NCBI GenBank assembly: GCA_032821775.1
Contig: JAVLRN010000006.1
Coordinates: 2,294,001 to 2,358,000, forward strand
Origin: Sanguinoderma infundibulare
Lineage: Eukaryota; Basidiomycota; Agaricomycetes; Polyporales; Polyporaceae
Length of the DNA: 64,000 nucleotides
Direction: 5' to 3'
Shown here: piece by piece, positions 1 through 64,000 of the stretch
Layout of the letters: every line of letters starts with the position of its first letter
Position numbering within the stretch: position 1 is the stretch's first letter
Position numbers and translations under genes: made by a program
The notes under the pieces: model-generated
What the model was told of the DNA's origin: nothing
Database searches by the model: none
The model's input: only the letters and a program-made list of their open reading frames with translations

Positions 1-91
1 TGGCGGCTGAACAAGAGGGCGAAGGTGGCGAGGCTTTGGTCCTTTCGCAAGCACTGCTCAGGAGCATCGAGAAACACAGGTATGTTGTATA
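1..91 (+). CDS. possible 3' exon of a gene cut by the window edge
   Basis: The first bases read open in one frame (…EQEGEGGEALVLSQ…) up to a GTATGT donor-like site near base 92, followed by a short AT-rich stretch with an AG. This looks like the last or next-to-last exon of a gene starting upstream of the window. No domain is visible and the continuation is unclear, so both function and structure are unknown. Confidence 0.25.
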
Positions 92-1715
92 CTAATCCAA
101 TGTATCGGGAAGTGTCGGTAGTTGACAAGAAGTGACAGAATTCTCGACTCTGAGACAGTGAGTATCATCATTGGTGCATTCTTTTCCGACTCTGCTCACC
201 GCACCCTAACTCGACCATCTTGAAACCTCGCTCATCAGAATCACAAGCATTATCGGAACCCACAAGAACGTCGTCCCTCCTGTGCTACGCCTTCCACCCG
301 GAGGTCCTCGCAACCGTCTTTTCCCTCGTTCCCCGGTTACTTCTCAGGGGCTGCCGCGAGCGTCTCCGTTGCCTAATTGAGACGCTACAGCCTCTGGAAC
401 CGCAACGCCGGACCTTACACACCACCATCAACCACGATGTGCATTCGCTATTCGTTGTCTATGTCTTCCTATTTACGGAGAGGCCTTCTGCATCCAAAAC
501 TATTCTCCGCATGTCGATAAGATGTGGGGATGGGGATGGGGGTCAAAAGTTGCCGGTACGTATCCGTCCGGCGTACGAGTCACCTTTGAATGGATCAAAT
601 TGATCTAGAGGTATGCCATTTTGGGTACAGAAAGACGTCGATGTGGACTGGCAGTTCTGATTCGTGCATGACCCCGTTTTTAAACCCCCTATCACGCCAT
701 CCAGCGTCTTGACAATATGACGACAGTGACGAAGCCTGGCTGGAGCATTTTCGCGCCCCCTACGACGTTGATGGAGGAAGCCCAGTGGGAGCGTCGTTGC
801 ACATCCATCACGCGTCTAGGCTCGCCATCTGGAGCCCAAACACTTCTCTGTCAGAGCCCCCAGCATCCACGGGGTTACAGCTGTTTTCAACTGACAGGAA
901 ACACCTCGTTCATGTGGGCTAGACAGCTGACGTCGATGGGAGTCACAGACGCTCCGGTAACCCTGGTTCCAGTTCCCAGCGAGGCGCCGCGCCGACCGCA
1001 CTGGGGAGGCCACTGGGGTGTCCAACTGCCAGTCCCGTCGAAGTCGGGTAATATTCAACTAATCGACTTCCATAACCATCGAAGCTCACAAACCTTTACA
1101 GTGTATATTGGCTATGCTGTCGGTGCGCCACATTGTACACGAGGGTGGATTCTGTGTGTCATTCGCGGATCTTCCATGGTTCGCGCTCGCTTTAGAGATG
1201 AAATCGAGGGCCAAGGTGTCCTCTGCCAGGAGCTCCGGGGCACAGAGGTTTAGCCACCGGCCGCGTGTCATTGGCAAACACGCTGCGTATAAAACGAACA
1301 TGGCCCCGCGATGAACACTCAGCACACTCGCTCAGTACTCGACTGGTATGCTCCAACCCACCTCTTCATGCCCCCCCCCCTCCCCCCCGCCTCATTGATC
1401 ACCTCCCTCCAGTAACCCTCCGAACCTGTGCACGCCCGGCGGCTCGATCATGTATTAATACGAGACATGCCAGTCAGGGCCACCGTGGCCAGCAACAGAG
1501 ATCGTGGCTTATGCATGTGGCCGATTTCGTGCCAAATTCAAGATTATCCGGCCCAGTTATCTCTTACGTTTCACCAGGACTCTGAGCCGGTCCCTTCGTA
1601 TAAGTTTATAACATGACGTATCGAGCAAGCATTGAAATGCCGACGGGCGCCGTTGGGATATGCATGAGCTCTCCAAACGTCCAGACTTGAAAGCACGCAG
1701 TAGTACTCACTGCCC
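92..1715. other. no supported gene; coding-like scraps only
   Basis: Several short open frames occur. One near 715-925 on the plus strand has an acidic, protein-like composition (DDSDEAWLEHF), but it has no start, no domain and no clean exon borders. A C-run low-complexity patch lies near 1370-1390. I cannot support a gene in the sequence upstream of the retrotransposon. Confidence 0.4.
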
Positions 1716-1720
1716 AAATA
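1716..1720. repeat. 5-bp target site duplication of the copia element
   Basis: AAATA lies directly left of the 5' LTR and is repeated directly right of the 3' LTR at 11112-11116. Five base pairs is the normal duplication length for Ty1/copia integrases, and it fixes the LTR ends. Confidence 0.9.
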
Positions 1721-2068
1721 TGTTGGAGATTGGAGGAGTTGGGCAAGCAGTTGCGCGAGCCCTTGTGTGTCGGACGGTCTCACTTCGAGTATGTTGGTCT
1801 CGGTTTCCTTTGTTCTCGCATATCTTGTTCGTTTCCTGTCTCTTATGTCTTGTAAACCGAGTATCTTGTTTGTTGTGCTTACTTATAGTTGGTATCCTTG
1901 TACCGCTCACCTCAGTCCCGCGTACACGCGTCTGACTGAGGTGAGCATTCCCCGCGACTACTCTAGACGTCTCGGATAACTGATTGTATTACTAGTTTAC
2001 CTTTCTATAGGTACATATCAATATATTAGTCCCGCGTACACGCGTCTGACTGAGTTTACCTTTCTATA
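1721..2068 (+). repeat. 5' LTR of copia element
   Basis: This 348-bp repeat is 346/348 identical to the 3' LTR. Its end is internally duplicated: the string TCCCGCGTACACGCGTCTGACTGA occurs twice, and TTTACCTTTCTATA occurs near 2000 and again at the very end. A near-perfect hairpin (1906-1945) lies in the first copy. Confidence 0.95.
1906..1945. repeat. 12-bp inverted repeat hairpin inside the LTR
   Basis: CTCACCTCAGTC (1906-1917) and GACTGAGGTGAG (1934-1945) are exact reverse complements. The loop contains a second small palindrome, CGCGTACACGCG. The same hairpin is in the 3' LTR at 10949-10988. It could act in transcript ending, RNA structure or protein binding; that is inference. Confidence 0.75.
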
Positions 2069-2080
2069 GGTTATGAGCCC
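2069..2080 (+). other. primer binding site matching initiator tRNA-Met anticodon stem-loop
   Basis: GGTTATGAGCCC starts at the first base after the LTR. It is the reverse complement of GGGCTCATAACC, the anticodon stem-loop of eukaryotic initiator tRNA-Met, not of a tRNA 3' end. This is the half-tRNA primer arrangement known from Drosophila copia and some fungal copia elements. Confidence 0.85.
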
Positions 2081-2610
2081 TGCACTTACCGAGCCTGCGT
2101 ACGAAATGTCCTCCATCAAGCTCAGTGAAGACCACATTCGCGTCCCGAAGCTCGACGCTGGAGGCGCGAACTGGGTGCTCTACAAAGAGCGTATCCTCTG
2201 GGCGGCGGACGCGAAGGGTCTCGCCGGCCACTTGGACGGTATGTCTGTCCAGCCTGTTGCGCCGCCATCTATGGCGGGGGGAACTGTCACGGCTCAGGGG
2301 GGAGGCCCGGCTGCAGGTGCAGCCGGAGCCACCACTGATGCCGGAGGGGGAGCAGACGCCGCTGCTGGTGGAGGAACCGCCGGTGGTGGGGCAGAGGCTG
2401 CGGCTCCCGTTGGCGGTGATCCGGGCCCTGGCATGTTGCCGGGCCCTGCACAGGTGACACCCGAGTTGGCAACCTGGAGAAAAGGGGAGGTGGTCATTAA
2501 GCAGCTCATCGCGAGCACGATCCCAGACTCACTCTTTATGAAGATCTGCACGAAGGGAACCGTGCGTGAGATCTGGCTGGCCCTGGCTGCAGAGTTTGAG
2601 CGCCGTCTCT
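2073..2610 (+). pseudogene. gag: copia gag, N-terminal part, split by insertion
   Basis: The frame opens with ATG at 2073, inside the primer site region as is common in copia elements. The N-terminus resembles UBN2/retrotransposon gag capsid (KLDAGGANWVLYKERI, then EVVIKQLIASTIPDSLF and IWLALAAEFERR). A Gly/Ala-rich tract around residues 70-120 interrupts it. The frame leaves gag at the insert boundary near 2611, and the following 13 codons belong to the inserted element. The capsid continues at 6511. Confidence 0.85.
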
Positions 2611-3519
2611 GGAAAAACCTCCCCAGGCTAATTTGGTGGAAGTACAACTAAAAAGTAGGAATTAGTTGGAATTAGTTTGGCATTAGTGGCATTAGGGACA
2701 TTAGCTATAAATTAGACAGGTCCCCATTTTTTTTTAGTTTTTATTAGAAGGATTAGGGATAAAGTAGCACTGCAGTAGTGACAGTACTGCTACTTTACTA
2801 ATCCTTCCTAATGGTTGCTAATGCAGAACTACAGGTTCAGTATCCCAGAGATTTGCTGGGCTGTCCAGAACTTGCACACACCACAAAGAAGATAGTCATG
2901 AAAAGCTGGTATTGAGTGTAACTAATACATTGCTGTAGCTATATACTAGCAAGCAGGTAACCAACAGTGACAACTGTGAGCAACAGCGAGCAAGAACAAC
3001 ATCAATAGGGCTATCCGCAGCACTGCAACACTATCCATAGAATATTAGAACAAGAACAGCAGCGAAATGTAGGAAGAGCACACCAAAAAGTCCTTGTCCA
3101 TAACAGACAGACGACATCCAACATGGTCCAAAGGAGGGCACTCGGAAAGTGTTTCATCACGGGGATAGCACATCTGCTGCAAAGTTGGGTAAGAGCACCA
3201 TTGCTAACGCGCCATAGCTCAAAGACACACCCGATTGAGATAGGGTTCCAAAGACTCACCCACACAGTCCATGTTCTGCGGCAGGAGGTGAGAATCGTGC
3301 CCACTGTTCGTTGGCCGGAACGACAACGGGGCTTCAAGAGGTGGCGCCTCGTCATACGCTGGCGCCAGGTAACCCGTGTTAGGGGAGAGAGACGAGCCAT
3401 TTCGCTTTGGTGGCAACAGCTCGCACAGGTGGAGTGGTGGAGAGTGAGGTCCTGCAAGAGAAAAGGAAACAGGTTCGTAAAAGAAGCAAATGGAGCGTGA
3501 TGCAAGAAGAAGGAAGAGG

Positions 3520-3590
3520 CACAGAAAAAGGCATGGAGAAAGGCACAGAGAAAGGCACGGAGAAAGGCACGGAGAAAATGGAGTCGAAGG
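3520..3590. repeat. short 12-bp tandem repeat
   Basis: GAAAGGCACRGA recurs about five times between roughly 3525 and 3578. It yields Pro/Cys/Leu-rich shadow frames on the minus strand that should not be read as protein. Confidence 0.7.
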
Positions 3591-3699
3591 GTCCACATAT
3601 GTACATGAGATATTTGGTGGATGAATAGGTGGATGAACACGATAGGGCGACAGGCTCCTGAGGCTTCACCAGACAGTCGGGATGAACTTGTCCTCCACC

Positions 3700-3960
3700 T
3701 CAGGAGGGAGAGCCGGGTGAAAGACGGGAGGCGGAGGATGAGGCGAATAACGTACTTGTACTGGGAGCCGCCCATCCGTCGACGTGGCGTGAGCTTGATT
3801 CTCTGGGAGGCAGCAGGCAGAGTGGGGGTTCGATGTCGTCTCTCGAATACCTCATCTCCCAGTCTGGGGGCAGGGGATCGCCGCCATCAGGCACGGCTAT
3901 ACCTTTCCCGGCACCGTTGGACCTGCGTTGCCTGTTGGCCATGGCGCTTGCTCGGGTCAC
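3700..3960 (-). pseudogene. coding-like fragment with a WW-domain-like start
   Basis: The minus-strand frame contains DPLPPDWEMRYSRDD, which resembles the first half of a WW domain (LPxxWEMR). The second conserved Trp-x-x-Pro is not found in frame. It lies inside the nested element, so it may be a captured and decayed host exon. Weak call based on one motif. Confidence 0.25.
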
Positions 3961-5122
3961 AGGCTTTGAAGGCGTCTCAAACAGCGGTGGGACGAGGGCA
4001 GGCTCCGGGGGAGTTTATGCAGGAGTGGTAAAGGTGGAAGCTTACCTTGCAAGTTGGGAGGGCAAGACCCTCTTGCTGGGGACGGCGAGTTTTTGCACCG
4101 AAGGTGTTCTACATGGTGAGGCGACCGCTTAGTGCTGGGCATCGCATTTGGGTGGGTTTGGAGAGGGGCGAGATGCTGGAGACAGGGACCTGCTCTGGAG
4201 AGTGGTTAGCATAGTATTCGCGCTTGTCCTCGTCGTCTCCACCCAGGGAGATGGCATCCTCCGCGTCTTCTGTGTCGTCTGTGGCACCGGCGTAGGCTGA
4301 TTGTCATGGACAGTTGTAGTTTGATGAGGGACTCAAGGGGCCCTGCTGCTCGTCATCGTTGTCGGACCAGTCGAGGCGCTTGTCATCGTCGTCGACCATG
4401 CTGAAGGGAGCGTCGAAGTGGGAGAAGGTGGTGTGGAAGATGAGATGACGTGGCGACGTCGAAGTGTCAGACGCTGGGCGCCACAGTCGCAGCCACACCC
4501 AGCGTCTAACACTTGTCTCGCCATGTCGCTGCTCGTCGTCCTGCCTTGTACTCCCTCAAGTTTTCGGATAGATCACATACTGTCGGACGCCCTCTCTCTC
4601 ACTCGCTCTCACTCGGACTTGCTCTCTCTTGGATGTGCTCTCTCGGACACCCTATTTTGGACGCGCTCTCTCGGTTGCCCTTTCACCACGAATATCACCT
4701 TCTATAGCGACTTGAAGGCACAGGGTTTGGCTGGGAGGGTTGGCGATAGGGTGGTGAACTTGGGTAAAAGGGAGAACAAGAAGAACAGTACGTGTACATG
4801 CCAACGCTCTTCTGTTCCTGCTTCTCTCCCCGCTCCCCCTGCTCCACCTCCGCCTCCTTCCACACATGATCACCCCCCTCACTTACCGCCCACTCCTGCT
4901 GGAGGAAATATGACCATTGTTTCGAGTCCTGACATTGCTGTAATAATCGCTGCCGTGACCATCGGATCCCCCGCTGCCATCACACAGCAGCATGTACACC
5001 CACTCCTCTCATACCCTGCACCCCGTTACCCCCACTCAAGATACCCAGTCCTCCGCATTCAGTTCTATGAATTATTCTTCCTCTGGGCGTGAGGCCATCG
5101 CCTTCGTCTCAATACCATCCCC

Positions 5123-5399
5123 ATGCTTGCACTCCTCCCGCGCGCCACAGATGTCTCTACGCTCACCCTCCCAGATTCCCTCACCGCCTGCCAGGCCATC
5201 AACCTCACTTGGATGGGCGGAACTCCGAGCTACACCCTCAGCGTCGCTGGTCCGGTCCAGCCACCCGATGCCCCACCCGCGCCTGTCTGGACCGACCCCG
5301 TGGACGGTTGATTTCTGCGGCGGCACAGACCTCAGCATCACCCTGATCAATGGCGGAGGGTTCCAGCTTGGCGTTCCCTTGCGAATCCATCCTTGTTAG
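5123..5399 (+). pseudogene. decayed fragment resembling a secreted/membrane protein ectodomain
   Basis: One frame reads CQAINLTWMGGTPSYTLSV and, after a frame change near 5300, another reads WTVDFCGGTDLSITL before a stop. The pattern (C..I.LTW.GGT.PY.LSV, then WTVD...GT.L...L) recalls the extracellular domain of Agaricomycete single-pass membrane proteins. The frame break and the absence of a membrane segment point to a degraded captured fragment in the nested element. Confidence 0.3.
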
Positions 5400-6510
5400 A
5401 ACCAGCAACACTTCCACAACCAGATGACCTCCATGCTCCACTCTCTCGCCTCAACATTCACGATGTGCGCGTGTGGTGCCAAGGCCCGCGACTGCGTCCT
5501 CACGTGCATTGCTGAGTTTGTCGAGAACCAGACCCCGCTCACACCGTCTCCTTCGCCTCCATCTCGGTTCGCCAAGGAGAAACAATCCGGCAAGGCGTGC
5601 AAGAACACCCCTCGGAGGACAAGGGCAGTCCCGCTCCAGTGGACCTCGGTCCTCTTATCGGTATCGAGCATGGATTCCGGACATGCGAGCAGATCCCGTC
5701 TTCTGGCGGTATGGGTGGTGTCGAGTTCGTCCCTCTATCACCGTCCATGGAGGCAGGTCCATCGCGTTTACCTTTAGAGACTAGCGCGACGGGTGTCATT
5801 TCTCGACGACTTGCTCCTCCCACTGGAACAGCAAAGAAGAGCGCAAAGGGCCGCAAAGGCAGCTTCTCCCTTTGCACCGCACACCGAGCACGCCCGGGTC
5901 CGTGTCCTTCAAACCTGTGATGCCTCCCCGGCCATGGGTCGCCAAAGCGACGCGGTTGTCGAACATATGGGACGAGTGGGAGGAGCTATTTGACATTGGT
6001 GAGGAGAGCGAGGAGGACGACCACACATGCAACCCAAATCCTAGCGGTAGGCTCCCGCTGCCACCACCGCCAAAGATTGTGGTTACGGAAGAGTAAGGGT
6101 ACAGTAACTTATGGTAGGACTTGTTGTCGCATGGATGCGGACACGTGTAATATGTATCAGTATACTTTGGGATGGACCTTTAGACATCACATTCTTGTAG
6201 ATCAATTGGACTTGTTCTGTTTGCGAGGTTTGGCAAAGGTTGGCTTGGAGTTGGAAGCCATGCGCAAGGTTGAGGGCGTGTGTGAATCAAGCATGTCTCC
6301 ATATGTTTTGATGTTCCAATACATCAAAATAGGTCTCAAGTAGTACAACTGCTGTTCCCTGTCCAAGTAATAGTATATATTATTACAATTATAAAGATGT
6401 CCCTGCATGTTAGTACAATATTAGTACTAATTAGATCAAATTAGATTAATAGTAGCTCCATTAGATCATAGTTGTAGTAAATTCATTGAAGTAGCTTGGG
6501 AGGGTTTTCC

Positions 6511-7394
6511 TGATGGTTCGCGCATAATTTCACTCGATTTGTGGCAGCATTTGCAGGAGCAATGCTGTGGGGAGAAGGCAGACATCAGAGCGCACTTCAC
6601 CAAGCTTTGGACCATGTATGTATGAAGACCTCACCGCGATGGGACACACACCTGAGGATGACAACTTTTACGCCATCATCCTCGGATCCATACCAACCGC
6701 ATTCGAAACCTACATATCATCACTCACTGCCACGTTGACTGTTACTGGCAATGTCCTGATGCCAGAACAGTTGATGGCCACCCTGACCGATGAGTATGAC
6801 CACCGTGCCTTACGTTCCAGGCTGGGGCGCTCGGGCGGTGAACCTGGAGATGTTGTGCTATCAGCATACGATAAGGGCGGAAAGGGCAAAAAGAAGACAG
6901 TCGAATGCTTCAATTGCAAGAAGCGTGGCCACTACAAGTTGGAGTGCTGGGCGCCGGGCGGCGGAAAGGAAGGCCAGGGTCCCAGGGACAAGGCGTCCAA
7001 GGCATCCGAAAAAGGCCGCAACGAGGCCTGGTTTGTGCACATCAGTGACGATGTCAACGCTGACTCTATGCCTGATCTCCAGACCACCTCCGACTCATTG
7101 TCCGGAGGAGACGTCGACCCCAACAGTGACATCGAGGGCAAAGACTACACCAGTCATCCAGGTGCAATGCTCGCCGGAAACCCCCAAACCAAAGATGAAG
7201 AGATCATCTTCGATTCAGGCGCCACCAGTCACATGTCCCCCCACCTCCATCACTTCGTCAGCTACCGCCCCATTACCCCCAAATCCATCCATGCTGCGGA
7301 CAACCACACATTCCGTGGTGTTGGCCGCAGCGACATGTGGGTCATCGTCCTGACTGATGACGCAGGCACCAAAACCACTCGCGTGCTCCTCTGA
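6511..7394 (+). pseudogene. gag-pol: copia gag C-terminus, zinc knuckle and protease, frameshifted
   Basis: After the insert, capsid sequence resumes (…SLDLWQHLQEQ…KADIRAHFTKL). A 4-bp microduplication (ATGTATGTATG, near 6615-6627) then shifts the frame. The downstream frame carries the CCHC zinc knuckle CFNCKKRGHYKLEC at about 6906-6947 and the aspartic protease motif DSGATSHM at about 7213. It ends at an in-frame TGA (7392-7394) where copia elements read on toward the integrase (…NVLHAPSMDVTLVS follows directly). Confidence 0.85.
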
Positions 7395-7502
7395 AACGTC
7401 CTCCATGCACCTTCGATGGATGTGACACTGGTGTCTGTTGGGTGTATTGTGCGTGTGGGATCCACGGTTTGATTCCAGTCTGAGGGCTGTCGAGTTTCGA
7501 AT

Positions 7503-8924
7503 TTGGCGGGCGATATCGTCGCTCGTATCCTGCTCGTCCGAGGCCTGTATCGAGCAACGATGTGCCGAGGCGAAGCAGCCATGCTGGCAGTACCTGAGGG
7601 AGAGTGTGAGGAGGATAGGGTGATGGAAATGTGTGAGGTCACGCTAGACGAAGCTCACCAAATGCTCGGACACGTCTCCTACGCTGCTGCGCATGATGCA
7701 ATTTCGAGGGGTCTGGTGAGAGGAGTCAGCCTGATCCCGGGGAGCACACCAACAGTCTGTGAAGCCTGCAAGGCGGGAAAGATGACGCACAAGCCTATCG
7801 CAAAGGAGCACGTGTGGCCCTGCACCACTGCTGTCGGCGATGAGGTCCATTCGGATGTATGGGGGCCTGCCTGCACTGAAACGCTTGGTCGCCGCCTCTA
7901 CAACTCGCTTTTTATCGATGATCACAGCCAATACACCACCGTGTACCTTCAGTGCACCAAGATGGAGATGTTCGAGTCTTATAAGAAGCTTGAAGCCTTC
8001 TACAACACCCAGAAGGGCGTCCAGATCAAGTGTCTGCATTCCGATCGCGGTGGCGAGTACCTCTCGCAGGAGTTTTCCACCCACCTCGAGGCCCACGGCA
8101 TGACCCGCAAGCTTACCGCCCATGACATGCCAGAATATAATGGCGTGAGTGAGTGGGTGAACCATACACATTTCGAGCAGGTACATGCAATGTTGCATGA
8201 CAGCGGCCTCCCGAAAGCTCTCTGGGGCGAGGCTTTAACATATGCCGTCCACGCCAAAAACTGGACGCCAATGCGCGCCCTCGCAGGCTCTACGCCCTAT
8301 GAGGTGTTTTGGGGCAGGAAGCCCAACGTATCCCATCTGCACCCGTGGGGGTGTGAGGTACACGTCCACAGTCCTGGCAGCTCGAAGCTCGCCGACCGGG
8401 CTCGAGTGGGATGTTGGGTGGGCTGGGACGAGCCCTCTGATGCCCACCGTATCTACTGGCCTGACCGTCGCATTGTGACAGTCGAGTGCAGTGTTCGGTT
8501 CAACGTCACTGGTGACGACATCGTGGTGCCGCTTGAGGGGGAGAGGGATGGTAATGGAGCTCACCTGGATGTGCCACACCTGGGTGAGCCTGATACCTGC
8601 AAGTGTGCTCATCAACAGTCTAGTCAGACGGACTCGAACACAGATGGGGACAAGGGAACTCACCTGGACAAGCGTGCATCCACGCCGCTGTTAACCACTT
8701 CTGCATCCGAAACCTCCAGAGAATCCGCCATTGCACCCGCAGAGCTCCCGGCCGAGGCATCAGTGCCTCAGTCCTCGGTCCATCCTCCATCCCCTCTGCC
8801 ACTTGCCACCGCATCACCGCAGCCTGTTGAGGCTGAGGAGGTCCCCGAACGGCCGAAACGTGTCCGTAAGGAGTCGGATTACGTTAGGAGGTTGAGGAGT
8901 GGTGAGGGGAGCGTGGGTGAATGA
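7503..8924 (+). pseudogene. copia integrase
   Basis: The frame carries the GAG-pre-integrase HHCC zinc site (AHQMLGH … VCEACKAGK) and the integrase core with all three catalytic acids: D in HSDVWGP, D in LHSDRGGE and E in GVSEWVNHT. Family sequences usually have ERLNRT at the last site, so the E is kept but its neighbours differ. It continues the protease frame (another in-frame TGA lies at 7470-7472) and stops at TGA 8922-8924, after which the same frame reads on into reverse transcriptase. Confidence 0.9.
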
Positions 8925-8936
8925 AGGAGCGGGCGG

Positions 8937-10658
8937 GTGTTGCCGAAGGGGATGCCAGAGGGGTCCGAGAGCACGAGGAAGATGACAGTGGAAGAGACTG
9001 AGGACAAGGATGGGTTCGTGGTGGTATTGGAGGATGAATGTGAGGAGTGGGAGATGGTTGAGAGGGCGATGGTGACCGCGATGGGAGAAGCCGAGTGCCT
9101 GGATCCAACATATGCAGAGGCCCGGAAGTGCCCGGATTGGCCAAAGTGGCTTGATGCCATTCAAGCGGAGCTCTTTGCGCTCAAGGAGAACGGCACCTGG
9201 GAGCTCATCCAACGGCCGACCGACGGCAGCAATGTCGTCGACTCGAAGTGGGTTCTCCACATCAGGAAGAACTCCGCCGGCGAAATCGACAAGTACAAGG
9301 CCCGCCTCATCGCTCGAGGTTTCACCCAGGTCCATGGTGTCAATTACACAGAAATGTTTGCCCCCGTTGCTCGACTCTCCTCCATCCGGACCATTCTGGC
9401 CGTCACCACTCGTAACGACTGGCCGATCAATGTTTTCGACTTTTCTAGCGCTTTCCTCAACTCTACGCTTGACGAAACTGTCTATCTTGAGCAACCTCCC
9501 CATCACGAGTTCGCGGACCGCCATAAATACGTCCTCAAGCTCAACAAAGCTCTTTATGGGTTGAAGCAGGGCGGCCGGAAATGGTATGAGACGCTCTGTG
9601 CTGCGCTCGCTGACCTCGGTTTCCAGCGTGTTGAGGCTGACCATGGGGTCTTCTTCAAGCGCGAGGACAGTCACCTCGTGGTCTTGGCAGTCCACGTCGA
9701 CGACTGCATCATGACCGGTGACTCAGGCCCACTCAACACCTCATACAGAGTCCACCTCAGTAAACGCTACAAACTTACAGATCTTGGCCCAATCAGCTGG
9801 ATCCTTGGTATCAAGGTCACGTGCGACCTCAAGGCACACACCCTCTTCCTTTCCCAACACTCATACATCGACTCTATCATTACCTGCTTCAACTTCGACG
9901 ATCTGAAGCCGATTTCGACTCCCATGGACCCCCACACCCAACTTTCGAAGACGCAGTCCCCTGAGAGCGCATTTGACGTCGCTCGGATGAGGCGCGTTCT
10001 GTACCGGGAAGCGATCAGCACCCTCATGTACGCCGCCATGGGTATGCGGCCGGATATCGTGTTCGCTGTCACAACGCTTGCGCAATATTCAGACAACCCG
10101 GGGTGGGCACACTGGGAGGCGGTTAAAAGGGTTTTTAGGTACTTGGTGGGGACCCGACACCTGTCGCTGGTGTACGGGGGTGGGAGGGACGGATTGGAGG
10201 GGTTTGTGGACGCTGATGGGTCGTCTCAGGAGCACAGGCAGGCAATTACGGGGTACGTCTTCCTTGTCGATGGTGGGGCGGTCTCATGGGCCTCGAAGAA
10301 ACAGGAACTCGTCACTCTCTCGACGGCCGAGGCCGAGTACATCGCCGCAACGCATGCCGCCAAAGAAGCCATCTGGCTGCGGCGTTTCATCGGTGAGGTC
10401 TTCCAGCCTCTCTCCGAGCCTACCACTCTCCACGGCGACAATCAGGCCGCTATCGCGCTCACCAAAGATGGTTCCTATCACGCCCGAACGAAACATATTG
10501 ATATCCGCTACCATTTCATTCGCTACTCCATCGACGCCGGCTCTATTCGACTCATCTATTGCCCCACGGACGACCAGACCGCCAATATCCTTACGAAGGC
10601 GCTCCCCTCCATCAAAGTCAAGCACTTTGCGTCTGCTCTTGGCCTCACGTCTGTCTGA
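8937..10658 (+). pseudogene. copia reverse transcriptase and RNase H
   Basis: This is the RVT_2-type reverse transcriptase, with KWVLHIRKN, KARLIARGFTQ and NVFDFSSAFLN. The active-site variant is HVDD where many copia enzymes have YVDD, and KALYGLKQ follows the usual pattern. RNase H follows with GFVDADGS, STAEAEYIA and HGDNQAAI, ending about 100 bp before the 3' LTR. It is in the same frame as the integrase, separated only by the TGA at 8922. This segment itself looks intact. Confidence 0.92.
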
Positions 10659-10754
10659 CGTGCTCATCGCCTTCTCGGTGTCAGCGCAGACGGAGTTGGC
10701 CTTGTTCGCCTCCTCGATGGGTTGTTGCATGTCCTTTGGGCCTCGCTACCGCTT

Positions 10755-10763
10755 GAGGGGGAG
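10755..10763 (+). other. polypurine tract of copia element
   Basis: GAGGGGGAG lies immediately upstream of the 3' LTR start and is the expected plus-strand primer of reverse transcription. Confidence 0.8.
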
Positions 10764-11111
10764 TGTTGGAGATTGGAGGAGTTGGGCAAGCGGTTGCGCG
10801 AGCCCTTGTGTGTCGGACGGTCTCACTTCGAGTATGTTGGTCTCGGTTTCCTTTGTTCTCGCATATCTTGTTCGTTTCCTGTCTCTTATGTCTTGTAAAC
10901 CGAGTATCTTGTTTGTTGTGCTTACTTATAGTTAGTATCCTTGTACCGCTCACCTCAGTCCCGCGTACACGCGTCTGACTGAGGTGAGCATTCCCCGCGA
11001 CTACTCTAGACGTCTCGGATAACTGATTGTATTACTAGTTTACCTTTCTATAGGTACATATCAATATATTAGTCCCGCGTACACGCGTCTGACTGAGTTT
11101 ACCTTTCTATA
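10764..11111 (+). repeat. 3' LTR of copia element
   Basis: It is 346/348 identical to the 5' LTR, with substitutions at 10792 and 10934, and is followed at once by the AAATA duplication. Confidence 0.95.
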
Positions 11112-11116
11112 AAATA

Positions 11117-11688
11117 CTCTTCGCAACACAGCCAACAGCCCCTAAAATTCTGGCTGAAAGCACAAGCAGACTGATGATTCTTCCTCGGAGGTAGACGGCG
11201 ACGATGACGACGACTAGCCCTGATCACGGAGAAGCTTCTGCCATTTGGATGCACTGTATGAGTTGCTGTGAATGACGGTATGTTGTCAGTCGTCATGTAT
11301 CTTTTGTTTGAGGGAATGAGTCGATTGTATGGTGATCATGCCCGATCGAAGAAGAAGAAGGTAGTATTCGGTGTCGTACCCAAGGTCGCTAACCAGGGGC
11401 GGTGCTTAGAGAGCGCAATGCTCGGCGAACGCAAGGCACTCTGAACCACTTAGAACAGCCCGCGTGCCTTGCATCGCGGACTCATCCTGCAACCGTCCCA
11501 GCCGGAACCAAAAACAGCAAGCAACATAAAAGTTTGCCACCATAACCAGTAATATTCGTCCTATTCAACCAGTGACGGTACTCTCTCCACTCGAGTTCAA
11601 TGCCGAAGGAGGTTTACGGGACTTGCCTCGTTCCCCTATTTACATGACAAGCCACATCTTCCCTTATCTTTCTCTCTACTGCACAGAT
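11117..11688. other. upstream region of the BTB gene, no gene seen
   Basis: AT-balanced sequence with only short frames. It probably holds the promoter of the BTB gene that follows. An in-frame alternative ATG or leader could extend that gene to 11572. Confidence 0.4.
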
Positions 11689-12699
11689 ATGGCCCCGGGC
11701 GAGCAGGACAACCAGCAAAACTCGAGTAAATCGCCAGCCGAGCCCATCACTAACGAACATGAAGAACACTCCTCTCTTCGTGTAGCGTCTAGTCCGTTCG
11801 ACAATTTCCCCGGGGCCGACGTCATCCTGCGCAGCTCGGACAACGTAAATTTCCACGTCTTTCGCTGCATCCTCGCCATCGTATCCCCCGTCTTCGCCTC
11901 CATGTTCGCGCTCCCGCAGCCACCTGGAATTTCGGGCGCGAGTGTGCCCAAGGCGCTTCCGACCGTCGAGGTTTCCGAAACAAGTGCCACTTTGGAGGCC
12001 TTCCTCAAGCTCTGCTACCCTCTCCCCCTATCTCCTGCCTTCGCAACATTCGATGAAGCAAAGCGCATTCTCCAAGCGTTTCACAAATACGAAGTGTCCT
12101 GGCCTTCGCACCTGCTTCTCCCGTCGCTAATGCCACACGTCCGCGACAGTCCGCTCCGCGTCTACGCCGTCGCGGTGCGTTTCGGATTCGACGACCTCGC
12201 GCTGCTCGCCGCGCGTGAATCGCTCCTTCTCCAGCCGGAGGGGCTCACTCTGCGGTGCGCTGAGCTAGATGACATCAGCGCAACGGACTTCCAGCGGCTC
12301 CTGATTTACCGCCAGGGGGCGGTCGCTGCTGTAAACCACTTCACTGCGCGCTGGTGTCCCACCCCTGTGTGTCCGCGGTGGGTGTGGTTGACATGCTCAA
12401 CATGTGTAACACACATCAAATATTGTGGCGATCGGTCGACGTGCAATTGCGGGGTCGCACCGTGGTTCACGAACTACTGGAACCAGGTCTGGGAGGTGTT
12501 GGAGGCGACCCCGACGGCGAGTGCACTAAAGTGTTCTGCCGTCATGGACGCGACGAAGAGGTTGGGGGTTACCGCAAAGTGCAGTCAATGCCAAGGTGCC
12601 ATCTTGAAGGACATCCCGCGGTACTTGGAACAGCTCGGGTTTGGGTTGGAGGAGGAGATATCGCAGGTGTGTTCTTGTCAATCGCCTCGTAGTCCGTAA
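11689..12699 (+). CDS. BTB/POZ domain protein
   Basis: The 336-codon frame starts at ATG 11689, the first in-frame ATG with a good upstream A; the frame is open further up to 11572. The BTB/POZ fold is seen at roughly residues 40-130: ADVILRSSDNVNFHVFRCIL, SPVFASMFALP, then TLEAFLKLCYP. An alpha-helical region and a Cys-rich tail follow (CSTCVTHIKYC, CSQCQGAIL). BTB proteins of this Agaricomycete type are expanded in copy number and may serve as adaptors or nuclear factors; the exact role is unknown. A GTGTGT site near 12674 could begin a last intron, so the final 10 residues are uncertain. It converges with the HET gene 174 bp away. Confidence 0.8.
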   Translation: MAPGEQDNQQNSSKSPAEPITNEHEEHSSLRVASSPFDNFPGADVILRSSDNVNFHVFRCILAIVSPVFASMFALPQPPGISGASVPKALPTVEVSETSATLEAFLKLCYPLPLSPAFATFDEAKRILQAFHKYEVSWPSHLLLPSLMPHVRDSPLRVYAVAVRFGFDDLALLAARESLLLQPEGLTLRCAELDDISATDFQRLLIYRQGAVAAVNHFTARWCPTPVCPRWVWLTCSTCVTHIKYCGDRSTCNCGVAPWFTNYWNQVWEVLEATPTASALKCSAVMDATKRLGVTAKCSQCQGAILKDIPRYLEQLGFGLEEEISQVCSCQSPRSP

Positions 12700-12873
12700 C
12701 ACTGAGAGGATCACCGTAGATCAAGCTGAAGGAGAACTGAGGGCTCGGAGACAGACGTCCTGTTACCACCAAGGATCTGGCAGTTCTAGCCTATACAACA
12801 CATTGTATTTGTACCGTTTTTCTCGGTGGCTCAGGTGATGGTTTCACGAATCTCTTCAAGATCTGTAACGCCC

Positions 12874-15224
12874 TCAGTAAAAGCATTGACACATCATATA
12901 TGCTGCGCATTCACCTACGGACTCGGAAAGCAACTCATTGAGTCCCGACCCCCTACCTTTCCTAAAGAATCGGAATATGTTGAACTTCCTCAGGTGCAAC
13001 CACGGGCTCCTGAAGCTCCGGACTTCAAAACTCGGCTCGGAGTCCTCGGCCTCCTCTCCTTCCCCGCGGTCGTTGATCCAGAGTGGGGCCAAGTCGTGGT
13101 CCGTCTTAGGCAACCTCTCTCGGCTTCCTGCGGGCTTGTCCACACCGCCTGTGTACAACTGGATCTGCGACGACCGGGGCGACGCGGTGGGCGGTTGCAC
13201 GTCGCGTTCGACGCTGAGCTCGGCGTGGATGTAGTACCGGTCAACAGAGCAGTCGCTTTCCAGGGCGATATGCAGGGTCTCCACAAATCCTGCCACGGAT
13301 GGAAGCTCGACCGGTTTGAACGTGATCCACGAGCTGCCGCCACCCACACAGTACGCGACGTGTCTAGTGATCGTGATCGTCGCGTGCGAAGCAAAATCTG
13401 CTGATGTGGCGACATCCAGACTATGCGGGACGGTACTGGGATCGTAGGGGCCGAGATCGCGGAGAGAGTCGAGGGTGTGAGGGCCACGGACAGCCCACAA
13501 ACACAGCGGCAAGTCCCAGCGAGGTCGATGGACGATCGTCAGCTTGACGGACTCGTTCAGAGCGCAAGATGGCTCGGGCACGGAAGGACCATCCGTCTGA
13601 GCTCTTGGACTCGGAGCTTGCTTGGACAGGAGGAGGTTGTAGGTGGGGTCATCGAGGACGCGAGCAGCCGACTCGTAAAACTCGACGTGATAGCCTTGGG
13701 CTTGTAGGATCGCACGGGACGTCGGCGATAACGCGAGCACCCTCTCAGGCGCTTTTGTTTTGGCAACGCGGAAGGTGCGAAATGGGTCTGAGCTTGGCGT
13801 GCCGAGCCGCTGGGGTCGTTCGGGATGGCCCAAGTGAAAGCGTTTCACCCGCAACTGCGAGTGGAATCGTTTGATGTCCTTGGCCCTCAGCACGACGATC
13901 TGTTGGTACTGCCGCGGCCCGCGAGGAGAGTCGCCGGTGACTGGCAGCCAGCGGAGGAGCTCGGGGCTGGATTCCGTGACGCAAAAGCGAGCGAGCAAGT
14001 GGGGACCATGACTGGCACTGGTGCTGCAGGCGAGAAGGACAAGGTACCAGTTCTTCTTAGGTCCAGAAGGAGTGATCAAGGGGTTGTCGAGGCAGATGAC
14101 GGGAAATGTCGCCTGGACACCGAACGCGGATTGGACATGTCCTTGAAACAGGCGATCCTCGCCGTCGAGCCGCCGCAGGAGACGAAGGTACTCATGATAG
14201 GGAACGGCGTTAATGGTCGACCTCGCAAAGTTTGACGGAGAAGATGCGAAGAGGGAGGAGGTCGTCCTCGTTGTGCGGCGCTGACAATCCGCGACCCAGC
14301 GTCGACAAAGAAATTCGTCAACAGCCTTCGTGTACAGGGAGGTGTCCGACCAAGCAAAGAGGCTCTGGTCCGGGATGCGCTTCAGGATCTCCTCCTGCAG
14401 CTGTTGAAACGCGCGATCGCCCTCCCCGTAGAGCGTCGGTATGTTGATGTCGAAGATCCCAAGAAGCGAGTACGCACGATCCTCAACTCTCGTCGTCTCC
14501 CGTGCTGCCGCCCAAGACATCCGCCGCGCGACGCTGATCCGGTTGAGCGGGGTCTTGCAAAGCAAGACCTCGCGATCGATGGTCGTGATCGCCTGCAGTA
14601 GTTCCGTCAGCGTCACTTTGGTCCCCAGCGCGCGCCATCCACAAGACAGGAAGACGATGCGGCGAGGCGCGATGAGCTCTTGGAGAGTCCATCCGCGCTT
14701 GAACCACCTGGACAGGCGGAATGCGGAATCCTTGGCGTTCAGCACGGCGTAGCATAGGTCCGGGACGTCTACGAGGTAGACGTAGCACATGTCCGCGTCG
14801 CGGTACCATAAATACATCGAGTTGATCGCCTCGGACAATTCGGAACTGCTTGACTTGTCGATGCAGCAGGAGTCGATCCAGATGTAGCGGTAGCCGTTCA
14901 GACGCGCGGTTTCGCATGCGCTGCGAATCTTGGTAGATAGTCGAGGATCGTCCCAGATGGATTCCGGGGCTGTCGAAGGATGCTACAGACGCAACTGTAA
15001 GTACAATCTGTTGAGAAGGAATGACAACTGCCTACCTGGAGGGCGACACGGAGGGCGTTCTTCAGACACCCCTTTTCGTCGTACATTTCTTGGATCGCCC
15101 TGAGCTCTTGGTAAGTCTGCTCTCCTTCGGATGACCACGTGTGAGAAAGTATAGCATATCGAGGCCGGGATTGTGGGCTGAAGGACTCTACAAAGTGGGC
15201 TGTGGTGGTATCTAAAAGGCGCAT
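12874..15224 (-). CDS. HET-domain protein (heterokaryon-incompatibility type)
   Basis: Two exons, complement(12874..14982, 15036..15224), separated by a 53-bp GT..AG intron in phase 0, give 765 residues. The N-terminus MRLLDTTTAHFV and the block RPRYAILSHTW are the typical HET start. The rest of the domain follows: NGYRYIWIDSCCIDK, LSEAINSMYLWYRDA, RGWTLQELIAP and EDRAYSLLGIFD. HET proteins trigger cell death or arrest after fusion of unlike mycelia; many are general immune-like sensors. The long C-terminus (about 500 residues) has no fold I recognise and may hold the partner or sensing part. The longer upstream frame on this strand is 5' UTR, because the family starts at MRLL. It lies head-to-tail behind the sugar transporter. 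Confidence 0.88.
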
Positions 15225-15559
15225 TACACTTGAACACGGTAAGGCATCATCGCGCGTCAGAAAGGAAGCAAGCTGGAGATAGGGCGGAATCGTACAATTC
15301 GAGAGCGCCGCTGATTCGACACGGTGGGAGGCAGAAAAGTCTTGAAGGTGAAGACGAAGGAGGAGCTCTACCGTCTCTTGGATGGTATTAATAACACTTG
15401 CCTCGTGTATGTGGAAGTAGGCTGTGTACACCGCCGGGAAGGGAGTCGAAGATCTCATGTGAACGATGTCGTCACGTAAGTTATGAAATACACTGTAAAA
15501 GTCCGAATCAAATCAAGCAAGGTACAACGGGAGTCCCCTCGAGCAGGCCACGACGGGAA

Positions 15560-18199
15560 TTATGCGGCACCCAAGTCGGCAGGGGAATAGGTCTTCTCTC
15601 CAATGGCACCCTCGTGCTCGTACAGCGGCGGCATATTGCCCACCTTCATCCGGAAGACGTACTTCTTGATATTGTGCACGAACGCCTTGGACTGGTACGC
15701 AGCATGCGTACGCGTCGGGACGCTGAAAACTGTAAGGAACGGGTTAGTGTATGCACGACGAGGGGATATCGAAATAGGCAGTACCTTGGTCTAACTCTTC
15801 TAACGAGAGCGCCTTCGTCTCTGGAACGAAGAGCAGTGCGACGAAGAATCCGACGATGCTATCCACGATGATTAGAACACATCCGACGGCTATAGTAAAA
15901 GGAGCAACACGCACTTCCATCCGGCAAACCATCCAAACATTCCTTGAGACGTCCATGCTCCAATCAGCGCCGGCACGGTCAGCGCGATAACGAAATTGCT
16001 AGACGGAAAATTAGTCGAGCTTATCACAGGTAGCGAGTGGCTGTACTCACAAGAACCAGAGCAACGCAGTCGCCAATGACATGCCGATATCGCGTACATA
16101 TAACGGGAATGCTTCGGCGGAGTACTAATAAGAGACTGTGAATACCCCTTAGAACACGCAGTACGACGCACGTAACTCACCGTGAAAGGCACAGGCCCCT
16201 CCCCGGGCGAGTATGCGGCAGTATATAAGTATATACCGAGAGCGATGACGCCTATATGCGCAGGATTTGACTGAGGGATCCAGCTAAGATGCAACAGAAA
16301 CCACGGTCAGAGTGCAGGACGGAAGGAAACAAAATGACAGACACGTACAATGCGAAACCCGTCATGAGGAGCATGGCGGCCATGAGCGGGAACGAGACGA
16401 GCAAGAGGTTCCTCCGCCCAAACGTGTCGATTGTCCACACGGCAGGAGCGGCGAAAACAAAGTTGACCGCGCCGAAGCCAAAGGACGCAAGGAGGGCGGC
16501 CGTCTGGCTAAAACCCCCGATGACGAAGATGTTCGAGCTGTAATACGCGATTGCGTTGATGCCGCAGAATTGTTGCCTGAAACGACGTGGTATAAGATCC
16601 TTGAAAAGGGCAATAGGCGAGCAGAGAAGGCGCATACATGAACATGACGATCGAGGACGCGAGCGTGGCGCGCCGGTTCCGCGGGACGGTGAACAGCTCA
16701 AAGAACTTGTTCCGAGTGCTTTGCTTGATTTCATTCTCTGCCTCGAGCAATACATGAATATCTGGAAGACACAATCAACGAAGAGTCATGGCGAGGAACG
16801 GAGTAGAACCAAAGATCGGGACACACAGTATAGATCGCGCGCAGCTTGAAGGTCAGTGTGCCTTAGGCGGCGAAGAGACTCAAACGCCTTGGGGTACCGC
16901 CCCTTCATCATGTACCAACGGGGAGACTCTGGACAGAAGTAAATTTGAACAGCGATGATGAGCGCTGGAACACCGGCCTATATGCGCAGTGGTAAGTTTC
17001 TCGCAGTACGCAGATAGTCAGAGGGGAAGGTATCTACTCACGCTTCCAAGCATGAGCCTCCAGTTGAGGCCTCGAATGCCGCTGCTGTCCGGGATCTTCT
17101 GGAAGGCGACGTCGACAACGTATCCAAACATGATGCCAAATGCCGTCCACGTCTGCCACATCATGACAAGGGCACCTCGGATAAGCGGCGGAGCGCACCT
17201 GCAGGTCAGACGACGCAACCGTGTTAGAATCGGCGCGCATACATTCGCTCGCCAAATACTCGATGAACATACTCAGCGGAGTAAACGGGGACGGTCGCGC
17301 TCTTCGGGCCAATGCCGATGCCGAGGAAGAATCGTGCGACAAACAGGTGTGGCCAGGAGTTTGTGACGCCTTGCCAAATGCATGTGGCGAAGGAGAAGAT
17401 GGCGGCGACGAAGATCGTGCCGCGCCGGCCAAACCATTTGTTGAGCTGCAGTGAACAGGAAGAAAGAAGTCAGTCGAGAGCACCAGAGCCACAGCTCGTT
17501 ATTAGAGCATACCGGGTCGGTCAACCAGCAGCCGAGGACAGCGCAACATAGCTAAGTTTATATAGATCAGCATGTACGGGTACCGAGGCAAAGACGAGAG
17601 GGGTCAACTCACGTAGGGCGCTGAAGTGATGAGGCCCTGGAGCCACTGATTCTTGTTCATTCCAGTCCCTGGCGGGCCAGGGTCGATACCGAACTGCTTC
17701 GGGAAGAATAGGTTGGCGCCGTTGACGACCGCCTCGTCCATCTGAAGAGGACATAAGCATGTGAGTATATGCGTCCACTCGGGGTAAACAAGGTACGTAC
17801 TCCTTGCACAGCAGCCGCGAACGAGCACATGATAACGAGGTAGTAAAGCATTGCAGGCTGGTCCCACTTGTGTGTGATCTCGCGCCTAAGCGCAATGCGG
17901 TCCTGCTCCGTGAGCAGCGGCAGGCTTTCGAACGCGGCGGGGTCCTGTGCGACGAGCGCTCCCTTCTGAATCGTCTCGGTGTACTCCGCTAGGTCGTGCG
18001 CGGCTGCAAATGTCGCTGCGTGCGCCAATAGTTGCTCGTGTGAGAGACCGGCAAGAGGATGTGCGAGTTTCGCATTGAGGTTCTCCGGGGGCAGCTTGGG
18101 AACCGGCAGCGGAGACTCCACTTGCTCAATGAAGGAACCGCGACCTTCGAGCTCGGAGGCGTCATCCGATGGTAGTTCAGGCCTTGCGTCGTATGACAT
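15560..18199 (-). CDS. MFS sugar/polyol transporter, 13 exons
   Basis: Exons run complement(15560..15729, 15785..15858, 15915..15998, 16051..16124, 16181..16283, 16349..16576, 16638..16761, 16827..16977, 17042..17198, 17273..17445, 17513..17551, 17613..17741, 17801..18199). All phases agree and give 634 residues. An N-terminal cytosolic stretch of about 100 residues precedes the membrane segments. Sugar-porter signatures are present: [35 protein letters not shown], and [12 protein letters not shown] near the end. The last exon ends YSPADLGAA. It should be a proton-coupled plasma-membrane transporter of a sugar or polyol; the substrate cannot be read. One exon is only 39 bp. It diverges from the YTP1-like gene over 1.2 kb. 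Confidence 0.92.
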
Positions 18200-19399
18200 T
18201 GCGAGCGACCAGAGAAGTGGAAGGGGAAAGGAAGCGAGGTGAGGTCACGTCGAAGAATCGACGGAATATAACGGCTTACGGGCTCCACTGTTTGGTCTCG
18301 GATCAGCTGTGTCGCTGCGGGAGAGTGCGCTCACTATGGGGAGAGTTGTGTCCACACCCGCGCATGCATTAACGCTGCGTTGGAACGAACCCCAAAACTT
18401 TCCGCCGACGGCAAGAGATAAAGCCTTTCGTAAATCCCGGCGGGGAGACGGTGCGCACATGCTGCCAGAAGATAGCGTGACGCGGACATTGGATAGAGCG
18501 ACAATAGAAGAGTTGCCCTGCACTCCAGGGAACTGAATTAGAGCTCGACGTTACCGCGGATTTGCGTCGTCGAAGCGTGATGAGTCGTTCTGGTGAGCGC
18601 GCAAGAACCTGCGGCGCACTCATCCAGCTTTGACATATGATCCAAGGCGTCTGCGCCAAGCGCAATGCACAGGAACACCCGAGGCGAGGATGCCGACATA
18701 GGCGGTGTGGTCCACCTAAAAGATACATCCGTGTGTGACCGGCAAGTATGATGTCGAAGGTGGAGAAGTACTCGCCTAGTATAGTCACGAGGAGCCATGA
18801 GGTGCGAGATGCAGGCCGTGCTAACACCACCAGGGAACGCACCGCCAGTACTCCACTACACTGAGGCAGTCCTGAGTATAGGAAAGTGGGTGTAGTTGAC
18901 CGGTATACTGGAGATTGGTCTGTTACAGAATGACAAGCGAGTGGAGCGTGCTGATGACGAGATGGTCGGCAGAGGTGGACTGTGGCAGCCCAGTGGAGCA
19001 CTCGCAGCGCTGGCACGTTGACGCTGTTAAAGATGTTGGGCGGTTGTCCTCTTGTGCCATTGTATGCTGCCTGCACCTAGGAACGGGACGCAAAAGAGAG
19101 ACGGAGAGATGATGGTGGTCATTGTTCAAGTGCGGATCTCTCTCGAGCTCGTAGATCTCTTCCCCAGCGCTGACAAGCGTGGTAAGCGTAATGAGAAAAT
19201 CTATTAGATCAATCTCCCGATCTTGCGTAATCCGAGCGGCTCGGGGCCTCGGCAACCCACGGCGCGTTTGCCCGCTCTCCCTCCTCTGTCCGCCGTCCGA
19301 GTCCTGCTCCCCTGCTCTCGCCTCTGACGCTGCGCTCTAGCTGGTCGCCATACGGGAAGAACCAGGGACCAGCTACTTCTTCTCTTCTGTTTCTCCGTC
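18200..19399. other. shared divergent promoter region
   Basis: A 1.2-kb gap separates the starts of the transporter (minus) and the YTP1-like gene (plus). Some long open frames cross it, but none has a domain, introns or a matching start. Regulatory sequence for both genes is the simplest reading. Confidence 0.4.
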
Positions 19400-21360
19400 A
19401 TGCCCCGCCGCATACCAATAGTTTTGCCTCTCCTTTTCTTGACGGCCGCCACCCTCGGACATGAGCATTTGGACGAACTGACCGAGGAGCAGAAGAATGC
19501 GCCCATAGACACCATCCTCTGGTTGCACATCTTCCTGCAAGCCACCGTATGGGGTGTTCTGTTCCCGACCGGGATGGTACTGGGCCTCTCACGGAGCAGA
19601 TGGCACGTACCATTGCAAGTATGTGGATTTCCTTCGGTACGATGAAACGCTACCGACCTCCTGCCAGAGCACAGGCTTTGTTCTCACTGCTGCAGGATAC
19701 GTCCTCGGGCACTCACATGGGGGGCGTATGTTTCTCGACGGAGCGCATGGGACGATGGCCAGCATCCTCTTCGTCCCGATTGCCCTCCAGCTCTCCCTCG
19801 GCATTTACCTCAAGCTCCACATCCACGAGCAGACGGTTAGGCCATGGGCAGTGAGGCTGCATGGTGTGGTGGGGAAGGCGTACCCCGTCTTGGCCTGGGT
19901 GCAGATGTTGTTCGGTGCGATCACGTTCAGGGAGTACTGCCGCGGCGGGAATCTCGGGCAGTGTCTCGCGCACTACATCATGGTGTGTTTCATATCGAGT
20001 GATTTCATTTCCGGCCTTGAATTTGAACCGTGTGGTTTCTCAGGGGAGCGGATTTATCGCATATGGCACTATCATGGCGATACTGTTGCTCGTCGGTGAG
20101 TCGTGGGTGCGCCGCAGTGGTCGCAGCCCCGATTGGTGGGATTCGTGGATCATCTTGCTCTGGGTAGGTCGGAATAATTTTTGGACCCATCTGTCTAACG
20201 TTTACCGGCACTCTCGCCATTGTAGGGTATTGGTACGCATTCTAAGCTGTTGGTCGGGAACACCTTGGCTTACGGCTGGCTGTTTAGTCAACACATTCAC
20301 CGAGCACCGTGGAGCCGTTTGGTCTGTGAAGGACATGCAACATACGTACGTCACGGTCTCTCGCTTTTCGTGAGACCGCGCTTACACATTTGTTTAGAAT
20401 CCTAGGCGTTCTCTGTATGTATGCACCGCATATATGCAGGATTTGTGTTCTGATCTCGACTAGGGTGGGCAGGAGGCATTCTTGGAATCTTTCTTTCTCG
20501 TAACAACCAGGTTAGTGGTAATCGTCTTCGACTGCAATCATCGACTAACGTCTCCTGTAGAGATCCGTCGTGCCTTCACTCATGTCGGTTACTCGCGCCG
20601 TCTTTGGCATGCGATATAGTACTTACTTTTCTTCACGTCTAGTATTATCCTCACTGGGTGGGCCATGTCCGATCATACCCAAGTACTTGTGCTCTCTACG
20701 AAGGTTTGTTAGTTGCAGCGCCTCTTGACCTGACCCAAATCACTTATACTTCAAACGCAGGTCCATGCCATCTTTGGGTACACGCTGATGTCCGCTGGTC
20801 TTGCTCGTATCATCGAGATCTGCTTTGTTGCACCAAAGTATAGCCAAGATGTTGGCGACAGCGATTCGCATAGCGAACACACGTTGGATGCCAATCGCGA
20901 CGATAATTCCAACGGCGTCACTAGCCCATCGCGCGCTTTCAGACATCTGCCACCTTTCGTGAGTCTTGACATTTTGGAGGACTACATGCGCTTCTGACAG
21001 CGCATTTTAGCTGCTCGTAGCATCTGGTCTGCTCTTCATGTCTGCAACGGACGAGGAGCTCGAATTCGTGAACGGCGAGGGCATGGACCACGTCACGTAT
21101 ATCTTAATCATGTTCAGGTGCGTCTGCATTCCTCCCTGAGCTCCCGCATCTGGTCCATGACATGTGTCTTCCTTAGCATCGCGTTTATCATGTACGCTCT
21201 AATCGTCTCCCTCATACACCTGTACTCGATAAGCGGGCGCAATGCCACCCGACCTGGCGCAGACGGGTCCATCGAGCTCGCGTCCGCGAACAAGTGGTAC
21301 GCACCGGTCCCCGTCACCCCCATGGAGCCCGCAAGCCACGTCATTGGTGACGATGACTGA
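19400..21360 (+). CDS. YTP1-like multi-pass membrane protein (DUF2427 type), 12 exons
   Basis: Exons are join(19400..19618, 19668..19982, 20044..20163, 20226..20232, 20288..20345, 20398..20414, 20464..20510, 20561..20583, 20643..20703, 20761..20958, 21011..21117, 21177..21360), giving 451 residues with all phases consistent. A signal peptide ([12 protein letters not shown]) is followed by [11 protein letters not shown] and a series of hydrophobic helices with conserved histidines ([29 protein letters not shown]). This is the DUF2427 plus YTP1 C-terminal layout. The yeast homologue is a membrane protein of unknown function. Three exons are tiny: 7, 17 and 23 nt. Confidence 0.88.
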
Positions 21361-23300
21361 CCTGGATTCTCTGTCCGCACGTATGCATATGGAGCGGACG
21401 ATGCTGTGGTTTGTGCTGTACTGTTTGCCGTGTTTGTTGTAAACCTGGATGTTGTATATCTGGTCGTCTTGACCTTCCATCCTATGCATACTACATTCTA
21501 ATGCGATGATAGAGCCACTGTATCAAATTCCTTGTTTCTGTTGTGGCGGAGGCTCCATGTCATCGGGGTGGGTAACGCGGGATGCAATGTTTGGCGGATG
21601 TGGTTTGGTTGACGAATTGTGGGTAGTGTCTTGACTAAATATCCATCACGTCGACTGACAACGTTCTAACCCATCATGGCAAACTACAGCTCGTGTTCCA
21701 CCATTGCGCACTGCATGACATTGCCTGTAGGCTCTCCGGACCCGACCTGCAGCTCAGACATCGGAGACTTCTGGAAGTACAGAAACACGCTAACGAACTT
21801 CCGGCGGCGCTGGCTTGCAAAAAGGGCCGCGTCTAACCTCTCTAACCTCTCTAGGCCCGTGTAATTCGCCGAAGCTAGACTTTATGTGAGTGGAATGCCA
21901 CGTCACCCGTCGATACACAGTGCTAAATTCGAGGATATATGCCCGCACGGCCGGTAAGCCTCACTCACGTCGCTCTCAAGACGCGCGTCTCTGAGTCATC
22001 CCCCCACCGCAGTCTGACTGCCGCCCAGGCCACCCTTCCGCCCGACGTCGACCACGTTTATCCACGATTTTTCCTCATCGCCTCCATCCGGACGCAATTC
22101 GAGAGCGGGCTTGTGCGCCTGGGAACTCGTGCTGGAGTCCGAGTCTCCGCCCAGGACGGCCTGAAAGCCGCCGACCCGGCAGTTCGTGGGGTGCTGCAGG
22201 AGCTTGTCTCGGCGGATGGCAAGTGCCGCGGGATCCAATCACCCGCGACCCAGAGCGTCCTGCGTGTGGGTTGAACCGTCTATTCCAGATCTACGGCGGT
22301 CCGATTCGATTCGGAGAGACAGGTAGACTGAGTGGCGTGGTGATCGAAGGAGGTCTAGACGAGTGTAGGTATCGATTGTTGTTTGGGTTGCTGTCTGTTG
22401 GTGAGCTTTCGGACAATTTGTGCGGTGTGTAGAGGCTGAGATATTTGGCATCGTAGCGTTCGAAAGGGTGATCAACTGCCTACGTTGAGCGACTGTGTCG
22501 AACGAGACTGGTCAGACGCCTTCTACCACTATCACCGACTCACCGCTTGTGTTTCTCCGACATTCCAACTGCCTTCGCCGCAGCCTGCATTCCGGTGTAG
22601 CTGTACACCGAGGACCCAAGGAACCTGTATACACATCGATCGCGGTGAGTGTGCGGTGCACATCAGGCAGACTCGGAGCGTAAGCAGAAGTTTCGGGTAC
22701 AGGGTGTTGGAATTTCAGTGACAACATCGCAGCTCGCCCTAGAAGTTCTCGTGGGCATTACGTGGCGCGATGCCTTGCGGTTCGAGTCGAGAGCTTCTCT
22801 TCCGAATGACTGCCATATTTGTACTGCTTTGAGCAGCCGCAATACCCAACGCGGACTCCCGCTGCCGCCACGAGTAGCGAATGATTCGCGAAAAGACGTG
22901 GACAACCCCGCGGTGCGTGTCTTTGTAGAAGCGAGTTGAATGGTGGTCGAAGCTAATATCCACGCGTGCTGCAGCCGCAGCCGACCTCGAAGTGAGGACG
23001 CGCGTCCGGGACAAAGGATCCTTCAGCGACATTCCCCTTCCGATCTTGATGCGCCTGCAGGCAAGGAAACGTGTCTGACTGGGTGCATTCGGTGCCGCCG
23101 GAGCGAGTACGCATGTACCTGTACAGGCGATGCAGATCCAAGACAAGGGAGGCCTGCTGGGCCACAGTACTTCGTCCCGCGAGCTATTCATTGGCTGCGG
23201 TATACTTTTCGCGTACAACCTCCTTCCGCTCTGAATCTTGCCATCTACGTTCACGACGCTTTTCTTCCAAGTTTCCTGCCTACATCTAACATTCGGCGCA
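21361..23300. other. long intergenic stretch, no supported gene
   Basis: Nearly 2 kb with only short or domain-free frames on both strands. The right part probably holds the promoter of the C2H2 gene. A long minus-strand frame (22739-23323) has no recognisable motif and no credible gene structure, so I left it out. Confidence 0.4.
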
Positions 23301-24614
23301 ATGTTTGCGAGGCCACCATTCAATAGTCAAGGTCTGCCAGCGCCTGCCCCTCCGCGATATCCGACCAACCAGTTCCCAAGCCCCGCGATTTTCCCAACCG
23401 CGGTCGACCAAATCTCCAGCGAGGAACGAGCATTGGAATGGTTGTACCAGCTCATGTACAACAATGATCTCAACGTGCCCACGGTACACCACAGCGACAG
23501 GTAAGCGTTGTCCTTCGTTTCGGATGCGCAAGTGCCGAGGGTTGATGTTGGCCATGCCGGCGCAAGCTCGGCTCCAGAAACGAGCTCTGCCATCCTATAC
23601 ACCACACCTCCTCAATATTCTCCTTACGAAAACGGTTCGCGTTCCGACTTCCCGTCCCCTTCATGGTCGACGACGGAGTCCAGGTTCAGCTCACCACCCA
23701 CCAATCGTACACCTGGTACCTCCCATTTCGCCCCTTCACTCTATCCCCAGTGCCTTCATCAATACAGTCCACCTTCTGCAATGCACCATGGATACAATTA
23801 TACAGGCTGCATGGTGTTCGGTCGCCCCAGTCGTCCTAGGCTCTGTCTCGCCACAATCCCCTCCCCACCCGCCACACCTGTGACATACGCGTCCCGACGT
23901 GACGTCACGCGCGATATACCCGCGACGCGCCCAAGTCACGCCCGAGAGGCTGGCCTCCAGCTCCCTGCATCGTCTCCCGTCCGTGGTGCTAGAGCCCAGG
24001 GAACTGGCCTCCAGCTCACCCTCCATCATCCTAGACCCCTCCGTGCGGATGCGTGCCATGCACACCACCTGTTAACTGATGTTGCCGTCTCTCCGATCGA
24101 CACGCAAAACCCACACTGTGACACTCCCAACGTCACCGATGGCCAGTTCGATACCACCAGCATCGTATTCAAACACGAATGGCTCGCGGAAGCCGGGCAA
24201 CCCGAGCCGCTCTCATCGCGTCCTCCTAAGGAATCCTCGACTACGTGTCCCCGGTGCTCCAAGTCGTTCACACGTCCCCAGGACGTGCACCGGCACGTGA
24301 AGACCGTCCACGCCGTCGGGAAGCCGTGGACCTGCTGTGGTGTGCCCCTGAGCGAGGCGCACAAATACAAGATCAGCGCGGAAGCGGCTGACATTGGACC
24401 GTTCGAGTACGAAGGCATCGTGATGATCGGGGGGTGCGGCAGGGGCTTCGCGCGCAGGGACACGTACGGGAAGCATCTGAAGTGGCCGAGGACGCGGTGC
24501 GTCGGGGACATGAATGCAGTGTATCATCCCGAGAACGCGAAGGAGGTTCCAGCGACTCGAACGCCGAGGAAGAAGCGCGCCGGGACGCGGAGAAAGGAAC
24601 TCGGAGAGGCCTAG
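23301..24614 (+). CDS. C2H2 zinc-finger protein, probable transcription factor
   Basis: Exon 1 starts MFARPPFNSQG at 23301 and ends at a GTAAGC donor (23501). The second exon is open to 24614. A 39-bp intron (23501-23539) joins the frames in phase, but its acceptor (CGAG) is poor, so the join is tentative. A Ser/Pro-rich central region precedes one canonical finger, CPRCSKSFTRPQDVHRHVKT plus VH. A degenerate second unit follows (CCGVPLSEAHKY … CGRGFARRDTYGKHLK) and a basic tail (RKKRAGTRRKE). It is probably a nuclear DNA-binding protein; the target is unknown. Confidence 0.75.
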
Positions 24615-24837
24615 GTTGTAGAACTTGAACTTGTGGTGAAGGCGAAATGAGCGGACGTTGTTTTTTCAGCCATTCACGTTTTCCCGAGCCGTATCTTATA
24701 GCTGTAACCATCTGTAGCATGCACTCGGTATATTTTACGACAGTTGTACAGTTTCAAATTTCAACAGTCACGGAGCTTGCGACGGAGCGTGCGTGACGCC
24801 GGGTCACCCGTAATATTTATCTAAACCGCTTTGAATC

Positions 24838-25257
24838 ATGCTCCTCGACTCGTTTTCAATCATCTTGAGCTTGTCGTCGTCTCGACACATCCATCTCCCA
24901 CTCATGGCCAAGCCCGTCCCTTATGTCCAGTACAGTTCCGTAGGGTTTTATCTGTACTTTGTAGTGGGATTCATCGCAGACACGGTATCCCAATGCATCA
25001 TGCCTTCAACACGGCCTGCTTCAGATTTCGCAGTACGTGCGGCTGTGGATCTGTTGGTTTTCATTGCCTTGATACTTTGCAACAGCCACCAACAGTTGAT
25101 GACCGTAGAGTCTACACACCCTTTTGCAAGTGGGCGGTTTAATATACCGAACCCACTTGCAAGCGGGCGGACCGCTCGCGCCGCCTTGCCGCCTGGTACC
25201 CTGCCCCCGTCCCCGTCTGATCCCGCACACATGAGGGCCCCGTCCAATGGCAGGTGA
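24838..25257 (+). CDS. possible small membrane protein
   Basis: A 139-codon frame starts MLLDSFSIILSL and has two or three hydrophobic segments in its first 85 residues (YFVVGFIADTV, AAVDLLVFIALIL). There is no family match I know and no intron evidence. It could equally be a chance frame in the 0.8-kb gap between the C2H2 and F-box genes. Confidence 0.2.
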   Translation: MLLDSFSIILSLSSSRHIHLPLMAKPVPYVQYSSVGFYLYFVVGFIADTVSQCIMPSTRPASDFAVRAAVDLLVFIALILCNSHQQLMTVESTHPFASGRFNIPNPLASGRTARAALPPGTLPPSPSDPAHMRAPSNGR

Positions 25258-25409
25258 TGGTCAGGGAAGTCTTCTATGTCAATGGTGTGGACTCAGTGTG
25301 AACCCAGGGGGAGAGTTGAGACGCGTCTTACGGAACCTGTTCCACAAAAACATTGAAGAATATCATGACTCTCCTGATTTCGCAATGGCATCTACACATG
25401 TACCAGACT

Positions 25410-27280
25410 CTACTCCGGCGGCGCATACATGTACACCGAAACTCGCCCGTCCACGTGCCCAACGGCGACCTGCCCCTCCTCCTCGTCCACCGCGACCCGG
25501 TTCCACAGCTCATGCGTCTCCTGCGCATGCAGCACGCTCACACTCCCGCTATCCATCTTCGTTCCGCTCTCCCGGTCCAGTGCCATCCCGCTCACCAGCG
25601 CCGGATCCATCATCCCCAGGCTCCCTTGGTCGTCCTGCGGCACACCGTCATCGGAAGGGATGCCTCGCGCGAGGAACTTGGTCGCGATCCGCTGCCCGTG
25701 GTCGCCCGCCTGCGAGGGCGTCGCCGCGTCCGTGGACGCGTCCAGCCAGAGCGCGGTCCCGTACGGCGAGAGGACCATGTCCGACGGTGTGAAGATGCGC
25801 AGGGGCGATGGGATCGCGTGCGCCATCACAGGCCCATCTGCGCTCTGTGGGGAGGTGAGGTAGGGGAACGTTTCTGAGGAGGTGGGGGAGAAAGTGAGGG
25901 GGGAGAAGGACGGGTTGGGAGGAAGGACGAAGTGGTGGAGGATGTTGACAGGCCAAGGGAACAGGGTGTCGAAGCGGAGGAGGAGGTCGATCACGGGCGG
26001 GGCATGGTGAGTGTGAGGGTGTTGGCGGCGGGGGTTGATGGAGACGCTGTCGATGCGCCAGCGCCATCTGTATTGCGCGATGGGCTCGAGGGTCTGCGCG
26101 GATGCGATGTTGAGCTGGCCGTTGTGCAGCGGTGTAGAAGGCGAGGAGGTTAGAGAGTTTGGAATGTGGTACAGGTAGATCCACTGCTTGCAAAACGTCA
26201 CGATGAACTCGTCGAAGAACAGGTAACCAAGGCATTGCTGTTCCTGAGGACAGGCAAAACGGCAAGTTAGCTCCTGGTGAGAATTTCAAAGGATGGCGGA
26301 CGAATGACACGCACAGGAAGACGCAACGTTGGATCTGCATGAATCAGTGGGACTTTGAGAGTGCAGATCCAGGCCTCGGAATCGATGTCGGCCACGCGGA
26401 CTCGGTTATCTTCGTCTGTGAGTACCATACGAGAACCGTCGAGCCCCAATATCCTGCGGATGCTCGGGAACGCCGAGGTGCGCCGGAACCAGGGATCCGT
26501 GTTTGGGGTCGTGAAGTCGATCGTGTACGTCGATGTAACATATCTGAAGGAGCATAGTTAACGACGGGCACAGGTAATATTCGCGATATTGAACGAAAAT
26601 GCGTACATATCATCGCTGCGACTGGTAACTGCAAGGACATGCCGGCTGCCGGACGCACTGTTGACCGAATGGCTTAGCAAGCCCGAGACGAGTAGCTCTG
26701 CAATCCTAGTGGGTCCACCTCGCGCCTGGGTCTGGACGAGATCCCAACACTCGAACGCGAACCTGCGGCTTTCGCGATCGGATGACGCCGTGTAGAGCGT
26801 CAATGTAAGTAGGTAACGGCCGCCACGCCAAGGGAGAAATTCGACGGCCAGGGTACGATGACTGGGGAGGGACGACCAAGGTCTGGCGGTGGGGCGGATG
26901 TCGAGGCGGGAGTATGGTTGCGGCTGGGGAGATGACCAGTTCCTCCAGTACCGGCTCGTGCGAATAGTCAACCGTTCTAGCTCAGTGACAGATAGCGAAG
27001 AGATATCGCAGTGTTTAGCACCAGGGACGGGTATTCCCTTCTGGAGGAAACGTGTAGATAAGGCTTCGTGCCAGACACTTCGGCTGCGCGTAAGGTTTTC
27101 AAAAGCTTTGGATGTCTGAGGTAAACGGATCATCATACGTCAGTGTAATATCCTATAAAACATGTATTAAGCTGAGCAAACCTGTCTGAGATGGATGATG
27201 TCGATGATTTCTAGGGATGCGAAGATCTGAAACAGAATATCGGCAGGTAGATCGTGTAAGTGAAAGATGTGTGTCATCAT
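25410..27280 (-). CDS. F-box protein
   Basis: Four exons, complement(25410..26243, 26315..26543, 26607..27115, 27182..27280), give 556 residues with all phases correct. The N-terminal F-box spans exons 1 and 2: HLHDLPADILFQIFASLEI, then IIHLRQ, TSKAF and RSVWHEAL. F-box proteins link substrates to the Skp1-Cullin ubiquitin ligase. The remaining 480 residues may form a beta-rich substrate-binding region (for example RILGLDGSRMVLTDEDNRVR and VAVGHVDGRVSVYMY, which look WD-like), but no clean repeat can be assigned. Two adjacent ATGs (27280, 27277) make the exact start ambiguous by one residue. Confidence 0.82.
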
Positions 27281-27458
27281 GAGTACATGTTCACAAGGGC
27301 TGTATAACCTTTGACAGCTTTTGAGATTGGTGTCCGGAGTCGAAGTCACGGTGGCAGGTGGACTGAGCAAAGGTGAGTCTAGGGTCGGGATGACCGGCAG
27401 GCTGAGGACCCGCACGACTCGTACATGATAAATCTTGATTCGGCCACCCTACTTGCAT

Positions 27459-27549
27459 GGCAACATGGCCGAGCGGTCTAAGGCGCCAGAATCAGGTCAC
27501 ATGATCCATCTGGTCTTCACGGGCGTGGGTTCGAATCCCACTGTTGTCA
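27459..27549 (+). tRNA. tRNA-Leu (anticodon CAG) with an 11-nt intron
   Basis: Acceptor GGCAACA pairs with TGTTGTC (27542-27548), with A73 at 27549. The D-arm is GGCCGAGCGGTCTAAGGC; the anticodon stem CCAGA (27486-27490) pairs with TCTGG (27509-27513). Anticodon CAG is at 27493-27495. The bases 27497-27507 between positions 37 and 38 form the usual nuclear tRNA intron. A long variable arm of class II type and the T-arm GTGGGTTCGAATCCCAC follow. Confidence 0.93.
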
Positions 27550-27554
27550 TTTTT
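27550..27554 (+). terminator. RNA polymerase III terminator
   Basis: TTTTT follows the discriminator base of the tRNA directly. Confidence 0.75.
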
Positions 27555-27706
27555 ATTACCATATTACGTTTTGTCATGTTGGGCGTAAGCGCCTCAAGGC
27601 ACTGTGTTTGATCGCGTAGAGTACACGCGCGGGGTAAGCTTGCTCCTCTTCCCTCAGCTTCTTTGACCTCTGCGCGTTGTTTCTCAGCTTCTGTGTGTCC
27701 TGCACG

Positions 27707-28534
27707 ATGTCTGGCATTTCTCCCGCCTTGAAACTCGCGTCCGGGGACCGTCCTCCGCCGCCATCGACCCCACACCTGATGCCATTCCACATTGCATACT
27801 CGGGCCCTGCGCCCATCTCCACCTATCTTCGCGTCAACCCCGCGCCTGAGCCAACGTACGGACGCGACAACAGACCCCCTCCAAAGCCTTTACCGCTGTC
27901 CGAGTCTCAAGATTCGACAGACTCTCAAACCACTCTTGTCGCTGATTCCTCCACCAATGCCTCATCGTCTTCCGTAGCCACCCTCGCCTCCTCCTCCACT
28001 TTGATGGACGTGGATGGCAATACGGACAACAACCATCCCGTCACACCATCCTGGACCGACCCACATCACTTCGCGGCGACCTTCAGAGGGCGCGCCATGC
28101 ACGGCGTGGAGGTCGACCTTCCGGAAGGCTACGCAGGCCTAGTTTTACGTGCCCCAGACGATAACAAGGCCAAGGGCGTTGCCTCCAGTCGTCAGGCGCG
28201 CGAGCTGGAGACGAGGCCAAAGTCCAAGGGGAGGTCGACTCGCCGGTCGAAACGCGCGCAGGAGCCGGAGGTGGTCGAGGTTGAAAACGACGATGAGGGT
28301 GCGAAGCTGGATTCAGCAGCGGAAGACGGTCCGACACGCGTGTTGCAGCCGGTTTTGACATTTTCATCGTTGGTGCTGTGGCGTCCCGATATACCCGTGG
28401 ATGAGGGACGCGATGAGTACCTCAGGTCGTTGACCGAGTGGACGAGGCTCGCCGCAGAGGTAAGTGTGCTTCTTCCTGTGGTTCGGCGTCGTCTGATCGT
28501 TCATTCAAGATCCATCGCGTTGAAGATTGCTAGT
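27707..28534 (+). CDS. ribonuclease H2 subunit C
   Basis: Exons join(27707..28459, 28511..28534), with a 51-bp intron, give 258 residues ending EIHRVEDC. The family signature is clear: HLMPFHIAYSGPAPISTY near residue 22, FRGRAMHGVEVDLPEGYAGL in the middle, and LTFSSLVLWRPDIPVDEG plus SLTEWTRLAAE near the end. This is the non-catalytic C subunit of RNase H2, a nuclear complex that removes ribonucleotides misincorporated in DNA and RNA-DNA hybrids. A basic/acidic linker (KSKGRSTRRSKRAQEPEVV) is longer than in the animal protein. The start at 27707 lies about 160 bp after the tRNA. Confidence 0.88.
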
Positions 28535-29380
28535 ATATGCGTTGTATGTATGACTACATACTCTCCTTGTCGATGTATTTCCTTCATCCCTGTCTCCGGA
28601 GGCCGATGGCATGGATGTAGGCTCGTCCAGGCTGTCCCAATGCAGATTGCAGACGCTCTTTGGCGAGGCCAAAGGTGCTGTGCAAGGCTAAGGTCAGTTC
28701 AGTTTGAAATTGGTGAAGATATCGCGACGCACAGCCTTGATCGTATTGCACAAGCCAACAGACGGAGGTCGCCGCTACGCCGCGGCGTCGACTGCCTGGT
28801 AGGTATACGACGTTGACATCACCCTTCGTCGTCCCGCTCGCGAACATAGCGGTGAAGGGGATGTCCTGATCGCACACAGGGAACCCGGCCATTCATGAAC
28901 TTGGGGTATAAGCCATCAGTGATACCGGTTTTCGACACTCGGCTTAACCTCATCTTCATCTCACCTTCGATAGCGGAAATCTGACTTGGGCGGAGTCTTC
29001 TGTGAGTCGTACAGCTCTCACACTATGCAACCTCCTATTGACGTGCCCTTGCGCAGTTTCCCCTCGCCTTTGGTTCGGATTCTATTTCGGATCGTCTCCC
29101 TCTTAATCACTGCTGTTGCAGGCTCTGAACTTCCTCCTCAGCGCGATCCTGTCGCTGTGCGGCCCAGGCAAGTATTTCTCGCTTTGAACATATTTATGCT
29201 ATTCTATGTGGAAAGCCTGTTACAGTGCAGGGTGCAACATCGTCCACATGGTACCTTCCTGTACAGTAGTTTCGAGCTGTGCTGCAAGCTGAGCCACCCC
29301 TCGAATGCGCATGCGTTTACTATTGCCAATCCCCGGCCCGTGAATCGCTTGTATATGTGGCGGTGCCATGCTCGCGACGA
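28535..29380. other. intergenic, no supported gene
   Basis: About 850 bp with domain-free frames. Its right end was the target of the outer transposon. Confidence 0.4.
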
Positions 29381-29388
29381 GGGCAGGC
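29381..29388. repeat. 8-bp target duplication, left copy
   Basis: GGGCAGGC precedes the left inverted repeat and recurs at 49471-49478 after the right one. Confidence 0.9.
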
Positions 29389-29408
29389 AGGACCCCTGAC
29401 AATAGGTG
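29389..29408 (+). repeat. left terminal inverted repeat of outer element
   Basis: AGGACCCCTGACAATAGGTG, 20/20 match to the reverse complement of 49451-49470. It is followed by the TCCGGA-rich subterminal zone up to about 29590. Confidence 0.92.
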
Positions 29409-29830
29409 AGCCAGCCGGTTCCTCATTCCGGAAGTTTTTGGCCGATTTGGAGGCCCAATGCCAGATCATAATCCGGAAGTTTGGGGGAAAATCGGCCGTC
29501 AGGCCGGATAATTTTTCCGGACATTCAGAGCCCATTGGGCGGGAGCAGGATCAACAATCCGGACATGGTCGAGAGATCCGGACCGCCGACAGTCACGCGA
29601 CTGGCCGCCTGGAAAGGTTAAGCCATGAGGCTACCTGAGGCTACTGGGCAACGTTTGTCAGTTATTAAATGTATTAGCCCCAGGTTTCAGATTAATGGGG
29701 AGCTGTTAGCTGGTTAGTTACTGGCAATGTAGATTTCTGCACGTAGAATAAGATTAACAACCGAAATTCAATTTCCTCGAGGTCGTCTCCTCTGCGCGTG
29801 TGGTCGATGCAACAATCCAGTACTCGAAAT

Positions 29831-32800
29831 ATGGACGAACCATTCAGTATCGCCGACTCCGACAGTGAAGACGAGCTACTCTCTAGCTGGAGGCCATCCG
29901 ATTGGATTGGCCAGAACAAACGCTATGGATCCGATCCTCCTCCTATAGTCCTCGCCGCTCGACGCCAAGTACTCGCACTCCTCCCCGAAGACGAACCTCT
30001 CCTCCCTGAACCTCAGCTCTCCATTTCTGCCTTCTTGCGATTCGCGCTCCCGCCTCAACCATCCGCACTAGGGTTTGAGAAGGCCGAGACGGCGTTTAGC
30101 CGCGAACCGCCCACGGAATCGCTGCGTTCTGCCGATTTTCGACAGCGACCAATCCCGCCCATGGTATACGTGCGAAGCCTCGAGGCCGCCTTCGGTCAAG
30201 CCTGGTTTGATGGCACTCAATCAGTGATTGACTTCCGGTACACGAATTCCCGCCTGCCCCTGAACGTCATCACTTACTGGAGGGAAGTGGGAGACATGCG
30301 GGAGATGCAGAGGAAGTGGGCGGAGGCGGCCGCCTGGGCTACATCCTGGGCCGAGAAGCTGGATACGAGGGTTAGCAAGGACTTGGAGGGATACGAGGAC
30401 ACGGAAGTGGTGGAGTTGCGGAGGCGGTTGGACTCACTATCTTGGAGTGCCGACATTCGCGCTGTGGGTGCTTCCTCTGCCTCTTCCTTGCAGCTTGCGC
30501 GTTTGCTGTCGAATGAATGGTTGAATGACGAGCACGTCAACATGTTCATGGATGATCTTGACGTCCGAACGCCGTCGGAATCCACATCTTCCGTCGCAAA
30601 CCTGTGGTTCATTCACGCTGTACTTGCCGTCCACGACTGCGAGGGCTCGCGCGAGAACCCCGGGTCGGCTTTGCGGGCATATGAGTCCCGAGTGCGCGCT
30701 GGGACGCTCGGACGACTGTTCTTCCCTGTCAATATCAATTCGAATCACTGGGTCGCCTGTCTTGTGGATTTTGAGAAACAAACAATCAGCTGTGGTATGT
30801 CTCTACAATTGTCATATACGCGCCTGGAATGTTGATGTTATGCGCCATAGGCGACTCCCTGTCCAATAGCCCGAAAGCGTGTGCGGCTGCTTCGCGCATC
30901 CTTAAGGCGGTCGCTGCGTGGGTCAAAGCGGCATTCAAGATGACGTTTCGAATCGAGGGGAATACGCTTACACATGGGTTGCAGAAGGATGGTTTCTCTT
31001 GCGGTGTCTGTTGTGCAAATACGATCGCGCATCACCTCCTCGGCGAGCCGCTGTATGCCCACGATGACCGTGAGCGGCTCCGTCTGCAGTATTTCAAGAG
31101 TGTGGCGGATCGTTTGATTGCTGTATGTCTGTCAACGGTGATTAATTACGTACTATACTAACCCTTCCATAGACAACGAGGAATATCGAGCCTCCCTCAT
31201 CGTCCGATGCAAAGCCTCCGGCCACAGCACCAGTTCGGGCCATGCCCATGACCTCATCGAAACGAGAGCGCTCGCCCTCCGAAGACGCTACACCAACAGA
31301 CCGTCCGCCACCCAAAAAAGCCGTCGCATCACCCTCTCCTTCCCGGACAGCCACAGGAACAGCAGGAACGACTCCCGCTCTTCTACTCCTTCCTTCCGCG
31401 GTGGCTTCAGAGGCAAAACCCGAGACTGCACCAGTCGCGACGGACCTAGAAGCTTCTCTACCTACTGTGCTCGTGGTAGGGACCCTCGGATCGACGCGCA
31501 AATCCCAGAGCAGCATATTAGTAGACACCGAGTCCGAACTCGACACAGACTCCACGGACGACACATCCAATCCCGACAGTACCGCATCTGAGGCGAGGGG
31601 GACCATCCCAATCCGCAAAACGAAGCCCCGCGCTGCTCATCCAAACCTCTCCTCCAGGGTCAAGCCAGCCGGTGCCAAGGGAACATCTCGTTCGTCTACG
31701 GCAGCGCAGAAGCTCAAAGCCTCACGCGCGGATGGGTCTTTCGAGAGGAATACGAAACGAACACATACCTTTCTCGAGAAGCTCCATAAGCTTGATCCAC
31801 GGGCTGAGGTCGAGGATTTGGCGGATGGGAGTACTCGTATCTGGCACTCCCGGTGCGCGAAGTGGTTCAAGACCAAGGACGGCCGTCCATACAGCGTCGA
31901 CACGTTCAGGGCACATGTCGCGCGATGCAGCTCGACCACGGCGGTGGGGGTTTCAGGAGCGACGGTGCAGGTTAACACAGGCAAGACAATGACGATGACA
32001 AGCAGTGGGGACGGAGAGGTCGCAGATGAGAAGCCGAAGAATTCGAGAGGTACAAAGTCACGCAAGAGCGAGCCGCCTCCACAGAAGAACTCATTGCTGG
32101 GATGGGTGACGAAAGCGGGACATTCGACAACGTCACTCACGGAGAGGTCGCAGGAAGGTTCAGCCGGCCCGGACAAGCAGAGAGCTGTTGAGGACCAAGA
32201 GACCCCGCCGTCCACTGAGCGAACTGTAGTTGCCACCGACGGAGAAGAACTCACCAGCGATCATCTTCATCGACGAAATCGACTCCATGAGTCGACTCCG
32301 ACTCCACGGTCAGCCGATATCCAGCAAGTCTCCCAAGTCAAGGCCACGAGTACGTTAATGTCGTGGTCACAGAAGTTGGGGTGGTCGATGAAGTCGAAGG
32401 TGGACAGCGGGAACAATAAGGCAGCCGTCAAGCATCTGACTGTGGAACCGGAACAGGCGCCCATCCGGTTGGATGAGCGTCGGGTGCTCTCGTCCGCCAC
32501 ACGTCCACTCGTACCCTGCGGTGGCCTCACCGAGGCAATTGACCATCGTATTCCTATCTACCTACGTCAGGCACACACATCAGGAGCCGGTTCTGAGTCT
32601 CTTCAAAAGCTCGCAAAAAAGCTCTACGGCGTGGCGTACCGGACACTACCATCGAGGAAACGGGCCGCAATCGAGGTGGCACAGGTGCAGCATCGGAGGT
32701 GGAAGAACGACGTGTGGTCGAAGACAGTCTACTCTACAGGTTGCCTTTGTTTCATGCAGGTCGACGACGCAGACAAGCCGGCCGCATGCTCGGAGTGTCT

Positions 32801-34581
32801 GGCTCTTCGCGGCTTGCACGCATTCCAAGTGGCTCTCAACAAGGCGACGAAGAGGCAGCTCAATAAAATCAAGTATCAGCATCTGAACAAGAGGTATCAT
32901 AGCGAGACTTTGGCTGCACTGTTTGCGAGGTCTACTGGGCTATACGAGCTCGTAATGAACGAGGTAAGTGGTAAAGACAGTGTTTTTAATGGTTTATCCT
33001 CATCGCCGTAAACCCATAGAGTTCCGAGGCAAGCGCATACACCCGGCTGGCGGTCGGGCTCATAGAGGGCAAGCTGTCTGGCTACCCGATCGTCAGTGAC
33101 CTGCTCCAGGCTCTCGCTCAACAGCTGGACCGTGAGGAGCGTGGTGTTGGCCGGCAAAACTTCCGATACGGCCCCTCCCTCACCGAGTTCTCACATCTCG
33201 CCGCAATCATCAGTCCAGAGTTCTATCGCATACTCTCTAAACATCTCCCCCTGCCCACGATTCGACATCTCAAGCGGGTCCAAAATGCCGAGCCCGTGTT
33301 CCCGCTGACGGTGTGCGAGGAGACGTTCAGTAACGTCCGAAAATACTTGGACAAACTCGGGTACAGCGGACCCATTTCCTTGAGCTGCGACGACACGAAG
33401 CTACACAACGTGTATCGAACGTACTGGGACTCGAACGCGGAGGTTCACATGGTGGTTGGTGGAACTGGAGATCCGTTCGCCGTCGCGAACATCGAGGAAC
33501 TCGAAGCCTTCTTGGATAATCCTCATCAGCCGAAGGCCACCAAGGTATATTCTCACATTGTTCGCCTATTCGAAATGCATCTCATAGTTATTATTGCTTC
33601 AGATACGTCTTTGGTGTGCGCAAGTCCCGCTCCCCAAGATACCGCCCATTATCGTAGCTGCCAAAGCGATTCCCAACAGCCTCACAGTTAACCAGCTCCA
33701 CGACTTCTTCACGCCTATTCTCCATGGTCTACTTGCGCATGGGATCCACATTCATTCGTATGCTTGTGATGGCACGGAGACGGAGCGGTCGCTCCAGCGT
33801 CGTATCGTCGACCACGCCCCCTATCGAATCACTCACGCCGTCTCCCTCCCGTCTCTCCCTCCCCAGATACCACAAATTTCTGTCACCATCGCCGTATACG
33901 AAGGCCACGCGTTAGTCATGATCCAGGATGCGAAGCATGCCACGAAGACATATCGCAACAACTTGTTCTCCGGCGCTCGGCTCTTGGTCATTGGCAACTA
34001 CATTGCAAGCTACGAACATGCGCGATATCTCGCTTTCCTCGCTGACAGCCCCCTCTATCACCGTGATGTGGAAAATGTCGATCGCCAGGACGACAACGCT
34101 GCGACACGACTCTTCTCTCCCACTGCGCTCGAGTACCTCGTCCAACAGCTGCCTGAACAAGTGGGCCAGATCCTCTACACATTCAACATGGCTGAACTTG
34201 TGAGTGCATACCTCAATCCCGAGATCTACCACGTCGAACGCCTCAAGATGGCCTTCCAGACCTATTACTTTGTCAACACCTGGATCGCGTACCTCAAGGC
34301 TGCTCAATACCCTCCCACTCGTTATTTCATCTCGCACGAGGCTGCAGACATCACGCGCATACTCGTCGAAGGCCTTCTAGGATTGGTGGTTGTCTACCGT
34401 GACCACCTCAGTGACGCCGCCGCCACTCCCTTGCTTCCTTGGCTCCATTCAAGCGAGCCATGCGAGCATGTCTTCGGTGAGGCCCGCAAGCTGGTCAGCG
34501 ACTTCACTCATCTCGACTTCCTCTATATGATCCCTCACCTTCACGTCGTCCTCCGCACATTGATTGGATTCTCTCATACCA
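29831..34581 (+). pseudogene. Ulp1 protease - zinc finger - DDE-like transposase fusion, first part (disrupted)
   Basis: Exons 29831..30794, 30851..31122, 31173..32963, 33020..33544 and 33603..34581, all in phase, cover codons 1 to about 1510. A Ulp1/SENP-type C48 protease lies at about 240-410: WLNDEHVNMFM, catalytic His306 (NSNHW), Asp323 (CGDSL), Gln366 and Cys372 (LQKDGFSCG), spaced as in yeast Ulp1. A Ser/Thr/Pro-rich linker carries a Cys/His cluster (RIWHSRCAKW … FRAHVARC, about 636-668). The DDE-like part has Asp1133/1134 (SCDDTKLH), Asp1240 (ACDGTETE), Asp1293-xx-His1296 (IQDAKHATKTYRNN) and Glu1472 (SEPCEHVFGEAR), an order like P-element/THAP9 enzymes. The gene is cut at 34581 by the inner transposon. 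An ATG at 29807 is an alternative start. Confidence 0.82.
34575..34581. repeat. 7-bp target duplication of inner element, left copy
   Basis: CATACCA precedes the inner element and is repeated at 47261-47267. Keeping one copy preserves the outer gene's reading frame, which supports 7 bp rather than 8. Confidence 0.85.
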
Positions 34582-34735
34582 CACCAGTAGCTTCCATACT
34601 TGTAATACAAGTCCCCATAACTGTGGTAGGAGGGGGACTATTTTATGACCCGTCTGTAATTCACTTACAACTGGCCTAATTGTATTTCCTTCATTGTGTA
34701 TCGTCTCCTCACTTGTATATCTTATATACCTATGC
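34582..34735 (+). repeat. left terminal inverted repeat of KDZ element
   Basis: The first 96 bp match the right end (47165-47260) exactly. Differences start at 34678, with two more by 34735. The last codons of the interrupted outer gene frame run into it and stop at TAA 34677-34679. Confidence 0.9.
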
Positions 34736-35391
34736 TTGTACCAGCCCTGCCCACTTGTATATCCTTTATATGCGTACTTGTACCAGCCCCGCCCATTAGT
34801 ATATCCTCTAAATGTGTACTTGTACCAGCCCTGCCCATTTGTAAATCCTCTAAATGCGTACTTGTACCAGCCCCACCCATTAGTATATCCTCTAAATGCG
34901 TACTTGTACCAGCCCTGCCCATTTGTAAATCCTCTAAATGCGTACTTGTACCAGCCCCACCCATTAGTATATCCTCTAAATGCGTACTTGTACCAGCCCT
35001 GCCCATTTGTAAATCCTCTAAATGCGTACTTGTACCAGCCCTGCCCATTAGTATATCCTGCTTGTACCAGCCCTGCCCATTAGTATATCCTCTGAATGCG
35101 TACTTGTACCAGCCCCGCCCATTAGTATATCCTCTAAATGCGTACTTGTACCAGCCCAGCCCATTAGTATATCCTGCTTGTACCAGCCCCGCCCATTAGT
35201 ATATCCTCTGAATGCGTACTTGTACCAGCCCAGCCCATTTGTATATCCTCTAAATTTGTACTTGTACCAGCCCCGCCCATTAGTATATCCTCCATATGCG
35301 TACTTGTACCAGCCCTGCCCATTAGTATATTCCACTTGTACCACCCCCGCCTATTTGTATATGCTCCATATGCGCACTTGTACCTTAGTCA
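34733..35391. repeat. left 42-bp minisatellite array (16 units)
   Basis: Units start CTTGTACCAGCCCYGCCC and end near AAATGCGTA. Thirteen are 42 bp and three are shortened to 32 bp by loss of the last part. Because 42 is a multiple of three, long repetitive frames appear on both strands; I treat them as artefacts. Confidence 0.92.
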
Positions 35392-35745
35392 AATGGCCAG
35401 CAATATCAATAGCACACCTAACACGCAAGGGAACGTCACTATTGATCATTATTGCGAGATTACAAGAAACCACGTAAGCAATAGTGCAATAATATGAGTT
35501 AACGTGCTGGATTATATGCGACATCTATCTACAGGGATTAGGGCGTGGACGATACTGGGAATCAGATGAAGGAATGTGATGACCAAGCGAGAGAAATGCG
35601 ATAGTGGAGGGAACGCGCAGGGAACGAGTTGGCTTATGCGCGAATGAACAGTATGGAATTGACTTATACACAGCGTCTATGCGCCCGGCTTCTGCGTACG
35701 TCAGCCCTCCACCTCCTACCCGTCCTCCTCGAAGTTGTGGGTGGT

Positions 35746-38002
35746 CTACTTCAGCCCGGAACGATGGGTCTCGAGCACCGTGGAGATTGTCCAGTTGACA
35801 TCATCCACGGCATGCGCAAGGTCGGCAGGAGGCTCAGCTCCTACTTCAACCGCCGACGCCCAGATCGCGAGAGACATGACGACGACGAAGATTCCGTTAC
35901 ACCCCCCACGACGGATTGAATCCCATTCCAAGTCGTCCTCCGGGACTGTGCGCGGCAGCGGCCAGTTCTCTGCATTCTGGCGAACATTTGGCTGTAGCTT
36001 CCTCCACCAACTAATCCACCGTGAGCCAAAGGACTCAAGAGAATCCGGGCACGGGATCCGGTCGTAGTCGCGACCGTTGTTGATCCACCGTGCAACCTCC
36101 TCAGGCCGATGCTTCGCGCTGATACGCTTCTACGACGAGGGTCAGCGGACGTGAGATACACAACATGCAAGAGCCATCGAGACATACCTTGCCGTCAGGG
36201 TGTCCCATGGCGCATTCGAAAGCCTGCCAGTTCTTGAGCAGCTCCGACCACGTGTTCGTGATGCTGAGATTTTCGAGATGGGAGATGGCAGTCGTTATCC
36301 AAGGAGGTATGGCAGGAGCGCCGTTCAATGCAGTATTGCCGAGCTGGCGGAAGGCACCGTCCAAACCGGCGGCAGCCAGCGTGGCGCGATTCTTCTCGAT
36401 CGTCCTGCGCCGCTCGTCATCATAATTGGGCTCAGGAAGGGACATGGGGGTCGACCCTGGAGTAGAGGGAGGTGATGCAGAGGTTGAGCATAGAGATGTG
36501 GGCTTCAGACGTAACTCGCTACCAATGGGGGACGACTTACGAGTGCTCGTCGCCTCCGAGTGCTCATCCTCTGCAGCCCGCTCAAAACGCTTCCGCTCCT
36601 TCCTCTTCCGCGAATCCTCCACCTCTTCATCATCAGATGAGTGGGCTTCCGTTATGGCATCCTTCGACCCTTTGACCTTGTTGCGCTTCTGGTCCTTCTT
36701 CTTCTTCCTCTCCGTCTTGTCCTTGCCATGGTCCCGTTTGCGCTTCTTGCCGGGCGTCGAAAGCTCAGTGGTCTTGTCATTTTCGCTGGCAGAAAGAGAC
36801 GAGGGGGAAGCTGTTGGAGAAGCAGATGAACGAGGCTGTGGGTCGTTCGATGGACTGGGTTGGGGGGATGAGGCTTCGTTCATGAACGCGTCGTGTAACT
36901 TGCTCGCGGCATCGGCAGCTTGGTACATCGTCAGCGACTGTCACGATAATAACCGCATTATATGACGCTTACCATAACATGCCGTGATGAACTTGTCCCA
37001 AGCTTGGGAGACCGTCTTCCAGTGGGTCGTCGCATCCTCGAAGGTCTTGTTGAGCGTCAGAGTACGGCCGTTGTGAACGCTGTGAACGTGTGAACGCTGA
37101 GTCAACGATGAGCGCGGATTGGACAGCCCTCACATCAAGAACGTCATCTCGCCATCTTGAGGGTTCGGCCCGCCCAAGAACAGCGTCCCGTTCCAATTCG
37201 TGAGTTTCTTGATTGAGTCCAGAAGGTAACGGGCTGTGTCGGGGAGCTGGTTGATCCGGCTTGGACACAAGGTAAGCACATACTGGCAACGCCGGCGGTG
37301 GTTCGGAAGCTTACTGTTGTAACAGCTCCGCTCGTTCATGGGATGTCGCAGCGTCGCAGTCCCCGGATTCAAGCTTCCTCAGGAACTCATCAAGAGATTC
37401 CTCGCCCTTTGCGATCATATCGCGGTACTCTTCGACCTCCTCCTTGACGCTCTCTGTCTCACCCTCTAGCATCTCCTTCGACTTCGCGATCACGAACGAC
37501 CACCAATGCTTCTTCTTCTCGCCAGGCGGCAAGGATGCGGAGTACTCGTCGTACTGTTCGTGCAGCAGGGGCATAATCTTCTCAGTGTACAAGGTAAGAT
37601 ACGCCTGGTATGGTTGGGGCGGCCGAGCCTTCTTCATTGTGAGCGACAAGATTGACTTCTTGCTTTTCGTAGTCTCCTCCCCGCTCCGCCGGTTCCAAAA
37701 CCACCAATAGATTTGCTGGCATGATGAACGTAAGTATCGGATGATCAGTCACACGTTGCCGTACTAACCTTGTGTCGCAAGCCTTTCATATGCTGACGGG
37801 TCTTCTCCTCGTCTCCGTTGAACTTATTGAGCACCTTCTGTGTCGGGTTCTCAAAGCCGTCGGGAAACTTGTCAGACCAGTCCTGATACGTGCCGCTCAA
37901 CCACGGAGTCAATTGGTTTTCTGTGCAAGCCTTTCGGAAGTCGTCGAGCCGGCCAGTTAACCACTCAAACTGGTCTTTGGAGGTCCAACGTTTGCGAGGC
38001 AT
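35746..38002 (-). CDS. KDZ-element accessory protein, 7 exons
   Basis: Exons complement(35746..36129, 36188..36456, 36541..36918, 36973..37079, 37134..37259, 37315..37715, 37769..38002) join in phase to 632 residues with no internal stop. The N-terminus MPRKRWTSKDQFEWLTGRLD is a short helical, possibly DNA-binding module of the kind I recall beside KDZ transposases in Agaricomycetes. It is followed by WWFWNRRS, a lysine-rich nuclear-signal-like stretch (GKKRKRDHGKDKTERKKKKD) and a Trp-rich C-terminal part (RWISWWRKLQPN). No enzyme motif is seen. It may be a transposition accessory factor; that is inference from position. It is intact, unlike its neighbours. Confidence 0.7.
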
Positions 38003-38322
38003 GGAGGGAAGATGTGAAGGGGAGGAGGAAGCGGTCGGGTGGGGCGTGGAAGGTGACCACGTCAGAGGTCGGGCGGAAGGCCTGGAAAAGACTCAAAGGT
38101 ATTGTCTAGGGCTTCGTAGCCAGACATCGTTTTCCACGCTTCTGCACGCCTGATTCGTAAACATAAAGTTGACTGAGCTTCCAGCATGCAATTCAGGGTC
38201 GCCCTGCCACCCGCCGCCCTCCCAGACTCCCCAAAGTCTCTCGTCTGTCACCCAGTGCCGTGCATTTGACAGGAGGAGGTCCGTGCGCCATTAATCCCTT
38301 GATCTCTTTGTGAGCTAACGTT

Positions 38323-39115
38323 ATGCTCCGTTCATCTGTAGCTCTTACACAGTCATCGCCGTTCATCGACCCCACCACGTCGGACGAGGAGCAAGCGGTC
38401 GACTCCCCTCCCTATCTCACGCCACCCTCTTCTCCCGATCCTGTCGAGTCTATCACCGCGGCTCCAACAATTATGGCTCCGCCGCCGCCAGTGTTCCAGT
38501 TCACCGTAAACACGACCACTGTCCACGATGAATCACAGGCAGCCTAACGGTGCTCAGCCCCCGTATCCGCCAACCCCCACTCGCGCTCATCTTGCTGCTA
38601 TCGCGGACATCCCTGTGGCATCGCTTCGGAACTTGGTTCTCTCCGATGCGCCTCGGAGTCCCCGGCGCCACTGCCTGTTCATGATTGCGCTGACAAGCCG
38701 GCTGTTCCAGCTCATGCTCGGCGGCCCCGCCCCCCAGTGACTCCTGAAGGGAAGGCAGAGCTCGTCCACTGATCGCGACGACACTCGAGGAGATGAAACG
38801 GGAGGAGGCTGAGAAGAAGGCTGCCGCCAAAGCGGCCCCGACGTCCTCGTCCACAGACGCTGACAAGGCGCCTGCGGAGGACAAGGTCGACCCTTCGAGT
38901 ATGTATTCCCGCCCCTTCTACACCTTTATGTCAGCGAATCCGATAGCGCGTATAGAAGAATACATCGCTCCGCCCGATCCGAACCACTGCAAGAAGCGGT
39001 TTGTGGTCTCTCTGGTACCAAGGTCGGCGTATTCAAGCATTGGTCGGAAGTGCAGCGCTACACGTCAGAAAAGTCCGGCTCGTTGCAGGAGGGGATGCGA
39101 TCTCGCACGGCGTGG
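38323..39115 (+). pseudogene. decayed gene with a viroplasmin/RNase H1 N-terminal-like motif
   Basis: An ATG at 38323 opens a Pro/Ser-rich frame that stops at 38547. Further frames (38528-38740, 38793-39000) carry Ala/Lys-rich sequence and NHCKKRFVV. After a frame change near 39015, GTKVGVFKHWSEVQRYTSEK follows, ending in a stop at about 39115. The block VGVF..W.EVQ...S.KSG resembles the small RNase H1 N-terminal (viroplasmin-type) domain that binds RNA-DNA hybrids. At least one frameshift makes it non-functional as read; unseen introns could explain part of it. Confidence 0.45.
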
Positions 39116-39220
39116 GATGAAGGTCATTGAAGACTAGTTTGCCGGGCGCCCTGGTATTGTTTTGAGATATTGACAATTTGGTGTAACGTCCGTGGGTCCT
39201 TACATAGTACACGTACACTT

Positions 39221-39500
39221 CCGCCTCGTCGGTTGTCGATCAAAGGCAGAGACTTCTCGGATTACCAATTCGTGCTCAAGGGTCACGAATGCTTGCGACA
39301 GGACGACCGTGTCATGCAGCTGTTCGGCCCGTCAATACCCTAGTGCCTGGACAAGGACTGCTTCAAGAGGCGTCTGCACATTCAACGGTTCCCCGTGATC
39401 CCGCTTACGCCGAACGCCGGTCATACGCTCGCTCGCTCGCTCCCCGTCAACAGCATGATCGGCTATATCCTCGGTCTGGGCGATCGCCACCCGTCCAACC
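39221..39500 (+). pseudogene. captured fragment of a TOR-type PI3-kinase-related kinase
   Basis: The frame reads [12 protein letters not shown], then [20 protein letters not shown], a TAG stop, then FKRRLHIQRFPVIPLTPNAG and finally NSMIGYILGLGDRHPSN. These match the N-lobe and catalytic-loop (GDRHPSN) motifs of TOR kinases. About 100 residues normally between PNAG and the loop are missing, as is everything after HPSN including the DFG motif. It is therefore a dead, internally deleted piece of a host gene carried inside the KDZ element. Confidence 0.8.
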
Positions 39501-40445
39501 CACGGCATACGTCCAAAGGACAGAAACGAGTCCCATGCCAAAAATAGTGCTTAGGCACTGGCAGACCCCCTTATAGGAGCCGAGCTCGAATGGAGAGAGA
39601 GAGATCCGATGTTATAGTAGCGTTCAGGCCGGTTACGGCGTATGTGGCTACTTTCCGGGAGTGTACGGAGTGACGACACCTGTATGGAGCTGGAAGGGGA
39701 CGTGTTGTTTGCTCGTGACGTCTAGACGACTACACGTGATGCGCGAATTTTAAAGGGCCGATTTTTCGCCCCGGATGGATCATGACTACGTCCAGCCTAC
39801 GGCTCAACAACACGGTCAAGGTATTGACACCGGCAACTACATCGAGGCATGCGTCTGTTGTTGCGAGATTTGTTCGCTGATGGGAGTTCTGTTCGGTCGG
39901 CATGCATCTGAGAGAGATTTCCCCAGACTGATTCCGATCCGATTGAGCGGATCAAGGGAGACCCCCGAGACACGTACGAGATCAGCCTCGATCCAGATAC
40001 GCGCTCAAGCGCCTCCGCTTAGTGTCCCGTTTTAGGACTGGCCCGACGTGCCCTCCCATTGACTGTACCGCTCAGCGCCCTTGCTCAGCGTCGCGACCCG
40101 CCTATCAGTTGGTCCAATCACACCCGGAGCACGCCGCAGCGTGCTCCTTCCGTGTTTGCGAGCCGTTAAATATGTAGCTATCTCCTAACAGCACGGACGG
40201 AAAAGGTCGTCTATGAGTGTAGACGGAAAAAAGAAAGAATCATGACGCGGCGACGGGACGTGGATGGCGGTGAGCGGACGGGTGAGAGAATGACGGGAGG
40301 CGGGCTAACAAGAGGGGAAGTGCGGCGCCTTCACCGTTCATGAGCCATGAGCAGCTCGACAATGTCCTCGTGCCCAGGTTTGCTCCCTTCATCCTACCCG
40401 TGAATGAGTTCCACTTCCATTGTTGTGGACATCTGACGGCGGAAC

Positions 40446-40722
40446 GCGATGTGCGCTCTTTTTGCGCCTGGTCCTGTACTATACTTAGGGTTGGTGCCGT
40501 CGTCATACTATAAGGACGATCTCCCGTTTCGAGCTCGCCGTGTGGGCCGAGGACGTCGAGATGCCATGTCCGGTCTTCTTGCGCCTGGTTCTGTTCTAAG
40601 CTTGTGGTCGAAGGCGACTTCAGGCGCAGGATCCCATGCAAGAGCCGAGGGACCACCACGGCGCTTTACACGCAGGTTCCACCCATGCGGTGCATACAAG
40701 AGCACCTCGTGCGCACGCAGTA
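40446..40722. repeat. direct repeat, copy 1
   Basis: Matches 40784-41085 closely over stretches such as GACGATCTCCCGTTTCGAGC and CTTGTGGTCGAAGGCGACTT. Copy 2 has small insertions, for example near 40990 and 41035. The two lie almost in tandem, 61 bp apart. Confidence 0.8.
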
Positions 40723-40783
40723 CGCTGTGGTGTGTTGAGTTCGTCGAAGACAAGCTATACTACACGGACGAGCTCGGCTTCCT

Positions 40784-41085
40784 GCGATGTCCGCTCTTCT
40801 TGCGCCTAGTCCTGTGCTATACTTAGGGTTGTGCCATCGTCCGACATACTATATGGACGATCTCCCGTTTCGAGCTCGCCGTGTAAGCCGAGGACGTCGA
40901 GATACCATGTCCGGTCTTCTTGTGCCTGGTTCTGTTCTTCTAAGCTTGTGGTCGAAGGCGACTTCAGGCGCAGGATCCCGTGCGACGGTAGCAGAGAGCC
41001 GAGGGACCACCACGGCGATTTGCGCGCAGGTTCCGCCGCGCCAGCCCATGCGGTGCATACAAGAGCACCTCGTGCGCACGCGGTC
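40784..41085. repeat. direct repeat, copy 2
   Basis: Second copy of the 40446-40722 unit, same orientation, with several substitutions and short insertions. Confidence 0.8.
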
Positions 41086-41572
41086 CGGTTCCACTGTTCC
41101 GGCAGAATGCTCTGTCTGCTCTGCTTGTTGGTTCCATATCGGCCCTCCCATTCCAAGTTCATGGTCCAGTCATCGTCATGCTATGTACTCACGGACGTGC
41201 TTCGGTTGCGCTTCTCGGTCTGGACACAGCTGCAGCCAGAATGACTATTGTACCCACACTTTCTCCGCATGGTTACATCAAACTTACTTCAATCTTCCTC
41301 GACGGAGGCGGGCTCCGCCTAGCATTACAAAGCTTCATATCTTCCAAATTTGGAAGATAGATATGTCTCAAATGAAAATGGGCACACCAACCAAAAAAGG
41401 GCAATCATGGAAGTTTTTATGTATAAAAGGCCCCTCGCTGCCGTTCGGTCGAATTTGCCCCAGCCGCCATCCCCTTGTTCTCATCCCCTCGAACATCGGT
41501 ACGCATCAGATCGCTCCCCGTCCCCTAGCGGTGCTGACGTTGGCTATGGCCCCTGTTCGACCCTTTCCATAG

Positions 41573-42118
41573 ATGTCAACTAAGTATGCTCCCCCTCCTC
41601 GCTCATCCGAGTCCGACGCTGGCACCGGGGGGCGCTCGCGCGCCACCAGCGCTGGCTCCCAGGCCGCCGGACCTGGCTCCCGCTCTGCCCCCGCCTCCAT
41701 CCAAGGTCGCCCCCCGTCCGTTGCAGCCTCCGACGTCCGTGACTGGGACTCGGATATCCACATGCGTACCGCTAGTAAGCAACTGTCCATATCTGTTGAA
41801 CGTCCTACTGACATCTATTGTGGTTTAGGCGTAGCCTCCGAAGACTTGAACTCGATCGGCACCCGCCTCGAGTCCTTGTCGACCTCCGTTGACTCGCAGA
41901 CCACCGCGATCGCTTCGTTGGAAACCCAGATGAAGTCGCAGATGACGTCGCAGACCGCCGCGATCAACTCGTTGGAAGCTCAGGGAAGGTTGCAGACTGA
42001 CGCAATCAACGCCCTCGGTGTGAACGTCACGTCCGCCATTAGCCGGATGGAGACCTCGTCCTCGACCTTGCGGGACGCCATCCTCCAGCTGATCAACGCG
42101 AGCGGACGGCAGGAGTAG
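41573..42118 (+). CDS. small coiled-coil protein in KDZ element
   Basis: The 181-codon frame starts MSTKYAPPPRSSESD. The C-terminal half is a heptad-like coiled coil built from near-repeats (TAIASLETQ, AAINSLEAQ, DAINALGVN). A likely 54-bp intron (41775-41828: GTAAGC … CTGAC … TTTAG) is a multiple of three and would leave 163 residues. A promoter-like gap separates it from the KDZ transposase 370 bp downstream. Its function is unknown; a partner or multimerisation role for the transposase is only a guess. Confidence 0.5.
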   Translation: MSTKYAPPPRSSESDAGTGGRSRATSAGSQAAGPGSRSAPASIQGRPPSVAASDVRDWDSDIHMRTASKQLSISVERPTDIYCGLGVASEDLNSIGTRLESLSTSVDSQTTAIASLETQMKSQMTSQTAAINSLEAQGRLQTDAINALGVNVTSAISRMETSSSTLRDAILQLINASGRQE

Positions 42119-42486
42119 GGTGGTCGGTGAGTCTCTGTTTTCACGTCTCATTTTCCAAGCCTTACGTTTGTTAACAGGAATGTGATCGTCGCGAGCCTGT
42201 AGTCATCAACGTCATCGTCGACGACGAGCATCATCTTCCGCATCTCGCTTGTATTTGTATCGTGTACGATGTACTGTGGAGTTTATGGGAATGGATCGCA
42301 ATCGTTATCGTCCCCTCATCGTCATGATGTGTGATAAGTGTGCTTAATGAATCAAGCGACGACGGAGTGGGCGGGAGCAGAAAGAGTTGAGGAAGAGATA
42401 ATATTTGGGCGCTCTACTTGAGCGCCTCTGACGTGGCTCTTCGTTTTCCTTAAGCCCCTTCGTTCACTTGCTGCCACCAACTCCTT

Positions 42487-45400
42487 ATGTCTAAGAAGCG
42501 ACCTGGCGAGAACTCACCTCGCACCCCTGCAAAGAGCAAGAAGCCAAAATTCAAGGTCATCCCCAGAGAATGTGACTCGGACGTCGGGCCAGCAAATACG
42601 GTCTCCAGGCACGTCACCCACATTTCTGCCTCCGCGCCGAGCAAGGGAAAGCTCAGGATTAAAACCAAGCAGAGGACGGTTCACCTCAGTCCCGAGGACA
42701 TCCTTTCCGATGCGGCACTTGACCCAACTATCGCTGCCACCGTCGACTCGATTGTCGGAGAATTCCCTCCCGAACTGGCGGAGCATCTGACGGAGGAACT
42801 TCCACAAAGTAAGAAGCGTGAGCGTGTTGCGCAACGGGCCGCTGTACGTTTCGTTTTTATGCATAGTGAATGATCTAACTGTTATGTATCTAGAGCAAGG
42901 TTCGGGAGTGGCTTCCTTTGAGGCAAACTATGGCCGATGAACTGATGCTTTACGAGGGGTGCGAGGAGGATGTGGAGAAGACTGTACTGTGCCGCCAATG
43001 CCTCATCAACGAAGCGTCTGTGCGATGCATCGAATGCGAGGGGAGGTCTCTTGTATGCGCAGCCTGTGCTGTCGCGGGGCATTCGAGGTTGCCCTTGCAT
43101 CGTGTACAGGTGAGTTTCCATTTCCTGTTGTTCGCGCCGTAGTTGAGGTTATTCCGTGTCAGAGATGGAATGGAAAGACCTTTGTGAAAAGTTCCCTTCA
43201 CGAGCACGGTCTGATCGTCCAACTTGGCCACAACGGCGCGGAGTGCCCTTGCCCCTCCGCTAGTTCTCGGCGTCTCGTCGTTGTGGACCTTACAGGCACC
43301 CACGAAGTAGATGTCTTATTCTGCGAGTGCCTCGACCCAGAAACCCGCAGGTTTCAGCACGAATGGGTCCAAGTGTTCCGTCGAGGGTGGTTTCCGGCAA
43401 CGACGAACAGACCTGCGACAGCATTCACCTTCCGCGTGCTCGAGACCTATCACGAGCTCAACTTCCAGTCGAAGGTCAGCCTCAATGACTACTGCCGAAC
43501 CCTTGAGCGTGTCACTGACAACTCTGGGTTGGGACCCGTCTTGGTATGCTCGTTTACCTTCGAACCTCCTTCGTCTCTGATCAAACACCCAGAACCGCTA
43601 TCATCAGTTCTCTCACGTCATGCAGCTGTGGCGCCATCTGACCATGGTCAAACGGGGTGGTCGTATCCACGACCCGGCTGGTGTCGCGGGGACACAACCT
43701 GGGGAGCTCGCTGTCGAATGCCCCGCATGTCCTCATCCGGGAAGGAACCTGCCGGAGGACTGGGACAAGGCCCCGCCTGAGATACGGTAAGTCCATACTA
43801 TGTATCGTATCACTTGTACGCGCGATCTGATGATGTCCAACAAGATGGCTTTATACGCTGTTCCTGATGCTAGACGCCAACTTTCGAGCAAAGTGCAAAG
43901 CTCGAAACTTTGACGACTTTGAGCTGGGATCGGGGTGGAGCTATTTCGTTGAAGAGAGCGCATATCAAGCGCATATTGCTAAGTATGGCGACCAGCAGGA
44001 AGTACGTTGCAGACATTACATTTGCGCGTTCTTTGTTGCTAATGTCGGAAGCAGGAGAACCATTGCTCTGCTGAGCATAGCGCCATCGTGAACGCTAATC
44101 TTCGTCGCGAAGGTTATGTGGCATCCGGCGTTGGTGCGGTTTTATGTGCCCGTCATGCACTCGTCCGTCGGAACGGGGCGGGAGATACCCAGAAGGGGGA
44201 AAAGTAAGCAAATCTGTCCACGTTTGTCGCAAATGTCTGCTGATCAAAGCAGATACGCTAACATGGATTACCTCTTGTTTTCCACCTTGACGGGGGTCGT
44301 CATCCTCATCTTGCTCATCTCTTATGATATCGTCTGTCAGTGGTATAGGAACCTCTTCGCGCGAATGCTTGGATTCCCGCGCGAAATGCACCTCGACCTT
44401 GACAAGGTCACACTACGTTTCGCCATCCCGAAGAAACACTTCCGCGTTCACGGGCCCAAGCACTCACAATTCTCTTTCAACTTCCTTCGATGGGTCGCTC
44501 GTACATACGGGGAGGGCATTGAGTCCCACTGGTCCCACATGAACCCATTGGCCCTCAGCACCCGGGAGATGAGTCCCGGCCTTCAGCACGAGGTCTTCAA
44601 TGACCACTGGGGTGCGTGGAATTGGCAGAAAATCATCGCCTTCGGTAAGTACATTACGTTAGGCTGTTGGCGCGTGTCACTGATATATCGAACAGCGCCG
44701 TTCTTCCTCAAGTCCCTCCATGAAGCCAAGACCATGCATGCTAAACAGTTCAAGACATTCGAGCAATTCAACAAGACGTTCGACGCCGGGGTTGTAGGGC
44801 AGTGGGAACGTCGCGTTCAGGAGTGGGAGGCAGATATGTCGAACCCCGATCCGTATGAGGAACCAATAACGAGTGCGTATCTACATTCGGAAGACACGTC
44901 GGCTACGTTCTCAACGTTTCCATCACAGATATGTCTCAAGCAGCCATACGGCGCCAGATCGCAACCGAGGAAGCGGCGGAGAACGCCGCCTAGACGCTAC
45001 TGGGGCACGAGACAACGCCCGGTGTGTTCCTTCAAGTGGGACTTGAGCTCGAGGAGCAGCAGTAAGTGCTGGAAATCCTACATTGTGTGCGCATGTTATT
45101 GATGTTCTAATATGCAGACGTGCCATGAGCATGGTGAAGACGACTTCCAATTCCGATAAATCGGCCGCCCAGATCCAGGAAAAGCAGACGCTCCTCAGCC
45201 GCCGCATCGCCTCATGGCAGTCCATCCAGGACTGCCACATGCCCATGGTTTCCACGCTCCGCGTCACTGCCTCACACGTACCCGCTCCAGATCCCCCATC
45301 CTCGTCCTCGCCTGCACAAACAAGAGTGAAGGACGTGCAACTCTGGCTGCCTTCTGCCCTACCTGCTTCTCTTCTTGCACTAGACTCAATGGCCTCTCTG

Positions 45401-46222
45401 CGCGACAAAGAGCGGCGACTGCGACTTGCTCAGCTCTCCGACTGCTTGGATGACATCCGCCGGTTACGCCGCGTCCTGACCGGCATCACTGACTTCAAGC
45501 GCTTCAATGTCTTGGGGACCGGCCAGCGCGCCAACACTCGCATCCGCACGCTTTATTCACATTTCGACGCCAAGATCCAGCGGTGCATTCTTCGCTACCG
45601 TGCATCTCACGCCGCGATGAACAACCTTGACCCTTCTGGTGATTGGTCATCCCGCTTCAAGGTACTCAATGACGGCGACATCACAGGACCCGGGCGCGAT
45701 GAAGATGAAAGTGAAGGCCGAGTCGTGGTGAGCTGGATCTGGCTTTCTCCTGGCGGTGCCAAATCTTCCGATCCCATGCGCCCATCCACGCTGGCTGAGT
45801 TTGCAGATAGTATGCGCATTGAGTGGGCTCGGTGTAAAGCTCGGGCGGAGCGGTGGGGAGAGGAGGAGGAGTTGCTGGAAGAGGAGATGCGCCGGGTTAT
45901 TGAATTCTTCGAGGACCGGGCAAAGTGGTGGCGTAGCCAGGGTAATCGCCGTTCGGACATCTCCCCAGCGTTACGTCTTGCGCTTTCGATTTACGCCGAG
46001 AAGCAGGCGTCGGTATTCGAGGGCTTGCGCCTACGCTGTGGCTCGCTTTGGGCACTGTACTTCAAGACTTACGGCTCGCTCCCGGCGTGGGCAACGCCAT
46101 TTGATCATGCTGATGCTGCACCTTCTCGTGTCCATGTCATGAGGGCACGCATTAGCCAGCTTGACGAGGACGTGGGGGGTTCATGTTCGGCATCAGTGTC
46201 GTCTGACAGCGAGGATGTGTAG
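42487..46222 (+). pseudogene. KDZ transposase with CxC2 zinc cluster, one in-frame stop
   Basis: Exons join(42487..42843, 42894..43109, 43163..43543, 43593..43786, 43845..44001, 44055..44203, 44253..44644, 44696..44872, 44929..45061, 45118..46222) give a 1,086-codon frame. A Cys/His B-box-like cluster (CRQCLINEASVRCIEC … CAACAVAGH, about residues 135-165) precedes a CxC2 domain (ECPCPSAS, FCECLD, RRGWFPATTNRPATAFTF). The KDZ catalytic region has NMD490, SYD510IVCQW, IPKKHFRVHG and GE572GIESHW, the expected acids of a DDE core. A TAG at 44991-44993 (codon 696) ends translation after the core; sequence then reads on in frame for 390 codons. The mutation looks recent. Confidence 0.88.
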
Positions 46223-46394
46223 TTTGTTGTTTGTTATCTGTATCCCTGTATATTAGAGTTGTTTTGGCAATAATTCCATAAGCGATGTGAAAGCGTGTCT
46301 CATAAACTCACTCAAGTAATCGACAGATGGATTGATGCCTTATAAGGCTGCATTATGAATGACTTATAATAATAATGCTCATCATTCACAAGTG

Positions 46395-47110
46395 GACAGG
46401 GCTGGTACAAGTACACATTCAAAGGATATACCAATGGGCGGGGCTGGTACAAGCTGGATTTACAAATGGGCGAGGCTGGTACAAGTACGCATTCAGAGGA
46501 TATACTAATGGGCGGGGCTGGTACAAGCGGGATATACTAATGGACGGGGCTGGTACAAGCGGGATATACTAATGGGCAGGGCTGGTACAAGTACGCATTT
46601 AAAGGATATACTAATGGACGGGGCTGGTACAAGCGGGATATACTAATGGGCTGGGCTGGTACAAATACGCATTTAGAGGATTTACAAATGGGCAGGGCTG
46701 GTACAAGCAGGATATACTAATGGGCTGGGCTGGTACAAGTACGCATTTAGAGGATTTACAAATGGGCAGGGCTGGTACAAGTACGCATTTAGAGGATATA
46801 CTAATGGGCGGGGCTGGTACAAGCGGGATATACTAATGGGCTGGGCTGGTACAAGTACGTATTTAGATGATATACAAATGGGCTGGGCTGGTACAAGTAC
46901 ACATTTAGAGGATTTACAAATGGGCAGGGCTGGTACAAGTACACATTCAGAGGATATACTAATGGGCGGGGCTGGTACAAGTACATATTTAGACAATATA
47001 CAAATGGGCCGGGCCGGTACAAGTACGCATATAGAGGATATACTAATGGGCAGGGCTGGTACAAGCACGCATATAAAGGATATACAAGTGGGCAGGGCTG
47101 GTACAAGCAT
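46395..47110. repeat. right 42-bp minisatellite array (about 19 units)
   Basis: Units ATGGGCNGGGCTGGTACAAG … ATATACTA are the reverse complement of the left array and include several 32-bp short units. Frames through it are artefacts of the 42-bp period. Confidence 0.92.
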
Positions 47111-47260
47111 AGGTATATAAGATACACAAGTGAGGAGATGATACACAATGAAGGAAATACAATCAGGCCAGTTGTAAGTGAATTACAGACGGGTCATAAA
47201 ATAGTCCCCCTCCTACCACAGTTATGGGGACTTGTATTACAAGTATGGAAGCTACTGGTG
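47111..47260 (-). repeat. right terminal inverted repeat of KDZ element
   Basis: Reverse complement of the left end, ending …GGAAGCTACTGGTG at 47260, followed by the CATACCA duplication (47261-47267). Confidence 0.9.
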
Positions 47261-47267
47261 CATACCA

Positions 47268-49155
47268 CTGATCCAAAGGCGACTGCTGCTGGTTATGAGC
47301 ACGGATACTTCCTACCTGAACGCGTCGACCTCGCCAAGCTGGCTCTCTACTCCACTAATTCCGAAATTCAGCAGGCGGCGCAAGATGCCTGGGACGAGAA
47401 CGAATCAATGTTCACTCTGACTGGTGTTGCTCCCTCAGACTTCCTCAGTGCCTCGGGAGTGTCGACTCGACTCCCGAGCATTGCGTCATGGTGCCTTCCC
47501 CCCGAAGCTGATGCTGCGCCGGGGGCCCCTGTTTTCCTGAATCTACTCGCCCCGGACGACTCTTGCTCTGAGATATCCTCGGGTGATGAGCCCGACGAGG
47601 AAGACGTCTCCGCTGAGCTCGAGGAACTCATCCAGGCGCATGAGCTAGTGTGGCAAGGCGGCACTGATGCTGAAGACCAGAAATTCCTCAATTTGACTTG
47701 TGCCGCTGTTGCGCTTGCAATGGACGACTCAGTAAATGCGTATGTGCTATTTGATGCATCCTATTCGAATTAACAGATATCTAACCACCCATCAGACATT
47801 CCCATCCAGATGCCCCCGACCCACAGACCATTGCGGCGCAGCTAGCTGAAGAACGCCAGATGGTAAAGGACGCTTTCTTCCATGCCGTCCGTCAACTTCA
47901 AGACCAGCTGCCAGCCGAACGTGCCCGCCCTTTCGAACGCCCCCTCCGCATTGCCGATCACATCGACTTCTCACCTCTCATCCATGAGCGACGCCGCCAT
48001 GAGACACCGCGCGAAGCTCGTTGTGTGCGCGTCAGCAAAACCCAGACCCCACCCAATGCCCTGGACCCGAGCGTCACTGAGAAAGCCAACATCGCGCGCA
48101 AATCACACCGCCGCCAACTACAACACGACATGACTTTCTTAGTGCACCGGCGTCAGCAAAACAAAGGTGTCGGCTCTGGCGCTCCTCGAAAAAAACGGTG
48201 GACGGAAGGCGCGAGCACCAACCCAACCGGGCTCAGCGGAAACACCGCTAATGCCGTTCTTACAGCCGGACAACGAGCTTCTACGGTACGTTTCACGAGC
48301 TTGTACGATGTTCGACCTCGAAGCGAATGGCACACCTGTTAAAAAGGCGGATGGGTCGTCTCCTGTCCCTCACAACTTGCCCACATACCACACGCTCACC
48401 ATGTCTCCTATCCCCCGTTGCGCGATCGTTGTCGATGTCGCTGGCGACCATCTGGCTAACCTTAGATCTTATAGGTGATTATGCGCCGACTGAGGACGTT
48501 CACCGCATGCAAACTGCCTGCACCCGGAGAGCTCGCTGATGGCGTCGTGGGCCAGCCTACTGCCGACACACCATCTCATTGGCCTCTCCAGAAGGGGGAG
48601 TATTGTATCGTCTATTCCGAAGATCGAGTGATGCTTGCGCGCGGTGAGTACATTCTATTTTCCGGCGCACGCCGTCTAATGACTGCCGCTGTAGTCCTTG
48701 AGGTCAAATGCGCTGATGGCGCGAAGAACGCCAAGCATTCGTGGGTGCCGAATGCTGCCAACATTGGACTGGTTTCGTACATTTCCGTCCAATTGTATGA
48801 GCACATTCCGAGGGCGGGCCAACCAAGCGCGCACTTCCGCGCGGTTTTACGCCGGGTGCTGCACCTGGGAACAGTCAGTTACTCTCACATCTCGGCTGAC
48901 TGTTTTTTGCGGCGGCTTTCAGGCGAACAGCAGTTGGTCCGTGAGGGTCGCGAGCTGTTTTTGGATGATCAGAGCACTCAGATATTCGAGACGTACAAAA
49001 GATGCCAAACGCAGGTCGCAACCGCAGTCAAAGCTTTGAAAAAGGCTCGCAAAGACGCTAACCAGCGGAAGCAGAAGAATACGAGTGATACAGGTTCGAA
49101 GAGGAGGAAGGGAGGCGACGCGGCTACTTCTGGCTCTGAGGTGGACGAGAGTTGA
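47268..49155 (+). pseudogene. outer-element fusion gene, second part (after KDZ insertion)
   Basis: Provisional exons are 47268..47739, 47796..48285, 48475..48643 and 48695..49155. Joined to the first part with one CATACCA kept, the frame runs through (…GFSHT | TDPKATAAGYEHGYFLPERV) and the phase-2 intron at 47740 fits exactly. The total is 2,040 residues. The region holds an acidic stretch (SSGDEPDEEDVSAELEE), a block EYCIVYSEDRVMLARG plus VLEVKCADG, and a basic tail (KRRKGGD). No known fold is recognised. The 189-bp interval 48286-48474 may hide an exon, so that part is uncertain. Confidence 0.7.
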
Positions 49156-49450
49156 AGTACTACGTATATATTATCATTTGTATGCAAGTACAAAGCAGTC
49201 TGGACGGGAAACCGCGCACATATGCTCCCCCGCGACATATCCTGGGCTATCCGGAAGAAAAGTGGCGTTTCCGAACCTGGATCGAGCGATCCGGAAATTT
49301 CAGACCGGCCGCCAGGCCGGTTCGAAAATCCGGAATTTTAGCCCCCGGAGGGGGCGAACCTGGGTCAAAATCCGGACATTCCGAGTGAAAAATGGCCCAA
49401 AAAATCCGGAACTTTTGGGTCGCGCTTCGCGCGACCGGATCCGGGTTCCC

Positions 49451-49470
49451 CACCTATTGTCAGGGGTCCT
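49451..49470 (-). repeat. right terminal inverted repeat of outer element
   Basis: Exact reverse complement of 29389-29408, preceded by a TCCGGA-rich zone from about 49240 and followed by the GGGCAGGC duplication at 49471-49478. Confidence 0.92.
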
Positions 49471-49571
49471 GGGCAGGCGCGCCATGGTTGTCGGGCTGTC
49501 GGCGGCGCACAGGTGTACTAGGCTCGTTCCCATTGGTTGGTATTCAAACTCCGGTCGAAATCTCCCTCGTG

Positions 49572-50621
49572 CTTCCCAACCGGCTGGTACAACTGGTGGG
49601 GGTCATGGCTGTACGTCCCAATATGGACCCCGTGTGAAAACGTACTTAGAAAAATCGCGAGTTGGCCCTCCAGAGAATCCTCAGCTGTACTCGAACACAG
49701 AGGAAATCCCTGTTACAAATTATCACATTAGACATTCATCACATGCCTGTGACCCTTAGCTTTGTTTATATGCAGCTGTGTATCTGAATACGAGCCATAC
49801 GCGCTGTTCGGGCGTGCTCGCCATCCAAAGCCAAAGACGCCCGGTTGATGTCAGCGCTTCCGCATGCCGCTAGGCGCTCACCTGGAACCCGCTTGCATAC
49901 ATGATGTATGTTACGCTCGGAGCGCAGGTCCTGCGAGTTCTACCCCTGTTATATGCTTATAGATGTTATAGGAGAACATTTTAATTTGTGAGAGGTCTGT
50001 TTCCCTCTCCGCATTTTGCATAATGACGTGGCCAATGGCACATGCACAGAACCAAGTTGACGTCAGAGCGGCTTGGACTCGGCACTCTTGCTGAAATAAC
50101 CATGCGCTGACACATGTCAAACACTTCTACACATAGTTTCTTCCCTGGTTGATTCCATTCTCATGTGTTTGAGCCTTTGTAGCCCACGCATTGCTTGTCC
50201 ATAGCCTGATTGACCTATATAGGAGTTGAAATTTCAGCTTGGTTAGATAGTTTGCATCAAAATGAGGCATTTATGTGACACTTGAGGTTGACTACACCCT
50301 GCTCTGTAAGTTTCACATTTTGCTGTGGCATTGTTAGTCCACAACCACGGGTTTTGCGCACATTGAGCCTGATTTATCAGCAAAACTCAGATCCTAGAGC
50401 CACTGGTTGCATAAATCCACCATTTTCGACACCACTGTGATTTATATAGGCATTATACATCGTTTTTTTGAGTTTTGGTGGGAGAGAGCGGAGGCAATTG
50501 GTCTGTATTGTCAATTGTTCTGCGGGGCGGAAGTGCGATTTCACTAAGTACGTTTTCACACGGGGTCCATATTGGGACGTACAGCCAGGACCCCCACCAG
50601 TTTTACCAGTCGTTAGGGAAG
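49572..50621. repeat. fold-back element with 85-bp inverted arms
   Basis: The left arm (about 49572-49659) and right arm (about 50536-50621) are imperfect inverted copies sharing TACGTCCCAATATGGACCCC and CGTGTGAAAACGTACTTAG. The roughly 880 bp between them are AT-rich with no gene. No target duplication was found, so it may be a MITE-like element or a remnant. Confidence 0.7.
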
Positions 50622-50687
50622 ACACCTGCCTTTCACACTCCGCTCCCCCCAGAAAGGCAGGTGCCACGCGCTTCCCGAACGACTGGT
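50605..50687. repeat. 83-bp hairpin
   Basis: ACCAGTCGTTaGGGAAG…CACCTGCCTTTC on the left pairs with GAAAGGCAGGTG…CTTCCCgAACGACTGGT on the right, with a loop of about 18 bases. It overlaps the outer end of the fold-back right arm. Confidence 0.75.
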
Positions 50688-51327
50688 TCGAGTCTATGAA
50701 TATCGCAACCAGATCGCAACGCCCATCAATCTCGAATGATTTTTCCTCATTCTGATCATGCTTACAACACCACCACGGTCCCCGTCCTCGAGATTTCACG
50801 TTGCGTTTTCAAGCATCTGTGAAGACCATTGACGATCCAGTGCTTTGCTTGCCCAGTGGTCGAATGCACAGGCCATGAATGATTTGCCCCACAACGATGG
50901 CCTCTGCTGGACCCACGCGTCATGTCAATTCGATGATGTGACCACCATCGGCGGGGATTTGATCCCGCCTGTGGACAGAGGCGGTACATCACCGGAACGC
51001 GACAATGCGCATGCGGTCTGGTGGGAGATATAGAAACGCGTTCTCTGTTCCCTTCAGGCCCCCGTCTGCCTCCCGGTTGCTCCACACCTCTACCAGCACT
51101 TTCGACACCGCGCTCGTTCCGCATTCTCTGCTTTCTATTCCGTCTGTGCTGCTTTTGCGACTTAAACGATTTCTTCCACCGGGATAATCGGTACCGGTGC
51201 GTCCCCATTTTGCGCGATCTTGCCCAGTACTCAAACTAACTAGACTGTGACACGCTCGGCGTTCTCTGTCGGGGTTGACTCTACGACGCGACAGAGCTTA
51301 AGTTTCGACGACGATAAAACCCCCACA

Positions 51328-52417
51328 ATGCGCGGATTCAACGCCATCTTCAACCATGCACTCGCTGGCCAAGGTCTCGTCAACGGCGCTTTATCATCGG
51401 GCAACGCGCCCGCTATGAACGCGCTGGCAGTAACCGACGCGGCCGTCACCCCAGGAGTCGTGCCCACCGCGCCAGGGCCGAAAGACGTGTTCAAGGAGGG
51501 CGGCGACTGCACGTTCTCGTGGACGGCGGACGCGTCGGGCCAGTGGAAGGAGCTGAACGTCCAGCTGATGTCGGGAGACAACTGGAACATGATACCCGTC
51601 ACCAGTGCGTACACGCGCGCACTCTTACGTTGTGGCGCAGAACGCTGATGATGGCTTTCTGCGCGCTGCGCGCATACAGCCGTCGCGACGCTCGACGGGA
51701 CGTCCACGACGAAAACGACTTACAGCTACCCCTGCCCTAACGTGAGCAACCCTTTTTCCTTGCACGCTCATCTGGCGCGCAGACATTCCCGATACCTTAC
51801 ACAGACGTGCTGACCCGGACGCCCCGCGCTCCACACAGGTCACGCCCAACTCCGCGATCTACTTCTACCAGTTCTCGACGCCCGCCGCGCCCAAGAACCT
51901 CACCTGGACGACGCGCTTCGCGATCGCCGCCGCCGACGGCTCGACAACGGCACCCGCGAACGACACGGAGCCCGACGGCCAGAAGATCCCGTGGGGCGTC
52001 GGCGCGCTCGTCGACCAGTCCAAGGTCGTTCCCCCGCCCTCGTACCTCGGCGGTGCCGCGAGCTCGACCAGCACCAGCGCCTCCTCCACCGCGTCGTCCT
52101 CATCTTCATCTACCGCGTCGTCCTCATCCTCGTCCTCCTCGTCTGTCTCGTCGTCCTCATCCTCATCCTCCTCGTCTGCCTCGTCGAGTTCTGCGAGCGC
52201 GACGAGCAGCGCGCCTACGACGAGCGCCGGGCAGGCTAACGGCGGGAGCACGACCACGATCACGCAGAGCGTGGCGCAGTCGACCGCATCGAGTTCGAAC
52301 TCGAACTCTAACAGCTCGAGCAGCACGGGCAACGGCGCGCTTGGCGCGCGAGCCAATATGGTGTTCGGCACGGCCGCGCTGGGCCTCACTGCGGCTGTCT
52401 TCGCGCTGCTGTCATGA
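51328..52417 (+). CDS. KRE9/KNH-like Ser-rich GPI-anchored cell-wall protein
   Basis: Exons join(51328..51604, 51680..51741, 51839..52417) give 305 residues. The KRE9/KNH-type domain spans about residues 30-150: PGVVPTAPGPKDVFKEGGDC, TFSWTADASGQW, TTVATLDGTSTTKTTYSYPC and SAIYFYQFSTP. A Ser-run of about 70 residues follows (a stalk for O-glycans), then SSSTGNGALGA and a hydrophobic end (MVFGTAALGLTAAVFALLS), the layout of a GPI signal. It is likely a secreted wall or membrane protein linked to beta-glucan. The N-terminus is odd: no clear signal peptide follows the only sensible ATG, so an upstream exon may be missing. Confidence 0.8.
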
Positions 52418-52617
52418 GCTACCACCGGAGGAGGTTCCTGGGGAGCGAGAGGTGCTGGTGGGTGGTGCTTTCTGAGTTTTTACATTAATTATTTGTGGGC
52501 GCTGTCATTTTCGTTGCACATTGGACATTCAGTTGTACGTGTCGTGCGCGAAGTTATGTTAATATTAGTGTCTTGAGGTCGTTGTCATTGCCGTCGGTCA
52601 AGTCTGCGTAAAGGTTC

Positions 52618-53045
52618 GAGCAGCTCACCACCGACGAGGCTATCCTCCTCACCGCCGGCGTCGGTTTCTGGCATACCCACGGAGTCCCCCGTCTGGGTAT
52701 CCCAGCAATCAAGGCCACCGAGGGCCCCAACGGTATGTACGATTATTAGTTTGGGCGGCGTGGTTCCTGTACTGATCGCCGTTTGCCATGTGCCCGTGGC
52801 AACTACTTCATGAGCACGCCAGCCAAGTGTCTCCCATCCGCGACCGCGATGGCCGCCACGTTCGATACTGCGCTCGTCGAGACCATGGCGCGGGACCTCC
52901 TTGCAAAGGAGGTCGAACTCAAGGCCGCCTCCGTCCTCCTCGGTCCCACGTGCAGCACCGCGCGGAGCCCGCTCGGGGGCGCTCGTTCGAGTCGTACTCG
53001 GAGGACCCGCACCTGTCGGGCATGCTCGGCGCAGCCTACGTCCCA
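52618..53045 (+). pseudogene. GH3 beta-glucosidase fragment
   Basis: EAILLTAGVGFWHTHGVPRL and IPAIKATEGPNG match the N-terminus of glycoside hydrolase family 3 beta-glucosidases. A remnant intron starts GTATGT at 52732, but no AG acceptor precedes the next block (NYFMSTPAKCLPSATAMAAT, then LGPTCSTARSPLGG). A one-base loss in a G-run near 52976 then moves RSFESYSEDPHLSGMLGAAY to another frame. Both gene ends and the catalytic Asp region are absent. It is a dead fragment. Confidence 0.82.
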
Positions 53046-53246
53046 AGCGGTCAACGTACGGTAAGCTTGATTCCGTCAACCCCAAGTTCCCCAGCCCAGT
53101 GCGTACTACATTGCCATGAATCGACCCATGACTCGAAGCCTTCCCCAGCCAACATACTTTGCCGATCGATATCACAGAGTTCCTACGAAGGAAAAAGCTG
53201 GCACGATGCAGTTGACTCTGATTCAATACCCAACCTCGAGGGGAAC

Positions 53247-54314
53247 CTACATAGCTGTCAGTCGAGGAGAGACATTGTGTGGCTCAAGTTGACCTACGGC
53301 CGCGATCCTCGCATCTATCTCCGTTCTCATCATGATTGCGAAAAGGCGCAAATGGGGGAATATCGCCGGTCTACAACCGGGACAGTTGCTTCCTTCTTTC
53401 AATACCTCCTCGTACAATGCTTCGTTCGCGATCGTCTCTCCGCACGGCTTATCTTGCAGCAGCGAAGCCATACGCTGGTAGTGCCTAACAAACCACGTGC
53501 TGAGGACATGGTCGACAGCGACGCCCTTGAAGCGGTACTTCGTTCCAGCAGGATCTATGGCGCAGATGCAATCAGGACGTGATCGCTCGAACGCCCACCC
53601 CAAGTCCGAGAGCCAGGTTAGATTCTTCGTCATGTCTGCCAGAGCAGCAAGGCATTGCCTCCGATGCTCGCAAAGACGATGGTACGCGGCGGCGCTGATG
53701 TCCTCGAGCTCGTCGACGTACGCGTTCGCGGCAGACATGGGGAGGGAAAGGAAGTGGCGCGCAGCAGCTTGCGCGACGGCCTTCAAACTGAAGCGAGTCG
53801 CTATGGCGTACACCCGGAGCGGCTCGGTTTTGCTCCAGGCGTCGACGAGGACGCTGCCGATCGTCGTCACGACGCCGTCCATTTGGTATTTGTGCGCGGC
53901 GGAGAGCACTAGTTGCAGCTCTGCTAAGGACGGCGGGAGATCGTAGTGCGGGGGAGGATAGATCCACCGAAGGAGTGGCATCAGTGTAGAGCTATTCTCC
54001 GGGATTGGAACGATCGGGACGGATAGGGCTGAAAGAGAGTGAGATGGGATTGAGGGAGACTCAAAATCCTTTTTTTGTTCTGTAGCTGGCACTTCAGGTC
54101 CTTGGCCGCGCTGTCCGAGAGTAAACATGTCTTCGAAGACCGGGGATGCCTCCGCCAGAATGCACCGCCAGACATGGAAAGCCACATTGTCTGAGGTCAT
54201 AAGGATGAGATCGGAGAAGGGCTTGTTAAACGGCGGGTCTGCGTCGACCGGAGGCGAGATCTGGGAGTTTTCTGACTCTGGGGCTGAAGCCTGATCTACA
54301 TCTGTACAAGCCAC
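53247..54314 (-). CDS. BTB/POZ domain protein
   Basis: A single long frame of about 355 codons. The BTB domain is at about residues 30-150: FSDLILMTSDNVAFHVWRCI, SPVFEDMFTL, then LMPLLRWIYPPPHYDLPPSL and LVLSAAHKYQMDGVV. The C-terminal half continues as in the protein at 11689 (LRVYAIATRF, CPGCRPAIF), so the two are paralogues. The frame's left end at 54314 is a GTG, preceded by an AG, so a short upstream exon with the true ATG is likely; I could not make one join in phase. The role is unknown, possibly an adaptor or nuclear factor. Confidence 0.75.
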   Translation of the reverse strand: MACTDVDQASAPESENSQISPPVDADPPFNKPFSDLILMTSDNVAFHVWRCILAEASPVFEDMFTLGQRGQGPEVPATEQKKDFESPSIPSHSLSALSVPIVPIPENSSTLMPLLRWIYPPPHYDLPPSLAELQLVLSAAHKYQMDGVVTTIGSVLVDAWSKTEPLRVYAIATRFSLKAVAQAAARHFLSLPMSAANAYVDELEDISAAAYHRLCEHRRQCLAALADMTKNLTWLSDLGWAFERSRPDCICAIDPAGTKYRFKGVAVDHVLSTWFVRHYQRMASLLQDKPCGETIANEALYEEVLKEGSNCPGCRPAIFPHLRLFAIMMRTEIDARIAAVGQLEPHNVSPRLTAM

Positions 54315-55308
54315 TAAGGCGATTTCAGTTTTAAATAGCAGCCCATCTGCCCACTATTCAACTTACTTTTCGACTTCCTCGATGTATAAGACAATGAGTA
54401 GGAGGTTGAGACGAGGTAGTAGAAAAGATGCAAGCTTAGTAATTACGTAGTACATACCTACCGCAGCACACAACGGGCGTCTATTTTTCCGAGTTACTGC
54501 CTTCGTTGATTTGAGTGACACTGTCGAAGATAGGATGCGTCTGTATGACTCTCAGGAATCCGGCAGCACCTCAGACCTGGTCTCGTACGGTACGTACCCC
54601 AACGTTGGTTGGATACCAGAGTGATCGTAATGATGCTGAGAGCCTGAGACGTGGAATTTGCGAATTAGTAATTGCCGGAGTGAAGTGGGTTTATGTAGGG
54701 AAGCTGAGGGTGCAAGTTGTGTTCAACCGTGTGTTGGCAGGTGTTAGCAGGGATCAATGTAGAGCGCTTATTGCCACGTGGTGAGGATGTGGACGAGGCT
54801 GTGCCGCAGTTGCGGTGCCACTAACCGAGTGCGACTCGCTGGATACGCGGCCGAGTCAATGGTGTCCACGGTACCACCACGTCTATCCTCCGCACCGTAT
54901 TAGAAGGCAGACGGGGAAGAGTTGCTCGCCCACCTTCAAGTTGTCCCGGCCTATACTGCGACGCGGCACTCTTCGTGTCTGCACATCGACCTCACATTTT
55001 GCAAACAATGTGGCCACTGCTCGAGGTCTTGCTCGTATTCCTATCTATTCTGGTGAGCAGTATCAATTCTTGGTACGTTTCACTCTGCTGTTGGTAACAA
55101 GAACCCATCCACACAGCAATCCTTCTCGCCACTGGTTGGCAAAGCTGGCGGCCTCTTCCTAATCCTGGAGCTACCACTCGATCATCCCGACGAAGCTAGT
55201 CAACGCTCGGATTACTCTGCAGATTCCGTACGAGACGAAACAAATTCCTCGGCGTCATCTGAGCATGGCGACGAGGAGTCACGACCCAATCTTTCGCAAC
55301 ATCAGACG
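54315..55308. other. gap between divergent BTB genes
   Basis: About 1 kb, probably promoters for both BTB genes. The frame of the right-hand gene is open upstream to about 55165, so a 5' exon may lie here. Confidence 0.4.
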
Positions 55309-56620
55309 ATGCGCGATGCTACCGCTAACGACCACGACCGTCGGCCCGAAGTAACGTTGTCCGCTGCCGAGACGTCCGACAAGCTCACGACAGAACAAGA
55401 CCCTCAGATATCTTCACATAGTGCAGAAACCTTTGTCGACTCTGCCGAACAGATCCAGAAGACTAACGATGCAGATACGACTGCCACTCGTGCAAACGCG
55501 ATTATCACTCCTCCAAACACGACCGGCGTTCTTACAGATCAGTCACCAAAGCGAGACAAAGAGCTGTGGTATGAAGATGGCAATCTTATCCTCATCGCGG
55601 AAGGCATCGAGTTCCGCATCTACAAAGGCCCCGTAATAGCACAGTCGCTTGTCTTCAAAGACATGCTTTCCCTCCCTCAACCCTCGTCTTCTGACGGTCC
55701 TTCCCCCCCAAACGCATCCCTTCCGTCTTGTGCTACTGTGCATCTTCATGGCGACTCACTTTCTGACCTGCGCCACTTCCTCCGAATGTTCACCGGACAT
55801 ACCATATCGTACGTTCCGTTGACCCTGAACTCGACCATTTCCTGCCCTGCAAGTTGCCGCTCACCGTCGTTTTCCTCATATGACCCGCAGCTTCGGCGGT
55901 CTTTCAGACCCCACCTATCACCAACTCTCCTCGATCATCCGCCTAGCGCACAAATACCAGTGCGAAAAGCTCCTCGAACGCTGTGTCGCCTACCTCAAGC
56001 GCTTCTACCATGACAGCTTCGAGGGCTGGCGCGACAACTCGACCTGTATATCTCCGCCCAACTTCGAGCGTGTCCACGCGATCGGCGTCGTCAACCTCGC
56101 GCGCCTCCTCGGCCAGGACAAGATGCTCCCCGGGGCGCTCATGGCCTGCTGCCTGCTCGACGTGGAGATCGCGCGAGGGTTCGAGCGCGAGGACGGCGCC
56201 CGCGAGACGCTCTCGACCGAGGACCTCGGCCGCTGCATCGTCGGCCGCACGAAGCTGCTCGAGGCGAACGTCCAGGCGACGCTCAAGATCCTCCGCCCGG
56301 ACGTGCACGAAGACTGCATGCGGCGCGACGTGTGCGGCGCGGTCCTGCTGAACCTGCTGAAGAAGCTCGACGAGGGCACCGTCCTCTACTCGTTCCGCTG
56401 GGACTGGACGTGGACGGCGTACGTCGAGTGGGCGGACGCGCGGCGCGAGCTGTGCCCGCGCTGCTTCGACATGCTCGGCAAGGGCGGGCGGCAGAAGGAC
56501 CAGCACTTTGAGATCTTCAACAGGCTGCCGGACCTGATGGGCGTCAAGGTCGACCACTGGGGGAAGACGCAGGCGGAGATCGAGGCGTTGGTCCAAGCTC
56601 AGGATGTGGCTGATGATTGA
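55309..56620 (+). CDS. BTB/POZ domain protein
   Basis: Exons join(55309..55808, 55891..56620), with an 82-bp intron, give 409 residues. A disordered Thr/Asp-rich N-terminus precedes the BTB domain (LWYEDGNLILIAEGIEFRIY, SLVFKDMLSLPQP, LRHFLRMFTG) and the helix YHQLSSIIRLAHKYQCEKLL. The C-terminal part has RWDWTWTAYVEWADARRELC and CPRCFDMLGK. The frame is open about 140 bp above the chosen ATG, so the true start may be upstream. It is a distant paralogue of the other two BTB proteins. GC content rises sharply in exon 2. Confidence 0.78.
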
Positions 56621-57024
56621 TGAATTGGTGAGTCGAAGATGCGTCGATTCGTGCCCTAGCGCTGCTCACTCGACTTTTAGGACTCGTTTTCGCACAGTTT
56701 GCCTTGTCATGTACTGCTATTCTGATACCACGCCGCATCATGTATCATATACTGACCTGACGGAGAGGGAAACGAAGCCGGATCGCCCATGTCGATTGGA
56801 GACTGCATTGAAGGTGCGTCGCGAGTGCAACCTTCTCTTATTGACACCTTGGAACGACAGCCTCGAAGGTTCCCTGACGGCTATGGGTCATTCCACGACG
56901 CATACAAGAGCCGGGTGTGGACCCACAAATCGCCGCCTTGCATACATAAGGTGTGGGTGTGCAAATACTCTCGACTCAGACAATCGCCACCGACTTCACA
57001 TCGACTCGAACCCTTTCCCCAGCC

Positions 57025-57168
57025 ATGTCTGACCTCGTTTCCCAACTCCCGATGGAGCTCCTACTCAAGATCAAAGCATCGATCCCCATCGCTGACCTGT
57101 GCGAGCACGTCCCAGCGTTGCGGCAGCGTCGACATAGGCACTTGTATCTTCATGAGGATATGGTCTGA
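57025..57168 (+). pseudogene. truncated paralogue of the next F-box-like gene
   Basis: The 47-codon frame reads MSDLVSQLPMELLLKIKASI, then PIADLCEHVPALRQ and a stop. It matches the N-terminus of the gene at 57435 (LSVERILKIKKSIPLADLRTHV). It looks like the start of an F-box-type domain left after duplication and truncation. Confidence 0.6.
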
Positions 57169-57434
57169 GAGGATGCCCAGAGTCTACTGACGGTGAGTCC
57201 ACCGAGTGGCTTAAAGTTCTAACTCTGTCCAACTGTGTATTTATCCGCTGCTTGAACAACATAGTACGCGGGGCATGCGCTGACAGACTCTCCTTATGTA
57301 GTGACGTGACCTGCGGAAGGAATGGAGTCGGACCGCGGCCGGATACTGATCGGACCTTTAAGATTCTCCTCTTCACGCTCCTTGCACTCCCTCCCATCTT
57401 TCGTTCACCACTCCATTCACGACAGCACAACACA

Positions 57435-58613
57435 ATGCCTGCCCTTCCCCATCGCAGTCTGGACCCTTTCTCCCGCCTCTCAGTCGAGCGCATCCTCAAG
57501 ATCAAAAAGAGCATCCCCCTGGCCGACCTGCGCACTCATGTGTCCTTTTACCGCAGCTCCGCCGCCGTCGCCGCCGCGTACAACTCGGGGAAGAACCCAG
57601 ATGCGTTCTGGCAGCTCGCGTGCTGGTACTGCGCTCTGGGACTGCTCCCCGGAGAGAAAGCCGAGGAGGTGTGTTGGCGAGACATCGCGCTGGACTGCAT
57701 CCGGCGCGATGGATTCTGTGCTCACCCGAAGTGCGGAGAGCGGCTTCTGATGTTGAACAGTGAGTTCTGGCAGGTCTGCTGTGACTTCGCTGTTTGGCCT
57801 CTGACTTCGAACGGAGGAGCGCGCATGAGGGCGATAGGAAACGATCTTGATTCTACGCTGTGCGCTCGAGTTCGGTCGAAGGCCCAGGCCCAGGCTGCTG
57901 GTAAACTCAGTGACGACGAACGTGAGGGAGGGATCGATGTTGCGGACCTGCGGAACGGTTGCCATCCCATTCTCAAATACATCCAAGTTAAGCAACGGAA
58001 CGCTTCCTACATCGATGACTCGGACTCGGAAGACGAAGACGAAGACGACCACAAAGGCGAAGACAACGACGAAAACAACGACGAAGACGAAAATGAAGGC
58101 AAAGGCAAAGATAAACACCCAGCGGAAATTGGACGGTTTGAAAACGACCTGTCGGTCCTTGAAGAGCCCTTAGAACCGGGTGACGACCCCGACGACCGGG
58201 AAAACTCCCCGGAATTTGAGATCGGGCGGCACCCACTTATCTTGCGAAGCTTCGCGGTGCGCGGAGCGTTGAGCACGATCCAGATCACCTACATGGACAA
58301 GCGGGAGTTCTCCGACACTTCTCTGCTCCGGGATCGTTATGTCGTGACTGTAGGCGACGTTCTCAGAACGGTGCACCAGGAGTATGTCTTCCAGATATTC
58401 CCGTTCTACATGATGACAAGGACTAACGGACGATCATGACAACGTCCCATAAGGCTCGACAAGGACCTCTCTGTGCGAGCTGCCAACCATCACCTCGAAG
58501 AACATATGGATTGCCTCTTCGGCCCGGACAGTACTTATGGCATGACGGGCAAAAACCTCATGGGCTACCTCACAAGGTGTTACACATTGAGGCGAGTATT
58601 AGGAAGTTGGTGA
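57435..58613 (+). CDS. F-box-like protein with an acidic repeat tract
   Basis: Exons join(57435..58381, 58454..58613) give 368 residues, with the join in phase (VHQ-E-LDKDLSVRAANHHL). The N-terminal LSVERILKIKKSIPLADLRT is a short F-box-like helix pair. A Cys/Trp block follows (AFWQLACWYCALGLLPGE, CAHPKCGERL). A 55-residue Asp/Glu/Asn/Lys tract (SDSEDEDEDDHKGEDNDENN) splits the protein. The C-terminus (HMDCLFGPDSTYGMTGKNLM) is well formed. The function is unknown; substrate recognition in ubiquitin ligation is possible if the F-box reading is right. Confidence 0.6.
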
Positions 58614-59388
58614 GTCGAACCATTGCTCCGATTGGGGTATTCAATTCAAATGGGACGCACAGCACTATCCGTGGACTCGTCGCGTCGGGCTCGGAAAAAC
58701 GCGGACATTACAAGCTCGATCTGGCTTGAGATCCGCCACATCGTGTCTGTGAGCGTAGCGAGCCGCCAGCCTCCAGCTTGCGTTATATATGATTGTCTGA
58801 ATGTGTTCATTCGAGTTGGACCTACCCAGAAAATGCGTAAGTAAACTGTAACGATCATAGGTACCAGTGCATAAGTTGCGCTGCTCGAGCCAGAGACACG
58901 AAGTCGAGGTGTACTGATGGTCCCCTCGGATTCTGAGCAGACACACGTATGACACCATAGGCGCGTCTTGAATACTGGTAAGCTTACCTGTCCTGCAGAC
59001 AGCTTTGCGGCAAACGTGAAAGGCGACGCACTCAAGCGCACCACCGGAAGTCGAGATCATAAGTCCCGAATGACATTCCTTCGCTTTCAAAAGGCAACAA
59101 AAATATGTAAATCCAACATCCAGGCAGATCCAGCAGCCCCACGACGCCCGCTCCAAACCACCATGACCGCGGACGCAGAGAGCCCATTGCCATCGTTTGC
59201 CGAGGGCCAACCTTGCATGCATGAGAACGATCGTCGAACAGTTGCTGAACCTGTCTATGGATACAGAGGCCGCCCAAAACGACGCTGATCTGGGGGACTG
59301 AAGGGAAAGGACAACTTGAAAGGGGGTTGTTGTAAGTCGCTAGAGTGCGTGCCGCCACTGCGGGATGATGCTCTTGTGAAGCAACGGC
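58614..59388. other. intergenic, no supported gene
   Basis: Only short frames. This separates the F-box-like gene from the 3' end of the minus-strand proline-rich gene. Confidence 0.4.
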
Positions 59389-60250
59389 CTAGAAGTGGGG
59401 AGGAGGGGGAGGAGGAGGAGGAGGAGGAGGCGGCGGCGGCGGCGGCGCGGCCTCACGAGCCGCATGCGGCGGCGGTGGGGGAGGAGGAGGAGGAGGGCGA
59501 GGGGGAGGAGGGGCAGCCTCGCGAACCGCGTGCAGAGGAGGCGGCGGTGGGGGAGGAGGCGGGGGAGGAGCTGCCTCGCGAGCCGCATGGGGCGGAGGAG
59601 GAGGCGGCGGGGGCGGAGGAGGATGAGGCGGAGGCGGAGCTGCCTCACGAACTGCGTGCGGAGGCGGCGGTGGGGGAGGAGGGGGAGGGTGAGGAGGGGC
59701 AGCCTCGCGAACCGCGTGGGGAGGAGGCGGCGGCGGCGGAGGATGAGGCGGAGGAGGAGGAGCTGCCTCACGAACTGCGTGCGGAGGCGGCGGTGGGGGA
59801 GGGGGTGGAGGACGAGGCGGAGGCGGAGCTGCCTCACGAACTGCGTGCGGAGGCGGCGGTGGGGGAGGAGGCGGAGGATGAGGCGGAGGCGGAGCTGCCT
59901 CACGAACCGCGTGCGGAGGCGGCGGTGGGGGAGGAGGGGGAGGGTGAGGAGGTGCAGCCTCACGCGCCGCGTGCGGAGGAGGCGGCGGCGGCGGCGGAGG
60001 AGGAGGATGAGGCGGAGGAGGTGCAGCCTCCCGAACCGCGTGCGGAGGCGGCGGTGGCGGAGGAGGCCGAGGAGGCGGAGCAGCCTCACGAACGTACATG
60101 GCAAGCGAGCTAACACGCGTGCATGAGCCAAGGCGTCGGGGGAGAGGGAACACAAGCTGGCACTCACATGTCCTCGCGGGCCCCGAGAGGCAACCCATAC
60201 CCGCTCATGGCGAGGGCGATCAGAGCGTACAAGATGGTAGCGGACCGCAT
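59389..60250 (-). CDS. secreted proline-rich repeat protein
   Basis: Exons complement(59389..60109, 60168..60250), with a 58-bp intron, give 267 residues. The N-terminus MRSATILYALIALAMSGYGL is a signal peptide. The rest consists of 11 imperfect repeats of about 20 residues, each VREAAPPP followed by a proline run with one His or Arg and ending PHA. The repeats have a single Arg before Glu-Ala-Ala, which recalls precursor proteins cut by secretory proteases, but no dibasic Kex2 site is present. A hydroxyproline-like wall protein is another option. The opposite strand is also open (Glu-rich), but only this strand has a signal peptide, intron and TATA box. Confidence 0.72.
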
Positions 60251-60426
60251 GTTGACGCCAATAATTCACAACCAAAGGTGAAGTGTTTGAGAACTGGGAG
60301 GGGTGTAATAAGACGAGTTACAGAAACCGTCGCAGACGGTAACAAACGCTGATCGATGTTCGACCGGTGAGAGGAAAGAAGTAGAAAGCGAAGGTTTGTG
60401 TAGTCCTGACCAACGAGGGACCACCC

Positions 60427-60434
60427 TTTTTATA
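60427..60434 (-). promoter_or_regulatory. TATA box of the proline-rich gene
   Basis: On the minus strand the sequence reads GGCCTATAAAAAGGG, about 180 bp upstream of the ATG at 60250, a reasonable distance with a 5' UTR. Confidence 0.6.
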
Positions 60435-62158
60435 GGCCAATGACGTCCGAGAGGAGTTCGAGCTGCATACCACTCGTATACCTAACCGCTGTCGTTAGGG
60501 TAATGGCCCGCCGTCACGGTGTAGTTACCGACAACATGCGATGCGCAGCGCGGTCTTCTGTGGTTCGACCGTTTGCGACCCGCAGTTTCTCTTTAGAACA
60601 TAGTATTTCTTCATCCAATGTCATACCCGACGAGCTGCGGCGCAAGTTAGGGTGTGTGCAAGGATGTCTCCAGCCGTCATACGGCCATGAGTCATTCGGA
60701 CAAGAAAAAATGTACGCACATCTGAAGAAGGTCGTTAAGACGTGGACTTCGAAGACGTACAGCAAGTTGTACATACGGAGAGCTCACACTTGGTCTGTGC
60801 GCCAGTTGCACTGGTGTACAAGAGATGGTCTGTTCTTCGCCTCCGGCTTTCGCTGGTGTGGTCTAGTCCTCGGTAAGCTTCCCAAATGGCGCACGACCTC
60901 ACACGAGAAGACGGTCCGCAGCAGGAAAGATGTTCATGTGGCTCAGCATGTAACATGTCAGTTTGGGTAAACAGTTCAATGACGAGCACGCACTAGTCAC
61001 CACACGGTCCTCGCGCGAGTGGTCTCCAACGCTCGACACAGCAAGTCAGCACGGCGAGCTAGAGTAAACAGATATCGCATATCCGCCTTGCCGCTGCGCA
61101 CAGATCAGAAATCAAAAGCACTCAACGAGAGAAACTTGACACCTTGCACGTAAGTATCCGACAACGGTTCTCCGGCGCACGCACAGTCGGATGTCGCTCT
61201 TGCGCTACCCGGACTCCGGCATGCTCTTCTGAGCGAAAACCTTCACAGGAGGCTTCTCGTTGCTGTCGCGAGTAGCGAATGGGCCATAGGCGATGGTTGC
61301 TGCGAGCTGGCAGGGAGCGTTGGCGGCTGCGCATGATAACGTGCTCAAACGTACATGTCAGCGGGTTCCTGAATCGGTATAAGGAGCCGTCCTGCGCGGG
61401 AGGTTGCGAAGAGAGGTGAGGTCGATGAGGAGGTGGGCAGGGCTGGGGATGATGGAACAGGGCCCGCTGCAAACGTCTTTGAATACCGCAGTACGAATAT
61501 CACTGACGACTTCACCGATCACTCTAACCGTACCTAAGTTAGCGGCATGCGCGTTCCGATCGCGGGCCGCCGGGGCGGCTACGTTCGGCAGCATACGGAG
61601 CCGCATCTTTTGAACATGAACCATCATCATGCTCATTCCCCCTTCACGACGACTTCTTGTATGCACCTGGAGCCTACAGGACGTGGCCCAAATGAAGCGT
61701 ATGTCTCTCCATATACAACAACACGTATGAAACTTTCAGCTGATTTATGTGTCAGGCTTCGCCTGAGAGACATCACCACACTCCCACCGCCGTGACGATC
61801 ATGGGATCGCCAACTAACTATCTTGCACCAAAACTGCCAAGCCATAGTGGCGTATCAAGGCGCCGCCGGGTGAACACCAGCGCAGCGATTTCACCTCGAC
61901 CGGCCTTGCACGCAAGCTCGCCAACGCGGGTCAAAGCCCGGACAGAGCGCCCTTGGGGCACAGCGTTACAGGGTGTCAGAAGATAGACTCCTGATCGAAC
62001 CCTTCGAGTAGTATGTGGAGTAGGTCACGCAGCTCACACGAGCATGTAAGGTTTGCTTCTCGACGCTTTATATAAATCTAGCTGTCCACCTTTAACGTTT
62101 CTCCGCATCTTTACCACTGAGCAACCTCTATTACCCTTTGACTTCACTCCTTGCCAGG
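60435..62158. other. intergenic, no supported gene
   Basis: 1.7 kb with several frames of 80-170 codons on both strands but no domain, signal or clean intron. A TATATAAAT motif at about 62069 may serve the P450 gene 80-90 bp downstream. Confidence 0.4.
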
Positions 62159-63951
62159 ATGACCCCCCTCGACAGCCTTCTCATATTGCTCGGTGTTTTC
62201 TTCGTCTTTTACTTGATTACCAAGAAGCCATCCAGTCCCTTTCCCCCGGGTCCGAAGGGTCTCCCAATCATTGGTAGCCTGCTCGACATGCCGACGACCT
62301 ATCCATCGCTTACCTTCGCCAACTGGAGCGAGAAATGGGGCGAGTACATTCGTGCTTACTCAAATGTGTTTTCACATGTCGCTGACTGGATATTAGGTGA
62401 CATCATGTCCTTCAAGGTCCTCGGCAGACGCTTCATCATCCTCAACTCGGCGCAGCACGCGATCGACATCCTCGAGAAGAAAAGCGCCATTTATTCCGGT
62501 CGTGCAACCGTCACCGTCGGAGGAGACATGATCGGCTGGTCGGAATCGGTGCTTCTTCAACCCTACGGCGAGCACGCACGAAACAGCCGCAGACTGATGA
62601 GCCAGATCATGGGGACGACGAAGCGGGTCGAGCGGTTCCACCGCTTGATTGAGGACGGGGTCAAGCAGTTCCTTGTCGGTCTGGCCGGCCGCACGGACGC
62701 CGTGCTCGTCCAGAAGATACATCAGTCCGTTTGCCTCTTAATACTCTTATCTTCTTTGCTGCCTGCCCCGTGACGAACGATATCTGACGTGTCGCGTGGC
62801 GGCGGCAGAATGACAGGTTCGATTGTCGTCCAAATCCTGTATGGCTACAAGTCTTCTGGGGATGGCGATCGCATTATCCAGGCCGTCGATAACGCCATGG
62901 ACGATTTTAAGGTCATGTTCACGCCGGGTGCTTACATGGCCGACGTCTTACCACTGCATGAGTGACTTGCGGTCCGACTCATAGCTTGAACGAGCACAGA
63001 TGTAACCGCTTTCGCGACATAGTTCAACATGTGCCTGACTGGTTCCCCGGGGCGGGATGGAAGAGGGTTGTGGCGCGGCAGCGTGAAAGGTTCTGGACTA
63101 TGGTCGAACTTCCGTTCGAGTGGGTCAAAGGACAGATGGTCAGTCACGCCAGAGGCTCTGATGCACAATAACGATGATGTCTTAATGCTACGCCATCATT
63201 CAGGCCGCGGGAAATGCACTTCCCAGCTTTTCGTCCACGCTGCTCGAGGGCAACACCGATCGCGAGAAGGAAGACCTCGTCAAGATGACAGCAGCCACAC
63301 TCTACGCTGGTAAATGGCTCTTTTTACATTCCGGCACCACACCGTGACTGACCTAGACATATCATTTGGGCTCGATTAGGAGCGAGCGATACCGTGAGTC
63401 GCTCACACCTGTGCACCTGCCCAACTCACACTGCTCCAAACAGATCGTAGCCTCAATCACGAAATTCTTCCTGGCCATGACCTGTTTCCCAGAAGTCCAG
63501 CGCAAGGCGCAGGCGGAGCTCGACGCAGTCATCGGCCAAGACAATTTGCCGGGAATCGCGGAGAAGGATCGGCTCCCCTACATTCATGCACTTGTCCTGG
63601 AGATCCTTCGTTGGCTCCCTGCTGCGCCACTTGGTACGAACAGTCTTCCTTTGTGCGACGCGTCGAGTCCGAGTTTACGCATTCTCAGGCTTCCCTCACC
63701 GACTGGATGAAGACGACTCTCACGACGGTTACTTCCTCCCGAAGGGCTCCGTCGTAATAGTCAACGCTGGGTGAGGCTCACGGACGCTGTGCCAGTGCGT
63801 CTGTATTGAACTGTTCGAATGACAGGAAGATCCTTCACGACCCCTCGCTTTACGCGGACCCCATGACGTTCAATCCCGAGCGGTTTATCGCGACGTCTGC
63901 GAAGGAAGCCGAGCGCGATCCGCGCGATTTCGCGTTTGGTTTCGGTAGAAG
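62159..63951 (+). CDS. cytochrome P450, 3' end beyond the window
   Basis: Exons are 62159..62339, 62397..62724, 62809..62961, 63000..63138, 63204..63309, 63380..63393, 63444..63633, 63689..63770 and 63826..63951, all in phase. An N-terminal membrane anchor (LLILLGVFFVFYLI) and proline hinge (PFPPGPKGLPIIG) are followed by the I-helix AGASDT, carried partly on a 14-nt exon, ExxR (EILRWLP), PERF and the start of the heme loop (FAFGFGRR). The heme-ligand Cys should lie after the next intron, beyond base 64000. It is an ER-bound monooxygenase; the layout is that of Agaricomycete P450s of secondary metabolism or detoxification. The first intron appears to be GC-AG, and the 38-bp third intron is unusually short. 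Confidence 0.85.
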
Positions 63952-64000
63952 GTTGACATGGTCATTTCATAGCGCAGGGTGAATGCGGTTCTGACGATCG

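What the first reader, a model, noticed from the sequence alone, without database searches (positions are those of the whole stretch)
29389..49470. Undescribed DNA transposon family with perfect 20-bp ends and an 8-bp target duplication
The ends AGGACCCCTGACAATAGGTG match exactly over 20 bp, the flanks are a perfect GGGCAGGC duplication, and both subterminal zones carry clusters of TCCGGA. Its single gene is not KDZ, copia, hAT or Plavaka as I know them. Structural proof of transposition is strong although the family is not recognised.
Basis: partly seen in the sequence, partly recalled or inferred. Interest (0 to 1): 0.92.

Follow-up and report, generated by a model that had tools for sequence, protein, structure and literature searches.

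The report
P-element-like mushroom transposon with protease
A fungal jumping gene that looks like a distant relative of the fruit fly's P element, fused to a probable SUMO-cutting protease, sits here split in two by a second jumping element; relatives occur in many mushroom genomes.

Summary
In detail: exact 20-bp inverted ends at 29389/49470, exact GGGCAGGC duplication, ten TCCGGA in the two ends. It is a mobile family.

Verdict: a real cut-and-paste transposon, now broken, of a P-superfamily-related lineage carrying its own Ulp1-type protease. New variant of a known kind.

The parts
29381..29388 (.). left 8-bp target duplication GGGCAGGC
49471..49478 (.). right 8-bp target duplication GGGCAGGC
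29389..29408 (+). left terminal inverted repeat of the outer element
49451..49470 (-). right terminal inverted repeat of the outer element
29427..29582 (.). left subterminal array: 5 TCCGGA (CCGRAA motif, either strand, about 40, 85 and 127 bp from the end)
49250..49410 (.). right subterminal array: 5 TCCGGA
29831..30794 (+). exon 1 (ATG; first part of the Ulp1/C48 protease, H306 of the active site)
   Evidence: ORF and splice model; Pfam C48 4.7e-6; motif positions
30851..31122 (+). exon 2 (rest of the Ulp1 protease: D323, Q366, C372)
31173..32963 (+). exon 3: two conserved Cys/His modules, predicted folded within disordered sequence (HxxC...HxxxC near residues 637-664 of the protein; four Cys between about 861 and 954); zinc binding inferred
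33020..33544 (+). exon 4: helical stretch and first catalytic Asp motif LSCDD
33603..34581 (+). exon 5 up to the nested insertion: YACDG, QD.KH...RNN, DRQDD, EPCEHVFGE motifs
34575..34581 (.). 7-bp duplication CATACCA, left of the nested element
34582..47260 (+). nested Kyakuja-like KDZ transposon, 12,679 bp, CACC...GGTG ends, not part of the outer element
34582..35362 (+). left long inverted repeat of the nested element (87% to the right arm; tandem units, mainly 42 bp)
46532..47260 (-). right long inverted repeat of the nested element
42941..43777 (+). nested element: ORF with CxC2 cysteine cluster
   Evidence: PF18803 7.2e-37
44092..45099 (+). nested element: ORF with KDZ transposase domain
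   Evidence: PF18758 5.3e-31
47261..47267 (.). 7-bp duplication CATACCA, right of the nested element
47268..47739 (+). outer gene continues (rest of exon 5)
47796..48285 (+). outer gene, exon 6
48475..49155 (+). outer gene, last exon (the preceding 189-nt intron is the least certain one)

Best explanation
The outer element (7,396 bp without the nested insert) is a cut-and-paste DNA transposon whose transposase is a distant relative of P element transposase, fused at its N-terminus to an Ulp1-type protease. Shown here: inverted ends, 8-bp target duplications, internally deleted non-autonomous copies, an unoccupied site, acidic DDE-type residues and an Ulp1 active-site set conserved in the homologs aligned, and a P-element-like predicted core in a homolog. 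Inferred: the transposase binds the phased CCGRAA motifs near the ends through its Cys/His modules and helix-turn-helix region, pairs the ends, cuts them with the DDE active site and joins them to a target with an 8-bp stagger. The protease probably acts in cis, removing SUMO from the transposase or from host silencing or repair proteins at the site. This copy can no longer make an intact transposase because a Kyakuja-like KDZ element jumped into the gene some 38 codons past the proposed catalytic Glu.
Against: Sequence alone does not join it to P element transposase in the PDB: profile searches (25 homologs to E 1; 8 homologs to E 10) listed none; PF12017 hits 6 of 25 members and PF21787 one at 0.048; the window's own ORFs hit neither at E 0.1. 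No THAP domain was listed in any of 25 homologs. The ends differ from those of Drosophila P (recalled). The C14 copy has no matching flank duplication, and the C5 duplication lies in a short repetitive stretch (GGCGAGGCGAGGC). The window site's joined flanks gave no empty site. Which of D326/D327 and E657/E660 is catalytic is inferred from motif order. GTP use, DNA binding and protease activity are untested. Only three loci with transposase sequence were found in this genome: this interrupted one, C8 with three in-frame stops in the stretch matching exon 5, and C14 with two, both in the first 30 residues of the match, so present activity is not shown. Copies within a subfamily are related, so the motif spacing rests on two lineages.
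Confidence: 0.87

Rival explanations
1. The whole 20-kb interval is one large KDZ transposon with AGGACC ends, and its KDZ gene moves it.
For: It contains a KDZ domain and CxC2 cluster; Zisupton and a Dileera KDZ element make 8-bp duplications (PMC12730594, passages).
Against: The KDZ part has its own ends, its own 7-bp duplication and five other two-ended copies of like length in the genome, while AGGACC-ended copies of 537-769 bp on C9, C12 and C5 are too short to hold it and the C8 copy (6629 bp) carries the outer gene's relative.
Confidence: 0.01
2. The outer element is a hAT or Mutator-like element: both commonly make 8-bp (hAT) or 8-11-bp (Mutator) duplications (recalled), and some Mutator and Ginger elements carry Ulp1.
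Confidence: 0.04
3. It is a separate DDE superfamily, neither P nor any named one, that shares the RNase H plus helical insertion layout with P by deep descent or convergence.
For: Only about 16% identity in the structural alignment, no sequence hit to P transposase in the PDB, different ends, no THAP listed, extra Ulp1 and Cys/His modules.
Against: 391 residues of a 442-residue P chain align at 3.4 A, well above all other DDE folds listed; PF12017 in 6 of 25; a relative is encoded in Melampsora larici-populina, a species from which Repbase P elements with 8-bp duplications were deposited.
Confidence: 0.12

Closest known systems
P superfamily (Drosophila P element, PDB 6p5a/6pe2; THAP9)
   Same: Predicted fold of the catalytic core with helical insertion, DDE order, HTH profile before the RNase H domain in some members, 8-bp duplications, internally deleted copies (PMC7776569 passages)
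   Different: Fused Ulp1 protease, other Cys/His modules and no THAP listed, protein of about 2057 residues instead of some 750 (P length recalled), AGGACC ends, phased CCGRAA arrays
Repbase P elements of rust fungi (P-1_PSt, P-1_MLP, P-2_MLP, P-N1_MLP, P-N2_MLP; PMC3164196, passage)
   Same: Basidiomycete P-type elements, the Melampsora ones with 8-bp duplications; the Melampsora protein P0209 is homologous to this family's core (E 8.4e-45 from P0113, 27% identity over 68% of the query)
   Different: P0209 (1025 aa, database gene model) has no Ulp1 match in Pfam; whether P0209 is one of the Repbase elements was not testable, their sequences are not held here
Ulp1-carrying Mutator and Ginger1 transposons (PMC2836005, passages)
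   Same: An Ulp1 domain encoded in a DDE transposon (in Ginger1 within the transposase)
   Different: Other transposase superfamilies; in Ginger1 the protease is C-terminal, here N-terminal
Kyakuja (KDZ) transposons (PMC12730594, section 3.2 read), for the nested element only
   Same: KDZ domain, CA..TG ends, 7-bp duplications
   Different: The two Laccaria Kyakuja families described have no terminal inverted repeats; this one has arms of roughly 730-780 bp built of tandem units; no TET/JBP family hit in the 12 inner ORFs scanned

Membership tests
P superfamily (outer element) | RNase H-like DDE catalytic core with a helical insertion domain of the P type | tested here: met
P superfamily (outer element) | Catalytic DDE residues | tested here: met
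   D326 63/63, D432 62/63, E660 59/63 with 4 gaps; motifs present in the window protein. Their catalytic role is inferred.
P superfamily (outer element) | P-type helix-turn-helix before the RNase H domain (PF12017) | tested here: inconclusive
   6 of 25 homologs at E up to 0.05, best 7e-8, about 80 residues before the DD motif in the four checked; not hit in the window ORFs
P superfamily (outer element) | 8-bp target site duplication | tested here: met
   6 of 7 two-ended copies exact, all different; single copy in the empty site
P superfamily (outer element) | THAP domain (typical of animal P/THAP9; the review says THAP is not found in fungi, so not taken as defining here) | tested here: not met
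   No THAP family listed for 25 homologs at E up to 0.05; PMC7776569 passage
P superfamily (outer element) | GTP as cofactor | not testable with these tools
   Needs biochemistry
Ulp1/C48 SUMO protease (N-terminal domain) | C48 profile and His-Asp-Gln-Cys active site | tested here: met
   C48 in 18 of 25 homologs, 1euv 2.2e-13, window ORF 4.7e-6, H 25/25 D 21/25 Q 25/25 C 25/25. Activity and SUMO specificity not tested.
hAT (outer element) | hAT transposase domain | tested here: inconclusive
KDZ/Kyakuja (outer element) | KDZ transposase domain in the outer gene | tested here: not met
   KDZ hit lies only in the nested 34582-47260; no KDZ family listed for 25 homologs of the outer gene
Kyakuja (nested element) | KDZ domain with CxC cluster; CA..TG ends; 7-bp duplication | tested here: met
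   PF18758 and PF18803; CACC..GGTG ends and CATACCA; 7-bp duplication exact in 5 of 6 copies. No tree made, so Kyakuja rather than another KDZ branch rests on ends and duplication length.

The most novel reading that the evidence does not exclude
An ancient, Agaricomycete-wide branch of the P superfamily has built a SUMO protease and its own zinc modules into a single large transposase, so that the element cuts SUMO from its own transpososome or from host silencing proteins as it moves: a P-type transposon that brings its own anti-silencing or repair-steering enzyme in cis. Its ends show phased motif arrays (about 42, 86 and 121-127 bp from the 5' end in two subfamilies) that would set the number of bound modules.
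Probability: 0.45. Interest if true: 0.7.

Novelty: new variant of a known kind. Interest (0 to 1): 0.55.

Why it matters
It gives a structure-based identity, a gene model and proven mobility to a large set of mushroom proteins that the databases list as hypothetical or 'Ubiquitin-like protease family profile domain' proteins, a few labelled methionine-tRNA ligase. It adds a mushroom lineage to the P-type elements reported from animals and rusts. And because a conserved protease active site sits in the same protein as the transposase, the question of why so many DNA transposons carry SUMO or ubiquitin proteases becomes directly testable in one gene.

Tried and rejected
Rejected: one 20-kb element (nested KDZ has its own ends, duplications and copies); hAT or Mutator.

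Papers: ten searches (one returned nothing) showed in the rows listed none on Ulp1-fused P-type elements of Agaricomycetes. Seen of papers: PMC12730594 outline, abstract, passages and section 3.2; passages only of PMC9674265, PMC8230255, PMC7776569, PMC10051438, PMC2836005 and PMC3164196; the rest only as search listings. PMC10051438 describes an Agaricus transposon with 9-bp duplications, no link found.

Selections: of 157, 186 and 116 homologs reported were listed, and each search scored only about 7,990 candidates. The 25 members of A1, 63 of A2 and 55 homologs of A4 were chosen by hand from the first 120; the 8 of A3 because they are short.
Full report
Observation. Of 1099 inverted 20-mer pairs in the window (1072 of them inside the nested element) only this one has an 8-bp flanking duplication. 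TCCGGA: 10 in the last 250 bp of both ends together, 10 in the remaining 63.5 kb.

Nested element. Repeat search showed long inverted arms at about 34582-35384 and 46388-47260 made of tandem units, mainly 42 bp. Its ends are CACC..GGTG with CATACCA on both sides. ORFs inside hit CxC2 (7.2e-37) and KDZ (5.3e-31) in Pfam. The 21-bp end occurs six times on each strand in the genome without mismatch, as six pairs 12.7-13.0 kb apart; the reversed-pattern control (up to 3 mismatches) gave 0 and 1. The 7-bp duplication is exact in 5 of 6 copies and 6 of 7 letters in the sixth. KDZ domain, CA..TG ends and 7-bp duplications are what Kojima gives for Kyakuja (PMC12730594, section 3.2 read), except that the two Laccaria Kyakuja families described there have no terminal inverted repeats.

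Outer gene. A splice model with short introns gives exons 29831-30794, 30851-31122, 31173-32963, 33020-33544, 33603-34581 | 47268-47739, 47796-48285, 48475-49155, about 2057 codons, with the frame continuous on the two sides of the nested element. There is no transcript evidence, and the last intron is the least certain. The N-terminal part is an Ulp1/C48 protease: Pfam 4.7e-6 in the window ORF, 18 of 25 homologs, yeast Ulp1 at 2.2e-13 by profile. His, Asp, Gln and Cys of the active site are kept in 25, 21, 25 and 25 of 25 aligned homologs and in the window protein. Exon 3 holds two modules predicted with good confidence inside disordered sequence (model mean pLDDT 62.4, most 10-residue blocks of the modules 85-97), with conserved HxxC..HxxxC and four-Cys patterns; that they bind zinc and DNA is inferred.

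Mobility. In the same 48.9-Mb genome (87 contigs, unnamed) the 20-bp end is found at two places as an exact pair and at two more as a single one-mismatch end; with up to 3 mismatches that is 6 matches against 6 for the reversed control, so the single ends are carried by the 120-173 bp of flanking similarity, not by the pattern. The C9 copy is 769 bp, an internal deletion derivative, 92% identical to the window element on its right part and 75% on its left, with GTCGCACA on both sides. The distant relatives on C8 and C14 (about 30% protein identity) led to a second subfamily: C8:1199382-1206010, 36-bp ends with one mismatch, CAAGGCCC. The pattern AGGACCCCCRAATA then gave 10 sites and none with the reversed control: besides C8, C12 565 bp ATCATGAC, C12 5979 bp CGTCCGCC, C5 537 bp GGCGAGGC (in a short repetitive stretch, its left end one C short of the pattern), C14 21.9 kb without matching flanks, and one lone end on C2. 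So 6 of 7 two-ended copies have exact and different 8-bp duplications. The joined C9 flanks with one GTCGCACA match C13:74742-75040 from end to end, 283 of 300 with one gap away from the site: an unoccupied paralogous site. The window site gave none.

Ends. CCGRAA, on either strand, occurs at about 40-44, 85-87 and 116-127 bp from the 5' end in both subfamilies (the C8 copy lacks the first and third), and at 165-174 in subfamily B, where A has a TCCGGA at 170 in the C9 copy. Further, unphased sites are present in most copies. Counts at the 5' ends are 4-7 per 260 bp against single-base shuffle means of 0.25-0.36 and a window background of 0.2 (max 2 in 165 windows). At the 3' ends the excess is clear in subfamily A (4 and 4) and weak in B (1, 3, 2, 1, 1). 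I read this as a transposase binding array; copies within a subfamily are not independent.

How it works. Best supported: cut-and-paste by a P-type DDE transposase that binds subterminal arrays, with an 8-bp stagger (mobility shown; chemistry inferred from fold and residues). The fused Ulp1 most likely takes SUMO off the transposase or nearby host proteins (inferred; the Ginger authors suggested that Ulp1 and OTU domains act in transposition, for example by steering repair, PMC2836005 passages). This copy is interrupted; of the other two transposase loci found, C8 has three in-frame stops in the exon-5 stretch and C14 two near its start, where an intron cannot be excluded. So no clearly intact copy was found in this assembly, while database gene models of 1,500-2,000 residues are many.

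Novelty. P elements in fungi are not new: rusts have Repbase entries, the Melampsora ones with 8-bp duplications (PMC3164196, passage). What I did not find in ten paper searches is an Ulp1-fused P-type lineage of Agaricomycetes. Repbase could not be searched. Hence: new variant of a known kind. On rechecking, the confidence in the best explanation was lowered from 0.88 to 0.87 because the stops in the C14 relative are less telling than first written and the fold rests on a homolog.

Noticed in passing
window 34582-47260: The nested KDZ element has inverted repeats of roughly 730-780 bp built of tandem units (mainly 42 bp) and six two-ended copies in the genome; the two Laccaria Kyakuja families described in the paper section read have no terminal inverted repeats.
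   Followed up: partly
G000:C12:1575016-1580994 (L020): A copy with the transposon's ends and a perfect 8-bp duplication carries three overlapping or adjoining open frames (498, 613, 347 aa) in place of the transposase, without Pfam match; the last looks by eye like a tyrosine recombinase N-terminus (recalled, not tested). Nested element or captured cargo.
   Followed up: partly
G000:C14:484083-505982: 21.9-kb two-ended copy, broken up by long stretches absent from the C8 copy, whose flanks show no 8-bp duplication.
   Followed up: partly
window 49518 onward: A dispersed repeat starts some 40 bp right of the outer element's duplication (eight other places at 89-100% over about 110 bp), with an opposite-strand piece near 50565-50621.
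   Followed up: no
homologs P0100, P0114, P0118, P0153, P0174, P0200, P0090: Six family members carry names such as MARS2, methionyl-tRNA aminoacylation or mitochondrial methionine-tRNA ligase, and P0090 has a Pfam tRNA-synt_1g match; perhaps a mis-joined gene model copied between annotations, or insertion next to that gene.
   Followed up: no
window 7473-10655: Copia-like retrotransposon: integrase core (7473-8921) and RVT_2 reverse transcriptase (8925-10655).
   Followed up: no
window 12874-14979 (-), 11530-12696 (+), 53247-54350 (-): Open frames with HET (heterokaryon incompatibility) and BTB domains.
   Followed up: no
window 27459-27549 (+): A tRNA match (Rfam, 48.1 bits), about 1.8 kb left of the element.
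   Followed up: no
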